Of a stretch of DNA of 64,000 nucleotides, positions 1-64,000 are shown in pieces. The notes below the pieces were generated by a model that saw nothing but the letters and a program-made list of their open reading frames with translations, did not search any database and was not told the DNA's origin. A program made the translations under genes and the position numbers. Source of the stretch: Terriglobia bacterium. GTDB lineage: Bacteria; Acidobacteriota; Terriglobia; JAIQFV01. The stretch lies in assembly GCA_020073085.1 (NCBI GenBank), contig JAIQFV010000008.1, forward strand, positions 62,001-126,000, in the 5' to 3' direction. Numbering within the stretch: position 1 is the stretch's first letter; every line of letters begins with the position of its first letter.

Positions 1-615
1 ATCCGAAGAGAAACATTTGAGCGCGCCAGAGTCAGGGATTACTGGCAGCATTCTATCAGCGACGATTATTCATTGACGCAAGCCCTTCGGGATGCCCGAC
101 TGTCAATCCACTTTGTGCCTCAATGCCTGCTCCCATCGCGAGGACGCACCACGTGGCGGGAGGTCACGGAATGGAGCACACGCCAACTCATCCTGACACG
201 GATTTATTGGAATAAACTCTGGAAGCTGGCGGCCATCTCACAAACGGTCTTTTCTCTTGTCTTTCTTACGGCTACGGCGCTACTGCCGCGCGAATGGCGG
301 TTATTTTCTTCGACGAAGAATTCCGCACCAGCCTTCTTCAGTTGGATCGCCCAGCTCCCCGTGACCAGTCTTTTGTTTACGATCTTCGTCCTTGGGTTTA
401 TTCGGGGGCTCTTTCGGTGGCTTTCTGTGAGAGTCATTCTTTCAGACCACCGGGAGAACCTCAATCACTTCGCCTGGGCCTACATCTTCCTGCCGCCGGT
501 GATCTCCCTCTTTAGCGCATACATCCTCTGGCGCTCGGCCATGACTCGCCTGGTGGCGTGGCGGGGCAAGGTCTACGAGCTGGTCTCGTCGCGGGAGGTC
601 AAGGTCCTGCAATGA
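1..615 (+). CDS. Membrane glycosyltransferase, family 2 (ceramide glucosyltransferase/HpnI-like), C-terminal part
   Basis: The frame is open from the first base, so the gene starts upstream of the window and only about 204 C-terminal residues are seen. The segment has the layout of the end of GT2/GT21 ceramide-glucosyltransferase-like enzymes: an acidic DDYSLTQAL stretch followed by a TRQLILTRIYW-type segment, which in the family is the (Q/R)XXRW-like acceptor-side motif. Three hydrophobic stretches follow, near residues 79-99, 117-140 and 160-180, and then WRGKVYEL, the usual cytoplasmic tail of this family. By family it would transfer a sugar from a nucleotide sugar to a lipid at the inner membrane. 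The catalytic N-terminal half is not visible, so the substrate cannot be judged. Confidence 0.72.
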   Translation: MRRETFERARVRDYWQHSISDDYSLTQALRDARLSIHFVPQCLLPSRGRTTWREVTEWSTRQLILTRIYWNKLWKLAAISQTVFSLVFLTATALLPREWRLFSSTKNSAPAFFSWIAQLPVTSLLFTIFVLGFIRGLFRWLSVRVILSDHRENLNHFAWAYIFLPPVISLFSAYILWRSAMTRLVAWRGKVYELVSSREVKVLQ

Positions 616-755
616 ACCTGGGGCACTGGGGGGCAGGACAAAGGGGAAGGATGCGGGGAGGCTAGAGATCTCGCGCAGGCCATCTCCAAGTTTCCCGGCG
701 CCTTCTTTCCCGCGCTCTCTTTTGACAAACCCGACTCAAGGCTGGATAGCGGAGG

Positions 756-1385
756 TCAAAGCTTCCGGCACACTGCCACGCCGTCGCGAATCGGGAGAAT
801 CGTGGAGAAGAGCCTGTTTGAAGAGTAGATCAGATGATTGAACTCCTGGATCTTTCGTGTCGTAAGATCAGGCCGCGAACGGGCGACACGGCCATCCCAG
901 AGGACATTATCGGTGATAAATAGACCTCCCTTGCGGACTCGTGGAACCGCCAATCCGAAGACGTCCGGATACCAGTGCTTATCGACATCGTTGAAGATGA
1001 TATCGAAATTGCCCTTTACCTGTTGAATGAGATCCAGGGCATTGCCTACCATCACGTGAATTCTCTTTGAAACTCCGGCGCGCTTGAAATACCCTTCGGC
1101 TTCCCTCGCGTTCTTTGGGTTTCCATCCGTGTAGAACACTTCGCCCTGCTCTCCCACCGCCCTCGCCAGCCACAGGGTCGAGTAGCCAATCGCGGAGCCC
1201 ATTTCAAAAACCCGCTTCGCGCCGATCCCGGTGGCCAGGAGATAGATGACCCGGGCTACCGCTGGACCAATGATCGGGATGGAACGCTTTGTTGCTTCCG
1301 TTTCCATCCTCCTCAACACGGCGTCCCGGCGCGGGAGCAAATCGTAAACGTACCGCTCCACTTCGCGATTTGTAATCTCGTTCAT
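756..1385 (-). CDS. SAM-dependent O-methyltransferase (family 3, caffeoyl-CoA OMT-like)
   Basis: The protein has about 209 residues. A class I SAM fold is visible: FEMGSAIGYSTLWLA near residue 60 is the glycine-rich SAM loop, YTDGNP is the acidic strand 2, and FNDVDKHWYP near residue 131 matches the metal-binding segment of family-3 O-methyltransferases (usually IDADKxxY). The start was placed at the ATG at 1385 because AGGAG lies six bases before it; a TTG 17 codons upstream has no ribosome site. The gene is downstream of a TPR gene on the same strand with a 143-base gap. The methyl acceptor is unknown; family members act on catechol-like hydroxyls. Confidence 0.85.
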   Translation of the reverse strand: MNEITNREVERYVYDLLPRRDAVLRRMETEATKRSIPIIGPAVARVIYLLATGIGAKRVFEMGSAIGYSTLWLARAVGEQGEVFYTDGNPKNAREAEGYFKRAGVSKRIHVMVGNALDLIQQVKGNFDIIFNDVDKHWYPDVFGLAVPRVRKGGLFITDNVLWDGRVARSRPDLTTRKIQEFNHLIYSSNRLFSTILPIRDGVAVCRKL

Positions 1386-1491
1386 GTCAGCTCCTGAACT
1401 CAGCGCGATTTCTAAATCTGCGGTTGTGATCCCCAAGGCGGGACCCGGAACGGTATCAAGACCCTTCTGCCCTCCCCCTCGGTGATTTCAC

Positions 1492-1507
1492 CGACAGGTT
1501 CCTGTCG
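1492..1507. repeat. Short inverted repeat between the TPR and O-methyltransferase genes
   Basis: CGACAGGTTCCTGTCG has 7-base arms and a 2-base centre. It lies just downstream of the TPR gene stop on the minus strand. It could be a weak terminator stem or a protein-binding site; no T-run follows it. Confidence 0.35.
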
Positions 1508-1528
1508 TTCGCGGGGTTCCACTTCCCG

Positions 1529-2032
1529 TTAATTGATCTTCCGTTTCAGTTGGTCCAGTGCCCCGCGAGCCAGGGTGTAACCCGGAGCGATCTCAAGCGA
1601 ACGCTCCAGGCAGGTGCGGGCCCGGGTGTACATTTCTTTGGCAAGATAGATTCGCCCGAGGTTGTAGTGAGGATAATGATAGGCATCATACCGCTTTGCT
1701 TCGATGGCCTTTTCAAGCCAAGGGACCGCCTCGTCGGGACGGCCCAACTCAATCAGGTAAACACCGATATCGTTGTAGGGATTTCCAAAATCCGGATCGA
1801 CCTGAATGGCGCACCTGCATTCTTCGATCGCTTCATCGATCCGGCCCTGAAAGCTGTAGGTCCACCCCAGAAAAGTATGTGCTTCCGCTGTGGGGAAGAC
1901 CTCGATGGATTCCCGGTAGAGATCAACGGCCTCGTCCAAATCGCCGCTCATCTGTTTTTCATACGCCTGTCGAAATAATTCGACGGCGCGCTCGATCACA
2001 TCAGGATTACTGAGCATAGGAAAGCGCATCAT
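1529..2032 (-). CDS. Tetratricopeptide repeat protein
   Basis: A 167-residue protein built almost wholly of 34-residue TPR units, for example GDLDEAVDLYRESIEVFP, GRIDEAIEECRCAIQVDP, GRPDEAVPWLEKAIEA and YTRARTCLERSLEIAPG. No signal peptide is seen, so it is probably cytoplasmic. TPRs mediate protein-protein contacts and the partner is not evident. Two consecutive ATG codons (2032 and 2029) can serve as the start. Confidence 0.82.
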   Translation of the reverse strand: MMRFPMLSNPDVIERAVELFRQAYEKQMSGDLDEAVDLYRESIEVFPTAEAHTFLGWTYSFQGRIDEAIEECRCAIQVDPDFGNPYNDIGVYLIELGRPDEAVPWLEKAIEAKRYDAYHYPHYNLGRIYLAKEMYTRARTCLERSLEIAPGYTLARGALDQLKRKIN

Positions 2033-2243
2033 ACCTGACCCCCGGAAAAAGTGGAAGAGCCCAATTCCCAGCCACCTTGGGAAGGGGGTCCCACGTCAAC
2101 CCCGGACTCGAGATTGAATAATTCCTTAAAAGTAGTTAGAATTTGGACTCGCCTTCAGAAAAGTGCGGCCTGGCTCTCTTGTCTAAAGCCGGTCAGTTCA
2201 GAAGAGGCTTCTTATTGCGGAAAAATGGAAAGGGACCCGGAAA

Positions 2244-2810
2244 ATGATGAAACACCCATCGTGGGGCGCCACAGTTCTAATGAGGCTTCTTCTTCCTCTC
2301 TCTGTACTCATACTCATGTCCTCTTACGGCGCCCGCTTGAATGCGGCGGAACCGGGTCAGTCTCCTGGCGCAAAGCCGGCACCCAAACCGTTTGAGATCC
2401 CTCTCATCAACGCCCGGAAATTCAACGAAACGCTGAAGAAGCTCAGAGGCAAAGTCGTTGTGGTCAACATGTGGGCCACCTGGTGCGTCCCCTGTCGAAA
2501 AGAGTTCCCATTGCTGGTTGAGCTCTACCGGCAGTACAAATCCAAGGGGATGGAACTTCTGGCGATATCGAACGATGATCTCCAGAATCTTGACGATGTT
2601 AAGGATTTTGTCAGGGAGCGCAACGCTCGATTCCCCGCTTACATCGTCGATCCTGATGGGGCAAACGATTTGCGGGAAGCAATTTATCCGGAATGGACCG
2701 GAGGGCTGCCCTCAACGTTCGTCTTCGATCGTCACGGTGATCTGAAAGGAAAAATCCTGGGAATGCTTGACCGTGAGGAGTTTGATAACACGATTAAACC
2801 CTTGCTCTGA
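2244..2810 (+). CDS. TlpA-like thioredoxin-fold protein, exported
   Basis: A 188-residue protein. Residues 12-34 form a signal peptide or membrane anchor (MRLLLPLSVLILMSS then AAEP). The thioredoxin fold begins near residue 50, with the active site WCVPC (Cys81 and Cys84) in the MWATWCVPCRKEFP context typical of TlpA/ResA proteins, and a cis-Pro loop GGLPSTFVFD near residue 155. Family members reduce periplasmic disulfides, often during cytochrome c maturation, which would suit the many c-type cytochromes at 48-62 kb; that link is inference. The ATG at 2244 follows a purine-rich stretch. Confidence 0.88.
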   Translation: MMKHPSWGATVLMRLLLPLSVLILMSSYGARLNAAEPGQSPGAKPAPKPFEIPLINARKFNETLKKLRGKVVVVNMWATWCVPCRKEFPLLVELYRQYKSKGMELLAISNDDLQNLDDVKDFVRERNARFPAYIVDPDGANDLREAIYPEWTGGLPSTFVFDRHGDLKGKILGMLDREEFDNTIKPLL

Positions 2811-2870
2811 TCTGATCAATTTGCCACGGGGTTATTCCAATCGAAAGGTTCGCAAATAGCGCGGGGGACC

Positions 2871-3530
2871 ATGGACAGCAAAGAATTCGTGAAGCAACTT
2901 CAAACAGCCAATGACAAGATCCTGGAACGCCTCCGCTCCACTGTTGATGTTCACTCCGGGCCGGAAGCGGCGATGTCCATTCCGAGTCTCTTGAAGATCG
3001 CCCTGAAAAATGAAGTCGAGGCCACGGAGTTGGCAGCGGTTTGGATGCCGACCACCACGAATGTAGAGGTGAAGATGGCTTTCGCGCGCCAGGTGGGCGA
3101 TGAAGCCAAACACTACCGGCTTATCGAGGAGCGGCTTCATCAGTTGGGAGAATCGCTGGAGGGGTTCAATCCTCTCAGTCACGGCTATTCGCCGCTGTTC
3201 AAATTTTTGAGTGTGCTCCGTGATATGGTGGATCGCGTGGCCGCCGCCCAATTTACCCGCGAGGCCATCGCCGTGGTCAAGAACGAACAGTTCATTGCCT
3301 TGTGTGAAGCGAAGGGCGATCATGAAACGGCGCGCCTTTATCGGGACATCATCCAACCGGATGAGGAATTCCATCACGAGCTGGGTCGAAGGCTCCTGGA
3401 AAAGTATGCCACGACCGAGGAATTGCAGGCGAATGCCCGTCTCAGCGCCCGGCAAACGCTGGAGCTGGCGGATGAACTGCAGGGTCTTGCTTACCAGCAA
3501 CTCGGAATTCACCATGCTCCCGGCTGTTGA
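2871..3530 (+). CDS. Ferritin-like di-iron domain protein
   Basis: A helical 219-residue protein. Helices carry ferritin-like ligand patterns: NEVEATELA near residue 43, DEAKHYRLIEE near residue 78 (ExxH), and DEEFHHELG near residue 165 (second ExxH-like). The spacing resembles ferritin-like/rubrerythrin superfamily members, although no rubredoxin CxxC tail is present. Possible roles are iron or peroxide handling, or an oxygenase-like reaction; the substrate cannot be read from sequence. It precedes a small hypothetical gene by 27 bases. Confidence 0.68.
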   Translation: MDSKEFVKQLQTANDKILERLRSTVDVHSGPEAAMSIPSLLKIALKNEVEATELAAVWMPTTTNVEVKMAFARQVGDEAKHYRLIEERLHQLGESLEGFNPLSHGYSPLFKFLSVLRDMVDRVAAAQFTREAIAVVKNEQFIALCEAKGDHETARLYRDIIQPDEEFHHELGRRLLEKYATTEELQANARLSARQTLELADELQGLAYQQLGIHHAPGC

Positions 3531-3557
3531 GCCGTGACCCTCCAGCCTTGAGATGCC

Positions 3558-3824
3558 ATGCCTGATCTATTTCCGGTCGCCGACCATCTTCTGAGCCAGC
3601 TGATTGAACAGCAGCGCGCCAAAGTGATGCTCCTGGCTCGTTCGCTGAACTCGTCCCTGACCTTTGAGGACCTCTTGAATCCCCAGACTTTTCCCGAGTT
3701 GGCGGCTAATCCCGCTTTTAACTACGAGGATGGAATCCTGGCAGGACTCTTGAGTGCACAGATGGCCTTGCGCGCAGAAAGCCGGCGACAGCCCCCGTCA
3801 CAAGAATCCCGGGCTGCGGGCTGA
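3558..3824 (+). CDS. Small hypothetical protein
   Basis: An 88-residue protein that I do not recognise. It begins with an amphipathic helix (HLLSQLIEQQRAKVMLLARSLN) and has no signal peptide, cysteine pairs or clear domain. It lies between the ferritin-like gene and the GlcG-like gene on the same strand with short gaps. That position, plus reasonable codon use, is the only support that it is translated. Confidence 0.5.
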   Translation: MPDLFPVADHLLSQLIEQQRAKVMLLARSLNSSLTFEDLLNPQTFPELAANPAFNYEDGILAGLLSAQMALRAESRRQPPSQESRAAG

Positions 3825-3888
3825 ACAGAGACGACGCCCGCCAGGTGCCCTTCGCGGAGACCCTCGAAACCACTTTGGAACCCTCCCC

Positions 3889-4323
3889 ATGATTAATGTT
3901 CCCAAACTGACGCTCGAGGATGTTAAAAAAATTATGGACGCGGCGGAATCGAAGGCGCGCTCCATCGGTGTGGACATGGACATTGCCATCGTGGACGACG
4001 GCGGCCATCTGCTCATGTTCCTCCGAATGGACGGCGCCAAGATCACCTCCATCCAGGTCTCGATTGACAAGGCATTCACGGCGGCCGGGGCGCGCCGTCC
4101 GACGCATGAATACGCTGCGGTCGCCGGCGCCGGAGGCCCTGCCTTCGGCATTCACGTCAGCCACCAGGGACGTTTTTCCATCGTCGGAGGCGGATTTCCC
4201 ATCTTTGTGGAAGGACGCATCGTCGGAGCCGTGGGGTGCAGTTCGGGAACAGCGGAACAGGACCGCGAAGTGGCTGAGGCAGCCATACAGACGTTTTTGA
4301 AAGGCATGTCCAAAAAGGGCTAG
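3889..4323 (+). CDS. GlcG/HbpS family heme-binding-like protein (DUF336)
   Basis: A 144-residue protein with the complete GlcG/HbpS fold: LTLEDVKKIMDAAE at the N-terminus, then IAIVDDGGHLLMFLRMDGAK, SIDKAFTAA, a glycine-rich AGAGGPAFG segment, and VGAVGCSSGTAEQDREVAEAA. The start at 3889 was chosen because the family motif begins immediately after it; an in-frame ATG at 3754 would add 45 low-complexity residues that overlap the previous gene. Some relatives bind heme or sense redox stress; others occur beside glycolate or cobalamin pathways. The specific role here is not evident. Confidence 0.82.
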   Translation: MINVPKLTLEDVKKIMDAAESKARSIGVDMDIAIVDDGGHLLMFLRMDGAKITSIQVSIDKAFTAAGARRPTHEYAAVAGAGGPAFGIHVSHQGRFSIVGGGFPIFVEGRIVGAVGCSSGTAEQDREVAEAAIQTFLKGMSKKG

Positions 4324-4431
4324 CTTCAGCGCTCCTCAGCCCGGCCCACCCCAGCCCGGGCGAGTTCGAGGCCGCCTTCTGTATCGACTGCCTCTTCCAA
4401 ATTTCCTTCCCCGATCAAAAAACAATTCCGC

Positions 4432-4437
4432 TATAAT
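4432..4437 (+). promoter_or_regulatory. Possible -10 element for the GcvT/YgfZ-like gene
   Basis: TATAAT occurs 37 bases before the start at 4475 in a locally AT-rich stretch. No good -35 hexamer is seen at 16-18 bases, so this is weak. Confidence 0.3.
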
Positions 4438-4474
4438 GACCTTCTTTTGCATATCGTAGAAATGGTCTTCCTTC

Positions 4475-5683
4475 ATGATGAAGAGAACAGTTCTCCACGA
4501 CATTGAAAAAGCGCTTGGCGCGGCCTTTGAAGTCCGATCCACACCCGGCCCGGAAGCCGGACAAGAGACCTGGGAAATCGCATCCGTCTATTCGACGGTT
4601 GAAGAGGAATATGCAGCGGTCCGCGAGCGGATAGGATTGTTCGACTTCTCCCACCGGGGAAAAATCCGGGTGAAAGGCCCCGACAGCCTCAAGTACCTGC
4701 ACGGACAGGTCACCAACGAGATCAAGAAACTGCCCTTGCATTCCGGATGTTATGCCTTTGCATTAACCCACAAAGGGGCCCTCGTCGGAGACTTGAACAT
4801 ATACCGGACCGGCAAGGAAGAACTTCTGATCGATACTTCCGAGTTCTGTGCGCACCGGGTTTTTGATCAACTGCTGCGCTTCGCGATATCCGATGAGGTG
4901 GAGATCGAAAACATCACTGAAAACATCTGCCACCTCGGCATCCACGGGCCGGGAACCATCCGTTTCCTTCTCGAACAGCTCCAGAATGGCGGGGCGGAAG
5001 GGACGTGGCCGCCGAATTCCATTCAGGAGCTCACCCTGGAATCCAGCCGGTTCCTCGCCGCTCGACAAGGCTATGGCAAAGAGACGGGGTGGACCGGGGA
5101 GGAGGGCTTCGATCTCTTTCTGGAGGGACAGGATCCTGAGAAATTGTGGAAGACACTCCTGGAAAAAGGCAAGCCATATGGCCTGAAATGCGCCGGCTCG
5201 GATGCCTTTCACACATTGCGCCTGGAAGCCGGGGTTCCCCTTTACGGGGTGGACATGACAGAGGATCATCTTCCACAAGAAGTTCTTGCTTCCGCGGATG
5301 ACTTTCGCCGGGCCATTTCCACCGACAAGGGATGTTACATCGGACAGGAAGTCGTCGCCCGCCTTGTTTCTCGCGGACATGTGAACCGTGTCCTCGCAGG
5401 AATGATTTTGAACGGGGCAAATGAACCCCAGACGGGTTCTCAACTGTTTGACGGGGGAAAGGCGGCCGGGGTGTTAACCAGCACCTCTTGGTCCCCTTCC
5501 CGGAGGAAGATCGTGGGGCTCGGGTACATCCCTTCCCTCCGGAATGGGCCGGACAATGAATTCTCGGTTGGCACGCCGGATTCGACGATTCAGGCGAAGG
5601 TGGTTTCCCTTCCCTTCTACACAGCAAAAATTGCAGGTGGAGAGGAGCTTTCCAACCTGAATTGGACGACCGGGACGCACTGA
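4475..5683 (+). CDS. GcvT/YgfZ family folate-binding aminomethyltransferase-like protein
   Basis: A 402-residue protein. The N-terminal part shows the GcvT-type YxxVxxEYxAVRERIGLFDFSHRGKIRVKG pattern. The signature KGCYIGQE near residue 285 is the YgfZ motif with its conserved cysteine, and a C-terminal beta-barrel-like domain follows. YgfZ proteins bind tetrahydrofolate and help Fe-S cluster enzymes; GcvT itself transfers the glycine aminomethyl group. No gcvH or gcvP is nearby and the KGCYIGQE motif is intact, so a YgfZ-type role is favoured. An MFS gene follows after 83 bases. Confidence 0.82.
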   Translation: MMKRTVLHDIEKALGAAFEVRSTPGPEAGQETWEIASVYSTVEEEYAAVRERIGLFDFSHRGKIRVKGPDSLKYLHGQVTNEIKKLPLHSGCYAFALTHKGALVGDLNIYRTGKEELLIDTSEFCAHRVFDQLLRFAISDEVEIENITENICHLGIHGPGTIRFLLEQLQNGGAEGTWPPNSIQELTLESSRFLAARQGYGKETGWTGEEGFDLFLEGQDPEKLWKTLLEKGKPYGLKCAGSDAFHTLRLEAGVPLYGVDMTEDHLPQEVLASADDFRRAISTDKGCYIGQEVVARLVSRGHVNRVLAGMILNGANEPQTGSQLFDGGKAAGVLTSTSWSPSRRKIVGLGYIPSLRNGPDNEFSVGTPDSTIQAKVVSLPFYTAKIAGGEELSNLNWTTGTH

Positions 5684-5766
5684 GTCGGGCTGGAATTCCC
5701 CATGGGTCCGACGATCGCCCTCTCATCCGCATTCATCCGGGTTTGCCCGAATTCACAAGCTGACTC

Positions 5767-6957
5767 ATGAGACAAAAATCTTCCCTGTTCACGATCTTTC
5801 TCATCGTTTTCATTGATCTGCTCGGCTTTGGCATTGTTGTCCCCTACCTTCCCTCGTATGCGGTCGAAAAATTCCAGGCGACCAATTTCGAAGTGGGCTT
5901 GCTGATGGCCAGCTTTTCCTTCATGCAATTCATTTTTGCCCCGATCTGGGGTGGCCTGTCGGATCGCAAAGGGCGTCGGCCCATTCTGATTATGAGCCTG
6001 GCGGGCGCCAGCCTTTCCTATTGGATCCTGGGGACTGCGAACACCCTGCCGCTTCTTTTCTTCTCACGTCTCCTCTCCGGAACTGCCGCCGCCAATATTT
6101 CAACGGCACAAGCCTACGTGAGCGACACGACGACCCCGGAGAACCGCGCCAAAGGGATGGGAATGATCGGGGCCGCGTTCGGGCTCGGGTTTATCTTTGG
6201 ACCAGCGATCGGCGGAGCACTCAGCCACGTGGATTACTCCCTCCCGGCATACTTTGGGTGTGGGCTTTCAGCGCTGGCCATGTTGATGACCGTGTTTTTG
6301 CTGCCTGAATCCCTCCAGCCCACCCGGGACAGGGTCACCGTGGGACGCCAGATTGGTCCCCGTGCCATCTTGAAAGCATTCACTCATCCTCACCTGGGAC
6401 TGCTTTTTGCCATTTTCTTCATCTTTACTTTCTCTTTTTCATGTTACGAAACGACCTTCCCACTGGTAGGTCTCAAGAAGTTCGGTTATCACCCGGCCCA
6501 GATCGGACTCTGGTTCGCTTATGTAGGCGTGGTGACCGCAGCAATCCAGGGTGGCCTTATTGGCCGGCTGGCAAAACGATATGGCGAGCGCAAGTTAATC
6601 ATCATGGGTGTCGTTCTAACCATCATTGGCATCGTCTTCATTCCCTATTCGCCGGGCATGAAGGTCCTCGCCGCGGTCCTCCTTTCGCTTGGTGTTGGAG
6701 CAGGAATCACCAATCCCTCTCTCTCCAGTTTTATCTCGCTTTCGGCTGAAGCCACGGAGCAAGGCAGCGTGCTGGGAATGTCTCAGTCGCTATCGAGCCT
6801 GGCGAGGATCCTGGGGCCGATCTGGGGCGGTTTCGGCATGCAGCACTGGGGATTTGGGTTTCCTTACCTGACTTGTGGCGTGTTGCTGGCCTTGGCGCTG
6901 CTGTCCGGACTCAGGCTCCTCAATGCGCGTGCTGTCGTCAATCAGCCGATCGCTTAA
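5767..6957 (+). CDS. MFS transporter, TetA-like drug:proton antiporter family
   Basis: A 396-residue protein with about 12 hydrophobic helices. The first helix region reads FLIVFIDLLGFGIVVPYLP, the loop 2-3 signature is GGLSDRKGRRPIL (MFS motif A), and helix 5 contains GAAFGLGFIFGPAIGG (motif C, typical of drug antiporters). It is an inner-membrane exporter by family. The substrate cannot be predicted. Confidence 0.86.
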   Translation: MRQKSSLFTIFLIVFIDLLGFGIVVPYLPSYAVEKFQATNFEVGLLMASFSFMQFIFAPIWGGLSDRKGRRPILIMSLAGASLSYWILGTANTLPLLFFSRLLSGTAAANISTAQAYVSDTTTPENRAKGMGMIGAAFGLGFIFGPAIGGALSHVDYSLPAYFGCGLSALAMLMTVFLLPESLQPTRDRVTVGRQIGPRAILKAFTHPHLGLLFAIFFIFTFSFSCYETTFPLVGLKKFGYHPAQIGLWFAYVGVVTAAIQGGLIGRLAKRYGERKLIIMGVVLTIIGIVFIPYSPGMKVLAAVLLSLGVGAGITNPSLSSFISLSAEATEQGSVLGMSQSLSSLARILGPIWGGFGMQHWGFGFPYLTCGVLLALALLSGLRLLNARAVVNQPIA

Positions 6958-7048
6958 CACAGTTTGACAACGCTTCGAATCTCTTTTATGGCCCTTCCGA
7001 TCAGGGTCAGTTTGCGAACCAGCTGAATCGATTGCCTCATGGAGTTGA

Positions 7049-7984
7049 ATGATGCCCCTCCCGGTTATCCTCGATTGCGACCCTGGACACGATGATGCGG
7101 TAGCCATTCTGCTGGCCTGCGCATCTCCCGAACTGGAAGTGCTGGGAATTTCCACTGTGGCCGGGAATGTCCCCCTTGAAAAAACGTCGAAGAACGCACT
7201 GAAGATTTGTGAGCTCGCAAAGCTCGATCACGTCAAGGTATACGCCGGCATGTCGCGCCCCCTGGTGAAGGACCTGTTGACTGCCGAGGAGGTGCATGGG
7301 AAGAGCGGGCTCGATGGGCCGGACTTGCCTCTCCCAAGGCGCTCGCTGGAACCGAAACACAGCGTCGACTTCATCATCGAAGAATTACTGCGTTCGAAGG
7401 AACCTATTACCCTCATTCCCACGGGGCCCTTGACCAATATTGCGATGGCCCTCGTCAGAGAACCGCGCATCCGAAGCCGCATTCGCGAGATTGTCTTGAT
7501 GGGGGGAGCGATTGCTGAGGGCAATACTACTCCCGCGGCGGAATTCAACATCTATGTGGATCCTCATGCGGCGGATGTTGTTTTCCGCAGCGGCGTTCCT
7601 GTGACGATGATCGGGCTCGATGTGACGCACCAGGCCCTCACGCTTCCGGACCGGTTGAACCGGATCCGGGCGTTGAATTCGCGCACGGCCCTGGTGGTGG
7701 CCCAGTTGATTGAGTTCTTCCAGGAGCACCATCGCGTCAAGTATGGAATGGCGGGGCCGCCGCTCCATGATCCCTGCGCCGTGGCCGCCGTCGTGGATCG
7801 GACCCTCTTCCATTTCAAGAGTATGCATGTGGCGATCGAACTGGAGGGGAGACACACTCAGGGTCGGACCGTGTGCGACTTATGGGACGTTACCGGAAAT
7901 CCCGCAAATGCCCAGGTAGCCCTCTCCATCGACGCCCCGCGGTTCTTTGATTTGCTGATCTCCCGCCTGGCTGCTTATCCATAA
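7049..7984 (+). CDS. Inosine-uridine-type nucleoside N-ribohydrolase
   Basis: A 311-residue protein. PVILDCDPGHDDAVAILLA near residues 5-23 is the calcium-binding Asp cluster of nucleoside hydrolases. TLIPTGPLTNIAMAL, the IVLMGGAIAEGNTTPAAEFNIYVDP region and PLHDPCAVAA complete the fold. It should cleave the N-glycosidic bond of purine or pyrimidine ribonucleosides for base salvage. Length and motif order are normal. It starts at tandem ATG codons. Confidence 0.93.
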   Translation: MMPLPVILDCDPGHDDAVAILLACASPELEVLGISTVAGNVPLEKTSKNALKICELAKLDHVKVYAGMSRPLVKDLLTAEEVHGKSGLDGPDLPLPRRSLEPKHSVDFIIEELLRSKEPITLIPTGPLTNIAMALVREPRIRSRIREIVLMGGAIAEGNTTPAAEFNIYVDPHAADVVFRSGVPVTMIGLDVTHQALTLPDRLNRIRALNSRTALVVAQLIEFFQEHHRVKYGMAGPPLHDPCAVAAVVDRTLFHFKSMHVAIELEGRHTQGRTVCDLWDVTGNPANAQVALSIDAPRFFDLLISRLAAYP

Positions 7985-8415
7985 GGCGGGAGTGGCGCGC
8001 ACCTCACCATCGAAGAATGCAGGGGGTTACCTGAGGTCGGTAAAACCATGCATTCAAGAGTCTTATCTGCTACCCACTTCGTGGCTTGCGCCACTTTCGG
8101 AATCCGGAATGACCGGACACTTATCCCCCCTGATTGCTCCCTTGCAACATTTCCTTGAAAAGCCCGAACTTCGGACTTAGAATTTGTTTGGTCGACCCCC
8201 CTGTCGACCTCATGACTGAAGAGCTTGGCCGGTCGGCCAGGTTATGACAAGCCCCCCCCTATCGGCGAATTCTATTGTCTCTGAGGGAAATTTACCTCCC
8301 GCTGATCGTCCGCCTCTAGGGACTACAGCAGAGAGTGTGAAAACTTTCACTGTAAAATAACCTGCGCGAATCCGGGATCGAGGGAATTCATCATTTCTCC
8401 CAAGGGAGATCATCC
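7985..8415. other. Intergenic region upstream of the giant FG-GAP gene
   Basis: No credible gene is seen. The stretch holds a hairpin GGTCGAC-6-GTCGACC at 8190-8209, a CRP/FNR-type palindrome at 8337-8350 and, just after it, TAAAAT at 8352-8357, which could serve as a -10 element. AAGGGAGA at 8402-8409 is the ribosome-binding site of the next gene. Confidence 0.55.
8337..8350. promoter_or_regulatory. CRP/FNR-type palindrome, GTGAA-N4-TTCAC
   Basis: GTGAAAACTTTCAC is an exact match to the motif shared with sites at 36853, 51811, 52924 and 54151. Its centre lies about 72 bases before the FG-GAP protein start, next to a possible -10 element. Confidence 0.55.
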
Positions 8416-11400
8416 ATGCCTTATTCATATCGAAGAGGTGTCCAATCCCACAGGTCCATTTCCATTTCAGGTTCCATGCTGGTCTTGCTGGTTACTCTTC
8501 TGGGATCTATTGGACAGTCCAACGCCGCCCAAGGGTGTAGTTCCCCCAACTTCTTGGTGGCCCCATCCCTAGGGGTTCTCTCGAACCCTTGGTTGATTGC
8601 TGTGGAGGATTTTAACAAGGATGGAATCCCGGATCTGGCATCCGTTGATAGCTCCAGAATATCGATAGTGTTGGGGAACGGGGACAATACATTTAGACCA
8701 TCGAACACCTACACAGCCGGAACCCATCCCGATTCGCTTGCAACAGGAGACTTCAATGGAGACGGCTTTCCCGATCTGGCTGCCGCCAGCAGCAACTCCG
8801 ATGACATCTACATCTGGCTCGGAAATGGGGACGGGACCTTTCGCTCCGCGCCCAGCTTGAAGACGGGGGGTCAGCAGAATGTTCGGGCACTCTACATAAA
8901 CGACTTCAATAATGATGGACGAATGGACTTGGCAGTACTTAGTGACTACTCCACACGCGGGGTCATTGTCCTCCTGGGTAACGGGAATGGCACCTTTGGT
9001 CCTGGCAATCTGATCGATACCACCGTCCAACCTCTCTCCCTCGCGGTTGGAGATTTCAACGGGGATGGTAAGCTCGACCTGGCTCTTATGACCAACCTCC
9101 CCGACACCAGTTTATTGGTGATGTTAGGAAATGGGGACGGCACCTTCCAGCGATCGAAAACATACAATTCGGGCAATGCATATTCAGTCGCTGCGGGGGA
9201 CTTTAATCGCGACGGTAAAGTCGACATTGTCGTCGGAAGCATGTATCCAGGAAACGGAATTTCGATTCTCTTGGGAAATGGAGATGGGAGTTTCCAAAAT
9301 CCCGTCAGTTATGCAGCAGGGCTTTATACGTATGGTGTGCTTGTCGGTGATTTCAACGGGGACGGTAACCCGGATGTGGCCGCAGCAAACGACGGATCGG
9401 GAGACGTTTCAATATGGCTGGGTCGAGGAGATGGGACATTGAATGCGGCACAAAACTATGGCGCCGGACGCGGTGTGAAATTCCTCGTCCAAGCAGATTT
9501 CAATAGAGACGGAAAGGTCGATTTGCTTGCCGGACCGAGCCTGTCGCTGCTGGTTGGAAATGGGGATGGGACGTTTCGTGGGTTGGTAAATTACAGTGTG
9601 GGGAGAGTCCCATCTTCAGTGGCGGTGGCGGATTTCAACGGGGATGGCAAACCTGATCTGGCAGTGGCCGATGCCGCCACCCAAACAGGGACCCAGGGCG
9701 ATGTTTCCATCCTCCTTGGAACCGGAGACGGTTCGTTCCTTCCTCCGGTCCGTTATCCGGCAGGAACTCAACCGCGATTCATTTCCACGGCGGACTTCAA
9801 CAACGATGGACGGACCGACGTGGCCGTTGCAGATATTAATACAAACAAGGTGTGGATCCTGCTGGGTAATGGCGATGGTTCTTTTCAACCTGCGGTCGGC
9901 AAGGACGTGGCCAGTTACAATCCGAAGGCGTTAGTCATTGCAGATTTTAATGCCGATGGGAATTCCGACCTGGCGGTCGTGGGAACTTCCTACGTGACGG
10001 TTCTCCTGGGTAATGGCGATGGAAGTTTTCAACCGCTCATCTACTACACGGTTGGACTTGTCCAGAGTGTTACGGCCGGCGATTTTAATGGAGACGGCAA
10101 ACTAGACCTGGTGGTGGGGAGCGACTATTATGATCAGCGCATCTCGGTCCTGTTTGGAAACGGCGATGGAACATTTCAACCGCCCCTGGTGACCGCCTCA
10201 GGCATGGTGCCTGTCTTTCTTACTGCCGGGGATTTTGATCAGGATGGGAAAATGGATCTGGCCATGGCGGGTCCGTTCTCCGGCGGCCTCTCGGTTTTCC
10301 GCGGCAATGGGAATGGGACGTTCCAAGCCCCGCTTAGGTATGCGACCGGCTATAACCCCTATTCGATTGTTGTGGCTGATCTCAACGGTGACGGGAAGAG
10401 TGACCTGGCGGTGGCGAATGTGGACTCGCCTAACACAAATCCTGGAAGCATTTCCCTGCTTCTGGGGAATGGGAATGGAACTTTCCAACCGGCTGTAAAT
10501 TATGTCGTGGGTGCTAACCCCCGAGGCATTGCCGCAGGGGATTTCAATAGGGACGGGAAGATTGACCTCGTTACGGCAAATCAAGGATCAGATAGTGTCT
10601 CGATCCTGATTAATACGTGCTCAACTCCGGGTTGCTCGAACATCTCCATCAGTTCCAGCTCGCCATCCCAGCCCGTGGTGGGCGCCCCGTACAGTTCATC
10701 CCTGACTGCGAGCGGGGGAGTGCCGCCCTATACCTTCATCCTCAGCTTCGGTCCCTTGCCTGGTGGAATCACTCTTTCTCCTTCGGGCACCTTGTCCGGT
10801 GTGCCAAACATAGCGGGGCAGTTCAACTTGACAGTAACGGCGACTGATTCTCAAGGTTGCTCCAAAGGCTTCTCTTTCATCCTGGGAATTCAACCCGCCC
10901 AGACTACGACGACTTTAGCCACCTCCTTGAATCCTTCGTTATTGGGACAGATGGTGACACTCACGGCAACCGTCTCGGTGAATCCCCCTTCATCAGGGAG
11001 CCCCACGGGCAAGGTAGTCTTCTGGGATGCCGGAACCAAAATGGGCGAAGTTTCTGTCACTAACGGCTCCGCCTCGTTAACGACCTCGAGTTTGATCGCG
11101 GGTGAGCACCGTCTCGAAGCAAGTTATTTTGGAGACACCAACTTCACTGAAAGTCGCTCTTCGACCTTGGTTCAATCCGTAACCGCGGGGACAGTTGATT
11201 TGTCTCTGACAAACACAGCTCTGCAAAATCCTGTGGATGCAGGATCGAACTTCACCTATCGGATTTCGGTCACGAATCTGACTTCCAGCCCAGCCACAAA
11301 CGTTACGGTGTCGTCCCCCCTCCCAACTTCCACAACCTATCAATTGCTCTCAGCTCCGACACCCTGGACCTGTTTTCTTCCCTCAGTTGGAACTTCGGGA

Positions 11401-13341
11401 ACCGTGAAGTGCAGCCGGAGTACAATGGCAACCCCTGGACCGGAGGACCTGTTCTTGACGGTCAAAGTCGCCTGCTCTGTGCCGAGTGGCAGCATCTTGA
11501 CGAGCACCGCCATTCTCAACTCCAATGAGGCCGACTCGAACACCGCGAACAACTCCAGCACCTCCACGGTTACCGTCTCCAATCCAACCGCCATCACTCC
11601 AACAGCGCAGTCGTTCCCTTCCGCCGGAGGCACCGGAACAATCAGCATCACCGCTCCCACCGGCTGTGGATGGTCAGCCTCCAGCAATGCCAGCTTCATT
11701 ACCATCAGCTCGGGCAGCAGTGGGACAGGCAACGGCACCGTGAGCTATTCAGTCACTGCCAATACCGACATCAATCCCCGCACTGGGACAATCACCATCC
11801 TGGGGCAAGCCTTTACCGTGAGTCAACTCCCAGCCCAGCGTGGTATTTCCCAGGTACAACTTCCAGTCCCCGCCGGAGGAAGCAACACGACCAGTACTAT
11901 GGCCACGAGCAGTACAGTGCAGGCCGGTTATGTCACCGTCACGACCAGTCCTGCCAAGAACAATGGCGAGAGCTCTGCCCTCGCTATTGGCGATGAACCT
12001 TTTGGAACAGCGGTATTCAGCGTCAGCCAGAATGATATTGTAGTCAGCGAGGCCGGTGTGCCGGCTTCCCCGCCCACTACTTCGGCCCGGATCTTCATTG
12101 ACTATCGGAGCAATGCGGCGAGCAAACTGGATCGGGCGGAAGACGGGACAATTAACATCAATACGGGTTTTGCGTTCGTCAATCTGGGAACGGCCGCGGC
12201 CAACATTTCCTATCGGCTCCTTGATAGCCTGGGACAGGATCATGCCCCCATCGGGCATGGAACGTTGGCTCCCGGGGCTCACCACGCGTTGTTCATTGAT
12301 CAACTCCAACAGATTGCCCCAGATTTCGTCCTGCCATCCGATTTCACCAACTTCGCGGGCTTAGGATCACTCGAGATCACAAGCGATCAGCCGCTCTCCG
12401 TCGTGGCCTTGCGCCTGGTCGGGAACCAGCGTGGGGAAACTCTATTGACCACCACACCAATAGCGGATCTCCAAAGGGCTCCCGTGGCCGGCCCCCTCTA
12501 TTTTCCTCAACTGGCTGACGGTGGCGGATATCAGACATCTCTCACTCTTCTGAATACATCCAGCACCTGGGAAAGCGGGACCATTCAAATTTTGGACAAC
12601 CGAGGAACGCTTCTGGCGGTCCATCTCGCGGGTGACCCGGGCGGGCCGGCGTCTGAATTCCGTTACAACATTCCATCAAGAGGCCTCTACATTCTGCAGA
12701 CGGATGGTGCGCCCTCCGGTGTCAACACAGGTTCGGTTCAAGTGGTGCCGGATGCCGGTAGCCTGGCTCCCGTCGGTGCAGGGGTGTTCAGCTATAGCAC
12801 AGGTGGAATCCGGGTGACGGAGTCGGGGATTCCCTCCGCTACTGCGACCACCCACGCGCGGATCTATGTCGACCTCTCCGGCGGCCACAACACCGGGATC
12901 GCGATTGCGGCACCTGACGGACGTCCACTTCACTTGACCTTGAATGCCTTCCAAACGGATGGCGGAACCCCGGCGGGCAGTGGGTTTCTCGACCTCACCG
13001 GAAATGGACACGGCGCCAGCTTTGCCAATGAGTTGATTCGATCGCTGCCGGACGGCTTCACAGGGATTCTGGATATCTCAGCCCCCTCTCCGTTCGTCGC
13101 GCTGACCTTGCGGTCCCTGAAGAATGGCCGGGGTGATTTCCTGATCACTACCTTTCCTGTGGCCGACTTCAGCCAGCCTGCACCCGCCCCTGTGGTGTTT
13201 CCGCAGATTGCGGACGGGGGAGGATACCGCACACAGTTCATTCTGCTAGGCACCGCCCGTCCCTTAGACACGACCCTCAAGTTCTTCGCCGATGATGGCA
13301 CCCCTTTGGCCGTGGGAAGAAAAGCGGCGAGTCCGCGATAG
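8416..13341 (+). CDS. Giant secreted FG-GAP/VCBS repeat protein with Ig-like, DUF11 and BACON domains
   Basis: A 1641-residue protein. A signal peptide ends near AAQG (residue 39). Residues 45-735 contain 14 repeats with the calcium-binding DFNGDGxxD motif, enough for two seven-bladed FG-GAP propellers. Next come a putative Ig domain (about 740-820), a Big_3-like Ig domain (826-920), a DUF11-like CARDB/adhesin module (924-1050), a BACON domain with GCGWSASSNASFITI (1059-1138), and two copies of an unrecognised module with FPQ(L/I)ADGGGYxT at about 1360 and 1595. The protein is probably cell-surface or secreted and involved in binding glycans or partners. AAGGGAGA lies seven bases before the ATG. 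The C-terminal modules recur in the protein at 20060-23314. Confidence 0.86.
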   Translation: MPYSYRRGVQSHRSISISGSMLVLLVTLLGSIGQSNAAQGCSSPNFLVAPSLGVLSNPWLIAVEDFNKDGIPDLASVDSSRISIVLGNGDNTFRPSNTYTAGTHPDSLATGDFNGDGFPDLAAASSNSDDIYIWLGNGDGTFRSAPSLKTGGQQNVRALYINDFNNDGRMDLAVLSDYSTRGVIVLLGNGNGTFGPGNLIDTTVQPLSLAVGDFNGDGKLDLALMTNLPDTSLLVMLGNGDGTFQRSKTYNSGNAYSVAAGDFNRDGKVDIVVGSMYPGNGISILLGNGDGSFQNPVSYAAGLYTYGVLVGDFNGDGNPDVAAANDGSGDVSIWLGRGDGTLNAAQNYGAGRGVKFLVQADFNRDGKVDLLAGPSLSLLVGNGDGTFRGLVNYSVGRVPSSVAVADFNGDGKPDLAVADAATQTGTQGDVSILLGTGDGSFLPPVRYPAGTQPRFISTADFNNDGRTDVAVADINTNKVWILLGNGDGSFQPAVGKDVASYNPKALVIADFNADGNSDLAVVGTSYVTVLLGNGDGSFQPLIYYTVGLVQSVTAGDFNGDGKLDLVVGSDYYDQRISVLFGNGDGTFQPPLVTASGMVPVFLTAGDFDQDGKMDLAMAGPFSGGLSVFRGNGNGTFQAPLRYATGYNPYSIVVADLNGDGKSDLAVANVDSPNTNPGSISLLLGNGNGTFQPAVNYVVGANPRGIAAGDFNRDGKIDLVTANQGSDSVSILINTCSTPGCSNISISSSSPSQPVVGAPYSSSLTASGGVPPYTFILSFGPLPGGITLSPSGTLSGVPNIAGQFNLTVTATDSQGCSKGFSFILGIQPAQTTTTLATSLNPSLLGQMVTLTATVSVNPPSSGSPTGKVVFWDAGTKMGEVSVTNGSASLTTSSLIAGEHRLEASYFGDTNFTESRSSTLVQSVTAGTVDLSLTNTALQNPVDAGSNFTYRISVTNLTSSPATNVTVSSPLPTSTTYQLLSAPTPWTCFLPSVGTSGTVKCSRSTMATPGPEDLFLTVKVACSVPSGSILTSTAILNSNEADSNTANNSSTSTVTVSNPTAITPTAQSFPSAGGTGTISITAPTGCGWSASSNASFITISSGSSGTGNGTVSYSVTANTDINPRTGTITILGQAFTVSQLPAQRGISQVQLPVPAGGSNTTSTMATSSTVQAGYVTVTTSPAKNNGESSALAIGDEPFGTAVFSVSQNDIVVSEAGVPASPPTTSARIFIDYRSNAASKLDRAEDGTININTGFAFVNLGTAAANISYRLLDSLGQDHAPIGHGTLAPGAHHALFIDQLQQIAPDFVLPSDFTNFAGLGSLEITSDQPLSVVALRLVGNQRGETLLTTTPIADLQRAPVAGPLYFPQLADGGGYQTSLTLLNTSSTWESGTIQILDNRGTLLAVHLAGDPGGPASEFRYNIPSRGLYILQTDGAPSGVNTGSVQVVPDAGSLAPVGAGVFSYSTGGIRVTESGIPSATATTHARIYVDLSGGHNTGIAIAAPDGRPLHLTLNAFQTDGGTPAGSGFLDLTGNGHGASFANELIRSLPDGFTGILDISAPSPFVALTLRSLKNGRGDFLITTFPVADFSQPAPAPVVFPQIADGGGYRTQFILLGTARPLDTTLKFFADDGTPLAVGRKAASPR

Positions 13342-13514
13342 GAATTTGCGGGCGATTGCGCAATTCGCTCAAAGCCTGCCCGGATCGCAAGGAGGACAGG
13401 GAGACGAGGTCAGAACTGGAATACGTATCAGGATTGCCCTTAGATCCGCCACGAAGGGTTTCCGAATCCTGGCAGGTCATGGTATAATCCGCCTCTTTTT
13501 TGCAACCCTAAGCC

Positions 13515-13799
13515 ATGCGTGATAACGACCAGACCCATAAAGATTCGAAGCCCGGGAACCGCCGGGAATTCCTGACTCGGTTCTTTAAAAAGAGCGCCCC
13601 CCTCGTCGTGGGGGCGGTGGCAAGGCCGCTCGAAAAACTCCCGGGAGTGACTCCGCCAAAAACTCCCCCTGGTGCGGAGAGCCCGGCGGTCCGGACGCCG
13701 GTTGAAGCGGAAAACATTTCTGAAGAACTGAAGAAGGAATTCGAACGCACGCATGAAGAGTTTGTCCAAAACAATCCGGACTTCTTTGAGAAGCCGTGA
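13515..13799 (+). CDS. Small protein with a Tat-like N-terminus
   Basis: A 94-residue protein that I do not recognise. Residues 15-37 read NRREFLTRFFKKSAPLVVGAVA, an RRxFL twin-arginine pattern followed by a short, weakly hydrophobic segment. The rest is proline-rich and then acidic (SEELKKEFERTHEEFVQNNPDFF). It could be a Tat-exported or membrane-anchored accessory protein, or the RR pair could be fortuitous. TATAAT at 13483-13488, 27 bases upstream, is a possible -10 element. Confidence 0.5.
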   Translation: MRDNDQTHKDSKPGNRREFLTRFFKKSAPLVVGAVARPLEKLPGVTPPKTPPGAESPAVRTPVEAENISEELKKEFERTHEEFVQNNPDFFEKP

Positions 13800-13855
13800 A
13801 CAGGACGGGGGATGAAGACTGCGTGAAGTTGGAAAGGAGCAGTCAAGACAAAAGG

Positions 13856-14063
13856 TTGAACGACTGAAGTCGTTACTACCCTTGAACGACTGGAGTCGGT
13901 GCGACACATGAACGATTGGAGTCGGTGCGACACATGAACGATTGGAGTCGGTACGACCCTTGAACGACTGAAGTCGGTACGACACATGAACGATTGGAGT
14001 CGTTACGACTCTTGAACGACTGGAGTCGTTACGACTCTTGAACGACTGAAGTCGTTACTACCG
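13856..14063. repeat. Tandem array of eight 26-bp palindromic repeats
   Basis: Units start at 13858, 13884, 13910, 13936, 13962, 13988, 14014 and 14040, exactly 26 bases apart. Each contains AACGAYTGRAGTCGKT, an inverted repeat; units 1, 7 and 8 are fully complementary (AACGACT-2-AGTCGTT). The units abut with no spacers, so this is not a CRISPR array. The array ends eight bases before the DHH gene start, and one more copy follows that gene. Confidence 0.9.
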
Positions 14064-14070
14064 CCCGCTT

Positions 14071-15027
14071 ATGAAACTGAGAATCCTGCATCACGACAAC
14101 TGCTTTGATGGCGCCTCTTCGGCGGCGTTGTTTGGCCGTTTTTACACGGAGATGGTCAATCCCGGGGCGGAGATCTGTTACACGGGGCTGACCCACAAGT
14201 CAGAGAAGCAGTTCAATGAATGCCTTTTTGACGGCGATGAGAACGTCATCGTGGATTTCAAGTACTCTCCTTCGCCTCGCCTCACCTGGTGGTTCGACCA
14301 CCACAAGAGCGCCTTTCTCACCAAGGAGGATGAGGATCATTTCCGTCAGGACCATAGCGGCAAGAAGTTTGTGAACCCCGACTTCAAATCCTGCACCAAG
14401 TTCATCGCGACCACGCTGGCGGAAAAGTTCGATTTCAAGGTGAACGGGCTTTCGGAGTTGATTTACTGGGCGGATCTCATTGACGGCGCCCAGTATCCGG
14501 ATGCCCGCACGGCCGTGGAAATGAAGGAGCCGGCGATGAAACTGACGTTGCTGATCGAGTCCAACCGCGAACCGGAGCTCCTGCAGCAGATTATCCGCGA
14601 GCTGGCGGTCCGCCCGCTGGCGGATCTGGCGGCTGAGCATTGCTCCGGCGAAAGGTTCCAATTGCTCTGGGCACAGCATGAGCGAGCGATCCAATTGATC
14701 GGCCAGCGGGCAGTCTCCGAGAAGGCGGTCGTGTTCTTCGATCTCAGCGATACGGACGTGGAAGGGTACAACAAGTTCATCCCCTATTTTCTCCACCCGG
14801 AGGGCGTGTATACCGTCAGTGTGCTCTCGACTCCCATGCGGGCCAAGGTTTCGGTCGGATCGAACCCCTGGAACCAGTCGAGGCGTACGCATAACCTTGC
14901 CGAGATCTGTGAACGATATGGCGGCGGGGGTCATGCGCAGGTTGCCGCGATCTCCTTCCCTACCTGCGATCTTGAAAGCGCCAAGAAAGCTGCACGACAG
15001 ATTGTTGAAGAACTTCAAGAGGCGTAG
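14071..15027 (+). CDS. DHH/DHHA1 family phosphoesterase
   Basis: A 318-residue protein. HHDNCFDGASSA (residues 7-18), VDFKYSP (Asp62), the signature DHHKS (Asp76-His77-His78) and the C-terminal DHHA1 nucleotide-binding loop RYGGGGHAQVAAI near residue 290 are present. Family members are nanoRNases, pAp phosphatases or cyclic-dinucleotide phosphodiesterases that need Mn2+. The exact substrate is not evident, and no extra sensory domain is fused. There is no Shine-Dalgarno sequence: the bases before the ATG belong to the last palindromic repeat, so translation may be structure-dependent. Confidence 0.82.
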   Translation: MKLRILHHDNCFDGASSAALFGRFYTEMVNPGAEICYTGLTHKSEKQFNECLFDGDENVIVDFKYSPSPRLTWWFDHHKSAFLTKEDEDHFRQDHSGKKFVNPDFKSCTKFIATTLAEKFDFKVNGLSELIYWADLIDGAQYPDARTAVEMKEPAMKLTLLIESNREPELLQQIIRELAVRPLADLAAEHCSGERFQLLWAQHERAIQLIGQRAVSEKAVVFFDLSDTDVEGYNKFIPYFLHPEGVYTVSVLSTPMRAKVSVGSNPWNQSRRTHNLAEICERYGGGGHAQVAAISFPTCDLESAKKAARQIVEELQEA

Positions 15028-15048
15028 TTTCTCCCGGCACCCCATCTT

Positions 15049-15069
15049 AACGACTGAAGTCGTTACTAC
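15049..15069. repeat. Solo copy of the 26-bp palindromic repeat
   Basis: AACGACTGAAGTCGTT plus the following ACTAC is identical to the first unit of the array at 13856-14063. It lies 21 bases after the DHH gene stop, so the gene is bracketed by copies of one repeat family. Confidence 0.85.
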
Positions 15070-15160
15070 GGCAACCCATGGAAAAATCATATCGGGCCGT
15101 GTCCCGATGTGATATTGTTTCGTCTTTAAAAACAACGATCCAGAAGGGAATCCATCACGG

Positions 15161-15628
15161 ATGAGTGTTCCGCGCAGGCAACCCGGACGACGGTTTCATT
15201 TTCATACCTCCTTGCAGGTCCGGTTTCGTGATGTCGATGTCAAGGGCCATGTCAACCATGCAGTCTACTTTTCGTATTTTGAAATGGCCCGTTGTGAGTA
15301 TTGGATGTCGTTGTTTTCATTGGCTCGGTTGAGCGATATTGACTTTATCGTGGTGCGTGCCGAATGCAACTATCTCCAGCCTGCCCAATATGCTGAATGG
15401 CTGGATATTTATGTGGCGGTCACCGGGATCCGGAATTCCAGTTTTGTCATGGAGTATGAGGCGAAGGCACGGCGCCCCCGCCGGGTCGTGGCAACGGGCT
15501 CGACCATCCAGGTGATCTATGATTACTCCAGGGATCAATCGAAAAGGGTTCCGTCGCCGGTTCGCCGGAAGATCGAGAGATTTGAGAAGCGCCCGTTGTC
15601 TCCGGCTCTATTGACGGTTAAGCGCTAA
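15161..15628 (+). CDS. Hotdog-fold acyl-CoA thioesterase (4-hydroxybenzoyl-CoA thioesterase family)
   Basis: A 155-residue protein. VRFRDVDVKGHVNHAVYFSYFEMARCEYW (residues 20-48) is the signature of this family, with the catalytic Asp in the RDVDVKGHVNHA loop. A hotdog core follows and the C-terminus is basic. It hydrolyses acyl-CoA or acyl-ACP thioesters. It starts a same-strand run with the ketoacyl synthase 18 bases downstream, suggesting release or trimming of an acyl chain in that pathway. Confidence 0.85.
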   Translation: MSVPRRQPGRRFHFHTSLQVRFRDVDVKGHVNHAVYFSYFEMARCEYWMSLFSLARLSDIDFIVVRAECNYLQPAQYAEWLDIYVAVTGIRNSSFVMEYEAKARRPRRVVATGSTIQVIYDYSRDQSKRVPSPVRRKIERFEKRPLSPALLTVKR

Positions 15629-15646
15629 TTCCAGACAGGAGTTCCA

Positions 15647-16906
15647 GTGGTCAGACGCGTTGTCATTACCGGGATCGGGGCGGTGAGTCCCAATGGGATG
15701 GGCCGCGAGGCCTTTTGGGAAAACACCCGGAAGGGTATCAGCGGCGTGGATACGATTTCGCTTTTTGATTCGTCCCACCTCTCGGCCCGCATTGCCGGGG
15801 AAGTGAAGAATCTTGACGGAGACGGCTTCATCAAGTACAAGGACCGCCCTCATGTGTCACGCGTGGTGCCCATGGCGCTGGCGGCCTCCGACGAGGCCCT
15901 CCGCGATGCGGATTTGAATGTCGATTCCATGACCAAGGAAGAGAAGCAACAGATCGGCGTGATGCTTGGCACGGGGGGAGGGTCGGTGGAATTTACGGAG
16001 GAGATGTACCGGCTCTATTATACCGGTCAATCCAAACGGGTCTCTGTGTATACGATTCCCTCTTCCACCATCGGCACGCTGGCGAGTGAAATCTCCATGC
16101 GCTTCGGCCTTCGCGGTCTGAGCCATGTCGTTTCGACCGGATGCACCTCCTCCACCGATGCCCTTGGCCACGCCGCGCTCATGATTCGATCGGGAATGAT
16201 CGATCGGTTTCTTGTCGGCGGGGCCGATGCGCCTATTGCCCCGCTGATTATGGGGGCCTTCTGCCTCATGCGCATTCTCACTTCCTCCTGGAACCATGAG
16301 CCGCAGCGCGGCTCGCGTCCGTTCTCTCAAAGCCGCGACGGTTTTGTGTTGGGAGAAGGAGCGTGGATGTTTGTCCTCGAGGAACTTCAAGTGGCACTTT
16401 CGCGCGGCGCGCGGATTTATGGCGAAGTGGCCGGTTACGGCTCCACCTGCGACGCCTACCATCGGGTCCGCATGGATGAGAGTGGCGAAGAGCCCGCCCG
16501 TGCCATGGGCCTCGCGCTGAAAGACGCCCATATCTCGACCCAGGAGGTCGATTACATCAACCTGCATGGAACCTCCACGTTGCTCAATGACCGCATTGAA
16601 ACCCGCGCGGTCAAGCTATGCTTCGGCCCCAAGGCCTCGACGTTGCCCGGATCTTCGCTAAAATCCATGATCGGACACCCCCAGGGTGCCTGCGGGGCGG
16701 CCGGAGTGGCGGCATCGTTGCTGGCCATGCGCGACCACGTCCTGCCTCCGACCATCAACCTGGAAGACCCCGATTCTGAATGCGATCTCGACTATATCCC
16801 TGATATCGGGCGGCAAAAGGAGCTCGACGTGGCCCTCTGCAACTGCATCGCATTCGGTTCCAAGAATTCAGCGGTCGTTTTGAAGCGGGTGAACGGAAAC
16901 AATTAG
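15647..16906 (+). CDS. Beta-ketoacyl-ACP synthase (FabF-like)
   Basis: A 419-residue protein with a GTG start preceded by GACAGGAG. The thiolase-fold catalytic triad is complete: Cys166 in VSTGCTSSTDA, His307 in NLHGTSTLLND and His344 in SMIGHPQGACGAAG. The start RRVVITGIGAVSPNG is typical of KAS II. It condenses malonyl-ACP with an acyl chain. No ACP, FabD or FabG gene is nearby, so this copy is likely a dedicated synthase in a specialised lipid or polyketide pathway rather than the housekeeping FabF. Confidence 0.9.
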   Translation: MVRRVVITGIGAVSPNGMGREAFWENTRKGISGVDTISLFDSSHLSARIAGEVKNLDGDGFIKYKDRPHVSRVVPMALAASDEALRDADLNVDSMTKEEKQQIGVMLGTGGGSVEFTEEMYRLYYTGQSKRVSVYTIPSSTIGTLASEISMRFGLRGLSHVVSTGCTSSTDALGHAALMIRSGMIDRFLVGGADAPIAPLIMGAFCLMRILTSSWNHEPQRGSRPFSQSRDGFVLGEGAWMFVLEELQVALSRGARIYGEVAGYGSTCDAYHRVRMDESGEEPARAMGLALKDAHISTQEVDYINLHGTSTLLNDRIETRAVKLCFGPKASTLPGSSLKSMIGHPQGACGAAGVAASLLAMRDHVLPPTINLEDPDSECDLDYIPDIGRQKELDVALCNCIAFGSKNSAVVLKRVNGNN

Positions 16907-17002
16907 AAGATTCGGGACAGACACATTACTCTCATAAATTTCGAGCAGGACAAGAGTACGGTGTCTGTCCTTTTCCAGGTTAGATTCCCCAAAGGCTCAC
17001 TT

Positions 17003-17710
17003 ATGTCATTCTGGCGACCTGAACGAATCCGCGGGGAGGAGCTTCTTGATTCCGGGGCGGGCTCACCTGAGGAGATTGCCGCCAGCCTCCGTGATCTCCG
17101 GCGGATTAATCGATATCTGGGCGGTCACCGCGTCAGCCTGATTCCGATGCGGCGACTGGTGCGGAGTCTCTCCCTGGAGCATTTGTCGCTTCTGGATGTC
17201 GCCACGGGAGGCGCCGACCTGCCGGTGGCGGTCGCCCGGTGGGCACAGCAAATTCACCTGCCTTGTCGCGTGGTGGGACTGGATATCAGTTCACGGCACC
17301 TCGCTTTTGCCCAGGAAAGTATTCGGCCGTTTCCGGGAATCCGGTTGGTCCGAGCCGACATCGAGCGCTTGCCGTTTGCCCCCTCCAGTTTTGATTTTGT
17401 GAACACCTCCTTGTTCCTGCATCACGTCGCGGATGCTGACGTCGCACAATTTCTGAAGACCCTGCTCTCGCTGGCCAGGGTGGCCGTGATCATCAACGAT
17501 CTTCAGCGCCACTGGGTCCCCTATTTCTTTCTGAAACTGACCCAGCCTCTTTTTGCTCAGAGCCGTATCACACAATTCGATGGCTTTGCTTCCCTGCGCC
17601 AGGGCTTTACCGCCGGCGAAATGAAATCCCTGGCCCAGGACGCGGGGCTCGCGAACATTTCCGTGACTCGTCGTTTTCCGTACCGTTTGGCGATGGTGAT
17701 ACCCAAATGA
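17003..17710 (+). CDS. Class I SAM-dependent methyltransferase
   Basis: A 235-residue protein. LLDVATGGADLPVAVA is SAM motif I, VVGLDISSRHLAFAQ motif II, and VRADIERLPFAPSSFDFVNTSLFLHH motifs III-IV. The ATG at 17003 is preferred because AAAGG precedes it and the family N-terminus begins there; an upstream GTG at 16961 is possible. It lies between the ketoacyl synthase and the FAD oxidoreductase, so it probably methylates their lipid or quinone-like product (inference). Confidence 0.83.
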   Translation: MSFWRPERIRGEELLDSGAGSPEEIAASLRDLRRINRYLGGHRVSLIPMRRLVRSLSLEHLSLLDVATGGADLPVAVARWAQQIHLPCRVVGLDISSRHLAFAQESIRPFPGIRLVRADIERLPFAPSSFDFVNTSLFLHHVADADVAQFLKTLLSLARVAVIINDLQRHWVPYFFLKLTQPLFAQSRITQFDGFASLRQGFTAGEMKSLAQDAGLANISVTRRFPYRLAMVIPK

Positions 17711-17798
17711 CGGTCCCCGCCGCGAGAAAGGAACACCTGCGGGGCCGTCCCCGCGAGCACGTTTGTGAATGAACACCGATTCCTAAGGAACCCCAGGG

Positions 17799-18980
17799 AT
17801 GAAAACTTCGTTTGATACCATTGTTGTGGGAGCAGGCCCTGCGGGCAGTGCGGCAGCGATTGCCCTGGCCTCTCGGGGTTGGCACGTGGCCCTGCTGGAA
17901 AGACAGGCATTCCCCCGCGACAAGCTTTGCGGTGAGTTTATTTCGCCCGAGGGAATTGCTGACTTTGCAAGACTCGGCGTCCTCCCTGCCCTTCGGAAGA
18001 AGAACCCTGCCCCAGTCCACAGGGTGAAGGTGACCCTTTCCACGGATCATCAAGTCCGGATCGACTTGCCGGAATCAGGATGGGGGCTTAGCCGTTATGT
18101 ACTTGATCAGGTTCTCTTTGAGCATGCAAAGGCCCAGGGAGCGGAATGCCATGAGAACTCTCCCGTCCACGCGGTCGAAGGAAGTCTCGAACGAGGATTT
18201 GATGTGCAAGTCGGGGCCCAGAGCAGCACTCCCATGATTCTCAAGGCGAGAACGGTGATCGCCGCGACCGGCCGATGGTCCAATGTCCCCCGCCAGCCAC
18301 AACAGGCCCTGCATGAGAGGAAGCGGTTAAAGCGGTTTATTGGGATCAAGGCTCATTTTCGGGGTGAGGCCAATCTGGAAGATGCTGTTGAATTGTACTT
18401 TTTCCAACCGGGATATTGCGGCTTGAATCGCATTGAAAGTGGCGAGATCAATCTGTGCGCCCTTATTGAGGAGGAATTTGCAACCCGGTACGCCAGAAAC
18501 TGGGAGGCCTTGATTGAAGCAGCGGGCGCACAAAACCCTCATCTCGATCATCGTATCCGCGCCATGAGGCGCTCTTCAGAGTTTCTCGTCACAAGCCCTG
18601 TCATCCTGCAATCGCGGGAGAGAATTCTCCGTGACATATTTATGGTGGGGGATGCGGCAGGATTTCTCGACCCGTTCAGCGGTGACGGGATCTCAACAGC
18701 CGTTCGCTCCGCCTCTCTGGCTTCCCGCTGCGTCGACGATTTGATGCGGGGTTGCGTCTCTAATGAAAGTGCAATGAAAAATTACGACCGGGCCTACCGA
18801 TCAGAATTCAGACGAAGGTTCATTTTTGCCAGAACAATCCGCAAAGCCCTTTCCATCGGAGGCATCGCTCCGGTGTTTTCTCGCCTGCAGACCCGGATTC
18901 CTGCCCTGGGCGAATGGGTTGTGAGACAGACCAGGGGGCGGGTGTCGAGTGCCGGGTGTGAGGTGCCGGGGGATAAATAG
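17799..18980 (+). CDS. FAD-dependent oxidoreductase, geranylgeranyl reductase-like
   Basis: A 393-residue protein. FDTIVVGAGPAGSAAAIALA (residues 5-24) is the Rossmann dinucleotide loop and FMVGDAAGFLDPFSGDGI near residue 283 is the second FAD motif of the group that includes geranylgeranyl reductases and flavin monooxygenases. DKLCGEFISPEG near residue 43 matches the reductase subgroup. It would reduce double bonds or hydroxylate a lipid-like product. It is the last gene of a four-gene run (15161-18980). Confidence 0.86.
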   Translation: MKTSFDTIVVGAGPAGSAAAIALASRGWHVALLERQAFPRDKLCGEFISPEGIADFARLGVLPALRKKNPAPVHRVKVTLSTDHQVRIDLPESGWGLSRYVLDQVLFEHAKAQGAECHENSPVHAVEGSLERGFDVQVGAQSSTPMILKARTVIAATGRWSNVPRQPQQALHERKRLKRFIGIKAHFRGEANLEDAVELYFFQPGYCGLNRIESGEINLCALIEEEFATRYARNWEALIEAAGAQNPHLDHRIRAMRRSSEFLVTSPVILQSRERILRDIFMVGDAAGFLDPFSGDGISTAVRSASLASRCVDDLMRGCVSNESAMKNYDRAYRSEFRRRFIFARTIRKALSIGGIAPVFSRLQTRIPALGEWVVRQTRGRVSSAGCEVPGDK

Positions 18981-19134
18981 TTGTCGGTTGTCAGTTCTCA
19001 GTTGTCAGCGATCGGAAACAAGAAGGGAGTCCTGGGGGCACATAGTCCCCCGGGGTGGATGCCCTTCTATTTGCTCCAAGGTCATCTCTCGGAACGATAC
19101 AAAAACTCCGGAGCATCGATCTCCGAGGGCGGCT

Positions 19135-19392
19135 TCAGGATTGAGGCGGATTGTCCTCCGGTTCATAAATTCGGAGGCTGCCATCAGCGGTATCGAAGGC
19201 AGCGTGCGTGGTGTGACCTTCAGCACACCGGTAAATCGCATAACTCGAAGTCCCAAGAGTCATCTTCCCCGCAGAATCGATCGAGGCTGCCTCGCCAAAC
19301 TGTTCGGCGAGCTTGGCGGTCGACATGCATACTCGACAGCCAATCTTTTGGGGTATCCGGGGACGATCTTCATCTTGTTCAGGATTTGACAT
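19135..19392 (-). CDS. Small putative zinc-ribbon protein
   Basis: An 85-residue protein read from an ATG at 19392 with AAGGAG about 13 bases upstream. GCRVC and YRCAEGH give a CxxC ... CxxxH spacing that could bind one metal. I do not recognise the family. The surrounding gene-free space, the ribosome site and the plausible composition support it, but it could be a chance frame. Confidence 0.4.
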   Translation of the reverse strand: MSNPEQDEDRPRIPQKIGCRVCMSTAKLAEQFGEAASIDSAGKMTLGTSSYAIYRCAEGHTTHAAFDTADGSLRIYEPEDNPPQS

Positions 19393-19513
19393 GAATTGCC
19401 TGATATCTCCTTGGAACCCACCCTTTGACCAAATGCAACCGGCCCCCTGCCCAGAGTAGGTGCCCGTCCTAATCTTTATGAGGTCCTGCCGAACATCAGT
19501 CCCTGATGAATCA

Positions 19514-19542
19514 TTGCCGCGCAAACCATTTTACGCTATAGT
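19514..19542 (+). promoter_or_regulatory. Possible sigma70-type promoter
   Basis: TTGCCG, a 17-base spacer, then TATAGT, located about 107 bases before the gene at 19649. Spacing is ideal and both hexamers are near consensus. Confidence 0.4.
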
Positions 19543-19648
19543 CTCGGCGCTCCAAACAAGTGCCGCAAGGGCGCTGTCGGCATTGGCGCCGATGGGCAGA
19601 CGAGGTGACGTTCACCCAGAGCCTCGAAAAGCATTGACGGAGTCGTCC

Positions 19649-20029
19649 ATGGATAAAAAAGTGGAGCAACAGTTGGAGAAAATGATTGCGGGGTTTTGCG
19701 ATTATGAAATGATTTTCTACCCCAGGTCGGCGCTCGATGGTCAAAGAGCCATTTCTGAGTTCCACTACGAAGGGATTACCGAGCAGACGCAAAAACAGGA
19801 GCGTCTGATCATCGTGCGGAAAGGAAAGGCGACGGAGATCGATATCGCCAAACATTCCGAGATGAAATATGACTACGGCGACTTCCGCCACGAAGTGGAA
19901 GAGGGCGAACCCATCCGGAACCGGTTGGAGGGGGATGAAGAGGTAATCCTCATCGTGCGCTCAGAGTTTACGACCAAGCCCAAGGGGCCGCACGCTTCAA
20001 CAAAAATCATCGAAGTCTACGAACCGTGA
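19649..20029 (+). CDS. Hypothetical protein, about 126 residues
   Basis: Not recognised. The likely start is the ATG at 19649, where a charged sequence MDKKVEQQLEKMIAGFCDY begins and GACGGAG precedes it; the frame upstream is low-complexity. The protein is rich in Glu, Lys and Arg, with alternating beta-like segments (RLIIVRKGKATEIDI, EVILIVRSEF), no signal peptide and one cysteine. It is probably a small cytoplasmic beta protein. Confidence 0.6.
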   Translation: MDKKVEQQLEKMIAGFCDYEMIFYPRSALDGQRAISEFHYEGITEQTQKQERLIIVRKGKATEIDIAKHSEMKYDYGDFRHEVEEGEPIRNRLEGDEEVILIVRSEFTTKPKGPHASTKIIEVYEP

Positions 20030-20059
20030 TTCCCCCCTCCCAGTTTTTCGCTTCGCGGC

Positions 20060-23000
20060 CTAAGAAAACGGTACGACCACGGTGCTCCCGCTCGGGCTGA
20101 TGAAGGTAATACCCACCGTTTCTCCCCCATTCGATGTGTTGATCAGAATAATTTGGGTCGTGAAACCTCCTCCGTCGACCACCTGCGGAATAAAGAGCGG
20201 CCCCACCGGCGGATTGTTCAGATCAGCCACCGGCAGAGTTGAGTAGATTTCTTCTCCGCGCTCATTGTGCGTCAGACGCAACGTCACCAAAGCGAGCGGC
20301 TGGTTGCTTTGAATAGTCAAGACTCCTTTAAATTCTGATGGAATCGAGACCTGCGAGAAAAGTTGTCCAATGAACGCCGCGAGGTGGATGTTCGGATCAA
20401 CATTGATGCCTGTCGTCTGGTCAAACGAGCCGTCCAGGCTGACGAGGTGGAGGGTTATGTTGGCCGTTGAAGCATTTCGGTTGACCAGCGCAATTCCCGT
20501 ATCCCGGTCCAGAGGCACCGAAGACCGCTCGATGTAGACGCGGGCATTGGTCGTCGGAATTGCGTTTAAGACTCCAGCCTGTGACGACTGCCCGGTAGCG
20601 CCTTTTCCTGCAAAGATCACAGCCCCCGCAGGAAGCTGCCCGGATGTAGGCGTCACCACGGCATAGGCGACCTTTAGCCCTCCCTGCCCGGTCGTCGAAA
20701 ACTTTTGCATGCCATTGGGGCTTATCGAATAGGATAAGGAACTTACAGGTCCGCTGCCGAAATCCAGCAAGATAGGAGTTCCAGCATCCCTGAAAAGCGA
20801 TATGGTTCCGGCGATGGTTGATCCGGAGGTATTCATCAGCAGGATCTGAGTTGGATTCCCGTTTCCATCCAGGATTTGAGAGAAGATCAGGCTTGAGCCA
20901 ACAGGCGTGACCGTGGGATCAACCACAGGCAAAGCACTGAAAATCGATTCAGGGGGATGGTCGTTGGGGGCAGACCGTAAGTTGACTGCGGCAAAAGGAG
21001 CTGCGGCCGTGAATGTCAAGGTTCCCAGAAATGAACTGCCCAACGCTGAACAACTAAACTGACTGGCAAATTGCGCAATCTTTCCCAGGGGTGGAACTGT
21101 TACCGCCGGACAAGAGCTGGAAACGCCATTTTGATCTCTCAGCGTCAAATTGACAGTCAATGCAGTAGCGCCCGGATTCACCAGTGCGACACCGCTATCC
21201 CTGCCATTCGCCGCATCGAAGTCCACGAACACCCTCGATGAGGTCGTGGCGGCCACCGCGGGCACGCCCGCTTCAGTAACAAGGGCTCCGTTCTGCCTCT
21301 GCGCAAAAATTGCCAGCCCGACGGGTGGAGGGCCGGCAGGACTCGTCAATTGGCCGTAGGTGACCGAGGCGAACTGTCCCTGTCCGGAAGAGATTTTCGA
21401 AACGCCGCCACTCGCGGGCAATTGGGCGCTGAAAACATTAGAAACCAAGGTGGTATCTACGGTGCCCCGCCCTTTGGTCGCGGTTGAGAAAAATGACTGC
21501 CAGGCTTGGCGGATCGTATCGATCCGAGCGAGGTCCGCCGCGGAAGGCGTCGTGTTTCTCTGAACTAATAAGATCCACGCTTGCCGGAAGGCCTTGGGCG
21601 ACGTGGCCGGGGTAGGAGTCCGGAGGCCATTCTGTTGGACGGTGCCATCAGGAAGCGTCACATTTGCGGTGATAATGTCATTGACCGTGACGGTATGTTT
21701 TGTCCCGCCAAACGTCACGCCCACCGCAGGCGCGGATCCATTGGTTCGACCGGATCCTGTCGGATTAAACACCACAAAGGTGGGGGAGACCTCCGACTGG
21801 TCTTTAAGACCCATGAGATATTGATCCAGATCGCTGTATTTCGACGTGGCATCGTTTTGGGTTGTGAAGGTCCCGTTGCCATTGTCAAGGATATCGTTCC
21901 CTTCCATGACCGACCCATCCGAATTGAAGAAGAAACTCCAGTGGGCGCAATCGCGCCCCAGGATTGTGTTCGCAAAGGTCTGGGGGGTTGTCGTCGGATC
22001 GCAGATGGCTCCCGGAATGTCAACGAAAGACATCCAGCGGTGTCCGAATTCCTGCCCAATCACCTCCACCGTACTGTTAGTCCCCAGGAAGATCTGGTTG
22101 GGATCACTGGGATATTGGGTAAGCGGCCCCAGGGTTAGAAAACTCCGCAGGCGTCCCTGTGTACCCCAGGCCGGGTCCGGCTGGAACACCGGGAGAACCC
22201 CCAAGCCGGTGGCCTCGTTGCTGACATTCTCTTCAAACGCAAATGCGTTCCCTCCCAAATTGAAACCAAAGTTAGTAAGGAATGCGATGAAATCGTAATC
22301 GTCGCCGTGGCTCTGATAAAACTTCTGTGCGAGAGCCGTCCTTGAAACCTGCGTGGAAGTCGAGAAGAATTCGAAAACGACCCCAAACTCCGACGTGGGA
22401 GCGGTCAAGGTCGTGTAATCCACCACGGAGGGAGGTTTTCCCTGGTTGCTTCCCGGCGCAATCCCCACGATGCCTTCCGAGGTGCCCATTCCGTTGTACG
22501 AGAACTCAATGGATCCATTCGCAAACAAAACGACTTCAAAGGTATTGTGGTCCCGGTTGACGTTTGAGCAGGTATCGCTGAAATTTGGAATATCATTCCA
22601 AATGACGATGAACCGATCGCTCCGTTGAAGGCTGCGAATATCTCCCGTCCCGCAGCCCGGTTCGAGGTCGGCAAAAAGGGGCCCGATGCGGGGCTGGCGC
22701 CCCAGGAAACGGACGAGGTCACGATCGTCGCTTGTGGAATCACCGGAACCAAAAGTCAAATGGCCGTCCGAGCCAACAAACACACTGGTGTAGGTTTGGC
22801 CAAAGAAATTAAAGGTGAAACCTCCTGAGAAGGCAACCTGCGTGGCGTCGTCATCCGACAGGTTGGGTCCAGGCGGCTGTCCTGGGGATGGCTGGACGGT
22901 CCCCGGTACCAATATCGAACCCGCGGCCGTATCAAAATTCTGTGGGATCTTACTCACCAAATAGCCCGAGCCGCTCGGTGTAAATCGGATATTACTGTTA

Positions 23001-23314
23001 TCCAGATCGAACGGATTCGCGGGAAAAACAATGGTTCCGTCGTCCTCGATGACCGCGATATTCCCCTGGTCCGCGTTCAGCGTATTCCGCTTCAATGAAA
23101 ATTGCGGTCCCGCGCGGCGAAATTCGAAGTTCTGCGAAATGCGAGGAACATCATTCCAGTTTCCCGGATAAGTCCCGTCAATGAATCCCCCTTCGCGTAA
23201 TTGCCCGGGTGAAGTCTGCGATCGCTTGGAGGCGCCCCAGAGCGAGTGCGGAAGTCCAATCATCGCAACACATAATAAGGAAACAGCCAACCACTTCTTG
23301 AGTGAAAGCCTCAT
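20060..23314 (-). CDS. Large secreted protein with nidogen-like domain, peptidase-like core and repeated C-terminal modules
   Basis: A 1084-residue protein. The ATG at 23314 has AAGGAG upstream and starts a clear signal peptide (MRLSLKKWLAVSLLCVAMIG). Residues of about 150-300 resemble a nidogen-like extracellular domain (FNFFGQTYTSVFVGSDGHLTF, FIVIWNDIPNF). The middle part carries VIGQEFGHRW (Gln421-Glu422...His425) and YSDLDQYLMGL, which look like a metallopeptidase core whose first His of HExxH is replaced by Gln. The last 430 residues hold two modules related to the end of the 8416-13341 protein. It is probably cell-surface. Catalytic activity is uncertain. Confidence 0.76.
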   Translation of the reverse strand: MRLSLKKWLAVSLLCVAMIGLPHSLWGASKRSQTSPGQLREGGFIDGTYPGNWNDVPRISQNFEFRRAGPQFSLKRNTLNADQGNIAVIEDDGTIVFPANPFDLDNSNIRFTPSGSGYLVSKIPQNFDTAAGSILVPGTVQPSPGQPPGPNLSDDDATQVAFSGGFTFNFFGQTYTSVFVGSDGHLTFGSGDSTSDDRDLVRFLGRQPRIGPLFADLEPGCGTGDIRSLQRSDRFIVIWNDIPNFSDTCSNVNRDHNTFEVVLFANGSIEFSYNGMGTSEGIVGIAPGSNQGKPPSVVDYTTLTAPTSEFGVVFEFFSTSTQVSRTALAQKFYQSHGDDYDFIAFLTNFGFNLGGNAFAFEENVSNEATGLGVLPVFQPDPAWGTQGRLRSFLTLGPLTQYPSDPNQIFLGTNSTVEVIGQEFGHRWMSFVDIPGAICDPTTTPQTFANTILGRDCAHWSFFFNSDGSVMEGNDILDNGNGTFTTQNDATSKYSDLDQYLMGLKDQSEVSPTFVVFNPTGSGRTNGSAPAVGVTFGGTKHTVTVNDIITANVTLPDGTVQQNGLRTPTPATSPKAFRQAWILLVQRNTTPSAADLARIDTIRQAWQSFFSTATKGRGTVDTTLVSNVFSAQLPASGGVSKISSGQGQFASVTYGQLTSPAGPPPVGLAIFAQRQNGALVTEAGVPAVAATTSSRVFVDFDAANGRDSGVALVNPGATALTVNLTLRDQNGVSSSCPAVTVPPLGKIAQFASQFSCSALGSSFLGTLTFTAAAPFAAVNLRSAPNDHPPESIFSALPVVDPTVTPVGSSLIFSQILDGNGNPTQILLMNTSGSTIAGTISLFRDAGTPILLDFGSGPVSSLSYSISPNGMQKFSTTGQGGLKVAYAVVTPTSGQLPAGAVIFAGKGATGQSSQAGVLNAIPTTNARVYIERSSVPLDRDTGIALVNRNASTANITLHLVSLDGSFDQTTGINVDPNIHLAAFIGQLFSQVSIPSEFKGVLTIQSNQPLALVTLRLTHNERGEEIYSTLPVADLNNPPVGPLFIPQVVDGGGFTTQIILINTSNGGETVGITFISPSGSTVVVPFS

Positions 23315-23412
23315 AACTCTCCTTGATTTTCTTTGGTTTACGAAAGGGTCACCAAACTTGAGCAACATCGGATGACAAGAAGACCTTTAGATGCCCTCCA
23401 CCAACGATTGGT

Positions 23413-24393
23413 TTAATCCTTTCGTTCAAGCCGCTGCCACACCATCCGCGCTGCGCCGAGTAAACCTGCCTTGTCGATGAGGCGCGACCGGACGATGGGC
23501 ATTCTTTCGGCACGATAGACGTAAGACCGGGCAAAGACCTCCTTCATCATGAACGGCGCAAACACTCCCCAGGCCTTTGCAACTCCACCGCCGATAATAT
23601 ACTTTTCGAGATCAAGGACGTTTGTCAAATTGGCAATGACAATTCCCAGGGCCCAACCGACGAGTTGGAATATTCTCCGGGCTGCGGGGTCACCCTTCCT
23701 GGCCAACTGCGAAATATCGGCGGAGGTAGCTTTGTCATTCTCCCTGAAAAGCTTCTTGAGAAGCGCGGAGTCTCCGCGATCCGCAGCGGCACGGGCGCGC
23801 CGGACCACCCAGGTGGCCGAGGCATAGGTTTCCGCGCAACCATAGGAGCCGCAATTGCAGAGGTCGCCATGGGGGTCAACAATCATGTGCCCGGTCTCGG
23901 CCGCGGTGCCCCGGGTACCGCTCCAGATCTTCCCTTCCAGCACAATGCCACAGCCGACCCCAGTGCCCAGCGTCAGCAGACTCGCATTCCTGACACCTCG
24001 CGCCGCTCCCTTCCATACCTCGCCCAGCGCCGCCACATTGGCGTCATTGTCTACGACGACCTCCACCGGCAGGAGCTTCTCCATTCTGGCTTTGACCGGG
24101 AAATATCCCTTGCCGGGAAAATTGGGAGACTCGTGCAACTCCCGATGATAGTAAACCAGCCCCGGCACGCCCACCCCGACCCCTGCCAGGCGTCGCCTTT
24201 TCTTCCGGAGATCGGAACTGAGGTCCAGGATCAAATCGCACATCCGCTCGATGACATCATCGCGGCCGCGCTCCACCTGCGTTGGAATACGCCTCTCGCC
24301 GAGGATTGCTCCCGCGCAATCCACTGCCGCGACTCGTAGGTTCGTCCCACCCAAATCCACGCTGGCCACAAAGTCGCTCTTGGAGATCTTCAT
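23413..24393 (-). CDS. ROK family sugar kinase (glucokinase-like)
   Basis: A 326-residue protein. VDLGGTNLRVAAVD near residue 12 is the phosphate-binding loop. DNDANVAALGE near residue 115 carries the catalytic Asp117, and CNCGSYGCAE (Cys179, Cys181, Cys186) is the ROK zinc site. It phosphorylates glucose or a related hexose with ATP. Nothing DNA-binding is fused at the N-terminus, so it is an enzyme rather than a ROK repressor. Confidence 0.92.
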   Translation of the reverse strand: MKISKSDFVASVDLGGTNLRVAAVDCAGAILGERRIPTQVERGRDDVIERMCDLILDLSSDLRKKRRRLAGVGVGVPGLVYYHRELHESPNFPGKGYFPVKARMEKLLPVEVVVDNDANVAALGEVWKGAARGVRNASLLTLGTGVGCGIVLEGKIWSGTRGTAAETGHMIVDPHGDLCNCGSYGCAETYASATWVVRRARAAADRGDSALLKKLFRENDKATSADISQLARKGDPAARRIFQLVGWALGIVIANLTNVLDLEKYIIGGGVAKAWGVFAPFMMKEVFARSYVYRAERMPIVRSRLIDKAGLLGAARMVWQRLERKD

Positions 24394-24460
24394 GATGATA
24401 TCTCAGCAGTACTGCCGCGGCTTAACGCCGCTGCGGCGTATGCCTCTTTGTGACATCCAA

Positions 24461-24928
24461 TTAGAAAATCTTTCCGTTCCGGTAAACGGCAGGAACGTCG
24501 TCATGAAGAACCGATCCTCCGACGACCTCCCCAACGATGACATAGTGTGATCCCGCCTTCGTCTCCGATACGACCCTGCAGTCCAGATACGCAATAGAAT
24601 CACACAGGATAGGGACACCGGTGACTGCAGTCATGGTGGGAACCCCGATCAACTTGTCGGTCTCGCTCGAAGTGGCCCGCCCCAAAGCGTACGCCAACTC
24701 CTGCTGTTCCTTCGCGAGGACGTTGATGGCAAAGATCCTGCTCTCGAGCAGCATTTGAGTTGTACAGCTCTCGGGGGTCAACCCCAACACCACCTCCATG
24801 GGCTCCTTGGAGACCTGAGTGACCCAAACGGCGGTCATGGCGCTTACCTCCACCCCTCGTTTCGAGGTAATCACATAGACGCCGTATGTGAGAGAGTAGA
24901 TGGCTTTCTTTGTATCTTCAGGATTCAC
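24461..24928 (-). CDS. Flavin reductase-like, FMN-binding split-barrel protein
   Basis: A 155-residue protein with a likely GTG start. YGVYVITSKRGVEVSAMTAVWVTQVSKEP is the typical N-terminal strand pair of flavin reductase-like proteins, and ESRIFAINVLAKEQQ plus HYVIVGEVV complete the barrel. It binds FMN and reduces flavin or a small substrate. The upstream neighbour on the same strand is the S9 peptidase and the downstream one is the ROK kinase, with no obvious common pathway. Confidence 0.85.
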   Translation of the reverse strand: MNPEDTKKAIYSLTYGVYVITSKRGVEVSAMTAVWVTQVSKEPMEVVLGLTPESCTTQMLLESRIFAINVLAKEQQELAYALGRATSSETDKLIGVPTMTAVTGVPILCDSIAYLDCRVVSETKAGSHYVIVGEVVGGSVLHDDVPAVYRNGKIF

Positions 24929-25038
24929 GGGAATGAAATCGTCTCCAAATGAAATTCAACGCCATTTGTAACACCGCTGAGGCCCAGAGCCCGCCCCGGC
25001 GGATGCCCGCGATGAAATCCATCGCCATCAATCGAGTC

Positions 25039-25084
25039 GTAGGGGCGTCCGCCGTGGCGGAACCGCCGAGGCGGACGCCCCTAC
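25039..25084. repeat. Long perfect inverted repeat overlapping the S9 peptidase stop codon
   Basis: The arm GTAGGGGCGTCCGCC (25039-25053) is fully complementary to 25070-25084. The loop contains a second small palindrome, GGCGG-AA-CCGCC. The right arm covers the peptidase stop codon at 25081. It would form a very stable hairpin on the mRNA and may end transcription or protect the 3' end; it may also be a dispersed palindromic element. Confidence 0.8.
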
Positions 25085-27102
25085 TTCAGATACGCGTCAA
25101 ACCAGGCCACCACGCGGGTGAGCAAATCCAACTGGTGGGCCCGTTCGCCAAAAGCGTGAGGTTCCCTGGGATAGACCACCATTTCGGTCTTAACACCCAA
25201 TTGCTTCAAGGCATGATAGAACTCCTGACCCTGTCCCAGGGGGACCCGCTGATCCCCGCCTCCATGAACGACAAGGGTCGGCGTTTTCACATTCTTTACA
25301 AATGACATCGCCGAGTGCTTTTCATAGGCATCCCGCCGATTGAACGGCAGGTCAAGAAAATAAGACTTCAGGAATGAGGGGGTGATGTCGGTGGTCCCAT
25401 TAAAGCTGAAGAGGTTGGTCACACCCGCACCCACGACGGCGGCTTTGAATCGATCCGTCTGGGTAACGGCCCAGGACGACATAAAACCGCCGTAACTCCA
25501 TCCCCCAATCCCCAAGCGGTTTGGATCGGCGATCTTCTTTTCAATCAACTCATCGACCCCGCTCATGATATCCACAAAATCTCCGCCGCCCCAGTCGTCT
25601 CGATTTGCCTCGGCGAAAGGCGTCCCTTGCCCAACGCTTCCGCGGGGATTGGGCAACAAGACAACATAGCCGTGCGAGGCCAGGAGTTGCCCCCATTCAT
25701 GCCAGCTTCCATGCCAGCCCATCCACCAAGCCCACTCGGGACCGCCATGAATTTCGGCAATGGTGGGATACAGCTTGTTGGAATCATAGTCCGGCGGTTT
25801 GATCAGAACTCCATAAATCGTCTTTTCGTCCTTCTTGCTTTTCCAGGAAATCTCTTCGAGGCTCCCCAGGCGCCATTGCTCCACCTGCGGATTCATGTGG
25901 GTCAGTTGCTGTTCTTTCTGCTTGTCCTCGTCGATGATCCATACGTCGGTGGGCGCATCCGCCTTCTGGTGAAGAAACGTGATGGTGCTGGCATCACGAT
26001 CCATCGAAAAGCCGTGGTCCCGGCCAGCCTCAATTTGAACGTCAAACATCTTCTTGGTTCGGCCGTTGGTGGTATCCAGGCCGGAGATCATGGAATGGGC
26101 GCCCTCGATCGATTCCACGATCAAGTACTTGGAGTCCGGCGCCCAGCGGGCCCAAAAAACAGTGCCCTTATAATCGCTGTCGAGGCGCCTCACTTCCCCG
26201 CCGGAAGCAGGGACTATCGAAAGGGAGGCGGTGATCTCGGTGGGAGTACGTTCTTGAAAAGCGACCCACTTGCCGTCGGGAGAATATCCCCAATTGCCAC
26301 CTCCCGCGCGCTCGCTGAGCGTCCGAATAATTTCCCCCTGCCGGTTAATGGTCACCAATTTGGAGTGCCAATACATATCGTCGCGGTCCGTGGTCGAGGA
26401 GATGAGGAGAGCCAGTTCCCGACCATCAAACGACCACTCCACGTCAATCACATTGAAGTCCTGTTTGGTAATCAGCCTTGTCTCATGCGACACAGGATCG
26501 CAGAAGTAAAGGCGTGCAAATTTCCATTCGTGATCCATGTACATTCGATCATCGTGTTTCTTCTTGCGCGCCTCTTCTTCGGGCGTCGGCCCGTCATTCG
26601 AGAGAAGGGCGATGGTTTTTCCATCCTTGGACCAGGAGAATGCCGAGACGCCGCCCTTTAGATCAGTGATCTGCCGCCCTTCGCCTCCATCCGCCGGCAT
26701 GATCCAGAGTTGTGTCATCGGAGGTTCCGCATCCTGGTCCTTTACCTTAATTGTCGATCCTCCGCGGTCTGAAAGAAACGCGAGCCACCTGCCGTCGGGA
26801 GACCATCGCGGCGCAGTTTCGCTCTTGTCGCTGAAAGCATACTTGCGCGGGGGGGTCTTCCCGTCGGACGCCACCATCCAGACGTCTGAATCGCGCGGTT
26901 TGTCCGGTTGTGCCGGATCCGCAGGTTCGGTCACGACAAAGGCGATTTGCTTCCCGTCAGGAGAGATCTGAGGATCGCTGACCTCGCGCAGATCAACAAA
27001 TTCAGCTGGGGTGGGAGGGTGATTGGAGTTGGCGAGCAAAAACCCCTCGGCTGGAAGCATCACGACCACAAGGACAAACGGCAGACACCAGGGCTTCCGC
27101 AT
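25081..27102 (-). CDS. S9 family peptidase (prolyl oligopeptidase/acylaminoacyl peptidase-like), secreted
   Basis: A 673-residue protein. The ATG at 27102 has GGAGG eight bases upstream and begins a signal peptide (MRKPWCLPFVLVVVMLPAEG). Residues of about 40-400 are WD40/TolB-like propeller repeats (DPQISPDGKQIAF, SPDGRWLAFLSDRGG). The C-terminal alpha/beta hydrolase has the nucleophile Ser536 in GGWSYGGFMS, Asp617 in GGGDQRVP and His649 in REPHAFGE. It cleaves short peptides in the periplasm or outside. The gene ends within a long palindrome. Confidence 0.93.
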   Translation of the reverse strand: MRKPWCLPFVLVVVMLPAEGFLLANSNHPPTPAEFVDLREVSDPQISPDGKQIAFVVTEPADPAQPDKPRDSDVWMVASDGKTPPRKYAFSDKSETAPRWSPDGRWLAFLSDRGGSTIKVKDQDAEPPMTQLWIMPADGGEGRQITDLKGGVSAFSWSKDGKTIALLSNDGPTPEEEARKKKHDDRMYMDHEWKFARLYFCDPVSHETRLITKQDFNVIDVEWSFDGRELALLISSTTDRDDMYWHSKLVTINRQGEIIRTLSERAGGGNWGYSPDGKWVAFQERTPTEITASLSIVPASGGEVRRLDSDYKGTVFWARWAPDSKYLIVESIEGAHSMISGLDTTNGRTKKMFDVQIEAGRDHGFSMDRDASTITFLHQKADAPTDVWIIDEDKQKEQQLTHMNPQVEQWRLGSLEEISWKSKKDEKTIYGVLIKPPDYDSNKLYPTIAEIHGGPEWAWWMGWHGSWHEWGQLLASHGYVVLLPNPRGSVGQGTPFAEANRDDWGGGDFVDIMSGVDELIEKKIADPNRLGIGGWSYGGFMSSWAVTQTDRFKAAVVGAGVTNLFSFNGTTDITPSFLKSYFLDLPFNRRDAYEKHSAMSFVKNVKTPTLVVHGGGDQRVPLGQGQEFYHALKQLGVKTEMVVYPREPHAFGERAHQLDLLTRVVAWFDAYLK

Positions 27103-27234
27103 CGAATCCTCCAGATTGAGGTGACCGGCCGCGGGCTGAAGCGGGTATCCATACCCCCGCGGGGATGGCTCTCTTTGGCCGCGAACCAAAAATTGTCATT
27201 CTAACGCAGACTCAAAGATTTTATTTTAATTTTT

Positions 27235-28161
27235 CTAGAACAAGGCCGGGCCGGAGATGATGTAGTTTTTCATCTTCCCGAATTCCCTCGAACTCATAAA
27301 GATGGCGTGGGAATCAATTCGGAATCCGGCGCGGATCAGATCACGAATCGATCTCACATTCGGGCTGGGGACCTGGAGGGTGAGTTGGGGATGCAAAAGC
27401 ACAGCCGACTCGATCGCCCGATGGAGGACGGGCAGCATGTGTTGGGTTTCCTTCACTGCCAGTGGACCGACCTGACCCTTGGGGGAAATATAGAAATATC
27501 CGATGGTTCGTCCCCTCTTCGTTGCAAGCCAGCAGCGGCTCCCGCTGCGTTTGATGAATAGATCATGGTCTTCGTCCCGCCCACTTCCGCGTGCGACCCG
27601 GTCAATGGAGCTCATCTCATGAACAGCCTCTTGAACTGCACCGGGCGATCCCGTGGGATCCAGCCCACGCACCTTGAACCCGCGTTCCGCCTCCCATCCC
27701 GGATTGAGATCCTTGGAGCGACAGACAAGTGTATAGATCGGGAATCGCGGTGTCATGCCGAGCAGGATGTAACTTCGCATCGCGGCAGGATAAAGAGAAC
27801 TGTAGGTGGAGGTGATCCGATAGGTTCTGTCGCTCTGGAGTGATCGTTCCAGCAACCGCTTCCCAATACCGCGATTCTGGAACCTGGGGAGAATCCAGAA
27901 GTCGCACAAGAACCAGATTGATCCGCGCACAATGGAGCACGCAAATCCAATGATTTCCCCGTTTGACTCGGCCACCCAGAAGCCGGGTGCGTCTGTCGTG
28001 AGAACATGTTGAAGATAAGGCGGAACCGTCCGCATGCCCCGCAGACTCTGCGGGGCGCCGTGAACCCTTCGAACCATATCTTGGAAAGAGGTCAAAAAGA
28101 CCTTCCACACGGCCCGAAGGTCTTTGGCCTGGCAGGGGCGGATCAAAACCTTAGAATTCAT
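27235..28161 (-). CDS. GNAT family N-acetyltransferase, two-domain
   Basis: A 308-residue protein from the ATG at 28161. The first GNAT domain is clear: VLIRPCQAKDLRAVWKVF, then GFWVAESNGEIIGFACS, and the acetyl-CoA loop LPRFQNRGIGKRLLERSL near residue 115. A second, more divergent half (IGYFYISPKGQVGPLAVKE) suggests an internal duplication. The substrate is unknown. No clear ribosome site precedes the ATG. Confidence 0.78.
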   Translation of the reverse strand: MNSKVLIRPCQAKDLRAVWKVFLTSFQDMVRRVHGAPQSLRGMRTVPPYLQHVLTTDAPGFWVAESNGEIIGFACSIVRGSIWFLCDFWILPRFQNRGIGKRLLERSLQSDRTYRITSTYSSLYPAAMRSYILLGMTPRFPIYTLVCRSKDLNPGWEAERGFKVRGLDPTGSPGAVQEAVHEMSSIDRVARGSGRDEDHDLFIKRSGSRCWLATKRGRTIGYFYISPKGQVGPLAVKETQHMLPVLHRAIESAVLLHPQLTLQVPSPNVRSIRDLIRAGFRIDSHAIFMSSREFGKMKNYIISGPALF

Positions 28162-28412
28162 ACGAAGCGGCTTCGAAAGGAGGCGTCTTCCATTCAGGAC
28201 GGGACAAGCTGCAGGGTTCTCTCCCCTTCCCACGCTGCAGGGTCGAAGGCTCGTGGATTGCCAGGCAGCTCTCCCTCCCCGCAGCGGGGCCGACAAAGAT
28301 CTCTCTCGAATCGAACACCACGAGTCTTGCCCCCGCAGCGGCGGGCCCAGGAGGATCCGCTCTACCCAATCCGTTCGTCTCCGCCGATCGGCAACGGGTC
28401 GAGGGGCTGGAT

Positions 28413-28715
28413 CTAGTCTGCAAGGAAGAAGCGTGATGGTATGGCTGCTGCGTTTCGCGCCCGGTGGGGAGTGCCTTCCGCCACGTGAAAGGCCTCACCC
28501 GTCTTCACCAGGATCTTCTGGTCGGGCATTTCAAATTCGATGGTCCCTTCGAGGACGTATCCGAGGTGTCCCCTCGCACACCACTCCTCATGTCTTGCAT
28601 CCACGGCATATTCAACCAGGCGGAACCGGTGTCCATCGGATTCAAAACCCTTTTGACGAATTCCCGGCGATGTTTCAGCCCAATCCTGCCTCTCAAAACT
28701 GAAAGTCTCGATCAT
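28413..28715 (-). CDS. Small cupin-domain protein
   Basis: A 100-residue single cupin: LGYVLEGTIEFEMPDQKILVKTGEAFHVAEGTPHRARN is the conserved barrel core with metal-ligand-like Glu and His. The ATG at 28715 is chosen because GGGAGGA ends nine bases upstream; an ATG at 28724 would directly abut that ribosome site. Ligand and role are unknown. Small cupins often bind sugars or act as isomerases or sensors. Confidence 0.75.
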   Translation of the reverse strand: MIETFSFERQDWAETSPGIRQKGFESDGHRFRLVEYAVDARHEEWCARGHLGYVLEGTIEFEMPDQKILVKTGEAFHVAEGTPHRARNAAAIPSRFFLAD

Positions 28716-29203
28716 GCTGTCCATTCCTCCCGAGGGCTCTTCCAGGATTGATCTCACCTGAGGACGACATCGATGCGTCGGTAAGAGGAGCGCAAATTCG
28801 CGGCGGATCGAACCCCCGCCCTGTCTATCCCTCTGGTCTTCGAATCGAGGCGTATTCAGCGGGCTGCTCGTCCCTCTTGGGTTTCCCCAGCCTCCCCACA
28901 TCCGGGCTTGCGGTCCGGAGACCTGCGACCTTCAACTGAGTCCAACGCCCAGTCATGGCGGAACGCCGAATCATACTATCAAGGGTGTCAAAAGTGCTAC
29001 CGGCGAATACAATTTTTTTTCTGGGCATCTGGAAGTGTGCCGGTCCCCCGGCAGTCACTCCGGCAGAATAAAGCCCCTCCTGGGGTCGTTTAGGAAAGAG
29101 AGACGGCGCTCTGAGCTTCGATCTCATTAAAGGGACTTGATCCTCGCATCGAGGACCGATCAGTTCTTGAGAATCAATCCCATCGTCCCATGCTGGAGCT
29201 TGA
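28716..29203. other. Intergenic region, nothing recognised
   Basis: No convincing gene, RNA or repeat is seen in these 488 bases. The short frames are not preceded by ribosome sites and have atypical composition. Confidence 0.5.
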
Positions 29204-31360
29204 TTATTGGTTTGAGAACTGAATCACCTTCACCGCCTCCAGGGCTTTCAGATACTCCCGGACCCATTCGAGAGGGATAGGACCAAATTCAGCGGAGACA
29301 AAATCGCGGATGGCCTGGACTGATCGCTTTCCATCCACCAGATTAAGAATCTCGTACGTGTAATCTGAAGAGGACGCCCGACGGAGGGGGCTGGTCGGTT
29401 CAGGCAATCCATCGAGGTTGGCAAAAATCTTCAGCTTCGTCGTGGGTCCGACCCCATAATGATCCGCCAAATAATCGTAACCGAACAACGACATGGCCCC
29501 CTTGAGGTCGAGGCGGGTCGGGACTTCCCCCGTATCTTCCTTGGGCTCAAGCTCTCCGAGAAAACTATCCACCTCGTCGCCTCGCACTCCCGACCAGCCG
29601 ATCAGATCGCGCGTAAAACCGATCAGGTCAAACTTCGCGACTTGCTCTTCCCCGATGAAGCTTCTTAAGGAAATGAAATTTGCCCTTTCCCGTTGCACCA
29701 GATACCGCAAGAAGTTATCCATTTCTCGCAGGGGGTCCCGCGGGGATGCCCGGGCGGCCAGGCTCGCCTGTTCGCTGAAGCGCGCCTGCGAGTCCGCCAT
29801 CCGCCGCTTGGCGTGAACAACCACTTCCGAGGTGATTACTGCGGAGTTGGTAGAATCCAGGTTGGCCAGGAAATACCCGCTCGCCGCCCCCACGGTGGCA
29901 GCGCGTTTGAGTTTGGTCGTGTCGATCTTGTCGACGGAATCCTCGTTGGTATGGATGTAACGGTCCGGCCAGTCGTTGAGGTAAATTGTGGGAATCCGGA
30001 ACGAACCCTCATCATAGACCTGGTGGTCACTTCCTTCGGTGTACTCTGAGATCTCCAGATGCAGTGCATCCTTGGACCCGTCCGGCGCATGGACAGCAAA
30101 GCGCGGCTCCCCGGTCGCGGCGAATTGATCGCTGAGATCGCGGACATATTCCCCAAAGACCTGGGCCACGTCGTTCACAAAAGAGGGGATGGAATCGGGG
30201 GTGCGGGTGACGTGGAAAAGCGCCTTCGTTTTCTCCTGGGAGCCGCCGACCATATCCATGTGAATCGCCGCTTTCATTTTCGCCGCCAGTTCCGGATGCG
30301 AGAAGAGGAAAATCTGCGTCCCCTCAATTTCTGCGGGCCACACGAAACGCAGGGTGCGTTTGAGCGGAGGGATGCTTTTCTCCTCGATCAGCCGGTGCAT
30401 CGTGCGCGCGACTTCAAGGATGGCCGCGCAGCCGCTGGCGTTGTCGTTGGCCCCCGGCATGTGATGATCAAGATGACAACTGAAAACTATTTCCTCATTC
30501 TTGAGCCGTTCATCGGATCCCGGTAAGGTCCCGGTTACGACCTCATAAAACCCGTCATGCCGACCTGCCTTGACCCGGGCACGCAACCAGATCTTCTCGC
30601 CCTGCGCCAAACGGCTCTGGAAATCCCGCGCTTGCCGGAGTGAAACCTGAAATGCGAAAGTCCGGGTGGGAGAATAGGAATCAAGATGTCCCCAGCGGAC
30701 CAGGGAGTCATCCTCGCCCTGCCAGCCCTGTAATTGATTGAGGGCATAGCTGACCATGCCCACCGCCCCGAAGCGATCCACAGCCAGCTTCTGCGCCGCG
30801 CCTCCCTGGGATGAAATAAGGACGATTTTCCCTTTGGTCTCCTTACCCTCATAGTCCTTTTCATTCGTCCCGCTGCCCACATCAATCAACTCTGCCGTTA
30901 CATCGGCCGATTCAGAATCCTCAGCCAAACAGACGCGCATATCCTCCCAGGAGCAAATCCGTCGGAGAGGGGAAAATTCCAACGGGGCGGTTTGCGCGCC
31001 TCGCGGCCTCAAGTTCTTCTTCGGGAGAACCTCCCACAAATCGGCTGAGTCCGCATCCCACGCCTGGCGGGCCTTGAGGGCACCATAAAACCGCTTCCCG
31101 TCGGCGGGGAATCTCTCGACATGAGCATCCGTGAGGCCGTTTTCCCGGGCGCGTGCAAGGACATACTCGGCGGCGGCATGGAAATCGCGCGAGCCACGAA
31201 CCCGATTGAAGATCGTGATGGCCTGGAGGTTGCGTTTCGCAGCGCCCCCACTCATCTCCTCCATGAGAAGATGCATCGTCGACTCCGGTAACAGCGATTG
31301 AGATTGTGCACTGCAAAGATGCGGGATCAAGAATAAGAGGATTGCAACTCCCTTGCGCAT
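29204..31360 (-). CDS. M28 family zinc aminopeptidase, secreted
   Basis: A 718-residue protein. AAGGAGA precedes the ATG at 31360, which begins a signal peptide (MRKGVAILLFLIPHLCSAQS). A PA-like insert is likely at about 130-260 (KGKIVLISSQGGAAQKLAVD). The M28 metal ligands are visible: SCHLDHHMPGANDNASG (His and bridging Asp), PAEIEGTQIF (Glu pair region), IHMDMVGG (Asp) and GSDHQVYDEGSFRIP (His). It should remove N-terminal residues or process peptides outside the cytoplasm. The last 170 residues are an extra C-terminal domain. Confidence 0.88.
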   Translation of the reverse strand: MRKGVAILLFLIPHLCSAQSQSLLPESTMHLLMEEMSGGAAKRNLQAITIFNRVRGSRDFHAAAEYVLARARENGLTDAHVERFPADGKRFYGALKARQAWDADSADLWEVLPKKNLRPRGAQTAPLEFSPLRRICSWEDMRVCLAEDSESADVTAELIDVGSGTNEKDYEGKETKGKIVLISSQGGAAQKLAVDRFGAVGMVSYALNQLQGWQGEDDSLVRWGHLDSYSPTRTFAFQVSLRQARDFQSRLAQGEKIWLRARVKAGRHDGFYEVVTGTLPGSDERLKNEEIVFSCHLDHHMPGANDNASGCAAILEVARTMHRLIEEKSIPPLKRTLRFVWPAEIEGTQIFLFSHPELAAKMKAAIHMDMVGGSQEKTKALFHVTRTPDSIPSFVNDVAQVFGEYVRDLSDQFAATGEPRFAVHAPDGSKDALHLEISEYTEGSDHQVYDEGSFRIPTIYLNDWPDRYIHTNEDSVDKIDTTKLKRAATVGAASGYFLANLDSTNSAVITSEVVVHAKRRMADSQARFSEQASLAARASPRDPLREMDNFLRYLVQRERANFISLRSFIGEEQVAKFDLIGFTRDLIGWSGVRGDEVDSFLGELEPKEDTGEVPTRLDLKGAMSLFGYDYLADHYGVGPTTKLKIFANLDGLPEPTSPLRRASSSDYTYEILNLVDGKRSVQAIRDFVSAEFGPIPLEWVREYLKALEAVKVIQFSNQ

Positions 31361-31476
31361 GGGTTCTCCTTTTCGAATCAAGTCGAAGGGTTCATTTACC
31401 TTATCCGGGACGGCGAGTTCCTCCTCGCAGGGTCTCGCCGTCCATTTCGCCAAAACTGAACTGGGAGCGGAAGCCG

Positions 31477-32592
31477 TCATGTCGCGCTGACAAAGCGCTT
31501 GAACGTGTCGCCGGACAGGACCCTCTGCCCCTGCTCTCTCCCGCGCTTGAATGTCCGCATCGTTCTGGAATTGTCCGTACTCAGAAAACCGGCCTCAACA
31601 GGATGGTCGGGGAAAAGAATGTAGAGACGTTGTTCCTCCACCGCGCGGCGCACTCCCTCCCAGGCGTTCAGAGAAGCCAAGCGCATGGAGGTCTCCCAGA
31701 GGTGTCCCCGGGGATCACAGCAGAACACGATGGTCTTCTCGCATCGGAGTGATTCCGATAGCTTCTTGAAGCGCCCGTCCTCTTCGAAGAGTCGAAACGG
31801 CATCTTCAGGGAAAAGCCCCCGTCCAGGAAAGAGGCTCCCGCATCGCCCGAAAACTGGTAGGGAGCCGCCATCTCCTCCCAAGCGGCCTCACCGGCACAG
31901 GCATTCGGTTTGATCGGATCCAATCCCCTCCAGATGGGCAAGAGCTCCTCCGCCCGCATGGGCTCGCCCATCGCAAAGGGCACCAGGCAAGAGGCTTCAA
32001 TGACATTATGGTAGTTGACGCGGGTGAGGGGCCGGACGAATTCATTGCACAGGGACGGCGGAAGACGCGACCCGAAAATCACCGGATCTTCAATGTAGTC
32101 ATCCGGAAGATACTTCAATGCCTGCGGGAACTTCCGCGTCAAGGACTTGAGAAAATAATGAAGTGAATCGCGGGAAGAAAAGGGCCTGCCATCGCTCCGT
32201 CTCACCCGGGTGGTGAACACCAGCAGGCGGGTGCACAGCTCCGCCGGTGTGTCGAATACCCCCGCGAGCTCCCGTGCACTCATGACATACCGGATGGAAT
32301 GGTAAAGTAAAGACCGGAATCGCGACAACCCACCCAGCGACCGGAATTCCGGCAGTTCGCGGGCGCGCGGCGGAATCTCTTCGTGGCCCCAGCGCGCCCA
32401 TCCCTTCATCACGGTTTCATGCGTTCCCGTGGCCACATCGGCGGCGGCATACCCGCCCGCCGAGGCCCCCATCACGATGCGGGGATAGCAACCGTTGGCG
32501 CGCGCCCACTGCATCAGTTCATATAGGAGGCCACCTTGCCATGCCCCCCGGCCCGCACCTCCTGAATCCAGGACCCAGCAGAAAGCTGTCAT
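31477..32592 (-). CDS. Patatin-like phospholipase family protein
   Basis: About 371 residues from the ATG at 32592. Near the N-terminus, LDSGGAGRGAWQGGLL is the glycine-rich oxyanion loop and IVMGASAGGYAA carries the GxSxG nucleophile. FLDGGF, about 240 residues later, is the DG(G/A) dyad Asp. By family it hydrolyses acyl lipids. The start is unsure: GTG codons at 32643 and 32676 are in frame and would add 17 or 28 residues, and none of the three has a strong ribosome site. The SDR gene ends 119 bases upstream. Confidence 0.78.
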   Translation of the reverse strand: MTAFCWVLDSGGAGRGAWQGGLLYELMQWARANGCYPRIVMGASAGGYAAADVATGTHETVMKGWARWGHEEIPPRARELPEFRSLGGLSRFRSLLYHSIRYVMSARELAGVFDTPAELCTRLLVFTTRVRRSDGRPFSSRDSLHYFLKSLTRKFPQALKYLPDDYIEDPVIFGSRLPPSLCNEFVRPLTRVNYHNVIEASCLVPFAMGEPMRAEELLPIWRGLDPIKPNACAGEAAWEEMAAPYQFSGDAGASFLDGGFSLKMPFRLFEEDGRFKKLSESLRCEKTIVFCCDPRGHLWETSMRLASLNAWEGVRRAVEEQRLYILFPDHPVEAGFLSTDNSRTMRTFKRGREQGQRVLSGDTFKRFVSAT

Positions 32593-32711
32593 GAGAAATC
32601 GATCGAGTGTGATGTTGAAAGCCAGGGACGATTCCGCGCGCACCGCGGGGATCCGTCCAAGAGTCGAAATTAGCACATCATGAAGCTCAGGCTCAACCGA
32701 GACTGACCAGC

Positions 32712-33491
32712 CTATCGGGCACAGGTGAGGTGCCGCCCTCCATCGACCGCGAGTGTTTCCCCTGTGATCCACCCGGAGCGAACGCTCGCCAGGAAGAGGA
32801 TGGCCTCTGCGACATCCTCGGTCCGGCCGACGCGACCCAGTGGGTGGGTGGTCTTGCTGTGCTCCAGGAACTTTACATAGGCCTCTTCCGACATCCCCCC
32901 CGCTCGGTGAAGATTCGTCACCACCACGCCCGGATTTACGGCGTTGACCCGGACCCCTTTGGGCGCCAGGTCGAGGGCTGCACACTGTGTCATGGCGTTG
33001 ACCGCGGCCTTGCTGGCCACGTAAGCGAATACATTCGGAAACGCGCGTGTCCCGGCGACCGAGGAAATATTGACGATGCACCCTTTACGCTCGACCAGGG
33101 ACGGGAGAGCGGCTTTCATCATCAGGAAAACCGAACGCACATTCACGTCCATCATCCGATCGAACAGTTCGTTTGATGTTGCATCGAGGGAGGCGGTTGC
33201 AATAATCCCGGCAGCATTCACCAGGACATCGATTCCACCCCATCGGGTCCGGGTGGTTTCTACGGCGCGTTGGACAAAGGACTCGTCCGTCACATCACCC
33301 GCCAGCTTTTCCACCTCGCCTCCGAGGCCGAGAATCTCCTGCATGAGGCCATCGAGTTCCTTTTCGCGCCGGGCCACAATGGCTACCCGGGCGCCGCTTC
33401 TGACAAAGTTCAGCGCTGTGGCGCGACCTATTCCGCTGGAAGCACCGGTGACGAGCGCGACCTTGTTCTCAAATTCCCTGGAGTTAACCAT
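32712..33491 (-). CDS. Short-chain dehydrogenase/reductase
   Basis: A 259-residue classical SDR. The cofactor loop VALVTGASSGIGRA is near residues 11-24, then VNAAGI (NAG motif), the catalytic Ser in VNISSVAG, YVASK (YxxxK), and the NPGVV loop. Arg residues after strand 2 (VARREKE) point to NADP(H). The ATG at 33491 is preceded by AGGAAGGAG about 12 bases upstream. The substrate is unknown. Confidence 0.9.
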   Translation of the reverse strand: MVNSREFENKVALVTGASSGIGRATALNFVRSGARVAIVARREKELDGLMQEILGLGGEVEKLAGDVTDESFVQRAVETTRTRWGGIDVLVNAAGIIATASLDATSNELFDRMMDVNVRSVFLMMKAALPSLVERKGCIVNISSVAGTRAFPNVFAYVASKAAVNAMTQCAALDLAPKGVRVNAVNPGVVVTNLHRAGGMSEEAYVKFLEHSKTTHPLGRVGRTEDVAEAILFLASVRSGWITGETLAVDGGRHLTCAR

Positions 33492-33588
33492 GAACGATGA
33501 ACGCTCCTTCCTGAGTTCTGATCCCATCCGGCGGTCTAAAGAGGGTGTGTCGGGGCCAGGCACACCTTCCGCTAATACACCGGCGCCT

Positions 33589-34914
33589 TCACGATGTCTG
33601 CCTTGTTACACCGCGGACCATCGCCATCGTGGCGTCGATTTCCGCTTCGTTGTTATAGATATGGGTGGACTGACGAACCCCGTTTTCGGTGCCCATGGAT
33701 CTCACGCGAATCTTTCGAGTGTTCCAAAACCTGTCCATCATTTCCGGCCCGGTGACCCCCTCCATCTTCCAGGTCGTGATGCCCGCACTCATTTCCGGGT
33801 GGACCGAGGACAGAATGGTCGCCCCCCTGGTCTTTTGAATCTCCGAGCGCAAATAATCACCCAGCTGTTTGATGCGGTTAATCACCCGCTCATGCCCGAG
33901 AGCGTTGTGGAAATCAAGAGCGGCCTCATAGCCTTTCAGGAGGGCGAGATTCCCCGTGCCGTACTGCATGAACCGATAGGCGCCCTTATCGTAATTCGCC
34001 CATTCGGCTGACGCCAGGGTCGTCCAGATTTCAGATTGACGGGATTTCTTCACATAGAGCAGACCGGACCCGGCAGGGGCCAGGAGCCACTTGTGCGGGG
34101 AGGAGTAATAGGCGTCGCAATCGATGTCGCGCACGTCAACGCGGATGTGGCCGACCGCCTGCGCCCCGTCTATTGCCACGAAGATGTTCTTCGCCCCTTG
34201 CTCGCGGGCCAGGGCCGCCAGGCGCTTGACGGGCAAGACCAGGCCCAGCATCGAGGTCATATGCGGGATGGCCAGCACGCGGGTCTTCGAATTGATCGCG
34301 GCCGCAAACCGACGAATAATTTCGTCGGGATCATTGGGCGGCCTGGGAATGGGCACGGTCTTCCATACCGCGCCATGACGCTTGGCGCGCTCCAGCCATC
34401 CGCAGGATCCTCCCGGATGCTCCTGGTCGGTCTGGACGATCTCCTCGCCGGCTTTTAAATCTATTCCCTGAGCGATGAAGTTCATGCCGAAAGTGGCATT
34501 TTGTGTGGTGCACACTTCGTCGGAATCACAGTGAATCAGCCGCGCAATCTTCTCCATGAGGGGAGGAAAATTGCGATATCCGGAAAACCAGTCAGGATGT
34601 TCGGGACGATAGTCCCAGTGCGTCACGGTGGTGTTCAGCTCGGCCAAGGTCGTGGTGACCGCTTCCAAAACCGGGCGCGGCATCGAGCCCAGGGTCGCCG
34701 TGTTGAAGAAGGCTTCCTCTGGTGGGATCAGAAACTGGTCCCGGACATTCTTCCAGAACGCGGCTTCATCGTTACCCAAACCTGCTGCATTCAAAGAGGC
34801 GGCCTCCACCCTCGACGAACTCCGGAGAGTGGAATCTTTGAGGTGCAAATCAATGATCGGCAAAAGGGCCGGCGAAGCCATCAGCGAGCGAATGAATCTA
34901 CGGCGTGGGATCAT
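33589..34914 (-). CDS. Class V aminotransferase-fold PLP enzyme with Tat signal (isopenicillin-N epimerase-like)
   Basis: A 441-residue protein. PRRRFIRSLMASPALLP at the N-terminus is a twin-arginine signal. The class V fold follows: FFNTATLGSMPRPV, TQNATFGMNFIAQG, VAIDGAQAVGHIRVDV, and the PLP lysine in YYSSPHKWLLAPAGSG. Closest in layout to isopenicillin-N epimerase/cysteine desulfurase-like proteins. Export by Tat would fit a cofactor loaded in the cytoplasm. The physiological reaction is not known. Confidence 0.85.
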   Translation of the reverse strand: MIPRRRFIRSLMASPALLPIIDLHLKDSTLRSSSRVEAASLNAAGLGNDEAAFWKNVRDQFLIPPEEAFFNTATLGSMPRPVLEAVTTTLAELNTTVTHWDYRPEHPDWFSGYRNFPPLMEKIARLIHCDSDEVCTTQNATFGMNFIAQGIDLKAGEEIVQTDQEHPGGSCGWLERAKRHGAVWKTVPIPRPPNDPDEIIRRFAAAINSKTRVLAIPHMTSMLGLVLPVKRLAALAREQGAKNIFVAIDGAQAVGHIRVDVRDIDCDAYYSSPHKWLLAPAGSGLLYVKKSRQSEIWTTLASAEWANYDKGAYRFMQYGTGNLALLKGYEAALDFHNALGHERVINRIKQLGDYLRSEIQKTRGATILSSVHPEMSAGITTWKMEGVTGPEMMDRFWNTRKIRVRSMGTENGVRQSTHIYNNEAEIDATMAMVRGVTRQTS

Positions 34915-35094
34915 GGATGTCTACTCCGGGGCGAATCGAACATAAGATCTCTTTTCCTGGTGGTTCATTGCGGGGTGCCTGTTTCTACATCGACTCTCAA
35001 CATCCGTGTCGTGATTAACCCTGGGAACTATGCTGCCTGGGGGCACGGGATCGCCCCATCCCGGAGGGGATAAGGTCCAAGACCTGAGCAGGCA

Positions 35095-35388
35095 TCAGGG
35101 TCTTCCAAAAAAGAGGTGAGCTTCACACTGGCACTCCCGTTCATGGGGTGTGGGACAGAACTTGATGCGATCCCTCAATTCTCCAAATCGCAAATCGTGA
35201 AGGCGCAACACCTCGGCGTCATCGAGGGACCAGGAATCGCCTTTACCAGACGTAATCTGAAACTTGGCATCGCAATCGAGACACTGAAAAATCCCCAAGG
35301 TACGAGGCTCCCCGTCATAGACCACATCGAGCGCTGCGCCTTCAAGACGCATTCCTTCACAGTCCGGACATTTAATAACGTCTTCCAT
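35095..35388 (-). CDS. Small zinc-ribbon-like protein
   Basis: About 97 residues. KCPDCEG and FQCLDCDAKFQ form a CxxC...CxxC zinc ribbon within the first 45 residues, and two more cysteines follow near the end. The ATG at 35388 is preferred over an upstream TTG. The family is not recognised. Neighbours do not indicate a role. Confidence 0.55.
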   Translation of the reverse strand: MEDVIKCPDCEGMRLEGAALDVVYDGEPRTLGIFQCLDCDAKFQITSGKGDSWSLDDAEVLRLHDLRFGELRDRIKFCPTPHERECQCEAHLFFGRP

Positions 35389-35622
35389 CCTGTCGGTTTC
35401 AGTCAAAGCCTTCGCTTAATGTGTGCAAGTGAATCCCATGCAAAAACCCGGTTCTCACGCAGGAGGTCGAAATTATAGGAGAAATCAAAAAACAGGGACA
35501 CAAAATATTTCCGTTTGACGGGGACAGGCTCATTCCCGATTGCAGGCAAGGATCTCTTGGACCAGAAGACCGAGACACGGGGTTCCTCTCCACAACGAAG
35601 AGAAGAAGAGGGCCGTCCCGTC

Positions 35623-36315
35623 TCAATCATCCGCGAAGAGCGACTCCAGTTGCGACAATTGCAGGCTCCCTATAGATCGCGCCCGGAAATCGGCATGGGC
35701 GAGCTCACGCAAAGGATAGGAGTGTGCCACGGCCACGCATCTCATGCCTGCCTGGTGCGCGGCCTTGATGCCATGCAGAGAGTCTTCGATTACCAGGCAT
35801 TCGGTCACGAGGATCTTCTTCTCCCCCCGCGGCCGGCGCCGATTCAGTGCTTTCCACGCCCGCAGGAATGTCTCCGGATGCGGTTTGCCATGAATAACAT
35901 CGTCCGCACTCACCACGGCTGCAAAATAACGACGCAGACGGAATGCTCCCAAAATTAAATCAATCTCTGAACTCAGGGCGCCGGAGGCGATAGCGAGGGG
36001 GTAGCCGGCCGCGCACTCCCGAATGAATTGGATCGCCCCCGGAAAGGGCCGCAGTCTCGTCTTCAGCAGCGCTCGATAGGCACGCTTCTTGGCCTGTTGC
36101 AGGCGAGTCACGAAGGCGGTCGATAACTCCCTGTGGTTGTCCGACAGGATTTCCCGGATGCAACTCCGATCGTCAAAAGCCAAATAGCGGGCGTAGTAAT
36201 CCCCCTTGGTCAGGCGTATCCCCTCTTTTTTGAATATGTCACGAAAGGCGAGAAAGTGAAGCGGTTCGTCATCGATAATCACTCCGTTAAAGTCGAAAAG
36301 GATGGCTCGAAGCAT
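35623..36315 (-). CDS. HAD-superfamily hydrolase, beta-phosphoglucomutase-like, DxN variant
   Basis: A 230-residue protein. AILFDFNGVIIDDEP (residues 4-18) is HAD motif I with nucleophile Asp8, but the usual second Asp is Asn10. LAIASGA is motif II, GKPHPETFLRA is motif III with its lysine, and VIEDSLHGIKAAHQAGM is motif IV. Cap type and length match beta-phosphoglucomutase-like phosphatases. The Asp-to-Asn change removes the usual general acid/base, so activity may be altered. Confidence 0.85.
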   Translation of the reverse strand: MLRAILFDFNGVIIDDEPLHFLAFRDIFKKEGIRLTKGDYYARYLAFDDRSCIREILSDNHRELSTAFVTRLQQAKKRAYRALLKTRLRPFPGAIQFIRECAAGYPLAIASGALSSEIDLILGAFRLRRYFAAVVSADDVIHGKPHPETFLRAWKALNRRRPRGEKKILVTECLVIEDSLHGIKAAHQAGMRCVAVAHSYPLRELAHADFRARSIGSLQLSQLESLFADD

Positions 36316-36769
36316 TTTGAAGGAATCCAGCTAGTCGGATTTTATGTTCGAAAGCGCTCAAACGGTCCACTCACAATAATCAAGGCTCCCGCGGGCCCAC
36401 GTTGCTCGACCATTACCCGCCTCGGGAAGGTCCTCCCTGGCTCGATTCACCTCAGCCTTATCGCCGGCCCCACCTGACAGAGTGTCCGAGAAACGATAGT
36501 AGTACACTTTTCACAAGGAGCCTTCATTTTTTCAATTCGTAACTGCAACTCATCTGACTCATGGATTTCCTTGGGTCATGGAATCCAGGACCCACCTTGT
36601 TGTGTTCGCAACCCTCAAGTCCCTGCGCTTAACGCTCTCTGAGTGGTCACAAATGGGATCGAAACAGAAGCGGGCCCAGGCTGGAGATCACTTAAATTTC
36701 TAACCTTTACGCTCCATTTTCAATCCGCCACAGAATCCACTTTGGCAACATTTTGCCAGCAACGCAACC

Positions 36770-36781
36770 GTTGCATGCAAC
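36770..36781. promoter_or_regulatory. GTTGCATGCAAC palindrome
   Basis: A perfect 12-base palindrome, identical to 55328-55339 and nearly identical to 48235-48247. All three lie in AT-rich promoter regions, upstream of a CRP/FNR-type site. Confidence 0.45.
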
Positions 36782-36852
36782 ACGCACCGAAATGTCTGGC
36801 ATATCCATGAATTCCTCAAATCTCGAAGAACACTCAACAAAACCAATATCTT

Positions 36853-36866
36853 GTGAAGTTTTTCAC
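36853..36866. promoter_or_regulatory. CRP/FNR-type palindrome, GTGAA-N4-TTCAC
   Basis: TTGTGAAGTTTTTCAC carries the exact core. It lies about 172 bases before the GNAT gene that starts the PFOR operon. Confidence 0.55.
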
Positions 36867-37031
36867 TCATTAAAGGTTTCTGCGTTCTTGGCATTGTTCA
36901 TGCAGTAATTCATTCGGAATGAGTGGCAAAGGAATATTGTCTGAAACCTCTTTTACTACCGACAGGGTCTCCCGGTCCTTGGGGAAGTGTGGGCTGGGGG
37001 GGAAAGATGTGGCAGCAGAAGGGGGCCGCCG

Positions 37032-37610
37032 ATGCCGACCCTGACTCATGATGTCCCCCTCATCGAATCGGGTGAGGTGAAGAGGGTTGGCGGGAATGAA
37101 ACCACGAGTTGGTCACGAACCTTCATCGATAAGGCCGGAGCGCGTGCAACGGCAAGGTCGTTCCGCTCCCAGGATCTGAAGGCACTGCAGGAGATGTACT
37201 TCCAATTTGAGCCCAAGCAAATCGCGCAACGAATGCCTCCCCGCACGGAAGAGCAAATCAGTCGTTGGTTATACTGTCTGACCCATGACGGCGAGAATTT
37301 TGTGGCGTTGGTCGGTCGGCGTTTGGTGGGACACACGGTATTGTGCAATTTGCAGGACGGTCGCGCTGAGCTTGCCATCTTCGTTCTCCAGGAATTTCAA
37401 AACCGTGGGATTGGCACTCAATTGATCCAACTGGCGAAACGGGCAGCCATGGCAGCGGCTTACCGCCAGATCTGGATTTCCGTCGAGTCGTCCAATCTTC
37501 AAGCAATTCGAGTCTTCCAGAAGAACAGCTTCCAGTTCATCGGAAGTTTCGACACCGAAAGTGAAATGGTCCTTGATCTCACCCCTACGGGAAGGCAAAC
37601 CGATAAATGA
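37032..37610 (+). CDS. GNAT family N-acetyltransferase
   Basis: A 192-residue protein. ARSFRSQDLKALQEMYF opens the domain, GENFVALVGRRLVGHTVLC is strands 2-4, LQEFQNRGIGTQLIQLAKRAA is the acetyl-CoA loop, and SNLQAIRVFQKNSFQFIG the C-terminal strand. Its stop codon overlaps the start of the PFOR gamma-delta gene (ATGA), so the two are translationally coupled. This suggests, by inference, that it acetylates a component of or a metabolite near that enzyme. The start ATG at 37032 was preferred over a frame start at 36987. Confidence 0.8.
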   Translation: MPTLTHDVPLIESGEVKRVGGNETTSWSRTFIDKAGARATARSFRSQDLKALQEMYFQFEPKQIAQRMPPRTEEQISRWLYCLTHDGENFVALVGRRLVGHTVLCNLQDGRAELAIFVLQEFQNRGIGTQLIQLAKRAAMAAAYRQIWISVESSNLQAIRVFQKNSFQFIGSFDTESEMVLDLTPTGRQTDK

Positions 37611-38560
37611 CTTCATCCAATACGAACGTTCGACTCCCATTTCAAGATGAACTGGGATTCTGCAATGTCCTGATGTCGGCGATCGGCGGGGACGGCGCCA
37701 ACATGGCGGCCAAACTGCTCTTCAAGGTGTGTGTGACGTACTTGGATCTCGACGGCGCCTATGATGCGAAGTACGGCAGCGAGAAAAAAGGAACGCCCAC
37801 GGATGTTTCCCTTCGGCTCTGCAAATTCGGCACTCCCGTCCGGGAGAGCGGGCCGACCAATCATCCGCATATTCTCTGTATTTTTCGCGATGCCCTGGTC
37901 CGCCCCCTGGCGCTCAACCGCGGGCTGCAGAAGAATGCGCTGGTGATTGCCAATACTCAGCGCTCGCCGAAGGACATCCGGGAAGACCTGCGGCTCCACA
38001 GCGGCACCATCTGCTGTCTGGACGCCACGCGGATAGCCCTGGAGACCAATTCGCGCCTTAATGTGCCCATCCTGGTGGTTCTCGGAAAATTCCTGCAAAT
38101 CCCGCTGGACATACTGCGCAGGGTGGTGGGCGAGACCTGGCCCCGGGCGTCGGATGCAAATCTCCAGGCCTTCGATCGGGCTCTGGGATCCTTTGCGCAA
38201 GAGCACTTTGAGGATGACGGGAAGTATCCGCTTGTCGCCCCGGCGGAACCCCGGGGGCGTATCGGCTTCATGAACATGAACGAAGGTGGAGCGATCGACG
38301 CCACAACCCATTTGAATCTATCGTCCTCCTTGCCCAGCGCCAGCATCAATCCCATCCCCGAATTTCATGCCGAGATCTGCACCCATTGCGGGCTTTGCAT
38401 GTTGGTCTGCTCTGACCCGGGAGCGATTGTCTGGGATGACAAGAAAATGATTGCCATCGATGCCGTGTACTGCAAAGGGTGCATGCGCTGTGTTGAAGCC
38501 TGCCCGGACACGAAGAAAGGGAAGGCCCTGACCGCCCCGGCCGAAATGGCTGTGGCCTGA
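37607..38560 (+). CDS. 2-oxoacid:ferredoxin oxidoreductase, fused gamma and delta (ferredoxin) subunits
   Basis: A 317-residue protein. Residues 15-200 match the gamma (PorC) domain, with the glycine-rich SAIGGDGANMAAKLL opening. The C-terminal 65 residues are a 2x[4Fe-4S] ferredoxin domain: CTHCGLCMLVC from residue 258 and CKGCMRCVEACP from residue 289. In many organisms these are separate gamma and delta subunits; here they are one chain. It overlaps the preceding GNAT gene by four bases and is followed, 104 bases on, by the alpha-beta fusion. Together they form the complete enzyme that oxidises pyruvate or another 2-oxoacid and reduces ferredoxin. Confidence 0.87.
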   Translation: MTSSNTNVRLPFQDELGFCNVLMSAIGGDGANMAAKLLFKVCVTYLDLDGAYDAKYGSEKKGTPTDVSLRLCKFGTPVRESGPTNHPHILCIFRDALVRPLALNRGLQKNALVIANTQRSPKDIREDLRLHSGTICCLDATRIALETNSRLNVPILVVLGKFLQIPLDILRRVVGETWPRASDANLQAFDRALGSFAQEHFEDDGKYPLVAPAEPRGRIGFMNMNEGGAIDATTHLNLSSSLPSASINPIPEFHAEICTHCGLCMLVCSDPGAIVWDDKKMIAIDAVYCKGCMRCVEACPDTKKGKALTAPAEMAVA

Positions 38561-38664
38561 GGCGGCAGTGCTCGCGGAGACATTCAGCGGCCCTTCAGCA
38601 GGAGATAAGGTTCTGCAGACATTAGAAAGAAAATAAAATCATCCGTACCCCATAGGAACCGATC

Positions 38665-40917
38665 ATGCCCTTGGACACCACAATTGAAAAGACCGAACTC
38701 ACGACCTCCGTTGCGGCAGCAACGCAGGCCACATTTATTGGAAACGGGAATGAGGTTGCCGCCAAAGCCATCCTCGATATTGGCTATGATGGAGAAGGCT
38801 ATTATCCGATCACTCCCTCCAGCGAAGTCGGAGAGATGGTCAGCCGAGCCATTGCCAACGGCGATGCGGACATGTCGTTCGTGGTCGGGACGAGCGAGCT
38901 TGCCGCTATTTCTGTTGTCACGGGAATGGCGATTGCCGGCGGACGCGCCGTCGATGTCACCTCTTCACAAGGCCTGATGCTGAAGGCGGAAGAGATGCCG
39001 GCCATCAGCGGTCTCGGCCTGCCGGTGGTTTTGAACCTGGCCACCCGCGACATCAATGCGCCGCTCAACATCAAGAATGGACACAGTGATCTGATGGCCT
39101 CACTCGGCTGGGGGTGGCTCACCTTCTGTGCCCCGACGGTCCAGGCGGTGTATGACCTGAACATCATCGCCATCAAAGTGGCAGAAACCGTCAATTTGCC
39201 TGCCATCGTCGCCTATGACGGCTTCCACACCAGCCATGCCAATCGGCGCATTCTGGTGTTTGCCCAGCGGGAGGACGTCCGTCGATTCGTGGGACCGACC
39301 CCTCCCCGCCTCAACCTTCTCGACATGGAACATCCCCATACCTTCGGGCCTTACATGAATGACGATTTAATCAACACGAAGGTACAATTGGACGAGAAAT
39401 TCAAAAGGGCGTACGACCTCATTCCTCAGATCTTCGAGGAGTTCTATCAGCTCACCGGCCGCCGCTACAATTTTGTGGAGGTCTATGGAGACCCGGATGC
39501 CGAGGCCGGGCTCTTCATTTTGAATTCAGCCGGAGAGGCATCGAAGGCCTCGGTCGACAAAATGCGGGCCGAAAACAAACGGGTGAAGGCGATCATTCCG
39601 ACCGTCTTGCGCCCCTGGCCCGAGGATGAAATGCGCGAGGCCATCGGCACCACACCGCGTCTCGTGGTGGCGGAGAGGGTTTCGCAATATGGGGCGGGAA
39701 ACTATCTTGCCAACGAACTGGGGGCGACGTTACAACGAGCGGGAAAAACAAACCTGCTCATCAGCCGGACGTATGGGATCGGGGGACTCAATTTCCGTCC
39801 CGAGGATGGGGTCGAATTGTTGAACCTGGCGTGGCATTATCCCAGTATCACTGATGACGAGCGAAAGCTGCGGGGTTATTACGGAGCTTGGCCAGGGGAT
39901 CCCGGCTACGATCCACCGCAGATCTTCAATCCCCTGACCACCCAGGAAACCACCCTGAATGCGAACCAGGTCAAGGTCGATTTCAAGCACCTCTCCCAAA
40001 TGCCTTCCCGGATCGCCAAGCATTCCGCATGTCCGGGGTGCGGGATGTTCACAAACCTCAATTTGTTCCTGCGCGGCATTGACGGGAATGTCGTGTTCCT
40101 TTTCAACACCGGCTGCGGGATGGTCGTGACCACCGGATTTCCCAACACCAGTTTCAAGACCCCGTATTTCCATAATCTCTTTCACAACGGGGCGTCGACC
40201 GCGACCGGTGTGGTCGAAATGTATCGCCGGTTCCGCGCCCAGGGAAAAATTAAGGACGAAATCACCTTCATTGTGGTCTCGGGCGACGGCGGCGACGACA
40301 TCGGAATGGACCAGGTGATCGGATCCGCTTTACGCAATGATCCGTTCATCATGCTCGAATATGACAACAAGGGTTACATGAACACCGGGGGACAACTCTG
40401 CTACACTGGGTTCAAGGGCGAGAGGTTCACAAACGCGCCTTTGGGAAAAATGGGCCAGGGCAAGGAACAGCACAGCAAAGACATCATCGAAATCCTGCGA
40501 GGCACCAATGCCCCTTACCTCTTCACCGCGGCCGAATCCAATCCCCGCGACGTGATTGGGAAGGCCCGCCGGGCCCAGGCCATGGTCCGCGCCGGAAATT
40601 TTGCCTTCGGAAAGGTGTTTTCCGTGTGCCCCCTCAACTGGGGGGCTGAAGACTCGCAAGGCAACGAAATCGTTGATCGAGCCGTCAAGAGTTGTTTGTT
40701 CCCTCTCTACGAGATTGAGAACGGGATTACGCGTTTGAATTACGATCCTCAGGCCTCGGGAAGAAAGATCCCCGTTCAATCCGCCTTTGAGGTGATGGGA
40801 ACGGCATTTTCCCACCTGGCCAAAGAACAGTTCGCCGGCGTCGTACGGGAAATTCAGGAAGAAACGGACAGGCGTTGGGACCGTTTGAAAGAGCTCGCCG
40901 CCAATCCCAAGTTGTGA
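38665..40917 (+). CDS. 2-oxoacid:ferredoxin oxidoreductase, fused alpha and beta subunits
   Basis: A 750-residue protein. Residues 20-420 are the alpha (PorA) part: YYPITPSSEVGEM, SELAAISVVTGMAIAGGRAVDVTSSQG. From about residue 445 the beta (PorB) part follows: CPGCG at 455-459, the TPP site VSGDGGDDIGMDQVIGSALRND near 540, YDNKGYMNTGGQLCYTG, and further cysteines for one [4Fe-4S] cluster. It converts a 2-oxoacid plus CoA into acyl-CoA, CO2 and reduced ferredoxin, reversibly. With the gamma-delta gene it gives a two-polypeptide enzyme. The 2-oxoacid is not certain. Confidence 0.9.
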   Translation: MPLDTTIEKTELTTSVAAATQATFIGNGNEVAAKAILDIGYDGEGYYPITPSSEVGEMVSRAIANGDADMSFVVGTSELAAISVVTGMAIAGGRAVDVTSSQGLMLKAEEMPAISGLGLPVVLNLATRDINAPLNIKNGHSDLMASLGWGWLTFCAPTVQAVYDLNIIAIKVAETVNLPAIVAYDGFHTSHANRRILVFAQREDVRRFVGPTPPRLNLLDMEHPHTFGPYMNDDLINTKVQLDEKFKRAYDLIPQIFEEFYQLTGRRYNFVEVYGDPDAEAGLFILNSAGEASKASVDKMRAENKRVKAIIPTVLRPWPEDEMREAIGTTPRLVVAERVSQYGAGNYLANELGATLQRAGKTNLLISRTYGIGGLNFRPEDGVELLNLAWHYPSITDDERKLRGYYGAWPGDPGYDPPQIFNPLTTQETTLNANQVKVDFKHLSQMPSRIAKHSACPGCGMFTNLNLFLRGIDGNVVFLFNTGCGMVVTTGFPNTSFKTPYFHNLFHNGASTATGVVEMYRRFRAQGKIKDEITFIVVSGDGGDDIGMDQVIGSALRNDPFIMLEYDNKGYMNTGGQLCYTGFKGERFTNAPLGKMGQGKEQHSKDIIEILRGTNAPYLFTAAESNPRDVIGKARRAQAMVRAGNFAFGKVFSVCPLNWGAEDSQGNEIVDRAVKSCLFPLYEIENGITRLNYDPQASGRKIPVQSAFEVMGTAFSHLAKEQFAGVVREIQEETDRRWDRLKELAANPKL

Positions 40918-41203
40918 TCCCTTTGAATGGCATTTCATTTGACCGCCAATGTCGGAGCAGGACCCCTCGAAGCCGAAGACGCCTGCCGGGGAACGCTGGA
41001 GGACTTGGCTGGGAGGGGCAAGAGGTGGTTTCAATCAAGAAGATGGACACAGAAGGTATCGAGAAGCTGACTGAAACGGGGCAGTCCGGCCGCGCCGCGG
41101 GTTTCAGTCCAAGGCCGGGTTAAACGGGTCGCCACCCCCTCTGCGCGCTGCTGCGCGGTAGGATCTCAAGAAAGAGGGTTCAACCATGGAGGAATCTCTC
41201 ACT

Positions 41204-41647
41204 ATGAAACTGACGGTAGATCTCACCAGGGAAAACGGGTTCCGAATCAAGTCCGGCAATCATGTGTTCGTGTGCGACCAAGCCGCTGAAGTACCGGGGC
41301 TCCACGCCTCCCTCAGCCCATCCGAGCTGTTGATCGCTTCTCTGGGAGCGAGCATTTCCAACTCGGCGACCGAGTTCTGCAAGGAACATTCCTTGTCGGT
41401 GTCGGGTTTGAAGACGATCCTGGAATGGGAATTCGCGGGAGATAAAAACCGGATTGGCAGAATCGATGTCTCGGTGCACATGCCCAATTCCGTCCCCGCG
41501 GATCTTGCGGACGACTTCATGTGCGCCATCCACCAGTGCGAGGTTTATCAGACCTTGCAGCTTAAGCCGGAAATGCATTTTCACTCCACCCTCGATGTGG
41601 AAAAGCCGGAAGGCGAAACACTGATTCATTTCGCGGGGGCAGAGTAG
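41204..41647 (+). CDS. OsmC-like protein
   Basis: About 147 residues. SPSELLIASLGASISNSATEFCKEHS and AIHQCEVYQTLQLKPEM carry the two conserved OsmC-family cysteines, and the HxCxVxxTL pattern is typical. Such proteins reduce organic hydroperoxides or bind thiols. The ATG at 41204 follows GGAGGA by 10 bases; an ATG at 41186 is also possible. It lies between the PFOR and Nfn genes and may protect these Fe-S enzymes (inference). Confidence 0.8.
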   Translation: MKLTVDLTRENGFRIKSGNHVFVCDQAAEVPGLHASLSPSELLIASLGASISNSATEFCKEHSLSVSGLKTILEWEFAGDKNRIGRIDVSVHMPNSVPADLADDFMCAIHQCEVYQTLQLKPEMHFHSTLDVEKPEGETLIHFAGAE

Positions 41648-41687
41648 GCGGAATCTCAGCTCGTTGCTCAAGAGGAGTTTTTCACTC

Positions 41688-42539
41688 ATGCATGTTATCG
41701 TTGGCAGAAAACAGCTGGCGCCCGACGTGGTGCAGACCGAAGTCGAAGCTCCCCTGGTCGCCCGAAAGCGCAAGGCGGGGCAATTCGTCATGATCCGGAT
41801 TAACGAGGAGGGAGAACGCATTCCCTTGACGATTGCAGACTCCGATCCTGTTCGGGGGACGATCACCCTTATTGTGCAGGCGGTCGGAAAATCCACCCGG
41901 CTCCTGAACCAGCTGCAGCCGGGCGATACCCTCGCGGACGTGGTCGGACCGCTCGGGAAGCCAACCCATATCGAACCCAATGCCAATGTCGTCTGTATTG
42001 GCGGAGGAATCGGTGCGGCGGTGGTCTATCCTATCCTCAAAGCTTATAAGGATTCTTCCAGTCACGTGACTTCGATCATCGGAGCCCGGACCAAGGACCT
42101 GTTGATCCTGGAGAACGAAATCCGCGCCCGTTCGGAACAGACCATCGTGACCACTGATGATGGCAGCTACGGGATGCATGGATTCGTAACGGACGCGCTG
42201 AAAAAGCTCATGAACAACGGAAAACCCATCGATCTCGTCATCGCGATCGGGCCCGTCCCGATGATGCGCGCGGTGTGCCGGGTGACCCAGGAAGCGAAGA
42301 TCAAGACCATCGTCAGCCTCAACCCGATTATGGTGGATGGAACGGGCATGTGCGGGGGATGCCGCGTGATGGTCGGCGGGAAGATGCAGTTCGTCTGTGT
42401 CGATGGTCCCGAATTCGAGGGTCATGAGGTGGATTTTGATGAGCTGACGGCACGGCTCAAGAGCTACGTGGAGTTTGAAAAGGAAGCTCAAGCGAGGTAT
42501 GAAAACCTTTGTGGGGTCCATTGCGGCATCGAGTCGTGA
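41688..42539 (+). CDS. nfnA: NfnA/SudB-like ferredoxin:NADP+ reductase subunit (FAD, [2Fe-2S])
   Basis: A 283-residue protein. KAGQFVMIRINEEGERIPLTIAD is the FAD-binding ferredoxin-reductase barrel, VCIGGGIGAAVVYPILKAY is the NAD(P) domain, and MVDGTGMCGGCRVMVGG is the C-terminal [2Fe-2S] loop typical of NfnA. GAGGAG precedes the ATG at 41688. With the next gene it forms the NADH-dependent reduced ferredoxin:NADP+ oxidoreductase, which couples two electron donors to NADP+ by flavin bifurcation. Sulfide dehydrogenase is a close alternative name. Confidence 0.85.
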   Translation: MHVIVGRKQLAPDVVQTEVEAPLVARKRKAGQFVMIRINEEGERIPLTIADSDPVRGTITLIVQAVGKSTRLLNQLQPGDTLADVVGPLGKPTHIEPNANVVCIGGGIGAAVVYPILKAYKDSSSHVTSIIGARTKDLLILENEIRARSEQTIVTTDDGSYGMHGFVTDALKKLMNNGKPIDLVIAIGPVPMMRAVCRVTQEAKIKTIVSLNPIMVDGTGMCGGCRVMVGGKMQFVCVDGPEFEGHEVDFDELTARLKSYVEFEKEAQARYENLCGVHCGIES

Positions 42540-42598
42540 GAACCGTTTTGGCCGCCCCGGATCGAGAACAAAAATTCTTCTGAATTTCAGTTAAAACT

Positions 42599-44056
42599 AT
42601 GGCAAAGAAAATTGGCGCGAAGACAAAAACCCCGATGAAATGCCAGGAACCCCTGGAGCGGGCGCACAACTTCAGTGAAGTGGCGCTGGGCTACGCCGAG
42701 GAGGAGGCCGTATTTGAGGCCAATCGGTGCATTGAGTGCAAGAACATGCCCTGCATCGCGGGTTGTCCTGTCGAGATTGACATCCCCGCCTTCGTCAAAG
42801 CGATTGCCGAACGGCGATTCGAAGACGCCGCCCGGATCTTGAAATCAAAGAACTCGCTGCCCGCGATCTGCGGCCGAGTCTGCCCGCAAGAAGAGCAATG
42901 CGAATTGAAGTGCACGCTGGGCGCCCGTTTCGAGCCGGTCGCCATCGGACGGCTCGAGCGTTTCGTCGCCGATTGGGCGAGAGCGCATATGGCCGAGGAG
43001 ATCCCGACGATGCGACCCTCCAATGGCAAGAAGGTCGCCGTGGTGGGCTCAGGACCTGCCGGCCTGACCCTGGCGGGAGACTTGATCCAGTTGGGCTACC
43101 AGGTCACTATTTTCGAGGCGCTGCACAAGGCGGGAGGAGTTCTCGTTTATGGCATCCCTGAATTCCGTCTCCCCAAGGCGATCGTGCAAAAAGAGATTGA
43201 CTACCTGATCAAGATGGGCGTCGAGCTGCAGACCAGCGTTGTCATCGGAAAATCCCTGACATTGACGGAATTGATGACCGAATTCGGTTTTGATGCCGTG
43301 TTCATTGGCACCGGCGCGGGTCTCCCTTCCTTCATGAAGATTCCGGGAATCAATTTGATTGGCGTTTATTCTGCCAACGAGTATCTCACCCGGTCCAATC
43401 TGATGAAGGCCTATCGATTCCCGGAATACGACACCCCCGTGATCCGAGGCCGCCATGTGGCGGTCGTGGGAGGTGGCAATACCGCGATGGACTCCATCCG
43501 AACCGCGTTGCGCCTGGGCGCCGAGAACGCCTACCTGGTGTACCGCCGCTCCCGGGCAGAAATGCCGGCTCGCAAGGAGGAAGTGGAGCACGCGGAAGAG
43601 GAGGGCGTCCAATTCCACATGCTGACCAATCCGGTCGAGATCCTCGGCGATGAGAAGGGCCGCGTCCGGAGCATGCGGGTCCAGAGGATGGAACTCGGCG
43701 AACCCGATGAATCCGGGCGCCGCAAGCCGATTCCTTTGTCCGGCTCTGAATTCGAATTGACCGTCGATACCGTCGTAATGGCGGTGGGTCAGGGAGCAAA
43801 CCCCGTCCTGACGTCCACCGCGCCGGATCTAAAAACAAATAAGTGGGGGAACATCGTCGCCGATCCCGAGACAGGGGCGACGAACATCCCGGGAGTCTTT
43901 GCGGGAGGGGATATTGTCTCGGGTGGTGCAACCGTCATTCTGGCGATGGGCGCGGGGCGAAAAGCCGCACGGGCTATCGACCAGTATCTCCGGGAACGAG
44001 ACCTGGCCACTGCGCCGCAAGCGCTGGAGACCGAAGAAAGCACGGTTCCTAACTGA
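42599..44056 (+). CDS. nfnB: NfnB/SudA-like (glutamate synthase small-subunit type) oxidoreductase
   Basis: A 485-residue protein. The N-terminus carries two cysteine clusters, CIECKNMPCIAGCPVEIDIPAF (from about residue 42) and CGRVCPQEEQCELKC (near 92), for two [4Fe-4S] centres. VAVVGSGPAGLTLAGDL (FAD) and VAVVGGGNTAMDSIRTALRLG (NAD(P)) follow, then a second FAD motif GVFAGGDIVSGGATVI. The pairing with the NfnA-like gene just upstream favours Nfn over GltD, and no gltB is nearby. It would exchange electrons among ferredoxin, NADH and NADPH. Confidence 0.87.
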   Translation: MAKKIGAKTKTPMKCQEPLERAHNFSEVALGYAEEEAVFEANRCIECKNMPCIAGCPVEIDIPAFVKAIAERRFEDAARILKSKNSLPAICGRVCPQEEQCELKCTLGARFEPVAIGRLERFVADWARAHMAEEIPTMRPSNGKKVAVVGSGPAGLTLAGDLIQLGYQVTIFEALHKAGGVLVYGIPEFRLPKAIVQKEIDYLIKMGVELQTSVVIGKSLTLTELMTEFGFDAVFIGTGAGLPSFMKIPGINLIGVYSANEYLTRSNLMKAYRFPEYDTPVIRGRHVAVVGGGNTAMDSIRTALRLGAENAYLVYRRSRAEMPARKEEVEHAEEEGVQFHMLTNPVEILGDEKGRVRSMRVQRMELGEPDESGRRKPIPLSGSEFELTVDTVVMAVGQGANPVLTSTAPDLKTNKWGNIVADPETGATNIPGVFAGGDIVSGGATVILAMGAGRKAARAIDQYLRERDLATAPQALETEESTVPN

Positions 44057-44223
44057 CGACCGGTGTCGCGCGGGTGACTTTGGAAGTCCACGATCCATCC
44101 AGTCAGGAATACTTGAATGCAACCCACGCTTGAGTTAGCCCGTCCTAATGAACCTGATCGCCGGGCGCTCGGCCCTGCTCTGAGCCGGATGGGCCTTCCG
44201 TGGAACAAGGAGGCTAGAAGAAA

Positions 44224-44613
44224 ATGTCAGTGATTGTGAATCACCGTGATAAGTATTCCTTCGAGGCCCATACACGGAATCATCTGATCCTGAGCGATCA
44301 GCCAACTTCTTCTGGAGGCGGCGACTCGGCCATGACCCCCAATGAGCTGTTCGTCTCCTCCTTGGGCCTGAGCATGGCAGTCTATATCCAGCACTTCTTC
44401 CGGGCCCGGAACCTGCCCGGAGATCGGTTTTCGCTTCACCTCGACTGGGAGCAGGAGGAAAATCCGACCCGGATTTCCAAAGTGAGTGCCTGCATTCATC
44501 TGCCCCCTGAGGTGCCCGAACGTTATCGAGAAGCCCTGCGCCACGCCGCGGAATCCTGCCCTCTCGAGCACACGTTGCGGTCTGCACTCAAGATTGAAGT
44601 CCAAATCGGGTAA
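44224..44613 (+). CDS. OsmC-like protein, second copy
   Basis: A 129-residue protein with the OsmC frame (MTPNELFVSSLGLSMAVYIQHFFRARN, PEVPERYREALRHAAESCPLEHTL). Only the second conserved cysteine (SCPLEHTL) is present; the first position is not Cys, so peroxidase activity is doubtful. AAGGAGG lies eight bases before the ATG. It follows nfnB and precedes the glutamate dehydrogenase. Confidence 0.78.
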   Translation: MSVIVNHRDKYSFEAHTRNHLILSDQPTSSGGGDSAMTPNELFVSSLGLSMAVYIQHFFRARNLPGDRFSLHLDWEQEENPTRISKVSACIHLPPEVPERYREALRHAAESCPLEHTLRSALKIEVQIG

Positions 44614-44964
44614 GGGAGTCCAATGAACAGAGACTCAAAGGAGGTGATCGAGTTGAGCGGCCGACGAGGTTATTTTCCTCTGGATTCGGCCCTCGGACGC
44701 ATTTTCTTTCGGATCAGACTTCGCATCTGAGACCGCGAAGGAACTTTGCTTCAAGCCAGTCCTCATAGCGTTGTTTCATTCAAAGGCATGAGACGGGTTC
44801 TCAGGCCCGGATGGATGAAAATCCAAGGGGAATTCATCCGAATGCGATCAGAAATCAATGAAAGGCTGAGTGTTGATCTTCGATATCAGTAGACCCCGGT
44901 TCTTTCGTAATGGGATTTTCCAGAGTTAAACACGAACGGCAAACCTCTCCAGAAAGGAAACATC
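44614..44964. other. Leader region of the glutamate dehydrogenase gene
   Basis: No gene is seen in 351 bases. GAAAGGAAAC just before 44965 is the ribosome site of the next gene. No strong hairpin was found. Confidence 0.45.
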
Positions 44965-46239
44965 ATGACACCCACTATGACTCAAGAGTTAACGGAAACC
45001 TTGAATGCCTTCGAGATTGCCCAGAAACAGTTCGCCGATGCGGCGGACATTTTAGGGCTGGACGAAGGTGTTCGCAAGAAGCTCAGAACTCCCGAACGAT
45101 GTCTAACCGTCGCCATCCCCACCCGGATGGACGACGGCCGTCTTGAGGTTTTTGTCGGACATCGGGTACAACACAACACCACCCGCGGCCCCGCTAAGGG
45201 CGGGATCCGTTTTCATCCCAACGTCACCCTGGATGAAGTCAAAGCTCTGGCCAGCTGGATGACTTGGAAGTGTGCGACGGTCGGCATCCCCTATGGCGGC
45301 GCTAAGGGCGGCATTACCTGCAACCCGAAGGAGATGTCCCAAGGCGAACTGGAACGAATGACCCGCCGCTATGCCTCGGAGATCTCGATCATTATCGGAC
45401 CTGAAAAAGACATCCCTGCACCGGATGTGTACACCAATGCTCAGACCATGGCCTGGATCATGGATACTTATTCCATGAACAAGGGCTATGCGGTGCCTGG
45501 CGTGGTTACCGGAAAGCCTCTGGCGTTGGGTGGATCGCTCGGCCGCAATGAAGCCACCGCCCAGGGTTGCGTTTACATCATTGAAGAAGCCGCTAAGAAA
45601 CTGGGCATCGATTTGAAGACCGCCACTGCCGTGATTCAAGGGTATGGGAATGCCGGATCCATCGCGGCCTACCTCCTTCATGACCTCGGAGTGAAAATCA
45701 TCGCCGTCAGTGACTCCCGGGGAGGCATCTTGAACACCCAGGGTTTCGATCCGAGAAAAGTATTGGAGTTCAAGAATCAGACCGGCTCGGTCGTGGGTTT
45801 CCCGGGCACCGAACCGATCTCCAATGAAGAGATCCTCAAGCTCAAGTGCGACATCCTGGTCCCGGCAGCCCTCGAAAACTGCATTACTCTGAAGAACGCT
45901 GCCAAGATCAATGCGAAGATCGTGGCGGAGGCGGCGAATGGACCGACCACGCCGGGCGCCGACGAGATTCTCTTCGACCGCAAGATCGTCGTCCTTCCCG
46001 ACATTCTCGCCAATGCCGGCGGAGTCACGGTCAGCTACTTCGAGTGGGTACAGAACGTTCAGGAACTGTACTGGGATATCGAGGACGTGAACTCCCGCTT
46101 GAAGAAGATTATGACCCGCAGCTTTAACGACGTTTACGCCATCCACAAGGACAAGAAGATCAACATGCGGAAGGCGGCCTATGTACTGGCAGTCGGTCGT
46201 GTGGCAGAGGCCTTTAAGTTGCGCGGCCTGTTTCCATGA
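44965..46239 (+). CDS. gdhA: Glu/Leu/Phe/Val family dehydrogenase (glutamate dehydrogenase)
   Basis: A 424-residue protein of the usual hexameric GDH length. GPAKGGIRFHPNV and YGGAKGGI contain the substrate-binding and catalytic lysines, PAPDVYTNAQTMAWIMD follows, AVIQGYGNAGSIAAYLLHD is the NAD(P) Rossmann loop and ANAGGVTVSYFEWVQN is the family tail. It links 2-oxoglutarate and glutamate with NAD(P)H, fitting with the adjacent NADPH-producing Nfn genes. AAAGGAAAC precedes the ATG. Confidence 0.9.
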   Translation: MTPTMTQELTETLNAFEIAQKQFADAADILGLDEGVRKKLRTPERCLTVAIPTRMDDGRLEVFVGHRVQHNTTRGPAKGGIRFHPNVTLDEVKALASWMTWKCATVGIPYGGAKGGITCNPKEMSQGELERMTRRYASEISIIIGPEKDIPAPDVYTNAQTMAWIMDTYSMNKGYAVPGVVTGKPLALGGSLGRNEATAQGCVYIIEEAAKKLGIDLKTATAVIQGYGNAGSIAAYLLHDLGVKIIAVSDSRGGILNTQGFDPRKVLEFKNQTGSVVGFPGTEPISNEEILKLKCDILVPAALENCITLKNAAKINAKIVAEAANGPTTPGADEILFDRKIVVLPDILANAGGVTVSYFEWVQNVQELYWDIEDVNSRLKKIMTRSFNDVYAIHKDKKINMRKAAYVLAVGRVAEAFKLRGLFP

Positions 46240-46326
46240 TCGGGTGCTGCATTCGTTTGAAGTCGCACGTTTCCTCAGCAGAAGGCCCGGGACATCGAGC
46301 GGCCTTCGTATGAGTGCATAGAATGT

Positions 46327-46376
46327 TCCCGAAAGGACGGCGCCGAGAAGGCAGAATTTGTGCCGTCCTTTTGGGA
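46327..46376. terminator. Hairpin after glutamate dehydrogenase
   Basis: TCCCGAAAGGACGGC pairs with GCCGTCCTTTTGGGA (one mismatch) around a 20-base loop, 88 bases after the stop. It looks like a factor-independent terminator that may work for both strands. Confidence 0.55.
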
Positions 46377-46491
46377 CCTCTTCGCAGGTCTCGACTCGGC
46401 CCCGCACCGCCCCAAGAACGAGATAATTTGTATCCCCGGATAAGGAGAAAAAGAAGACCGTAGGGGTAGCGACCGACGATCTTTTCTAAAT

Positions 46492-47793
46492 ATGCGCCTG
46501 GACCTCACACTCAACAACTTCCGCAACCAGCGGGTCATCATTCATGCCAAGCATGATTCCATCTCCATTTGTCTGAACCACTTCAACAACAGCCTCAACT
46601 TCGACCGTGAAGGACGGATGATCTCCGTTTTTCTGAATGGGCATACCTTCCAACGCAGCGAAGACAATCGGTATCTGGTCAAATGGAAGACCGACAAGTT
46701 GGGTTCCCCGCTAACCATGCGCCGCTCCCTGGAACCGAAAGAGATCCAGGAGTTTTTCACCAACGCGCGGGAGACCGTTCGTGAGGTTCTCGAGGCCTTG
46801 CAGCTGCAGAAAATGAAGGCTCTGATTGAGCAGCATATCCCGGTGAGTGAAGCCAAAGCGGTTCAGGAGTGGATGCAGCGAATTCTCTCCTACACCCTGG
46901 ATCGTTACGCCGAGCGAGCCAAGGAATTTCTTCAGATCTATAAACCGATCAGTATCCTCCCGCCCGACCAGTACCGCTCGCTGGTGGTCCAGGGGACTGA
47001 AGGGTGCCATTACAACCAGTGCAGCTTTTGCACCTTTTACAAGGACCGCGAGTTCCGAATCAAGACGCCCGCGGAGTTTCGAAAACATCTCAAGGACGTC
47101 CGGAATTATTACGGGGAATCCCTCCGCCTGCGCCGGACGATTTTTCTCGGTGACGCCAACGCCATCGTGACGCCCCAGAAAACCCTCCTGAAGTTTCTCG
47201 ACGCCCTCAATGAGGAGTTCGATATCACCCCGCCCGGCATGGAGAAAGAAGACCGCACCCTTTGGAAGAAAGCCCATCCCATCCACTTCAACGGGATCGT
47301 GTCCTTCATGGATTGCTTCTCCTCCAAGCAAAAGACGGTCGAGGAATTCAAGGAGATGGCAGCTCGAAATCTCAAACGAGTCTATATTGGAGTCGAGACG
47401 GGAAGTGATCCCCTCCTGGCCTTCCTCAATAAACCCGGCCGGAGTGAAGAGATTCGCGAAGCCGTGGAGCACGTCAAGAAGGCCGATCTGTCCGTGGGGT
47501 TGATTATTATGGTGGGGATTGGAGGAATGAAGTTCAATGCGGACCATATCGAAAAAACGGTCAAGCTGTTGCGCTCCCTCCCGCTGAACGAGCACGATCT
47601 GATTTATTTCTCTGAATTTGTACAACTTCCGGAGATGCCCTATACGCGCAAGGCCACGGAAGAGCGAATCCGACCGCTTTCACCCACTCAAATCAAGACC
47701 CAAATGACCCTGATGCGCCAACAACTCCGAGCTAATTATCCGATCCCACCGGCGAAGCTCTCGGTCTACGACGTCAGGGATTTCATGTACTGA
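46492..47793 (+). CDS. Radical SAM protein with C-x4-C-x2-C cluster motif
   Basis: A 433-residue protein. An N-terminal domain of about 165 residues precedes VVQGTEGCHYNQCSFCTFYKD, whose three cysteines bind the [4Fe-4S] cluster; the spacing is C-x4-C, one more than the classic C-x3-C. The rest matches a radical SAM barrel (LRRTIFLGDANAIVTP, RVYIGVETGSDPLLAFLNKPG, GLIIMVGIGG). By family it generates a 5'-deoxyadenosyl radical. The substrate is unknown. The ATG at 46492 has no clear ribosome site. Confidence 0.82.
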   Translation: MRLDLTLNNFRNQRVIIHAKHDSISICLNHFNNSLNFDREGRMISVFLNGHTFQRSEDNRYLVKWKTDKLGSPLTMRRSLEPKEIQEFFTNARETVREVLEALQLQKMKALIEQHIPVSEAKAVQEWMQRILSYTLDRYAERAKEFLQIYKPISILPPDQYRSLVVQGTEGCHYNQCSFCTFYKDREFRIKTPAEFRKHLKDVRNYYGESLRLRRTIFLGDANAIVTPQKTLLKFLDALNEEFDITPPGMEKEDRTLWKKAHPIHFNGIVSFMDCFSSKQKTVEEFKEMAARNLKRVYIGVETGSDPLLAFLNKPGRSEEIREAVEHVKKADLSVGLIIMVGIGGMKFNADHIEKTVKLLRSLPLNEHDLIYFSEFVQLPEMPYTRKATEERIRPLSPTQIKTQMTLMRQQLRANYPIPPAKLSVYDVRDFMY

Positions 47794-48234
47794 TCTGGCC
47801 TTCCCCATAATTTTCTTGCGTCCTCTATTCGTCGGTCCTTCCCTCTTCTCATTTCGTGCTCTGGGACCCGCCTTCTGGAGCTTCTCCTCGATCTTCGAAG
47901 CGGCACCAAGAGATCGCCCTGGCACGCTCTTGGAGTGGATTACTCCCGCTCCCCCTGGCTGGAGGGCTGCGGCGTACATCCAGTATTTTTCACCGCCATT
48001 TTTGCCTCAGGCGCCCCGACTGGCATCAAAACCTCGAAAAGCTACCAAGAGTGCCTCTCCCTTTTGGTCGCGGGTTCGGAACGACCGGGAGTGCAATCAT
48101 CCCAAGTAAAAAGTCCGATTATTCCCTGCTTGGGGGTCAAAATGTCCTCTCTACCATCTTGGCCGGACCATTTCATACCTGTCAAATTTTCCACCTCCGA
48201 ACCCTTTTTTTGCAACCTCTCGATGAAACACTCT

Positions 48235-48247
48235 GTTGCACTGCAAC
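48235..48247. promoter_or_regulatory. GTTGC-N3-GCAAC palindrome
   Basis: GTTGCACTGCAAC is a variant of the GTTGCATGCAAC palindrome found at 36770 and 55328, and has the same position relative to a CRP/FNR-type site downstream. Confidence 0.35.
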
Positions 48248-48377
48248 GGTGGCATTCCGAGGCTTCCGGTATTAGCATTTTCAATTTCAGCTAATCCTTT
48301 GATTCTAAATATAATTCTTACGCAGCCTTTTCTTTGACTTCCAGACTTCATTGGCGTACGAATTGCTGAATCTGTAT

Positions 48378-48391
48378 GTGAATTATTGCAC
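48378..48391. promoter_or_regulatory. CRP/FNR-type palindrome with one mismatch
   Basis: GTGAATTATTGCAC differs by one base from GTGAA-N4-TTCAC. It lies about 240 bases before the decaheme cytochrome start. Confidence 0.35.
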
Positions 48392-48423
48392 TAAGGTTCG
48401 CCATTGCCAGCAGTTCGGTGCAA

Positions 48424-48438
48424 TGGCAGACGGAATGC
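48424..48438 (+). promoter_or_regulatory. Possible sigma54 (RpoN) -24/-12 promoter
   Basis: TGGCAGACGGAATGC matches the invariant GG and GC at the right spacing for a sigma54 promoter, on the same strand as the decaheme gene. It is a single short motif, so chance occurrence is possible. Confidence 0.3.
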
Positions 48439-48624
48439 TTACGAATCGAACATTGAAGCAAGGAAGTAGTTGCAAATGATTAATGACAACTCCGGTCTAG
48501 ATTGGCTAGAATTTGCCCTTGCTTCAAGCTCGCCTCTCTTAAGGCTGCACGTTCAAGTTGTCATTCCCGGAAACACCCAGCTTCTTTGAGCATTCCACCT
48601 AGTATGAACTACAAGGAGATTACT

Positions 48625-49599
48625 ATGACCTCATCCACGAGCCCGCTGAAAGCGATCAAAATGACGCTCATCAGCGGCTTGGTGCTTGTAGGACTTGTGG
48701 GCGCCTTTTCCCTATCCTTCTCGAAATCGGCAAAGCCCGACAAGGGAAAAACTCCGCAGGCTACATCGGCGAATTACAAGGCGGAGGATTATGTCGGGGC
48801 TGAGACCTGCAAGACCTGCCACGAAGAGATATACAACAACTTCCAAAAGACGGGCCACTTCAAGCTGACGCGATATGGAAACTGGACGGCCGACAACAAG
48901 GGCTGCGAGGCCTGTCATGGCCCGGGCAAAGCTCACGTGGATGCAGGTGGCGATAAGACCAAGATCCATACGTTCGAGGACCAGTCAGCCAAACAGATCT
49001 CTGAAACATGTCTCCGTTGCCACGCCGGAAAAGAGGAGCACAACAACTTCCGCCGGGGGGAACACTGGCGGAATGATGTGAGCTGTATCAACTGCCATGC
49101 GCCGCATTCGGCGACGGCGACGGCTCAGAAGATGCTGGTCCAGAAAGAGCCGATGCTGTGCTTCTCCTGCCACAACGAAATCAAAGCGCAATTCGCCATG
49201 CCTTTCCGTCACAAGGTCATCGAAGGCACCATGAAGTGCACCGACTGCCACAATCCTCACGGAGGGTTTGAACAAAAGCAGGTGAGGCTGGCAACCGGCG
49301 GCGACGCCCCCTGCATGAAATGTCACGCGGACAAACAGGGACCCTTTGTATTTGAGCATGCCCCGCTGAGGGAAGAGGGTTGCACGATTTGCCATATCCC
49401 GCACGGGTCGAACAATGCAAAACTGCTGAAACGCAATGAGGTGCGGATCCTCTGCCTGGAGTGCCACAGCAATGCCGGCACGGTGGGAGCCCCTGATACC
49501 CCCTCGTTCCACAACCAGGCGACCGTGCGCTTCCAGAACTGCACTACGTGTCATGCCAAGATCCACGGGTCGAATCTCGATCGATTCTACTTCCGCTGA
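48625..49599 (+). CDS. DmsE-type decaheme c-type cytochrome
   Basis: A 324-residue protein with ten CxxCH heme motifs: CKTCH, CEACH, CLRCH, CINCH, CFSCH, CTDCH, CMKCH, CTICH, CLECH and CTTCH. An N-terminal hydrophobic segment (ISGLVLVGLVGAFSLSFS) exports it to the periplasm. AAGGAG lies eight bases before the ATG at 48625; frames from 48502 or 48604 are less likely. DmsE/MtrA-type decahemes fill outer-membrane barrels and carry electrons through them. The next gene, 49 bases on, encodes a barrel, which fits that role. Confidence 0.92.
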   Translation: MTSSTSPLKAIKMTLISGLVLVGLVGAFSLSFSKSAKPDKGKTPQATSANYKAEDYVGAETCKTCHEEIYNNFQKTGHFKLTRYGNWTADNKGCEACHGPGKAHVDAGGDKTKIHTFEDQSAKQISETCLRCHAGKEEHNNFRRGEHWRNDVSCINCHAPHSATATAQKMLVQKEPMLCFSCHNEIKAQFAMPFRHKVIEGTMKCTDCHNPHGGFEQKQVRLATGGDAPCMKCHADKQGPFVFEHAPLREEGCTICHIPHGSNNAKLLKRNEVRILCLECHSNAGTVGAPDTPSFHNQATVRFQNCTTCHAKIHGSNLDRFYFR

Positions 49600-49648
49600 G
49601 GCTTGAGGGGCTTATACCGCTAACGATATTTTGGGAGAAACGCACATT

Positions 49649-51658
49649 ATGAAAAATAAAATCGGATTCACGCTTTTGATCGTGCTGGGGATCGCGCTGG
49701 GAGCCTTGGTGGTCCGTGCACAATCCACTCCCCCCTCCGGCGAAACGATCCTGGGGAATTATACCGTGACCCAGGACGCCGAGTTCGGGGTGCGGTTTTT
49801 GGGCAGAGATGGGAATGACAACAAATACCGCAACGATCTGAATTACGGCCGCGGTTTCCGGCTCTTCAATTACGATTTCCTGGCGCGGTCGAAGGACGGC
49901 GACGGAGGCTTATTCGATTTATTCCGCGTCACAGCCCTCGGCTGGGGCGGAGATCCCAACGAGTATTTGCGGGTGGATGTCGAGAAGAACAAGTGGTACC
50001 GCTTTGATGCGAACTTCCGCCAGTTTGACTACTTTAACAACCTCACGAACCTGGCCTTGAATCAGCACCTCGCCGATAACAACCGAAAATTCGGTGATTT
50101 CAATCTGGCGCTCTTCCCCGACAATCAGCGCTTCAAGTTTTATGTCGGTTACACGATGGACCAAAGCAACGGGAATGCGATCACCACGTACGATTATCAG
50201 CGCGATGAGTTCCCGATCCTGTCCCCCATCCGGTCCGTGGCCAACGACTGGCGGGTTGGTTTTGATGCCAAGTTGTGGGTGTTTGATGTTTCTTTTCTCC
50301 AGGGCTACAGAATTTTTAAAGACGACACGACTTATGTGGTTCCCTCCCTCAATGTGGGGAACAATCCGACCAACACGAGCGTGATCAATTTCCTGCAGCG
50401 GGATGTCCCCTCGCGCACTCACATGCCCTTTACCCGCTTCAGTGCCCATACGCTGATCAAGAAGAAGCTCGACTTTACCGGTCGGTTTATCTATACGACC
50501 GGAACCACGACGTATAACCTTGCGGAGCTCGTGAAGGGGGTCGATGCCTCGGCCAACAATATTCTCCTGGATCTTTTCCAGGGGGCCGGGAGCGCCCGGC
50601 GGCCTAACGGGATTGGTGACTTAGGCATAAGTCTGTTCGCCACCGACCGATTGACCATCTCGGAGACGTTCCGAGTGAACAGTTTCCGCATTACGGGCGG
50701 GGCGAACATCCTCGAATCCTTGTTCCGCAATCGCACCACCGCTTTTGGAACAACCACCCTTCCGCCTCTCTTTACCCCCAGCCTGACCTTCGAGCTGGTT
50801 GGATATCGTCTGTTCTCCAACTACGTTGAGGGGGACTACAAGTTCAGTTCGAGATTCTCCGGCCATGTCGGCTATCGTTATACGGCGCGGCGAGTGGAGT
50901 TGGGGACCTCGATTCAACCCCCTCTGGGAACGCCGCTCGATACCGACACACAGTTCAACCACACCAATTCGGTGATTGTGGGGTTCAAGGCGCGTCCCGC
51001 TTCCATCTGGACTGTCTTTTTTGACTTTGAGCGGGGCACGGCCGACAACGTGTTTACCCGGCTCTCCAATTACAACTACAACAACTTCCGCGTGCGCACC
51101 AGCGTGAAACCAACCAAGACGCTCACTTTCAATGCCTCGATGGTGACCCGGGACAATAACAATCCCGCGCTCACGCTGGCGGGCCAGAATTTTGGTGTGG
51201 ATTCCAAGGGACGGATTTTCAGCGCCTCCGCGGATTTCACGCCCAGCTCCAAGTTCTCTCTTACCGCGGGCTATACCTATAACAGGCTCACCTCCGACTC
51301 CTCCATCATCTTCTTTCTTGGCGGCGTCCAGACCACGGGGGATAGCTTGTATTTCCTGAGAGACCATTACTTCTATTTCAATTCCCACGTGCAGCTTCAT
51401 CCGCGGGTGGGCCTCTCCTTCGGCTATCGCATCGAGAAGGATAACGGCCAGGGAGACCAGGTTGCGACTTCAACGAGCCAGCTGATTTCGTCTTATCCTC
51501 TTCAATTCCACTCGCCCGAGGTCCGGTTGACTGTTAAGCTTCATGAGCATCTGGATTGGAACGGCGGGTTTCAGCGGTTTGACTACAAGGAGAAATTCCT
51601 GAACAACCAGAACTACCGAGCGAATCTGCCTTACACTTCGCTTCGGCTCTACTTCTGA
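49649..51658 (+). CDS. MtrB/PioB-like outer-membrane beta-barrel porin
   Basis: A 669-residue protein. A signal peptide (MKNKIGFTLLIVLGIALGALVVRAQ) is followed by many alternating amphipathic strands rich in aromatic and polar residues (for example YTARRVELGTSIQPPLG, FTLSAGYTYNRL-like hairpins), ending in YTSLRLYF with the C-terminal Phe of barrel proteins. It lies downstream of the decaheme gene with GGGAGA at its ribosome site. In Shewanella, Rhodopseudomonas and Geobacter such barrels sheath a decaheme cytochrome. No MtrB-type N-terminal CxxC is seen, closer to PioB. The membership is inferred from layout, not from a search. Confidence 0.76.
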   Translation: MKNKIGFTLLIVLGIALGALVVRAQSTPPSGETILGNYTVTQDAEFGVRFLGRDGNDNKYRNDLNYGRGFRLFNYDFLARSKDGDGGLFDLFRVTALGWGGDPNEYLRVDVEKNKWYRFDANFRQFDYFNNLTNLALNQHLADNNRKFGDFNLALFPDNQRFKFYVGYTMDQSNGNAITTYDYQRDEFPILSPIRSVANDWRVGFDAKLWVFDVSFLQGYRIFKDDTTYVVPSLNVGNNPTNTSVINFLQRDVPSRTHMPFTRFSAHTLIKKKLDFTGRFIYTTGTTTYNLAELVKGVDASANNILLDLFQGAGSARRPNGIGDLGISLFATDRLTISETFRVNSFRITGGANILESLFRNRTTAFGTTTLPPLFTPSLTFELVGYRLFSNYVEGDYKFSSRFSGHVGYRYTARRVELGTSIQPPLGTPLDTDTQFNHTNSVIVGFKARPASIWTVFFDFERGTADNVFTRLSNYNYNNFRVRTSVKPTKTLTFNASMVTRDNNNPALTLAGQNFGVDSKGRIFSASADFTPSSKFSLTAGYTYNRLTSDSSIIFFLGGVQTTGDSLYFLRDHYFYFNSHVQLHPRVGLSFGYRIEKDNGQGDQVATSTSQLISSYPLQFHSPEVRLTVKLHEHLDWNGGFQRFDYKEKFLNNQNYRANLPYTSLRLYF

Positions 51659-51730
51659 GCGATGTCAACGGCGCTCGGGGTAGAACTATTGAATTAACAA
51701 GGATTATGTTTATCGAATATCTCCGAGAGG

Positions 51731-51760
51731 CCCGCCGGTCGAAGCCATAACAGCGGCGGG
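51731..51760. terminator. Hairpin after the porin gene
   Basis: CCCGCCG (51731-51737) pairs with CGGCGGG (51754-51760) around a 16-base loop; GATTTT follows at 51771. It could end the decaheme/porin transcript before the next cytochrome unit. Confidence 0.4.
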
Positions 51761-51810
51761 GATCTCCTGAGATTTTAAAGTCTTGAATCGAGATCTTAAC
51801 CAGCCACTCC

Positions 51811-51824
51811 GTGAAATTCTTCAC
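51811..51824. promoter_or_regulatory. CRP/FNR-type palindrome, GTGAA-N4-TTCAC
   Basis: GTGAAATTCTTCAC is an exact match, centred 37 bases before the cytochrome start at 51855. Three bases later comes ACGTTAACGT and the shared leader AGAAAGGA, as at 54151-54186. Confidence 0.6.
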
Positions 51825-51854
51825 ATGACGTTAACGTCAGAAAGGATCATTTTT

Positions 51855-52808
51855 ATGGTAAAGAAGCTCATTTTAGCATTTACGTTCTTACTTATTCTTG
51901 CAAGTCTATCTTTGGCCGCCAATCCCACCCCGGCACCGCTCAATGTTCCGACCTATAACTATACGGAGTCGAACGGCTGTCCGAGTTGCCACTTTACGTC
52001 GGGCGCGGGGGGCGATCACATGATGGAAGCGGTGGGCGTGACGATCGACAAGGCGAACACCGCCTTCACGTTGTCTGGAAGCGGTTGGCGTGCTTCCCGG
52101 CATGCTCAATCCAATCATGGATCCACTCAGAACACCTTCTGTGCAAAATGCCACTCTCCTATCCAGGCCACACCTCAAGCGACCTTTAACAATGGATTCA
52201 TGGAGAACACCGCGTTGATAGCTGATGGCACGATGGAAGGTGTGACTTGCGCGGGATGCCACCCGCCTCATGGTACTGTTCCCCGGCTGGGGATCTATCA
52301 TTACGGCCAGGACAAGACCAAGGCGGCATCTTACACATTGGTTGCCGAAGACGAACAAGACCTGTTGTGCCTTAACTGCCACGTCAATCGACACAACGAA
52401 AGCAATGTGGCCTTCAAGCGCATGTACGACGCCGGTGTGCAGTGCACCGATTGCCACATGGCTGTTTATGGTCAGATTGTAAATAGCACGGTGATGAAGC
52501 GCTTCCATGATTTCAAGGTCGCAGAGAACCTTCCGTATTCCTGCGGTGTCGACGGTGCGGTTTCAGGATTCCGTTGCCATCCCGGTTTCAGCACGGAAGC
52601 AACACTCGCTTTCCTGCCCTTCTTGAAGGAGCAGCACAGTGATTGGTGGCCACTGAATCCGAGTGCCGGCAAAAGGGCAGGTACGACGGCTGCAAGGACA
52701 CTGACAACACCAGCGGATTACATGGACCTGTGGAAAGAGATCCAGAACCGGACCACCCGGGTATCGGTCGAAGCAAAACGAGTGGATCGAATCCCGGCTG
52801 CCCAGTAG
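51855..52808 (+). CDS. Multiheme c-type cytochrome (five CxxCH, one C-X10-CH), paralog A
   Basis: A 317-residue protein. A signal peptide (VKKLILAFTFLLILASLSLAA) leads into five CxxCH motifs: CPSCH (residue 42), CAKCH (96), CAGCH (132), CLNCH (172) and CTDCH (197). Near the end Cys230 and Cys241-His242 form CGVDGAVSGFRCH, conserved in the paralog at 54196, and a possible sixth heme site. The start at 51855 has AGAAAGGA nine bases upstream. It is a periplasmic or outer-surface electron carrier; partners are unknown. The gene has its own promoter region and terminator. Confidence 0.85.
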   Translation: MVKKLILAFTFLLILASLSLAANPTPAPLNVPTYNYTESNGCPSCHFTSGAGGDHMMEAVGVTIDKANTAFTLSGSGWRASRHAQSNHGSTQNTFCAKCHSPIQATPQATFNNGFMENTALIADGTMEGVTCAGCHPPHGTVPRLGIYHYGQDKTKAASYTLVAEDEQDLLCLNCHVNRHNESNVAFKRMYDAGVQCTDCHMAVYGQIVNSTVMKRFHDFKVAENLPYSCGVDGAVSGFRCHPGFSTEATLAFLPFLKEQHSDWWPLNPSAGKRAGTTAARTLTTPADYMDLWKEIQNRTTRVSVEAKRVDRIPAAQ

Positions 52809-52854
52809 CCCTGTTTGTTCGCTTGACGGCAGCACTCTGAATTCTGTTTATTTG

Positions 52855-52905
52855 GGCCGCGTAGGAATTGAGGGAAGGCGACCCTTCATCAGTTCTTTAG
52901 CGGCC
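52855..52905 (+). terminator. Terminator of cytochrome paralog A
   Basis: GGCCGC (52855-52860) pairs with GCGGCC (52900-52905), followed by TTT. It resembles the terminator after paralog B in sequence and length, consistent with duplication of the whole unit. Confidence 0.55.
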
Positions 52906-52921
52906 TTTCTTCATTATATTA

Positions 52922-52939
52922 TTGTGAATTTGTTCACAA
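52922..52939. promoter_or_regulatory. CRP/FNR-type palindrome, TTGTGAA-N4-TTCACAA
   Basis: TTGTGAATTTGTTCACAA has perfect 7-base arms, centred 55 bases before the Tat-cytochrome start at 52986. Confidence 0.62.
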
Positions 52940-52985
52940 ATAAGAGAGTACGGTCGATCTCAAACTCAAACCTAGGAGGTAGTAA

Positions 52986-53774
52986 ATGGACTCATCCAAT
53001 AGAAGAAGTTTCGTCAAGAACGTGGGTGGAATCGCCATCGGTGCAGTCGCTGGATCCGGGGTCACGAGACTTATTTCGTCGGACGAAGCGCCGCTGGCTG
53101 TTCCGGCTTTGCCTTGGCCCTATGTGGAATTGGATCCGATTGCAGTAGCCGAGAGAGCGTATCTGGGCTATTCCAACGGTGGGTGCATGTACGGGGCATT
53201 CGAAGGCATTATCGGGGAGTTACGCACCAAGCTGGGAGCACCATTCGATACCTTTCCCACGACCATGATGAAATACGGCGGTGGGGGGGTCGCCGGCTGG
53301 GGTAGTCTTTGTGGAGCTCTGAATGGCATCGCCGCAGCCATTTATCTTCTCAAGGATTCAAAAACCGGAAACGATCTGATTAGCGAAATCTTCAATTGGT
53401 ACGGAGTAGAGAAGCTCCCGAATTACAGACCCAAGACCCCAAAGTTCGAGATTGCCACCACGGTTTCGGAGTCCCAACTCTGTCATGTGTCCGTCACGAA
53501 GTGGGCTAATCACACGGGTTTCAAGACGGGCTCTCCCGAGCGAGCTGAAAGATGCGCCTGGCTGACTGCTTCTGTCGCCAAGCGGACAACAGAACTGTTG
53601 AATCAACAACTCTCCGGGACCTATCAGCGGACACACCTGACGCCTGCTAATGTTACTTTGTGTTTGCAGTGTCATGGACCCAGTGGCACGGTAGCCAATG
53701 TCCATATTACCGGGGGTCAAAGTAACTGTACCTCTTGTCATCATCGCCACTGGGCTGGAGGAGTCGAGTTCTGA
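52986..53774 (+). CDS. Tat-exported split-Soret-like diheme cytochrome (C_GCAxxG_C_C family-like)
   Basis: A 262-residue protein. NRRSFVKNVGGIAIGAVAG is a twin-arginine signal. The middle resembles the C_GCAxxG_C_C family: GGCMYGAFEGIIGEL near residue 62 and GWGSLCGALNGIAAAIYLL near 100. The C-terminus has two heme motifs, CLQCH (residue 226) and CTSCH (248). Split-Soret cytochromes of sulfate reducers have this layout and two hemes. Apo-cytochromes are usually Sec-exported unfolded, so a Tat signal suggests another cofactor or a folded partner. A strong AGGAGG precedes the ATG. Confidence 0.8.
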   Translation: MDSSNRRSFVKNVGGIAIGAVAGSGVTRLISSDEAPLAVPALPWPYVELDPIAVAERAYLGYSNGGCMYGAFEGIIGELRTKLGAPFDTFPTTMMKYGGGGVAGWGSLCGALNGIAAAIYLLKDSKTGNDLISEIFNWYGVEKLPNYRPKTPKFEIATTVSESQLCHVSVTKWANHTGFKTGSPERAERCAWLTASVAKRTTELLNQQLSGTYQRTHLTPANVTLCLQCHGPSGTVANVHITGGQSNCTSCHHRHWAGGVEF

Positions 53775-53899
53775 TTCCTGAGCTTGGTCGCGTTCGCTTA
53801 TTCAGGGGCCAGGGAGCCTGAACACAGTCTTGGTATTAGAGTCAATCGTCTTCCCTGCCCCCAATCTTGACCTGAAGCCTCCCGCTTAATCCGGGGATG

Positions 53900-53951
53900 G
53901 GGCCGCATTCGATCTTGATGGAAGGTACACTCCATTGATTCGATGCGGCCC
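53900..53951 (+). terminator. Terminator of the split-Soret-like gene
   Basis: GGGCCGCAT (53900-53908) pairs with ATGCGGCCC (53943-53951), with an inner TGGA/TCCA stem, followed by TTTT. Confidence 0.65.
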
Positions 53952-54095
53952 TTTTGCTTCTCTATGAACGTCTCTGAATACTCCGTCACGGGAATTAAGG
54001 TGTCACCAAAACGACATTTTGTTGTAAGATGAGGATGAGAGGATTTTGAACAGCCGCGCCTGCAGAGTGGCTGTATCTTGAAATAAGGAGGCCCA

Positions 54096-54128
54096 ATGGC
54101 CATGGCTGAAAACAATAAGAGTCCCTAG
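54096..54128 (+). CDS. Ten-codon mini-ORF with strong ribosome-binding site
   Basis: AAGGAGG sits directly upstream of ATGGCCATGGCT, and the frame ends at TAG after ten codons (MAMAENNKSP). CCCTAGGG and a T8 run follow at once. It may be a leader peptide or the remnant of a lost gene start; expression is unproven. Confidence 0.3.
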   Translation: MAMAENNKSP

Positions 54129-54148
54129 GGCTTTTTTTTGAACAATTA

Positions 54149-54166
54149 TTGTGAAAATATTCACAA
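54149..54166. promoter_or_regulatory. CRP/FNR-type palindrome, TTGTGAA-N4-TTCACAA
   Basis: TTGTGAAAATATTCACAA has perfect 7-base arms. The centre is 38 bases before the start at 54196. ACGTTAACGT follows after three bases, with the same spacing as before paralog A. Confidence 0.62.
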
Positions 54167-54195
54167 AACGTTAACGTCAGAAAGGACCCTCACTT

Positions 54196-55179
54196 ATGCC
54201 CAAGAAATTCATTGTTTTGTTTGGCTTCATGTTTTTCATTCTTACAATTTTAACGCTTATTACATTTGCAGCCACGCCGACACCGGCGCCCTTGAACCCT
54301 CCAACTTACAATTACTCCGAGGCCAACGGTTGCGTTCGATGTCATTTCACGAGCGGCGTGTCTGCCGATCACATGTTGGACGTCGTCGGGGTGACGATCG
54401 ACGCCAACAACACCGCATTCTCACTCTCCGGGAACGGTTGGTTCGCATCACGCCACGCACAATCCAACCACGGGTCGACACAGAATACCTTCTGCGCCAA
54501 GTGCCACTCTCCCCTTCAGTCCACTGCCCAGGCAACATTCAACAACGGATTTATGGAGAATACGGCTTTGATCCCGGATGGTGTGGTGGAGGGTGTAACT
54601 TGTGCGGCTTGTCACCCATCTCACACTGTGGCTGTCGCTCTTGGCCGCCGAGTGGCCATATATAAGCCCGGCGGGGATAAGAACAAGCCCGAGGCTTACC
54701 AGGTTGTCCTCGAAGGCCAGGATGATCTGCTCTGCCTCAACTGCCACGTCAACCGCCACAATGAAGCCAATGCGGCGTTCAAACGCATGTACGATGCGGG
54801 CGTTGAATGCGTTGATTGCCACATGGCTCCGTATGGGCTGACCAACAACGGCCTGGGAACGGTTCAGAAGCGCTTCCACGATTTCAAGGTGGCGCAGAAT
54901 CTTCCCTATTCGTGTGGTGTGGACGGATCGGTGAGTGGATTTGTTTGCCATGCGGGATTCAACAAGGAATCGACTCTCGCCTTTCTTCCCTACATGAAGG
55001 AGCAACACAGCGATTGGTGGCCCCTGAATCCCAGCACCGGCAAGAGGGCTGCGACAACGGCTGTGGGTGCGCTACAGACTTCGGAAGACTATATGGCACT
55101 CTGGAAGCGAATCCAAGAGCGAGGCGGACAGCTGCCCCTTGAGCACAAACAAATTGATCGGAAAGAAATTCATCCCTAG
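54196..55179 (+). CDS. Multiheme c-type cytochrome (five CxxCH, one C-X10-CH), paralog B
   Basis: A 327-residue paralog of the protein at 51855. Signal peptide VLFGFMFFILTILTLITFAA, then CVRCH, CAKCH, CAACH, CLNCH and CVDCH in the same order and context (for example FKRMYDAGVECVDCHM). Cys240 and Cys251 repeat the C-X10-CH motif (CGVDGSVSGFVCH). An extra short loop (GRRVAIYKPGGDKN) accounts for most of the length difference. Promoter block and terminator are also copied, pointing to duplication of a whole transcription unit. Confidence 0.86.
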   Translation: MPKKFIVLFGFMFFILTILTLITFAATPTPAPLNPPTYNYSEANGCVRCHFTSGVSADHMLDVVGVTIDANNTAFSLSGNGWFASRHAQSNHGSTQNTFCAKCHSPLQSTAQATFNNGFMENTALIPDGVVEGVTCAACHPSHTVAVALGRRVAIYKPGGDKNKPEAYQVVLEGQDDLLCLNCHVNRHNEANAAFKRMYDAGVECVDCHMAPYGLTNNGLGTVQKRFHDFKVAQNLPYSCGVDGSVSGFVCHAGFNKESTLAFLPYMKEQHSDWWPLNPSTGKRAATTAVGALQTSEDYMALWKRIQERGGQLPLEHKQIDRKEIHP

Positions 55180-55223
55180 CTATCATATATAATCTAATCA
55201 CGACATTTGGTTTATCCACTCTT

Positions 55224-55280
55224 GGGCCGTAACAGGAATGAAGGCAGGCACACTGCTGACATCCCCATACGGCCCTTTTT
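55224..55280 (+). terminator. Terminator of cytochrome paralog B
   Basis: GGGCCGT (55224-55230) pairs with ACGGCCC (55269-55275), followed by TTTTT. Confidence 0.65.
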
Positions 55281-55327
55281 CATGCAGTATTGCCCTCAAT
55301 CTGCAACGTGCCGCATGTAACAAATCT

Positions 55328-55339
55328 GTTGCATGCAAC
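55328..55339. promoter_or_regulatory. GTTGCATGCAAC palindrome
   Basis: Identical to 36770-36781; about 319 bases before resB and 88 bases before a CRP/FNR-type near-match. Confidence 0.45.
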
Positions 55340-55426
55340 CGAACGGGAAACTGCGAATATCGCCGGAAATGGGACGAATTGTCCTGATCTTATACAGTCA
55401 ATGGGACTTAAATTCCATATGAACAA

Positions 55427-55440
55427 ATGAATCTTTTCAC
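55427..55440. promoter_or_regulatory. CRP/FNR-type palindrome with one mismatch
   Basis: ATGAATCTTTTCAC differs from GTGAA-N4-TTCAC at the first base. It lies about 213 bases before resB. Confidence 0.35.
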
Positions 55441-55646
55441 ATGAATGGCAGAGGACGTGCCCTATCCAATTGTGGAGAAAGAGGGTTAGAAAGGAAACTA
55501 GCGATGGGACCTTCTCACGCACGGTCATTTCAGATGAGGCCGCATTGGCAGGATAATTCCCTTTCTTAGCCTGAAGGAGCAAAGGGAATGCACGTTTTAG
55601 GCGTATCGTTCTTGAGCATTCGCACTACGGTAGGGTTACCTCCTCT

Positions 55647-57278
55647 ATGAGACCAAACGAAAAGACACAGATGGCCAACAAATGTTCGCGGATTGAAGAA
55701 TCAACAGATCAATCTCACCAGAAATCCAGTCCCGTAACTGAAAAAGGAGAAGAAAAGGCCGGTCCTGCAAACGGAGGATTTCTCGATGCTTCCATTCGAT
55801 TCCTCAGTACCGTCCGATTGGGAATCTACCTATTGATCATTCTCGTGGGGATCTCGTTTGCTGGAACGATCATCCCTCAGAGGCCGAATACCTCGCCGGA
55901 GAACCTCCAACGCATGTTCGCCCCCGCCAACCTGGTACTTATGGACCGGATTGGAATTCTTGATATCTTTCACGCCTGGTGGTTCAAGGCGCTGCTGACG
56001 CTGCTCGGCCTTAACATCGTCTTTGCATCACTTGACCGGTTTTCTCATGCTTGGCGATACATCAGGCGCCCTGCCAAATGGCTCACGGAAACAGTGATTC
56101 GAGCCCAGCACCAGCATGCCGAAGTCCACCTCCGCACCTCCCTCGACCAATCGGAGCGCACGGTCCAAGAGCAACTGAAGAAATGCCTCGGGCACCCTCA
56201 GGTCACCGAAAGAGAGGGGCGCAAAGTCATCTTCTCACAACGACAGGTCTATTCGCGCCTGGCGGCTTATGGAATCCATCTCAGCCTTCTGGTCATTTTC
56301 GCCGGGGGATTGATCGGGCTGGAATTCGGTTACAGGGCGCGGATTTCCTTAAGCGAGGGTGAATCCGCATCAAAAGTCATACTCTTCGATACCGCCCGGA
56401 GTGTAGTGGAGGCTGCAGGGGAAGCGAGGTTCATCGAGCGGGAGATCCCCTTCACGCTGAGCCTGGACAAGGCGGAAGTCGTCTTTAACAACCCCAGAGA
56501 ATCCAGCCTTCTTCACCGCGATGACATCCAGAGCCCCGGGGTCGTGAAGAATTGGTATTGCACGATGTCAATATGGGAAAACGGTGTCAAGCAAGGCACC
56601 CAGGTGGTGGCGGTCAATCAACCGCTGTCATATCGGGGATTCCGGTTCTTTCAAAGTGGCTTTGATTTCGGGAATGGACTGAAGGAATTTACTTTTCAGG
56701 TCCGTTTAAAGGGAGCGGGGGGACAACCTTCCACGACCATTTACAGGGTTCGAGGGGGAGACTCCTTCGAGATCAAAGAAGCCCATTTGATCGCCACGCC
56801 GGTTCGGTCGGGAATAATGCCGCAAGCGGATCTGCCGTTTGCCTTTCTCAGCCTCCAGGGTAAGGATGGGAAGCCGGCTCTCCAGTTTCCGGTCTTCGAT
56901 GAACCCACGACCCAGAAAATGCGCCAGGGTGCGAATGACACCTCGCCGCTGCCGAAGCCTCCTGACGGAATGGAAATCTTCCTGATCGATGCCATCCCGG
57001 AATTCACGACGACCCTTCAAGTTTCGCGCGATCCCGGAGTCACGACGGTGTGGGCGGGATGCATTCTCCTGATGGTGGGATTGACGGTTGCCTTCTACTT
57101 CTCGCATCAACGGCTGTGGGCGATGTTGATCCCCGGTCAGGACGGCACGACGGTTGTTCTTGGCGGTGATTCCAGCAAGAACCGGTCTGCTTTCGCAAAA
57201 AAATTCCAGCACCTGGTCGACTCGATGGAGATGGGGGAGGAATCCTCATCCCAGAAGCGAGAATTCAAGGAGAAGTAA
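55647..57278 (+). CDS. resB: Cytochrome c biogenesis protein ResB
   Basis: A 543-residue protein. After about 50 polar residues come RFLSTVRLGIYLLIILVGISFAGTIIPQ (helix 1), a second and third helix near residues 110 and 205-225, a long extracytoplasmic region, and a last helix near 460-485. This is the ResB/Ccs1 layout. With CcsB it passes heme outward and ligates it to CxxCH apocytochromes. It lies four bases before ccsB and amid the genes that need it. System II (ResBC) is implied. Confidence 0.88.
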   Translation: MRPNEKTQMANKCSRIEESTDQSHQKSSPVTEKGEEKAGPANGGFLDASIRFLSTVRLGIYLLIILVGISFAGTIIPQRPNTSPENLQRMFAPANLVLMDRIGILDIFHAWWFKALLTLLGLNIVFASLDRFSHAWRYIRRPAKWLTETVIRAQHQHAEVHLRTSLDQSERTVQEQLKKCLGHPQVTEREGRKVIFSQRQVYSRLAAYGIHLSLLVIFAGGLIGLEFGYRARISLSEGESASKVILFDTARSVVEAAGEARFIEREIPFTLSLDKAEVVFNNPRESSLLHRDDIQSPGVVKNWYCTMSIWENGVKQGTQVVAVNQPLSYRGFRFFQSGFDFGNGLKEFTFQVRLKGAGGQPSTTIYRVRGGDSFEIKEAHLIATPVRSGIMPQADLPFAFLSLQGKDGKPALQFPVFDEPTTQKMRQGANDTSPLPKPPDGMEIFLIDAIPEFTTTLQVSRDPGVTTVWAGCILLMVGLTVAFYFSHQRLWAMLIPGQDGTTVVLGGDSSKNRSAFAKKFQHLVDSMEMGEESSSQKREFKEK

Positions 57279-57281
57279 ATC

Positions 57282-58766
57282 ATGAGTCGTGTTCATACCG
57301 GGCCATTGACCGAGGATGGAGGGGCCGCCCCAAAGAAGATCATTTGGCCCATGCTTTCCTGCCTTCTCGGAATGGTGTTACTGGCGCTGTTTGTGATCCC
57401 GAACATTCTCAAGAGTGGTGCGGGCTTCCTGAGTCCGGGAGCTCTGCTCAGTTTGGCGATCATTTTTTACGTCGGCTCCTCGGCATTGCTGATCAGCTAT
57501 CTGGTCCGGCGCGTGGAGCGCCTGGTCCAGGTGGCCAAGGGGCTGATTCTGGTGGCGTTCATCTTTCACTCGGGTGCCATTGCAGCCCACTGGATGGTTG
57601 CAAGACGTCCGCCAATCTCGAACATCTTCGAAATGCTGATCAGTTTCGCCTGGGCCCTCATCGCCCTGGATTATATTTTCCAGCGAGTCTACAAGCTCAA
57701 AATTCTCAGTTCGTTCAGCGTCCCCATTGCCACTCTGGCGGTTCTGCTGTCGACCATCCTGCCAACAGACCCGGAGCGGACGCTTCCGCCGGCGCTTCAA
57801 AGCGTCTGGCTCTACATCCATGTCACCTTTGCCATCTTCAGTTATGTGGCCTGTGCCATTGCGTTTGTGGCGTCGATTCTCTACCTCGTGAAGGACCGCG
57901 TGAAGCTGGAAACCTTCGGCATGATCACACAGGCGCTCACGGTCAGCACCATCGTGGGCATTGACTGGCTTGGAAATGCGGACACGGCCCACCGCCATTT
58001 CAACATTCTGCTGCGGGGGGAGTTCTTCCTCGGCCTTCTTTACAAGGGCCGTGACATTGCCATCCCCGAGATGGAGAAGACTTACCTGGTGGCCTCACTG
58101 CCCTTCGCCGGCAATGTTTTGCGCGTCTCCCTGCTGATAGCCTTCATTGGACTGGTTCTGTACCTGGTAAAAGCTTCCTCGAAAACGCTGATTCGGGTGA
58201 CCCAGCTGGGATTTCTCGCACAGGTGGCATCGGTGGTCGCCATCCTGGCCACCACCCTCAGCAGCTCGACGCAGCAGATGATCGACAGGATTCCAGGACA
58301 AGTCCTGGGCCAGTTCGATGCTGCGGCCCTGGCAAAGGTGGCCACGGTCAGCATCAAGTCCAATCCATTCACCTTTGCGGGACTCCTCGTGGCGCTGGTG
58401 ACCACGCTGTTGTTTCTTATCCTCAATTCACGTCATGAGGCCATCGTTTCTTCGCTCCCCGAAGGCAAGCTGCTCGACGAGGTCAATTACAAGGTCGTCA
58501 CGATCGCGTTTCCTTTGCTCACCCTGATGATTGCCACGGGGGCCTTCTGGGCGAATCGCACGTGGGGTTCCTACTGGAACTGGGATCCCAAGGAGGTGGG
58601 GGCCCTGATCACCTGGCTGGTCTATGCGGCCTACCTGCACATGCGCATCGTTCGCGGCTGGGCCGGCCGGCGCGCCGCCTATTTCGCCATCATCGGTTTT
58701 GTGTTTGTCCTGTTCACGTTTATTGGAATCAGTTATCTGCTCCCGGGCCTCCATGCGTATGCATGA
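57282..58766 (+). CDS. ccsB: Cytochrome c biogenesis protein CcsB/ResC (heme handling)
   Basis: A 494-residue protein with many membrane helices. [28 protein letters not shown] near residue 430 is the tryptophan-rich WWD heme-binding signature of the CcmC/CcsA superfamily. Conserved His residues flank it in neighbouring helices. It follows resB by three bases, with its ribosome site (AAGGAGAAG) inside the end of resB. The two work as one heme-attachment machine. Confidence 0.9.
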
Positions 58767-58880
58767 GCGCGGTACCCCAAACCGGAAATCACCCCGGGCC
58801 GGAGAGCGCATCAAGCTTCATCCTCTCGCGGGATGAGGGTAGTCCAGTTCATCACATCACAGATCAAGGAGATGTTTCTC

Positions 58881-59087
58881 ATGAAACTCGTAAAAATGCT
58901 CATCCTCTTCTTCGCTGCCGTGACGCTTTCCTTCACCCTGCTGTATGCCAAGGCCGAATACATGAAGAAAGAGGGGAAGCCTTGCAGTTACTGCCACTTG
59001 AAAGACAACAAGACGTTGAATGACGTGGGCAAGTGTTATGCAAAGAATCACAAGCTCTCAGATTGCAAGTCCCTGGAAGCCAAGTAG
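58881..59087 (+). CDS. Tiny monoheme c-type cytochrome-like protein
   Basis: A 68-residue protein. A signal peptide (MKLVKMLILFFAAVTLSFTLLYAKA) leaves a mature chain of about 43 residues with one heme motif, CSYCH (Cys35, Cys38, His39), and two more cysteines (GKCYAKNHKLSDC). AAGGAG lies nine bases before the ATG at 58881. It sits after ccsB, in the cytochrome run. It may be a minimal electron shuttle or a maturation factor. Confidence 0.72.
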   Translation: MKLVKMLILFFAAVTLSFTLLYAKAEYMKKEGKPCSYCHLKDNKTLNDVGKCYAKNHKLSDCKSLEAK

Positions 59088-59223
59088 GCGAAGGGCATTG
59101 ATCGGACAAGCTGCCATCAGGGTCACCGGCCTGAACGCAGTTCGCAGGGGATGGATTTCTGCGCAACGTGTTCGGGCGGAAGTGTTTTTGCGGAACGCAA
59201 CGGTCTCCGAAGGGTGAGACAAA

Positions 59224-60111
59224 ATGGACGGGATCAGAGAAAAGAAAGTCGTTGCCCTGACCTCTCTTGTGGCCGCCGTTTTACTCACCCTGTTCAAAAC
59301 CCTTGTGGGTGTGGCGACTGGAAGCCTCGGAATCCTGTCCGAAGCGGCACACTCCGGCCTCGATTTCACTGCGGCGCTGATGACCTACTTCGCGGTTTCG
59401 ATTTCAGGCAAGCCTGCCGACGATTCCCACCACTATGGACACGGGAAATTTGAAAGCTTTTCAGCCCTCTTCGAAGTGCTCCTGCTGCTGCTCACCTGCG
59501 GCTGGATCATTTACAAGGCCGCTTATCGTCTGGCGGGACACCGTGTGGAAGTGGAAGTCAATGTCTGGAGCTTTGCCGTCATGGGCATCGCGATCGTGGT
59601 GGACATCACCCGCTCGAAGGCCTTGATGCGGGTGGCCCGACGGTATGGAAGTCAGGCCCTGGAAGCCGACGCGTTGCACTTCCAGAGTGATATATACAGC
59701 TCGCTCGTCGTCATTTTCGGACTCATTTTTACAAAGGCTGGCTTCCCGGTCGGCGATCCACTGGCGGCACTGGGTGTTTCCATCCTCGTCATGATCGCCT
59801 CCGTCAGATTGGCAATGCGGTCCAGCCAGGTATTGTTGGATCGGGCCCCCTCCGGGGTTGAGGATCATATCCGCGAGATCCTCAGTTCGCTGCCCCAGGT
59901 CGTGGAAATTCGAAAAATACGGGTGCGCGATGCAGGAACGCAAATGTTTGTTGACGTCACGATTGCGGTTAATGGCGATATGTCACTGGACGAATCACAC
60001 GCCGTCGCAGATGAATCGGAACGCCAGATCGCCGCGGTGATCTCCAACGTGGATGTGACGGTCCATATCGAGCCCGCGCCTCATGCACCGGCTCTGAATG
60101 AACGACCTTGA
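59224..60111 (+). CDS. Cation diffusion facilitator (CDF) metal transporter
   Basis: A 295-residue protein with six likely helices. EAAHSGLDFTAAL and ADALHFQSDIYSSLV carry the HxxxD metal sites of helices 2 and 5, and the C-terminal cytoplasmic domain (VVEIRKIRVRDAGTQMFVDVTIAV) is typical. It exports Zn2+, Fe2+ or similar ions. Its place in the cytochrome run hints at iron handling, but that is inference. It ends about 100 bases before the likely start of the CbcL-like gene. Confidence 0.87.
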   Translation: MDGIREKKVVALTSLVAAVLLTLFKTLVGVATGSLGILSEAAHSGLDFTAALMTYFAVSISGKPADDSHHYGHGKFESFSALFEVLLLLLTCGWIIYKAAYRLAGHRVEVEVNVWSFAVMGIAIVVDITRSKALMRVARRYGSQALEADALHFQSDIYSSLVVIFGLIFTKAGFPVGDPLAALGVSILVMIASVRLAMRSSQVLLDRAPSGVEDHIREILSSLPQVVEIRKIRVRDAGTQMFVDVTIAVNGDMSLDESHAVADESERQIAAVISNVDVTVHIEPAPHAPALNERP

Positions 60112-60208
60112 AATGGAATGGCTGAAAGAGGCTTTCACCCGGCGGCCACTCTTCCGGGTTGATCCCCGCTCAAGAATTCCGGCTACTCTTAGCCCATTGG
60201 ATCTGACC

Positions 60209-62233
60209 ATGAATATTCGTACCTTAAGTTTACGGCGCCTGCAATCCTTCTGCTTCCTCATTCCTCTGTCTTCCCTTTTGCTGTTGCTTTTTTCTTCGGC
60301 GGCTTGGGGCGCGGTCAAGAATTCCGAATGCCTGAGCTGTCACGCGATGGAGGGGTTCCAATCTCCCGGTGGTAAGAACCTGTTTGTCAATCAGAAACTC
60401 TTTGAAAAGAGCGTCCACTCCTTCCTGAATTGCACGGATTGCCACTCCGATGTTTCAAAGACACCGCATCCATCTCAGTTGGCCAAAGTGAACTGCGGCT
60501 CCTGCCACGAGGAACAACAGAAGAAATTTGAGATGTCGATTCATGCCGGAAAAATCATCCACAACCCTGCGGACGGTGGGAACGGAAGAAAGGCTTTCAC
60601 GTGCGCGGACTGCCATAGCCCTCATACAATCCTGCCCAAGACTGATCTGGCCTCCGCCACACACCACACCAACGTGCCCGCCCTGTGTGGCACCTGCCAC
60701 CAGAATCTGCAGTTTGTGATCGAATCTCCCATGGCGGAAACCTCCAAGCCCTTTTTTGCCTACCGGGAAAGCATCCACGGTAAATCGGTGGCGGCGGGAT
60801 CGGAAAGGGCTGCCGTCTGTTCCGACTGCCATAACGCACACGATATCTTGCCCCCCAACAACCCGAAATCCACGATATTCAAGACCAACACCCCCGAAAC
60901 CTGCAGAAAGTGCCACGGGAACATTTACAACGAGTACAGCGATTCCGTGCACGGAAGAGCGGTGAAGCGGGGTGTTTTCAGCGCCCCGGTTTGTGTGGAC
61001 TGCCACGGCATCCACTCCATCAAATCCCACATTGATCCGAGCTCGAACGTGGCGGCTCAGGTCATCTCGCGTTCCACCTGCGGTCAGTGCCATTCAGGAG
61101 AAAAGCTCTCCGCTGAATTTGGCGTGCCGGAGAAACGTGTTTCCTCTTATTTCGCCAGCTATCACGGGCTGGAGAGCCGGGTGGGGTCGGTTGAAACGGC
61201 CAACTGTGCAAGCTGTCACGGCGTGCATCACATCCTTCCGTCCAGCGACCCGCGGTCCACGGTGAACAAGGCCAACCTGGCGCAAACCTGCGGTCAGTGC
61301 CATCCCGGGGCCAGCGAGAATTTTGCCAAGGGTCGCATCCATCTGCTGAAAGGAGATGGGGATGCTGCAGGCGGACGGATCATCACCGCCGTCACACAGT
61401 TTTACGTGTGGCTGATCTTCCTCGTGGTGGGGGGGATGATCATTCACAATGCGATTGATTATTTCGCCCGGGCGCGCCTGCGCTTGCGGGAGGATCTGCT
61501 GCATGGAAAGGCCACCATCGAACGCATTCATTTGAGCGGCCGTATTCAACACGGGGTCATGTTGACGAGCTTCATCCTGCTGGTCATCACCGGATTTGCC
61601 CTGAAATTCCCAGACGCCCAGTGGGTGCACTCCGTTTTCCTCGGAAACGCCGCTGTCCGCGGCGTGGTCCACCGGATGGCCGCTGTGATATTCATTGGCC
61701 TCGCCCTCTTCCACCTTTACTTCATCCTTCTGACGACCCGGGGCCGGCAGGAATTGAAGGCCTGGCTTCCCCGGCTTCAGGACGTCCGCGACCTGCCCCA
61801 AATGATCAGCTACAACCTGGGACTTACAGAGGAACACCCGCGGTTCGATCGCTTCAGCTACGTGGAAAAGATGGAGTATTGGGCGCTGGTGTGGGGGACC
61901 CTCATCATGGTGGCGACCGGACTCGCCCTCTGGGCGAAAACCTTCGCTCTGAATTACATCCCCAAATGGGGTCTGGATGTCTTTGAAGTTGTTCATTACT
62001 ACGAGGCCTGGCTGGCCACGCTCGCCATCATCGTCTGGCACCTCTATATGGTCCTGATGCGACCGGGCTCGTACTCGTCGAGCTGGATGTGGCTGACCGG
62101 AAAGATTACCCGCGAAGAAATGATCGAGGAACATCCCCTGGAATGGGAACGGATGGAGCGCGAAGCAAGGTCAGCCGGAAAAGCTGAAAAGGAGGAGGCA
62201 CCGGAGATCCCTCAACCTGCCCGTTCGACATGA
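60209..62233 (+). CDS. CbcL-like quinol oxidoreductase: eleven-heme cytochrome c fused to cytochrome b
   Basis: A 674-residue protein. A signal-anchor (FCFLIPLSSLLLLLFSSAAWG) precedes eleven CxxCH motifs (CLSCH, CTDCH, CGSCH, CADCH, CGTCH, CSDCH, CRKCH, CVDCH, CGQCH, CASCH, CGQCH). From about residue 395 five helices form a cytochrome b of the HydC/FdnI-type, with conserved His in GRIQHGVM, VVHRMAAVIF and VVHYYEAWLA. In Geobacter CbcL such a fusion takes electrons from the quinone pool into the periplasm. The upstream frame from 60098 overlaps the CDF gene and is less likely. Confidence 0.85.
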   Translation: MNIRTLSLRRLQSFCFLIPLSSLLLLLFSSAAWGAVKNSECLSCHAMEGFQSPGGKNLFVNQKLFEKSVHSFLNCTDCHSDVSKTPHPSQLAKVNCGSCHEEQQKKFEMSIHAGKIIHNPADGGNGRKAFTCADCHSPHTILPKTDLASATHHTNVPALCGTCHQNLQFVIESPMAETSKPFFAYRESIHGKSVAAGSERAAVCSDCHNAHDILPPNNPKSTIFKTNTPETCRKCHGNIYNEYSDSVHGRAVKRGVFSAPVCVDCHGIHSIKSHIDPSSNVAAQVISRSTCGQCHSGEKLSAEFGVPEKRVSSYFASYHGLESRVGSVETANCASCHGVHHILPSSDPRSTVNKANLAQTCGQCHPGASENFAKGRIHLLKGDGDAAGGRIITAVTQFYVWLIFLVVGGMIIHNAIDYFARARLRLREDLLHGKATIERIHLSGRIQHGVMLTSFILLVITGFALKFPDAQWVHSVFLGNAAVRGVVHRMAAVIFIGLALFHLYFILLTTRGRQELKAWLPRLQDVRDLPQMISYNLGLTEEHPRFDRFSYVEKMEYWALVWGTLIMVATGLALWAKTFALNYIPKWGLDVFEVVHYYEAWLATLAIIVWHLYMVLMRPGSYSSSWMWLTGKITREEMIEEHPLEWERMEREARSAGKAEKEEAPEIPQPARST

Positions 62234-62399
62234 CACCGGCAAGTTGCGCATCAAGAAGAACCCGGACCTTATCCCCGGCGCCTCCTTGGATGAGGCAAGT
62301 CGCCCGCTAGTCGGGCCGCCCGGGCCGCTGCACCCGCGGGGGAGCGGGAACGCCAGCACGACCTTCTGACCCAGAGCGAGGAGATTTCGAAAAGAAATT

Positions 62400-64000
62400 A
62401 TGCAATCCCGGAAAAGACAACGACAAAGCATGCTGGTGCTGGTGATCTTTCTGCTCGCCGTCTTTCTCGTCGTGTCCTACCGGTTTTACAAGGAAACCGA
62501 AATCAAGGTGGCGGCCCAGTCGGGCGTTCAACAATGGTTGATTGCAGAAACGGCCGCGGCCGGGGTGGAAGGATATTTTGACACCATCTACAAGCGCCTG
62601 GAAAAGGAATCCACCCTCCTGTCCACCCGGCCTGCGAACCAGCCGATTGCAGAGCATTCGCTCGACGCCCTCTATCTCGACTTGTCCTACCGGATTGCGG
62701 GAGTCTACCTGCTGAACGACAAGTTCCAGATTGAAGTCTTCCGCTCCAACGATCCCCAACTACGCAATTTCGTCCCGCAGATTACGGGACCCTTGATGAC
62801 CGCCCTGCTGCGGGGAGAACATGTGGTCGGTTCACCGGTCGCCACCAGCAATTACGAATACATCTTCGAGATCCTCGAACCGGTCCTCGACTCAGAAGGA
62901 CACTTGAAGATGGCCCTGGGCGCCGCAGTTCCCCTCCGGAACCTGAGCTCTCTCTATCTCGACCCGTTAAACTCCACCAAAACCCACTACGCATGGATGC
63001 TGGATCAGAAAGGGATGCTTCTCTACAACCCTCGGCATCCCGAGATGCTCGGACACCAGATCCTCCAAAACCGCCAGGAGTGCTTCTCCTGCCACCTTAA
63101 TTTCGATACGGAAGAACGGATGGTGCGCGGGGACACCGGGACGGCAACAATCAAATTCAAGAACAAGGACCGGGACCTGGTCGCCTTTACACCGATCCGG
63201 ATGGGTAATCAGCATTGGTCGCTCGCCGTTTCGATCCCTTACACCGAGGCCACGGCACTCACGCGGGACAGTTTTCGCAATACGCTTCTCCTGGTCGCCT
63301 TCTTCTTCTCGATCATCATTGGAGGGGCACTGCTGGTCATGAACATGCATACCCGCAGCATCAAGGCCGAAGAGGAGGCACGGTTCACAAGACGCCAGGC
63401 GCAACTCGAGCGCCAGTTGCTGCAGTCAGAGCAGCTCGCGGGTATCGGCCGTATGACCTCCCAGATTGCCCACCAAATCAAGACGCCCCTCTCCGCCATC
63501 TCCCTGAATATCGAATATCTCGAAAAGGAAGTCCGGAAGCGCCTGCTTTCAAGCGGCGTCCCGGTGGGTGATGCTTCGCTGGAAGATCTCGAGAATGTCA
63601 CCGCTTCGGTCACGACCGAGATTCAGCGTCTCGCTGCATTGATCGAAGATTATTTGAAATTTGCGCGCCTTCCCAAACCGGCCTTTCATCCCGGTTCATT
63701 GACGGAAATGTTGGAAAGCCTGGCAGCGTTTTTGGAGAAGGAAATGGGAGACCGTCATATCCAGTTGAAGATGGACGCCGGGCCTCCCACCAGCACAGAG
63801 ACCCAGGACACTGACAAGATTCTGATGGACGAAAATCTTCTGTGGCAGGCCATAACCAACCTTATCCGCAACTCGGCCGAGGCTATGCCCTCCGGCGGTA
63901 CGATCACACTGAGCGTGAGATTCACCGACAACGACGTCGAATTCAAGATTTCGGACGAAGGGACCGGAATCCCGGAAGACAAGCTGCCTCATATTTTTGA
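62400..64000 (+). CDS. Sensor histidine kinase with heme-c motif in the sensor domain (3' end outside window)
   Basis: The frame is open to the end of the window, giving 533 residues. A membrane helix (MLVLVIFLLAVFLVVSYRF) is near residue 11, then an extracytoplasmic Cache-like domain with CFSCH at residues 228-232 (ECFSCHLNFD), a second helix near 297-318, and the kinase core: H-box IAHQIKTPLSA with His358, N-box NLIRNSAEAMP and the start of the G-box DEGTGIPED. The CxxCH suggests covalent heme as a redox or gas sensor. The gene follows the CbcL-like gene by 166 bases. Its cognate regulator is outside the window. Confidence 0.85.
   Translation, partial: MQSRKRQRQSMLVLVIFLLAVFLVVSYRFYKETEIKVAAQSGVQQWLIAETAAAGVEGYFDTIYKRLEKESTLLSTRPANQPIAEHSLDALYLDLSYRIAGVYLLNDKFQIEVFRSNDPQLRNFVPQITGPLMTALLRGEHVVGSPVATSNYEYIFEILEPVLDSEGHLKMALGAAVPLRNLSSLYLDPLNSTKTHYAWMLDQKGMLLYNPRHPEMLGHQILQNRQECFSCHLNFDTEERMVRGDTGTATIKFKNKDRDLVAFTPIRMGNQHWSLAVSIPYTEATALTRDSFRNTLLLVAFFFSIIIGGALLVMNMHTRSIKAEEEARFTRRQAQLERQLLQSEQLAGIGRMTSQIAHQIKTPLSAISLNIEYLEKEVRKRLLSSGVPVGDASLEDLENVTASVTTEIQRLAALIEDYLKFARLPKPAFHPGSLTEMLESLAAFLEKEMGDRHIQLKMDAGPPTSTETQDTDKILMDENLLWQAITNLIRNSAEAMPSGGTITLSVRFTDNDVEFKISDEGTGIPEDKLPHIF

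Follow-up and report, generated by a model that had tools for sequence, protein, structure and literature searches.

Two paralogous cytochromes of a soil acidobacterium, proteins A and B, are encoded in the stretch of 64,000 nucleotides that was analysed (the window), and each carries a C-X10-CH sequence after its five CXXCH motifs. This sequence is probably a real sixth heme site with a stretched motif (probability about 0.8, judged from sequence). In the proposed mechanism, A and B would be c-type cytochromes of six hemes, one N-terminal and five (II-VI) in a core resembling that of NrfA and OcwA. The C-X10-CH would have been derived from an ordinary CXXCH, that of OcwA heme 9 or NrfA heme 5, by insertion of a Gly-rich loop of 6-8 residues between its two Cys residues. 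Both Cys would make thioether bonds, the His after the second Cys would be the proximal ligand, and an invariant Met seven residues before the fifth CXXCH would be the distal ligand (His-Met). Electrons would be exchanged, in either direction, with a decaheme cytochrome of the DmsE type and a porin, both encoded just upstream, and the loop beside the end-of-chain heme would probably serve, as it does in OmcZ, for contact with a partner. Heme attachment, the ligand, the transfer role at the outer membrane, and attachment of the sixth heme by ResB-CcsB are predictions of this scheme.

The translations were read, and five CXXCH followed by C-X10-CH were present in both proteins, as the preliminary description had it. 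The features of the two genes are as follows.

51855..52808, + strand: protein A (ATG at 51855, 317 aa), predicted secreted cytochrome, predicted hexaheme
52422..52424, + strand: Met190 of protein A, invariant in 10/10 and predicted to be the distal ligand at the stretched motif
52542..52580, + strand: putative stretched heme motif of protein A, CGVDGAVSGFRCH, residues 230-242, aligned with OcwA CSSCH and NrfA CANCH
54196..55179, + strand: protein B, paralog of A (327 aa, five CXXCH and one C-X10-CH)
54787..54789, + strand: Met198 of protein B, counterpart of Met190
54913..54951, + strand: putative stretched heme motif of protein B, CGVDGSVSGFVCH, residues 240-252

The CXXCH motifs are at residues 42, 96, 132, 172, and 197 of protein A and at residues 46, 100, 136, 180, and 205 of protein B. 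The two proteins are ~70% identical, with 11 of the 13 residues of the stretched motif identical. Function had been read from conservation of the motif in this pair; because paralogs ~70% identical will share much of their sequence, the pair by itself is weak evidence of constraint, and it is the wider family, in which both Cys and the His are conserved, that lends the reading weight.

Searches of Acidobacteriota genomes, covering some 396 from across the phylum and 399 from the window's class, yielded nine further family genes, giving 11 genes in all for what is a rare family. In G001, A has an 89% ortholog and B a broken copy; two copies were found in G002 and two genes in G143, the latter from a third class, and a single gene in each of G068, G557, and G559, which belong to another class than the window's. 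The signal peptides, read from sequence, are of the Sec type with no lipobox Cys. Only the C-terminal part of the protein B ortholog of G001 (L010 ~10073-10390; G001:C106:66315-66692) is in frame, with the stretched motif kept, and the second G002 copy (L034 8751-9689; G002:C5), a CX10CH gene, is solitary, without a decaheme, porin, or ResB-CcsB gene nearby. No family relatives were found in the plasmids and viral contigs searched. Weak matches in G007, G027, G588, and G747 were assigned to other multiheme families, three of them being DmsE-like decahemes, and a third genome match to the back-translated motif (L003; 5.8 Mb genome) was discarded as chance, with no cytochrome at that place.

Ten members were aligned; the 11th gene is the broken G001 copy of B, in which the stretched motif is also present. 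Down to an identity of 33-36%, the 10/10 aligned members keep both Cys and the His, which are among the 13 invariant columns of the 60 in the stretched-motif region. The preliminary description had suggested looking for homologs lacking a Cys or the His, and 0/11 family genes do. The spacer between the two Cys is 10 residues in six genes, 9 in two, and 8 in three, reading GVDGAVSGFR and similar in the family f1 genomes, NGAYGTDAA in G143, and GVMGSMTH, GVEGSVTH, or GVDGSVIH in the G068 group. The His always follows the second Cys whatever the loop length, which is expected of a heme site and not of a disulfide. Full-length mature members have exactly 12 Cys each, made up of five CXXCH pairs and the stretched pair, with no other unpaired Cys. 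Free His 83, 180, and 218 are present in every member covering them, and free His 55, 83, 139, 180, 218, and 261 are invariant outside G143. Free His 139 and 261 are absent from the G143 members, as is His 55 from the only one of them covering that residue; therefore, not all six hemes can be bis-His in these members, and their N-terminal part may differ from that of the others. An AlphaFold2 model on the ten-member alignment was unusable (pLDDT 39).

The family profile matched residues 249-446 of OcwA (PDB 6I5B) with E=4e-6. OcwA is a cell-surface nonaheme terminal reductase of Thermincola potens and belongs to the NrfA superfamily (PMC6703420). Because cysteine-rich proteins give inflated scores, the match was compared with decoys, for which the OcwA segment was shuffled 1000 times with the CXXCH positions fixed and all else shuffled. 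The real match scored 36.4 bits against a decoy maximum of 26.8 (0/1000 decoys reached the real score), and at the level of sequence, the similarity to the OcwA/NrfA superfamily goes beyond CXXCH spacing. The direct profile match to E. coli NrfA was not significant, with 148/1000 decoys scoring as high, and for this reason the correspondence to NrfA was drawn through OcwA, from the OcwA-NrfA sequence match and the published superposition of OcwA hemes 5-9 on the NrfA hemes (PMC6703420). A joint MAFFT alignment placed, unprompted, both Cys of the stretched motif on OcwA CSSCH (ninth heme) and on E. coli NrfA CANCH (fifth heme). The aligned site reads MPDSC-SS-CHPG in OcwA, which has an ordinary motif, versus LPYSC-GVDGAVSGFR-CHPG in the family, and the flanks match (PYSC/PDSC before the spacer and CHPGF/CHPGA after it, family/OcwA). 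The same Cys pairing was obtained using a query with the spacer deleted. The HMMER full-profile alignment pairs the second Cys only, and the pairing of the first Cys rests on MAFFT and the spacer-removed query. By these alignments, the stretched site corresponds to OcwA heme 9 and NrfA heme 5. No CXXCK was found in any family member, the heme II motif being CAKCH.

OcwA heme 9 is His-Met ligated (PMC6703420), and a Met NMR signal near -3 ppm has been seen in OcwA. Seven residues ahead of the preceding heme motif, which in the family is the fifth CXXCH, OcwA has a Met; 10/10 family members share it, and NrfA has His at this place. The NrfA segment SVHWMAGVSC (PDB 6V0A) aligns ungapped with SVMYKAGVTC of OcwA, and the family reads RMYDAGVQC. 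The offset of Met190 (Cys minus 7) is the same as that of OcwA Met373 and of the NrfA His. In E. coli NrfA, this His is H275, presumably the heme 5 ligand. Met373 is put forward as the OcwA heme 9 ligand from its position, since the paper names no residue number. With OcwA heme 9 His-Met ligated and the family Met invariant at the matching place, the stretched-motif heme is most likely His-Met ligated as well, with Met190 as the predicted distal ligand.

The genes around A and B are as follows.

48502..49599, + strand: DmsE-family (MtrA-like) decaheme cytochrome (TIGR03508, 262 bits vs a cut-off of 192)
49631..51658, + strand: large protein encoded where an MtrB/DmsF-type outer-membrane porin would be expected (weak GSU2204-family match, none in Pfam)
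52986..53774, + strand: split-Soret-cytochrome-like protein between A and B (C_GCAxxG_C_C PF09719 over cut-off; TAT-type signal)
55647..57278, + strand: ResB, System II cytochrome c synthetase subunit (PF05140 over cut-off)
57282..58766, + strand: CcsB/ResC, System II synthetase subunit with the heme-handling WWD region (TIGR03144, 236 bits vs a cut-off of 188; PF01578)

In six loci, the genes directly upstream are, in conserved order, those for a DmsE-type decaheme cytochrome and a porin-like protein of 670-740 residues. This arrangement suggests a porin-cytochrome electron conduit with the A/B-type cytochrome as third partner, either outside or in the periplasm. The split-Soret-like protein (52986-53774) has two C-terminal CXXCH motifs and scored 196 bits with NF047622, below the cut-off of 400; its gene is also present in G001 and was not seen in the G002, G068, G557, or G559 loci. 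In G559 and G557 (L030, L031), one or two small cytochromes with a single CXXCH are encoded after the CX8CH gene, with more multiheme genes (8-17 CXXCH) further on. Downstream in the window, an 84-residue secreted protein with CSYCH and further Cys is encoded just after CcsB (58833-59087; no family found). A 711-residue protein at 60098-62233 is a fusion of a part with ~11 CXXCH and a formate-dehydrogenase-gamma-like cytochrome b domain, and after its gene, a sensor kinase-like frame with one CXXCH (CFSCH) is found at 62400, so that the electron-transfer cluster continues. An Rfam scan of 48000-60000 gave no match.

The odds are about even that ResB-CcsB is dedicated to the stretched site, and equally balanced for its being a housekeeping synthetase only, with no special tie to that site, which would bear on the synthetase step and not on the heme. 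A dedicated role is attractive because the atypical motifs of MccA, SirA, and NrfA need their own synthetases. The housekeeping role is countered by the presence of ccmABC and ccmE-F-H clusters elsewhere in the window's genome (Ccm gene identities read from translations), where the ResB at 55647..57278 is the only one, and by the occurrence of ResB in only 42/399 genomes of the window's class. ResB also lies just downstream of the cytochrome locus in the three family f1 genomes, which are close relatives and count about once. In favor of the housekeeping role, ResB is common in the class of G068 (133/162 genomes), where its distribution is uninformative as independent support, and it does not adjoin the CX8CH gene in the CX8CH genomes; in addition, Ccm can tolerate stretched motifs according to a review. 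The dedicated role is kept at about even odds because ResB is not at this locus in the CX8CH genomes, and most genomes of their class possess it.

For the site itself, the preliminary description had offered a sixth heme or a disulfide, and the sixth heme is supported by conservation, the OcwA/NrfA alignment, and the invariant Met. If the site were instead a relic of a lost heme, five hemes would be held and the two Cys would form a structural or redox-active disulfide. Such a bond would be chemically easy for two invariant Cys in an exported protein, spacers of 8-10 would suit a small disulfide loop, and MtrC and OmcA are reported to have redox disulfides (cited in PMC6703420). However, the adjacent His, which a disulfide would not need, is invariant in 11/11 genes, the distal-ligand position holds an invariant Met, as expected from OcwA heme 9, and the site aligns with an ordinary CXXCH that carries a working heme in OcwA and NrfA. 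Heme is favored over a disulfide on these three grounds, and the disulfide is considered unlikely.

A heme held by the second Cys only, with the first free or bound elsewhere, is very improbable. Single-thioether c hemes do exist, and the longer spacer displaces the first Cys along the sequence. The first Cys is, however, invariant, with the P-x-S-C context known from the canonical OcwA motif retained around it, and a long loop is compatible with a motif in which both Cys take part, to judge from the solved CX14CH site of OmcZ.

A heme on a stretched motif has precedents in OmcZ of Geobacter sulfurreducens (CX14CH, heme 1) and MccA (CX15CH). Among the spacings CX11CH, CX15CH, and CX17CH listed in the preliminary description, CX15CH was recovered as that of MccA; CX11CH and CX17CH were not found in the literature searched. 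A limited literature search for CX8CH, CX9CH, CX10CH, CX11CH, and CX12CH gave no relevant paper, which does not show that none exists. As far as the literature searched shows, neither spacings of 8, 9, and 10 nor a spacing that drifts inside a single family have been described. Hemes in multiheme cytochromes are usually counted by CXXCH or by CXnCH with n up to 5 (PMC12545173), and by such counting, A and B would be classed as pentaheme. Stretched motifs elsewhere are single cases, each with its own fixed spacing; here, a site with an ordinary CXXCH counterpart in a solved homolog comes in natural variants of 8, 9, and 10, allowing both the tolerance of heme synthetases for a longer loop and the need for a separate synthetase to be tested. 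The combined proposal is tentative and somewhat less probable than its opposite; in it, the spacing would drift between 8, 9, and 10 at a single His-Met heme that is homologous to heme 5 of NrfA, and, in one lineage, a Ccm genome would have retained a dedicated System II synthetase for loading that site alone.

Of the known systems, OcwA is like the family in its five-heme core, aligned in order, in the flanks of its last heme motif, and in the Met at the same place before its CVDCHM motif; a terminal role in extracellular electron transfer, as in OcwA, is plausible for the family too. It is unlike the family in having nine ordinary CXXCH and a c554-like N-terminal half, whereas in the family there is a single N-terminal heme and the last motif is stretched. 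Hemes 1-5 of the pentaheme nitrite reductase NrfA would correspond, via OcwA, to family hemes II-VI in order, and both have a helix after the last heme; unlike NrfA, the family has no CXXCK site, and the distal His of heme 5 is replaced by Met. OmcZ likewise has a loop between the two Cys of a stretched motif that carries a real heme, but the loop is of 14 residues, in a different protein family and at a different heme position. The octaheme sulfite reductases MccA and SirA share with the family the NrfA superfamily and a stretched motif, and they have a dedicated heme synthetase (CcsA1, SirEFG); they differ in their spacer of 15, their eight hemes, and their Cu active site, and SirA N589 suggests a late heme for the CX15CH.
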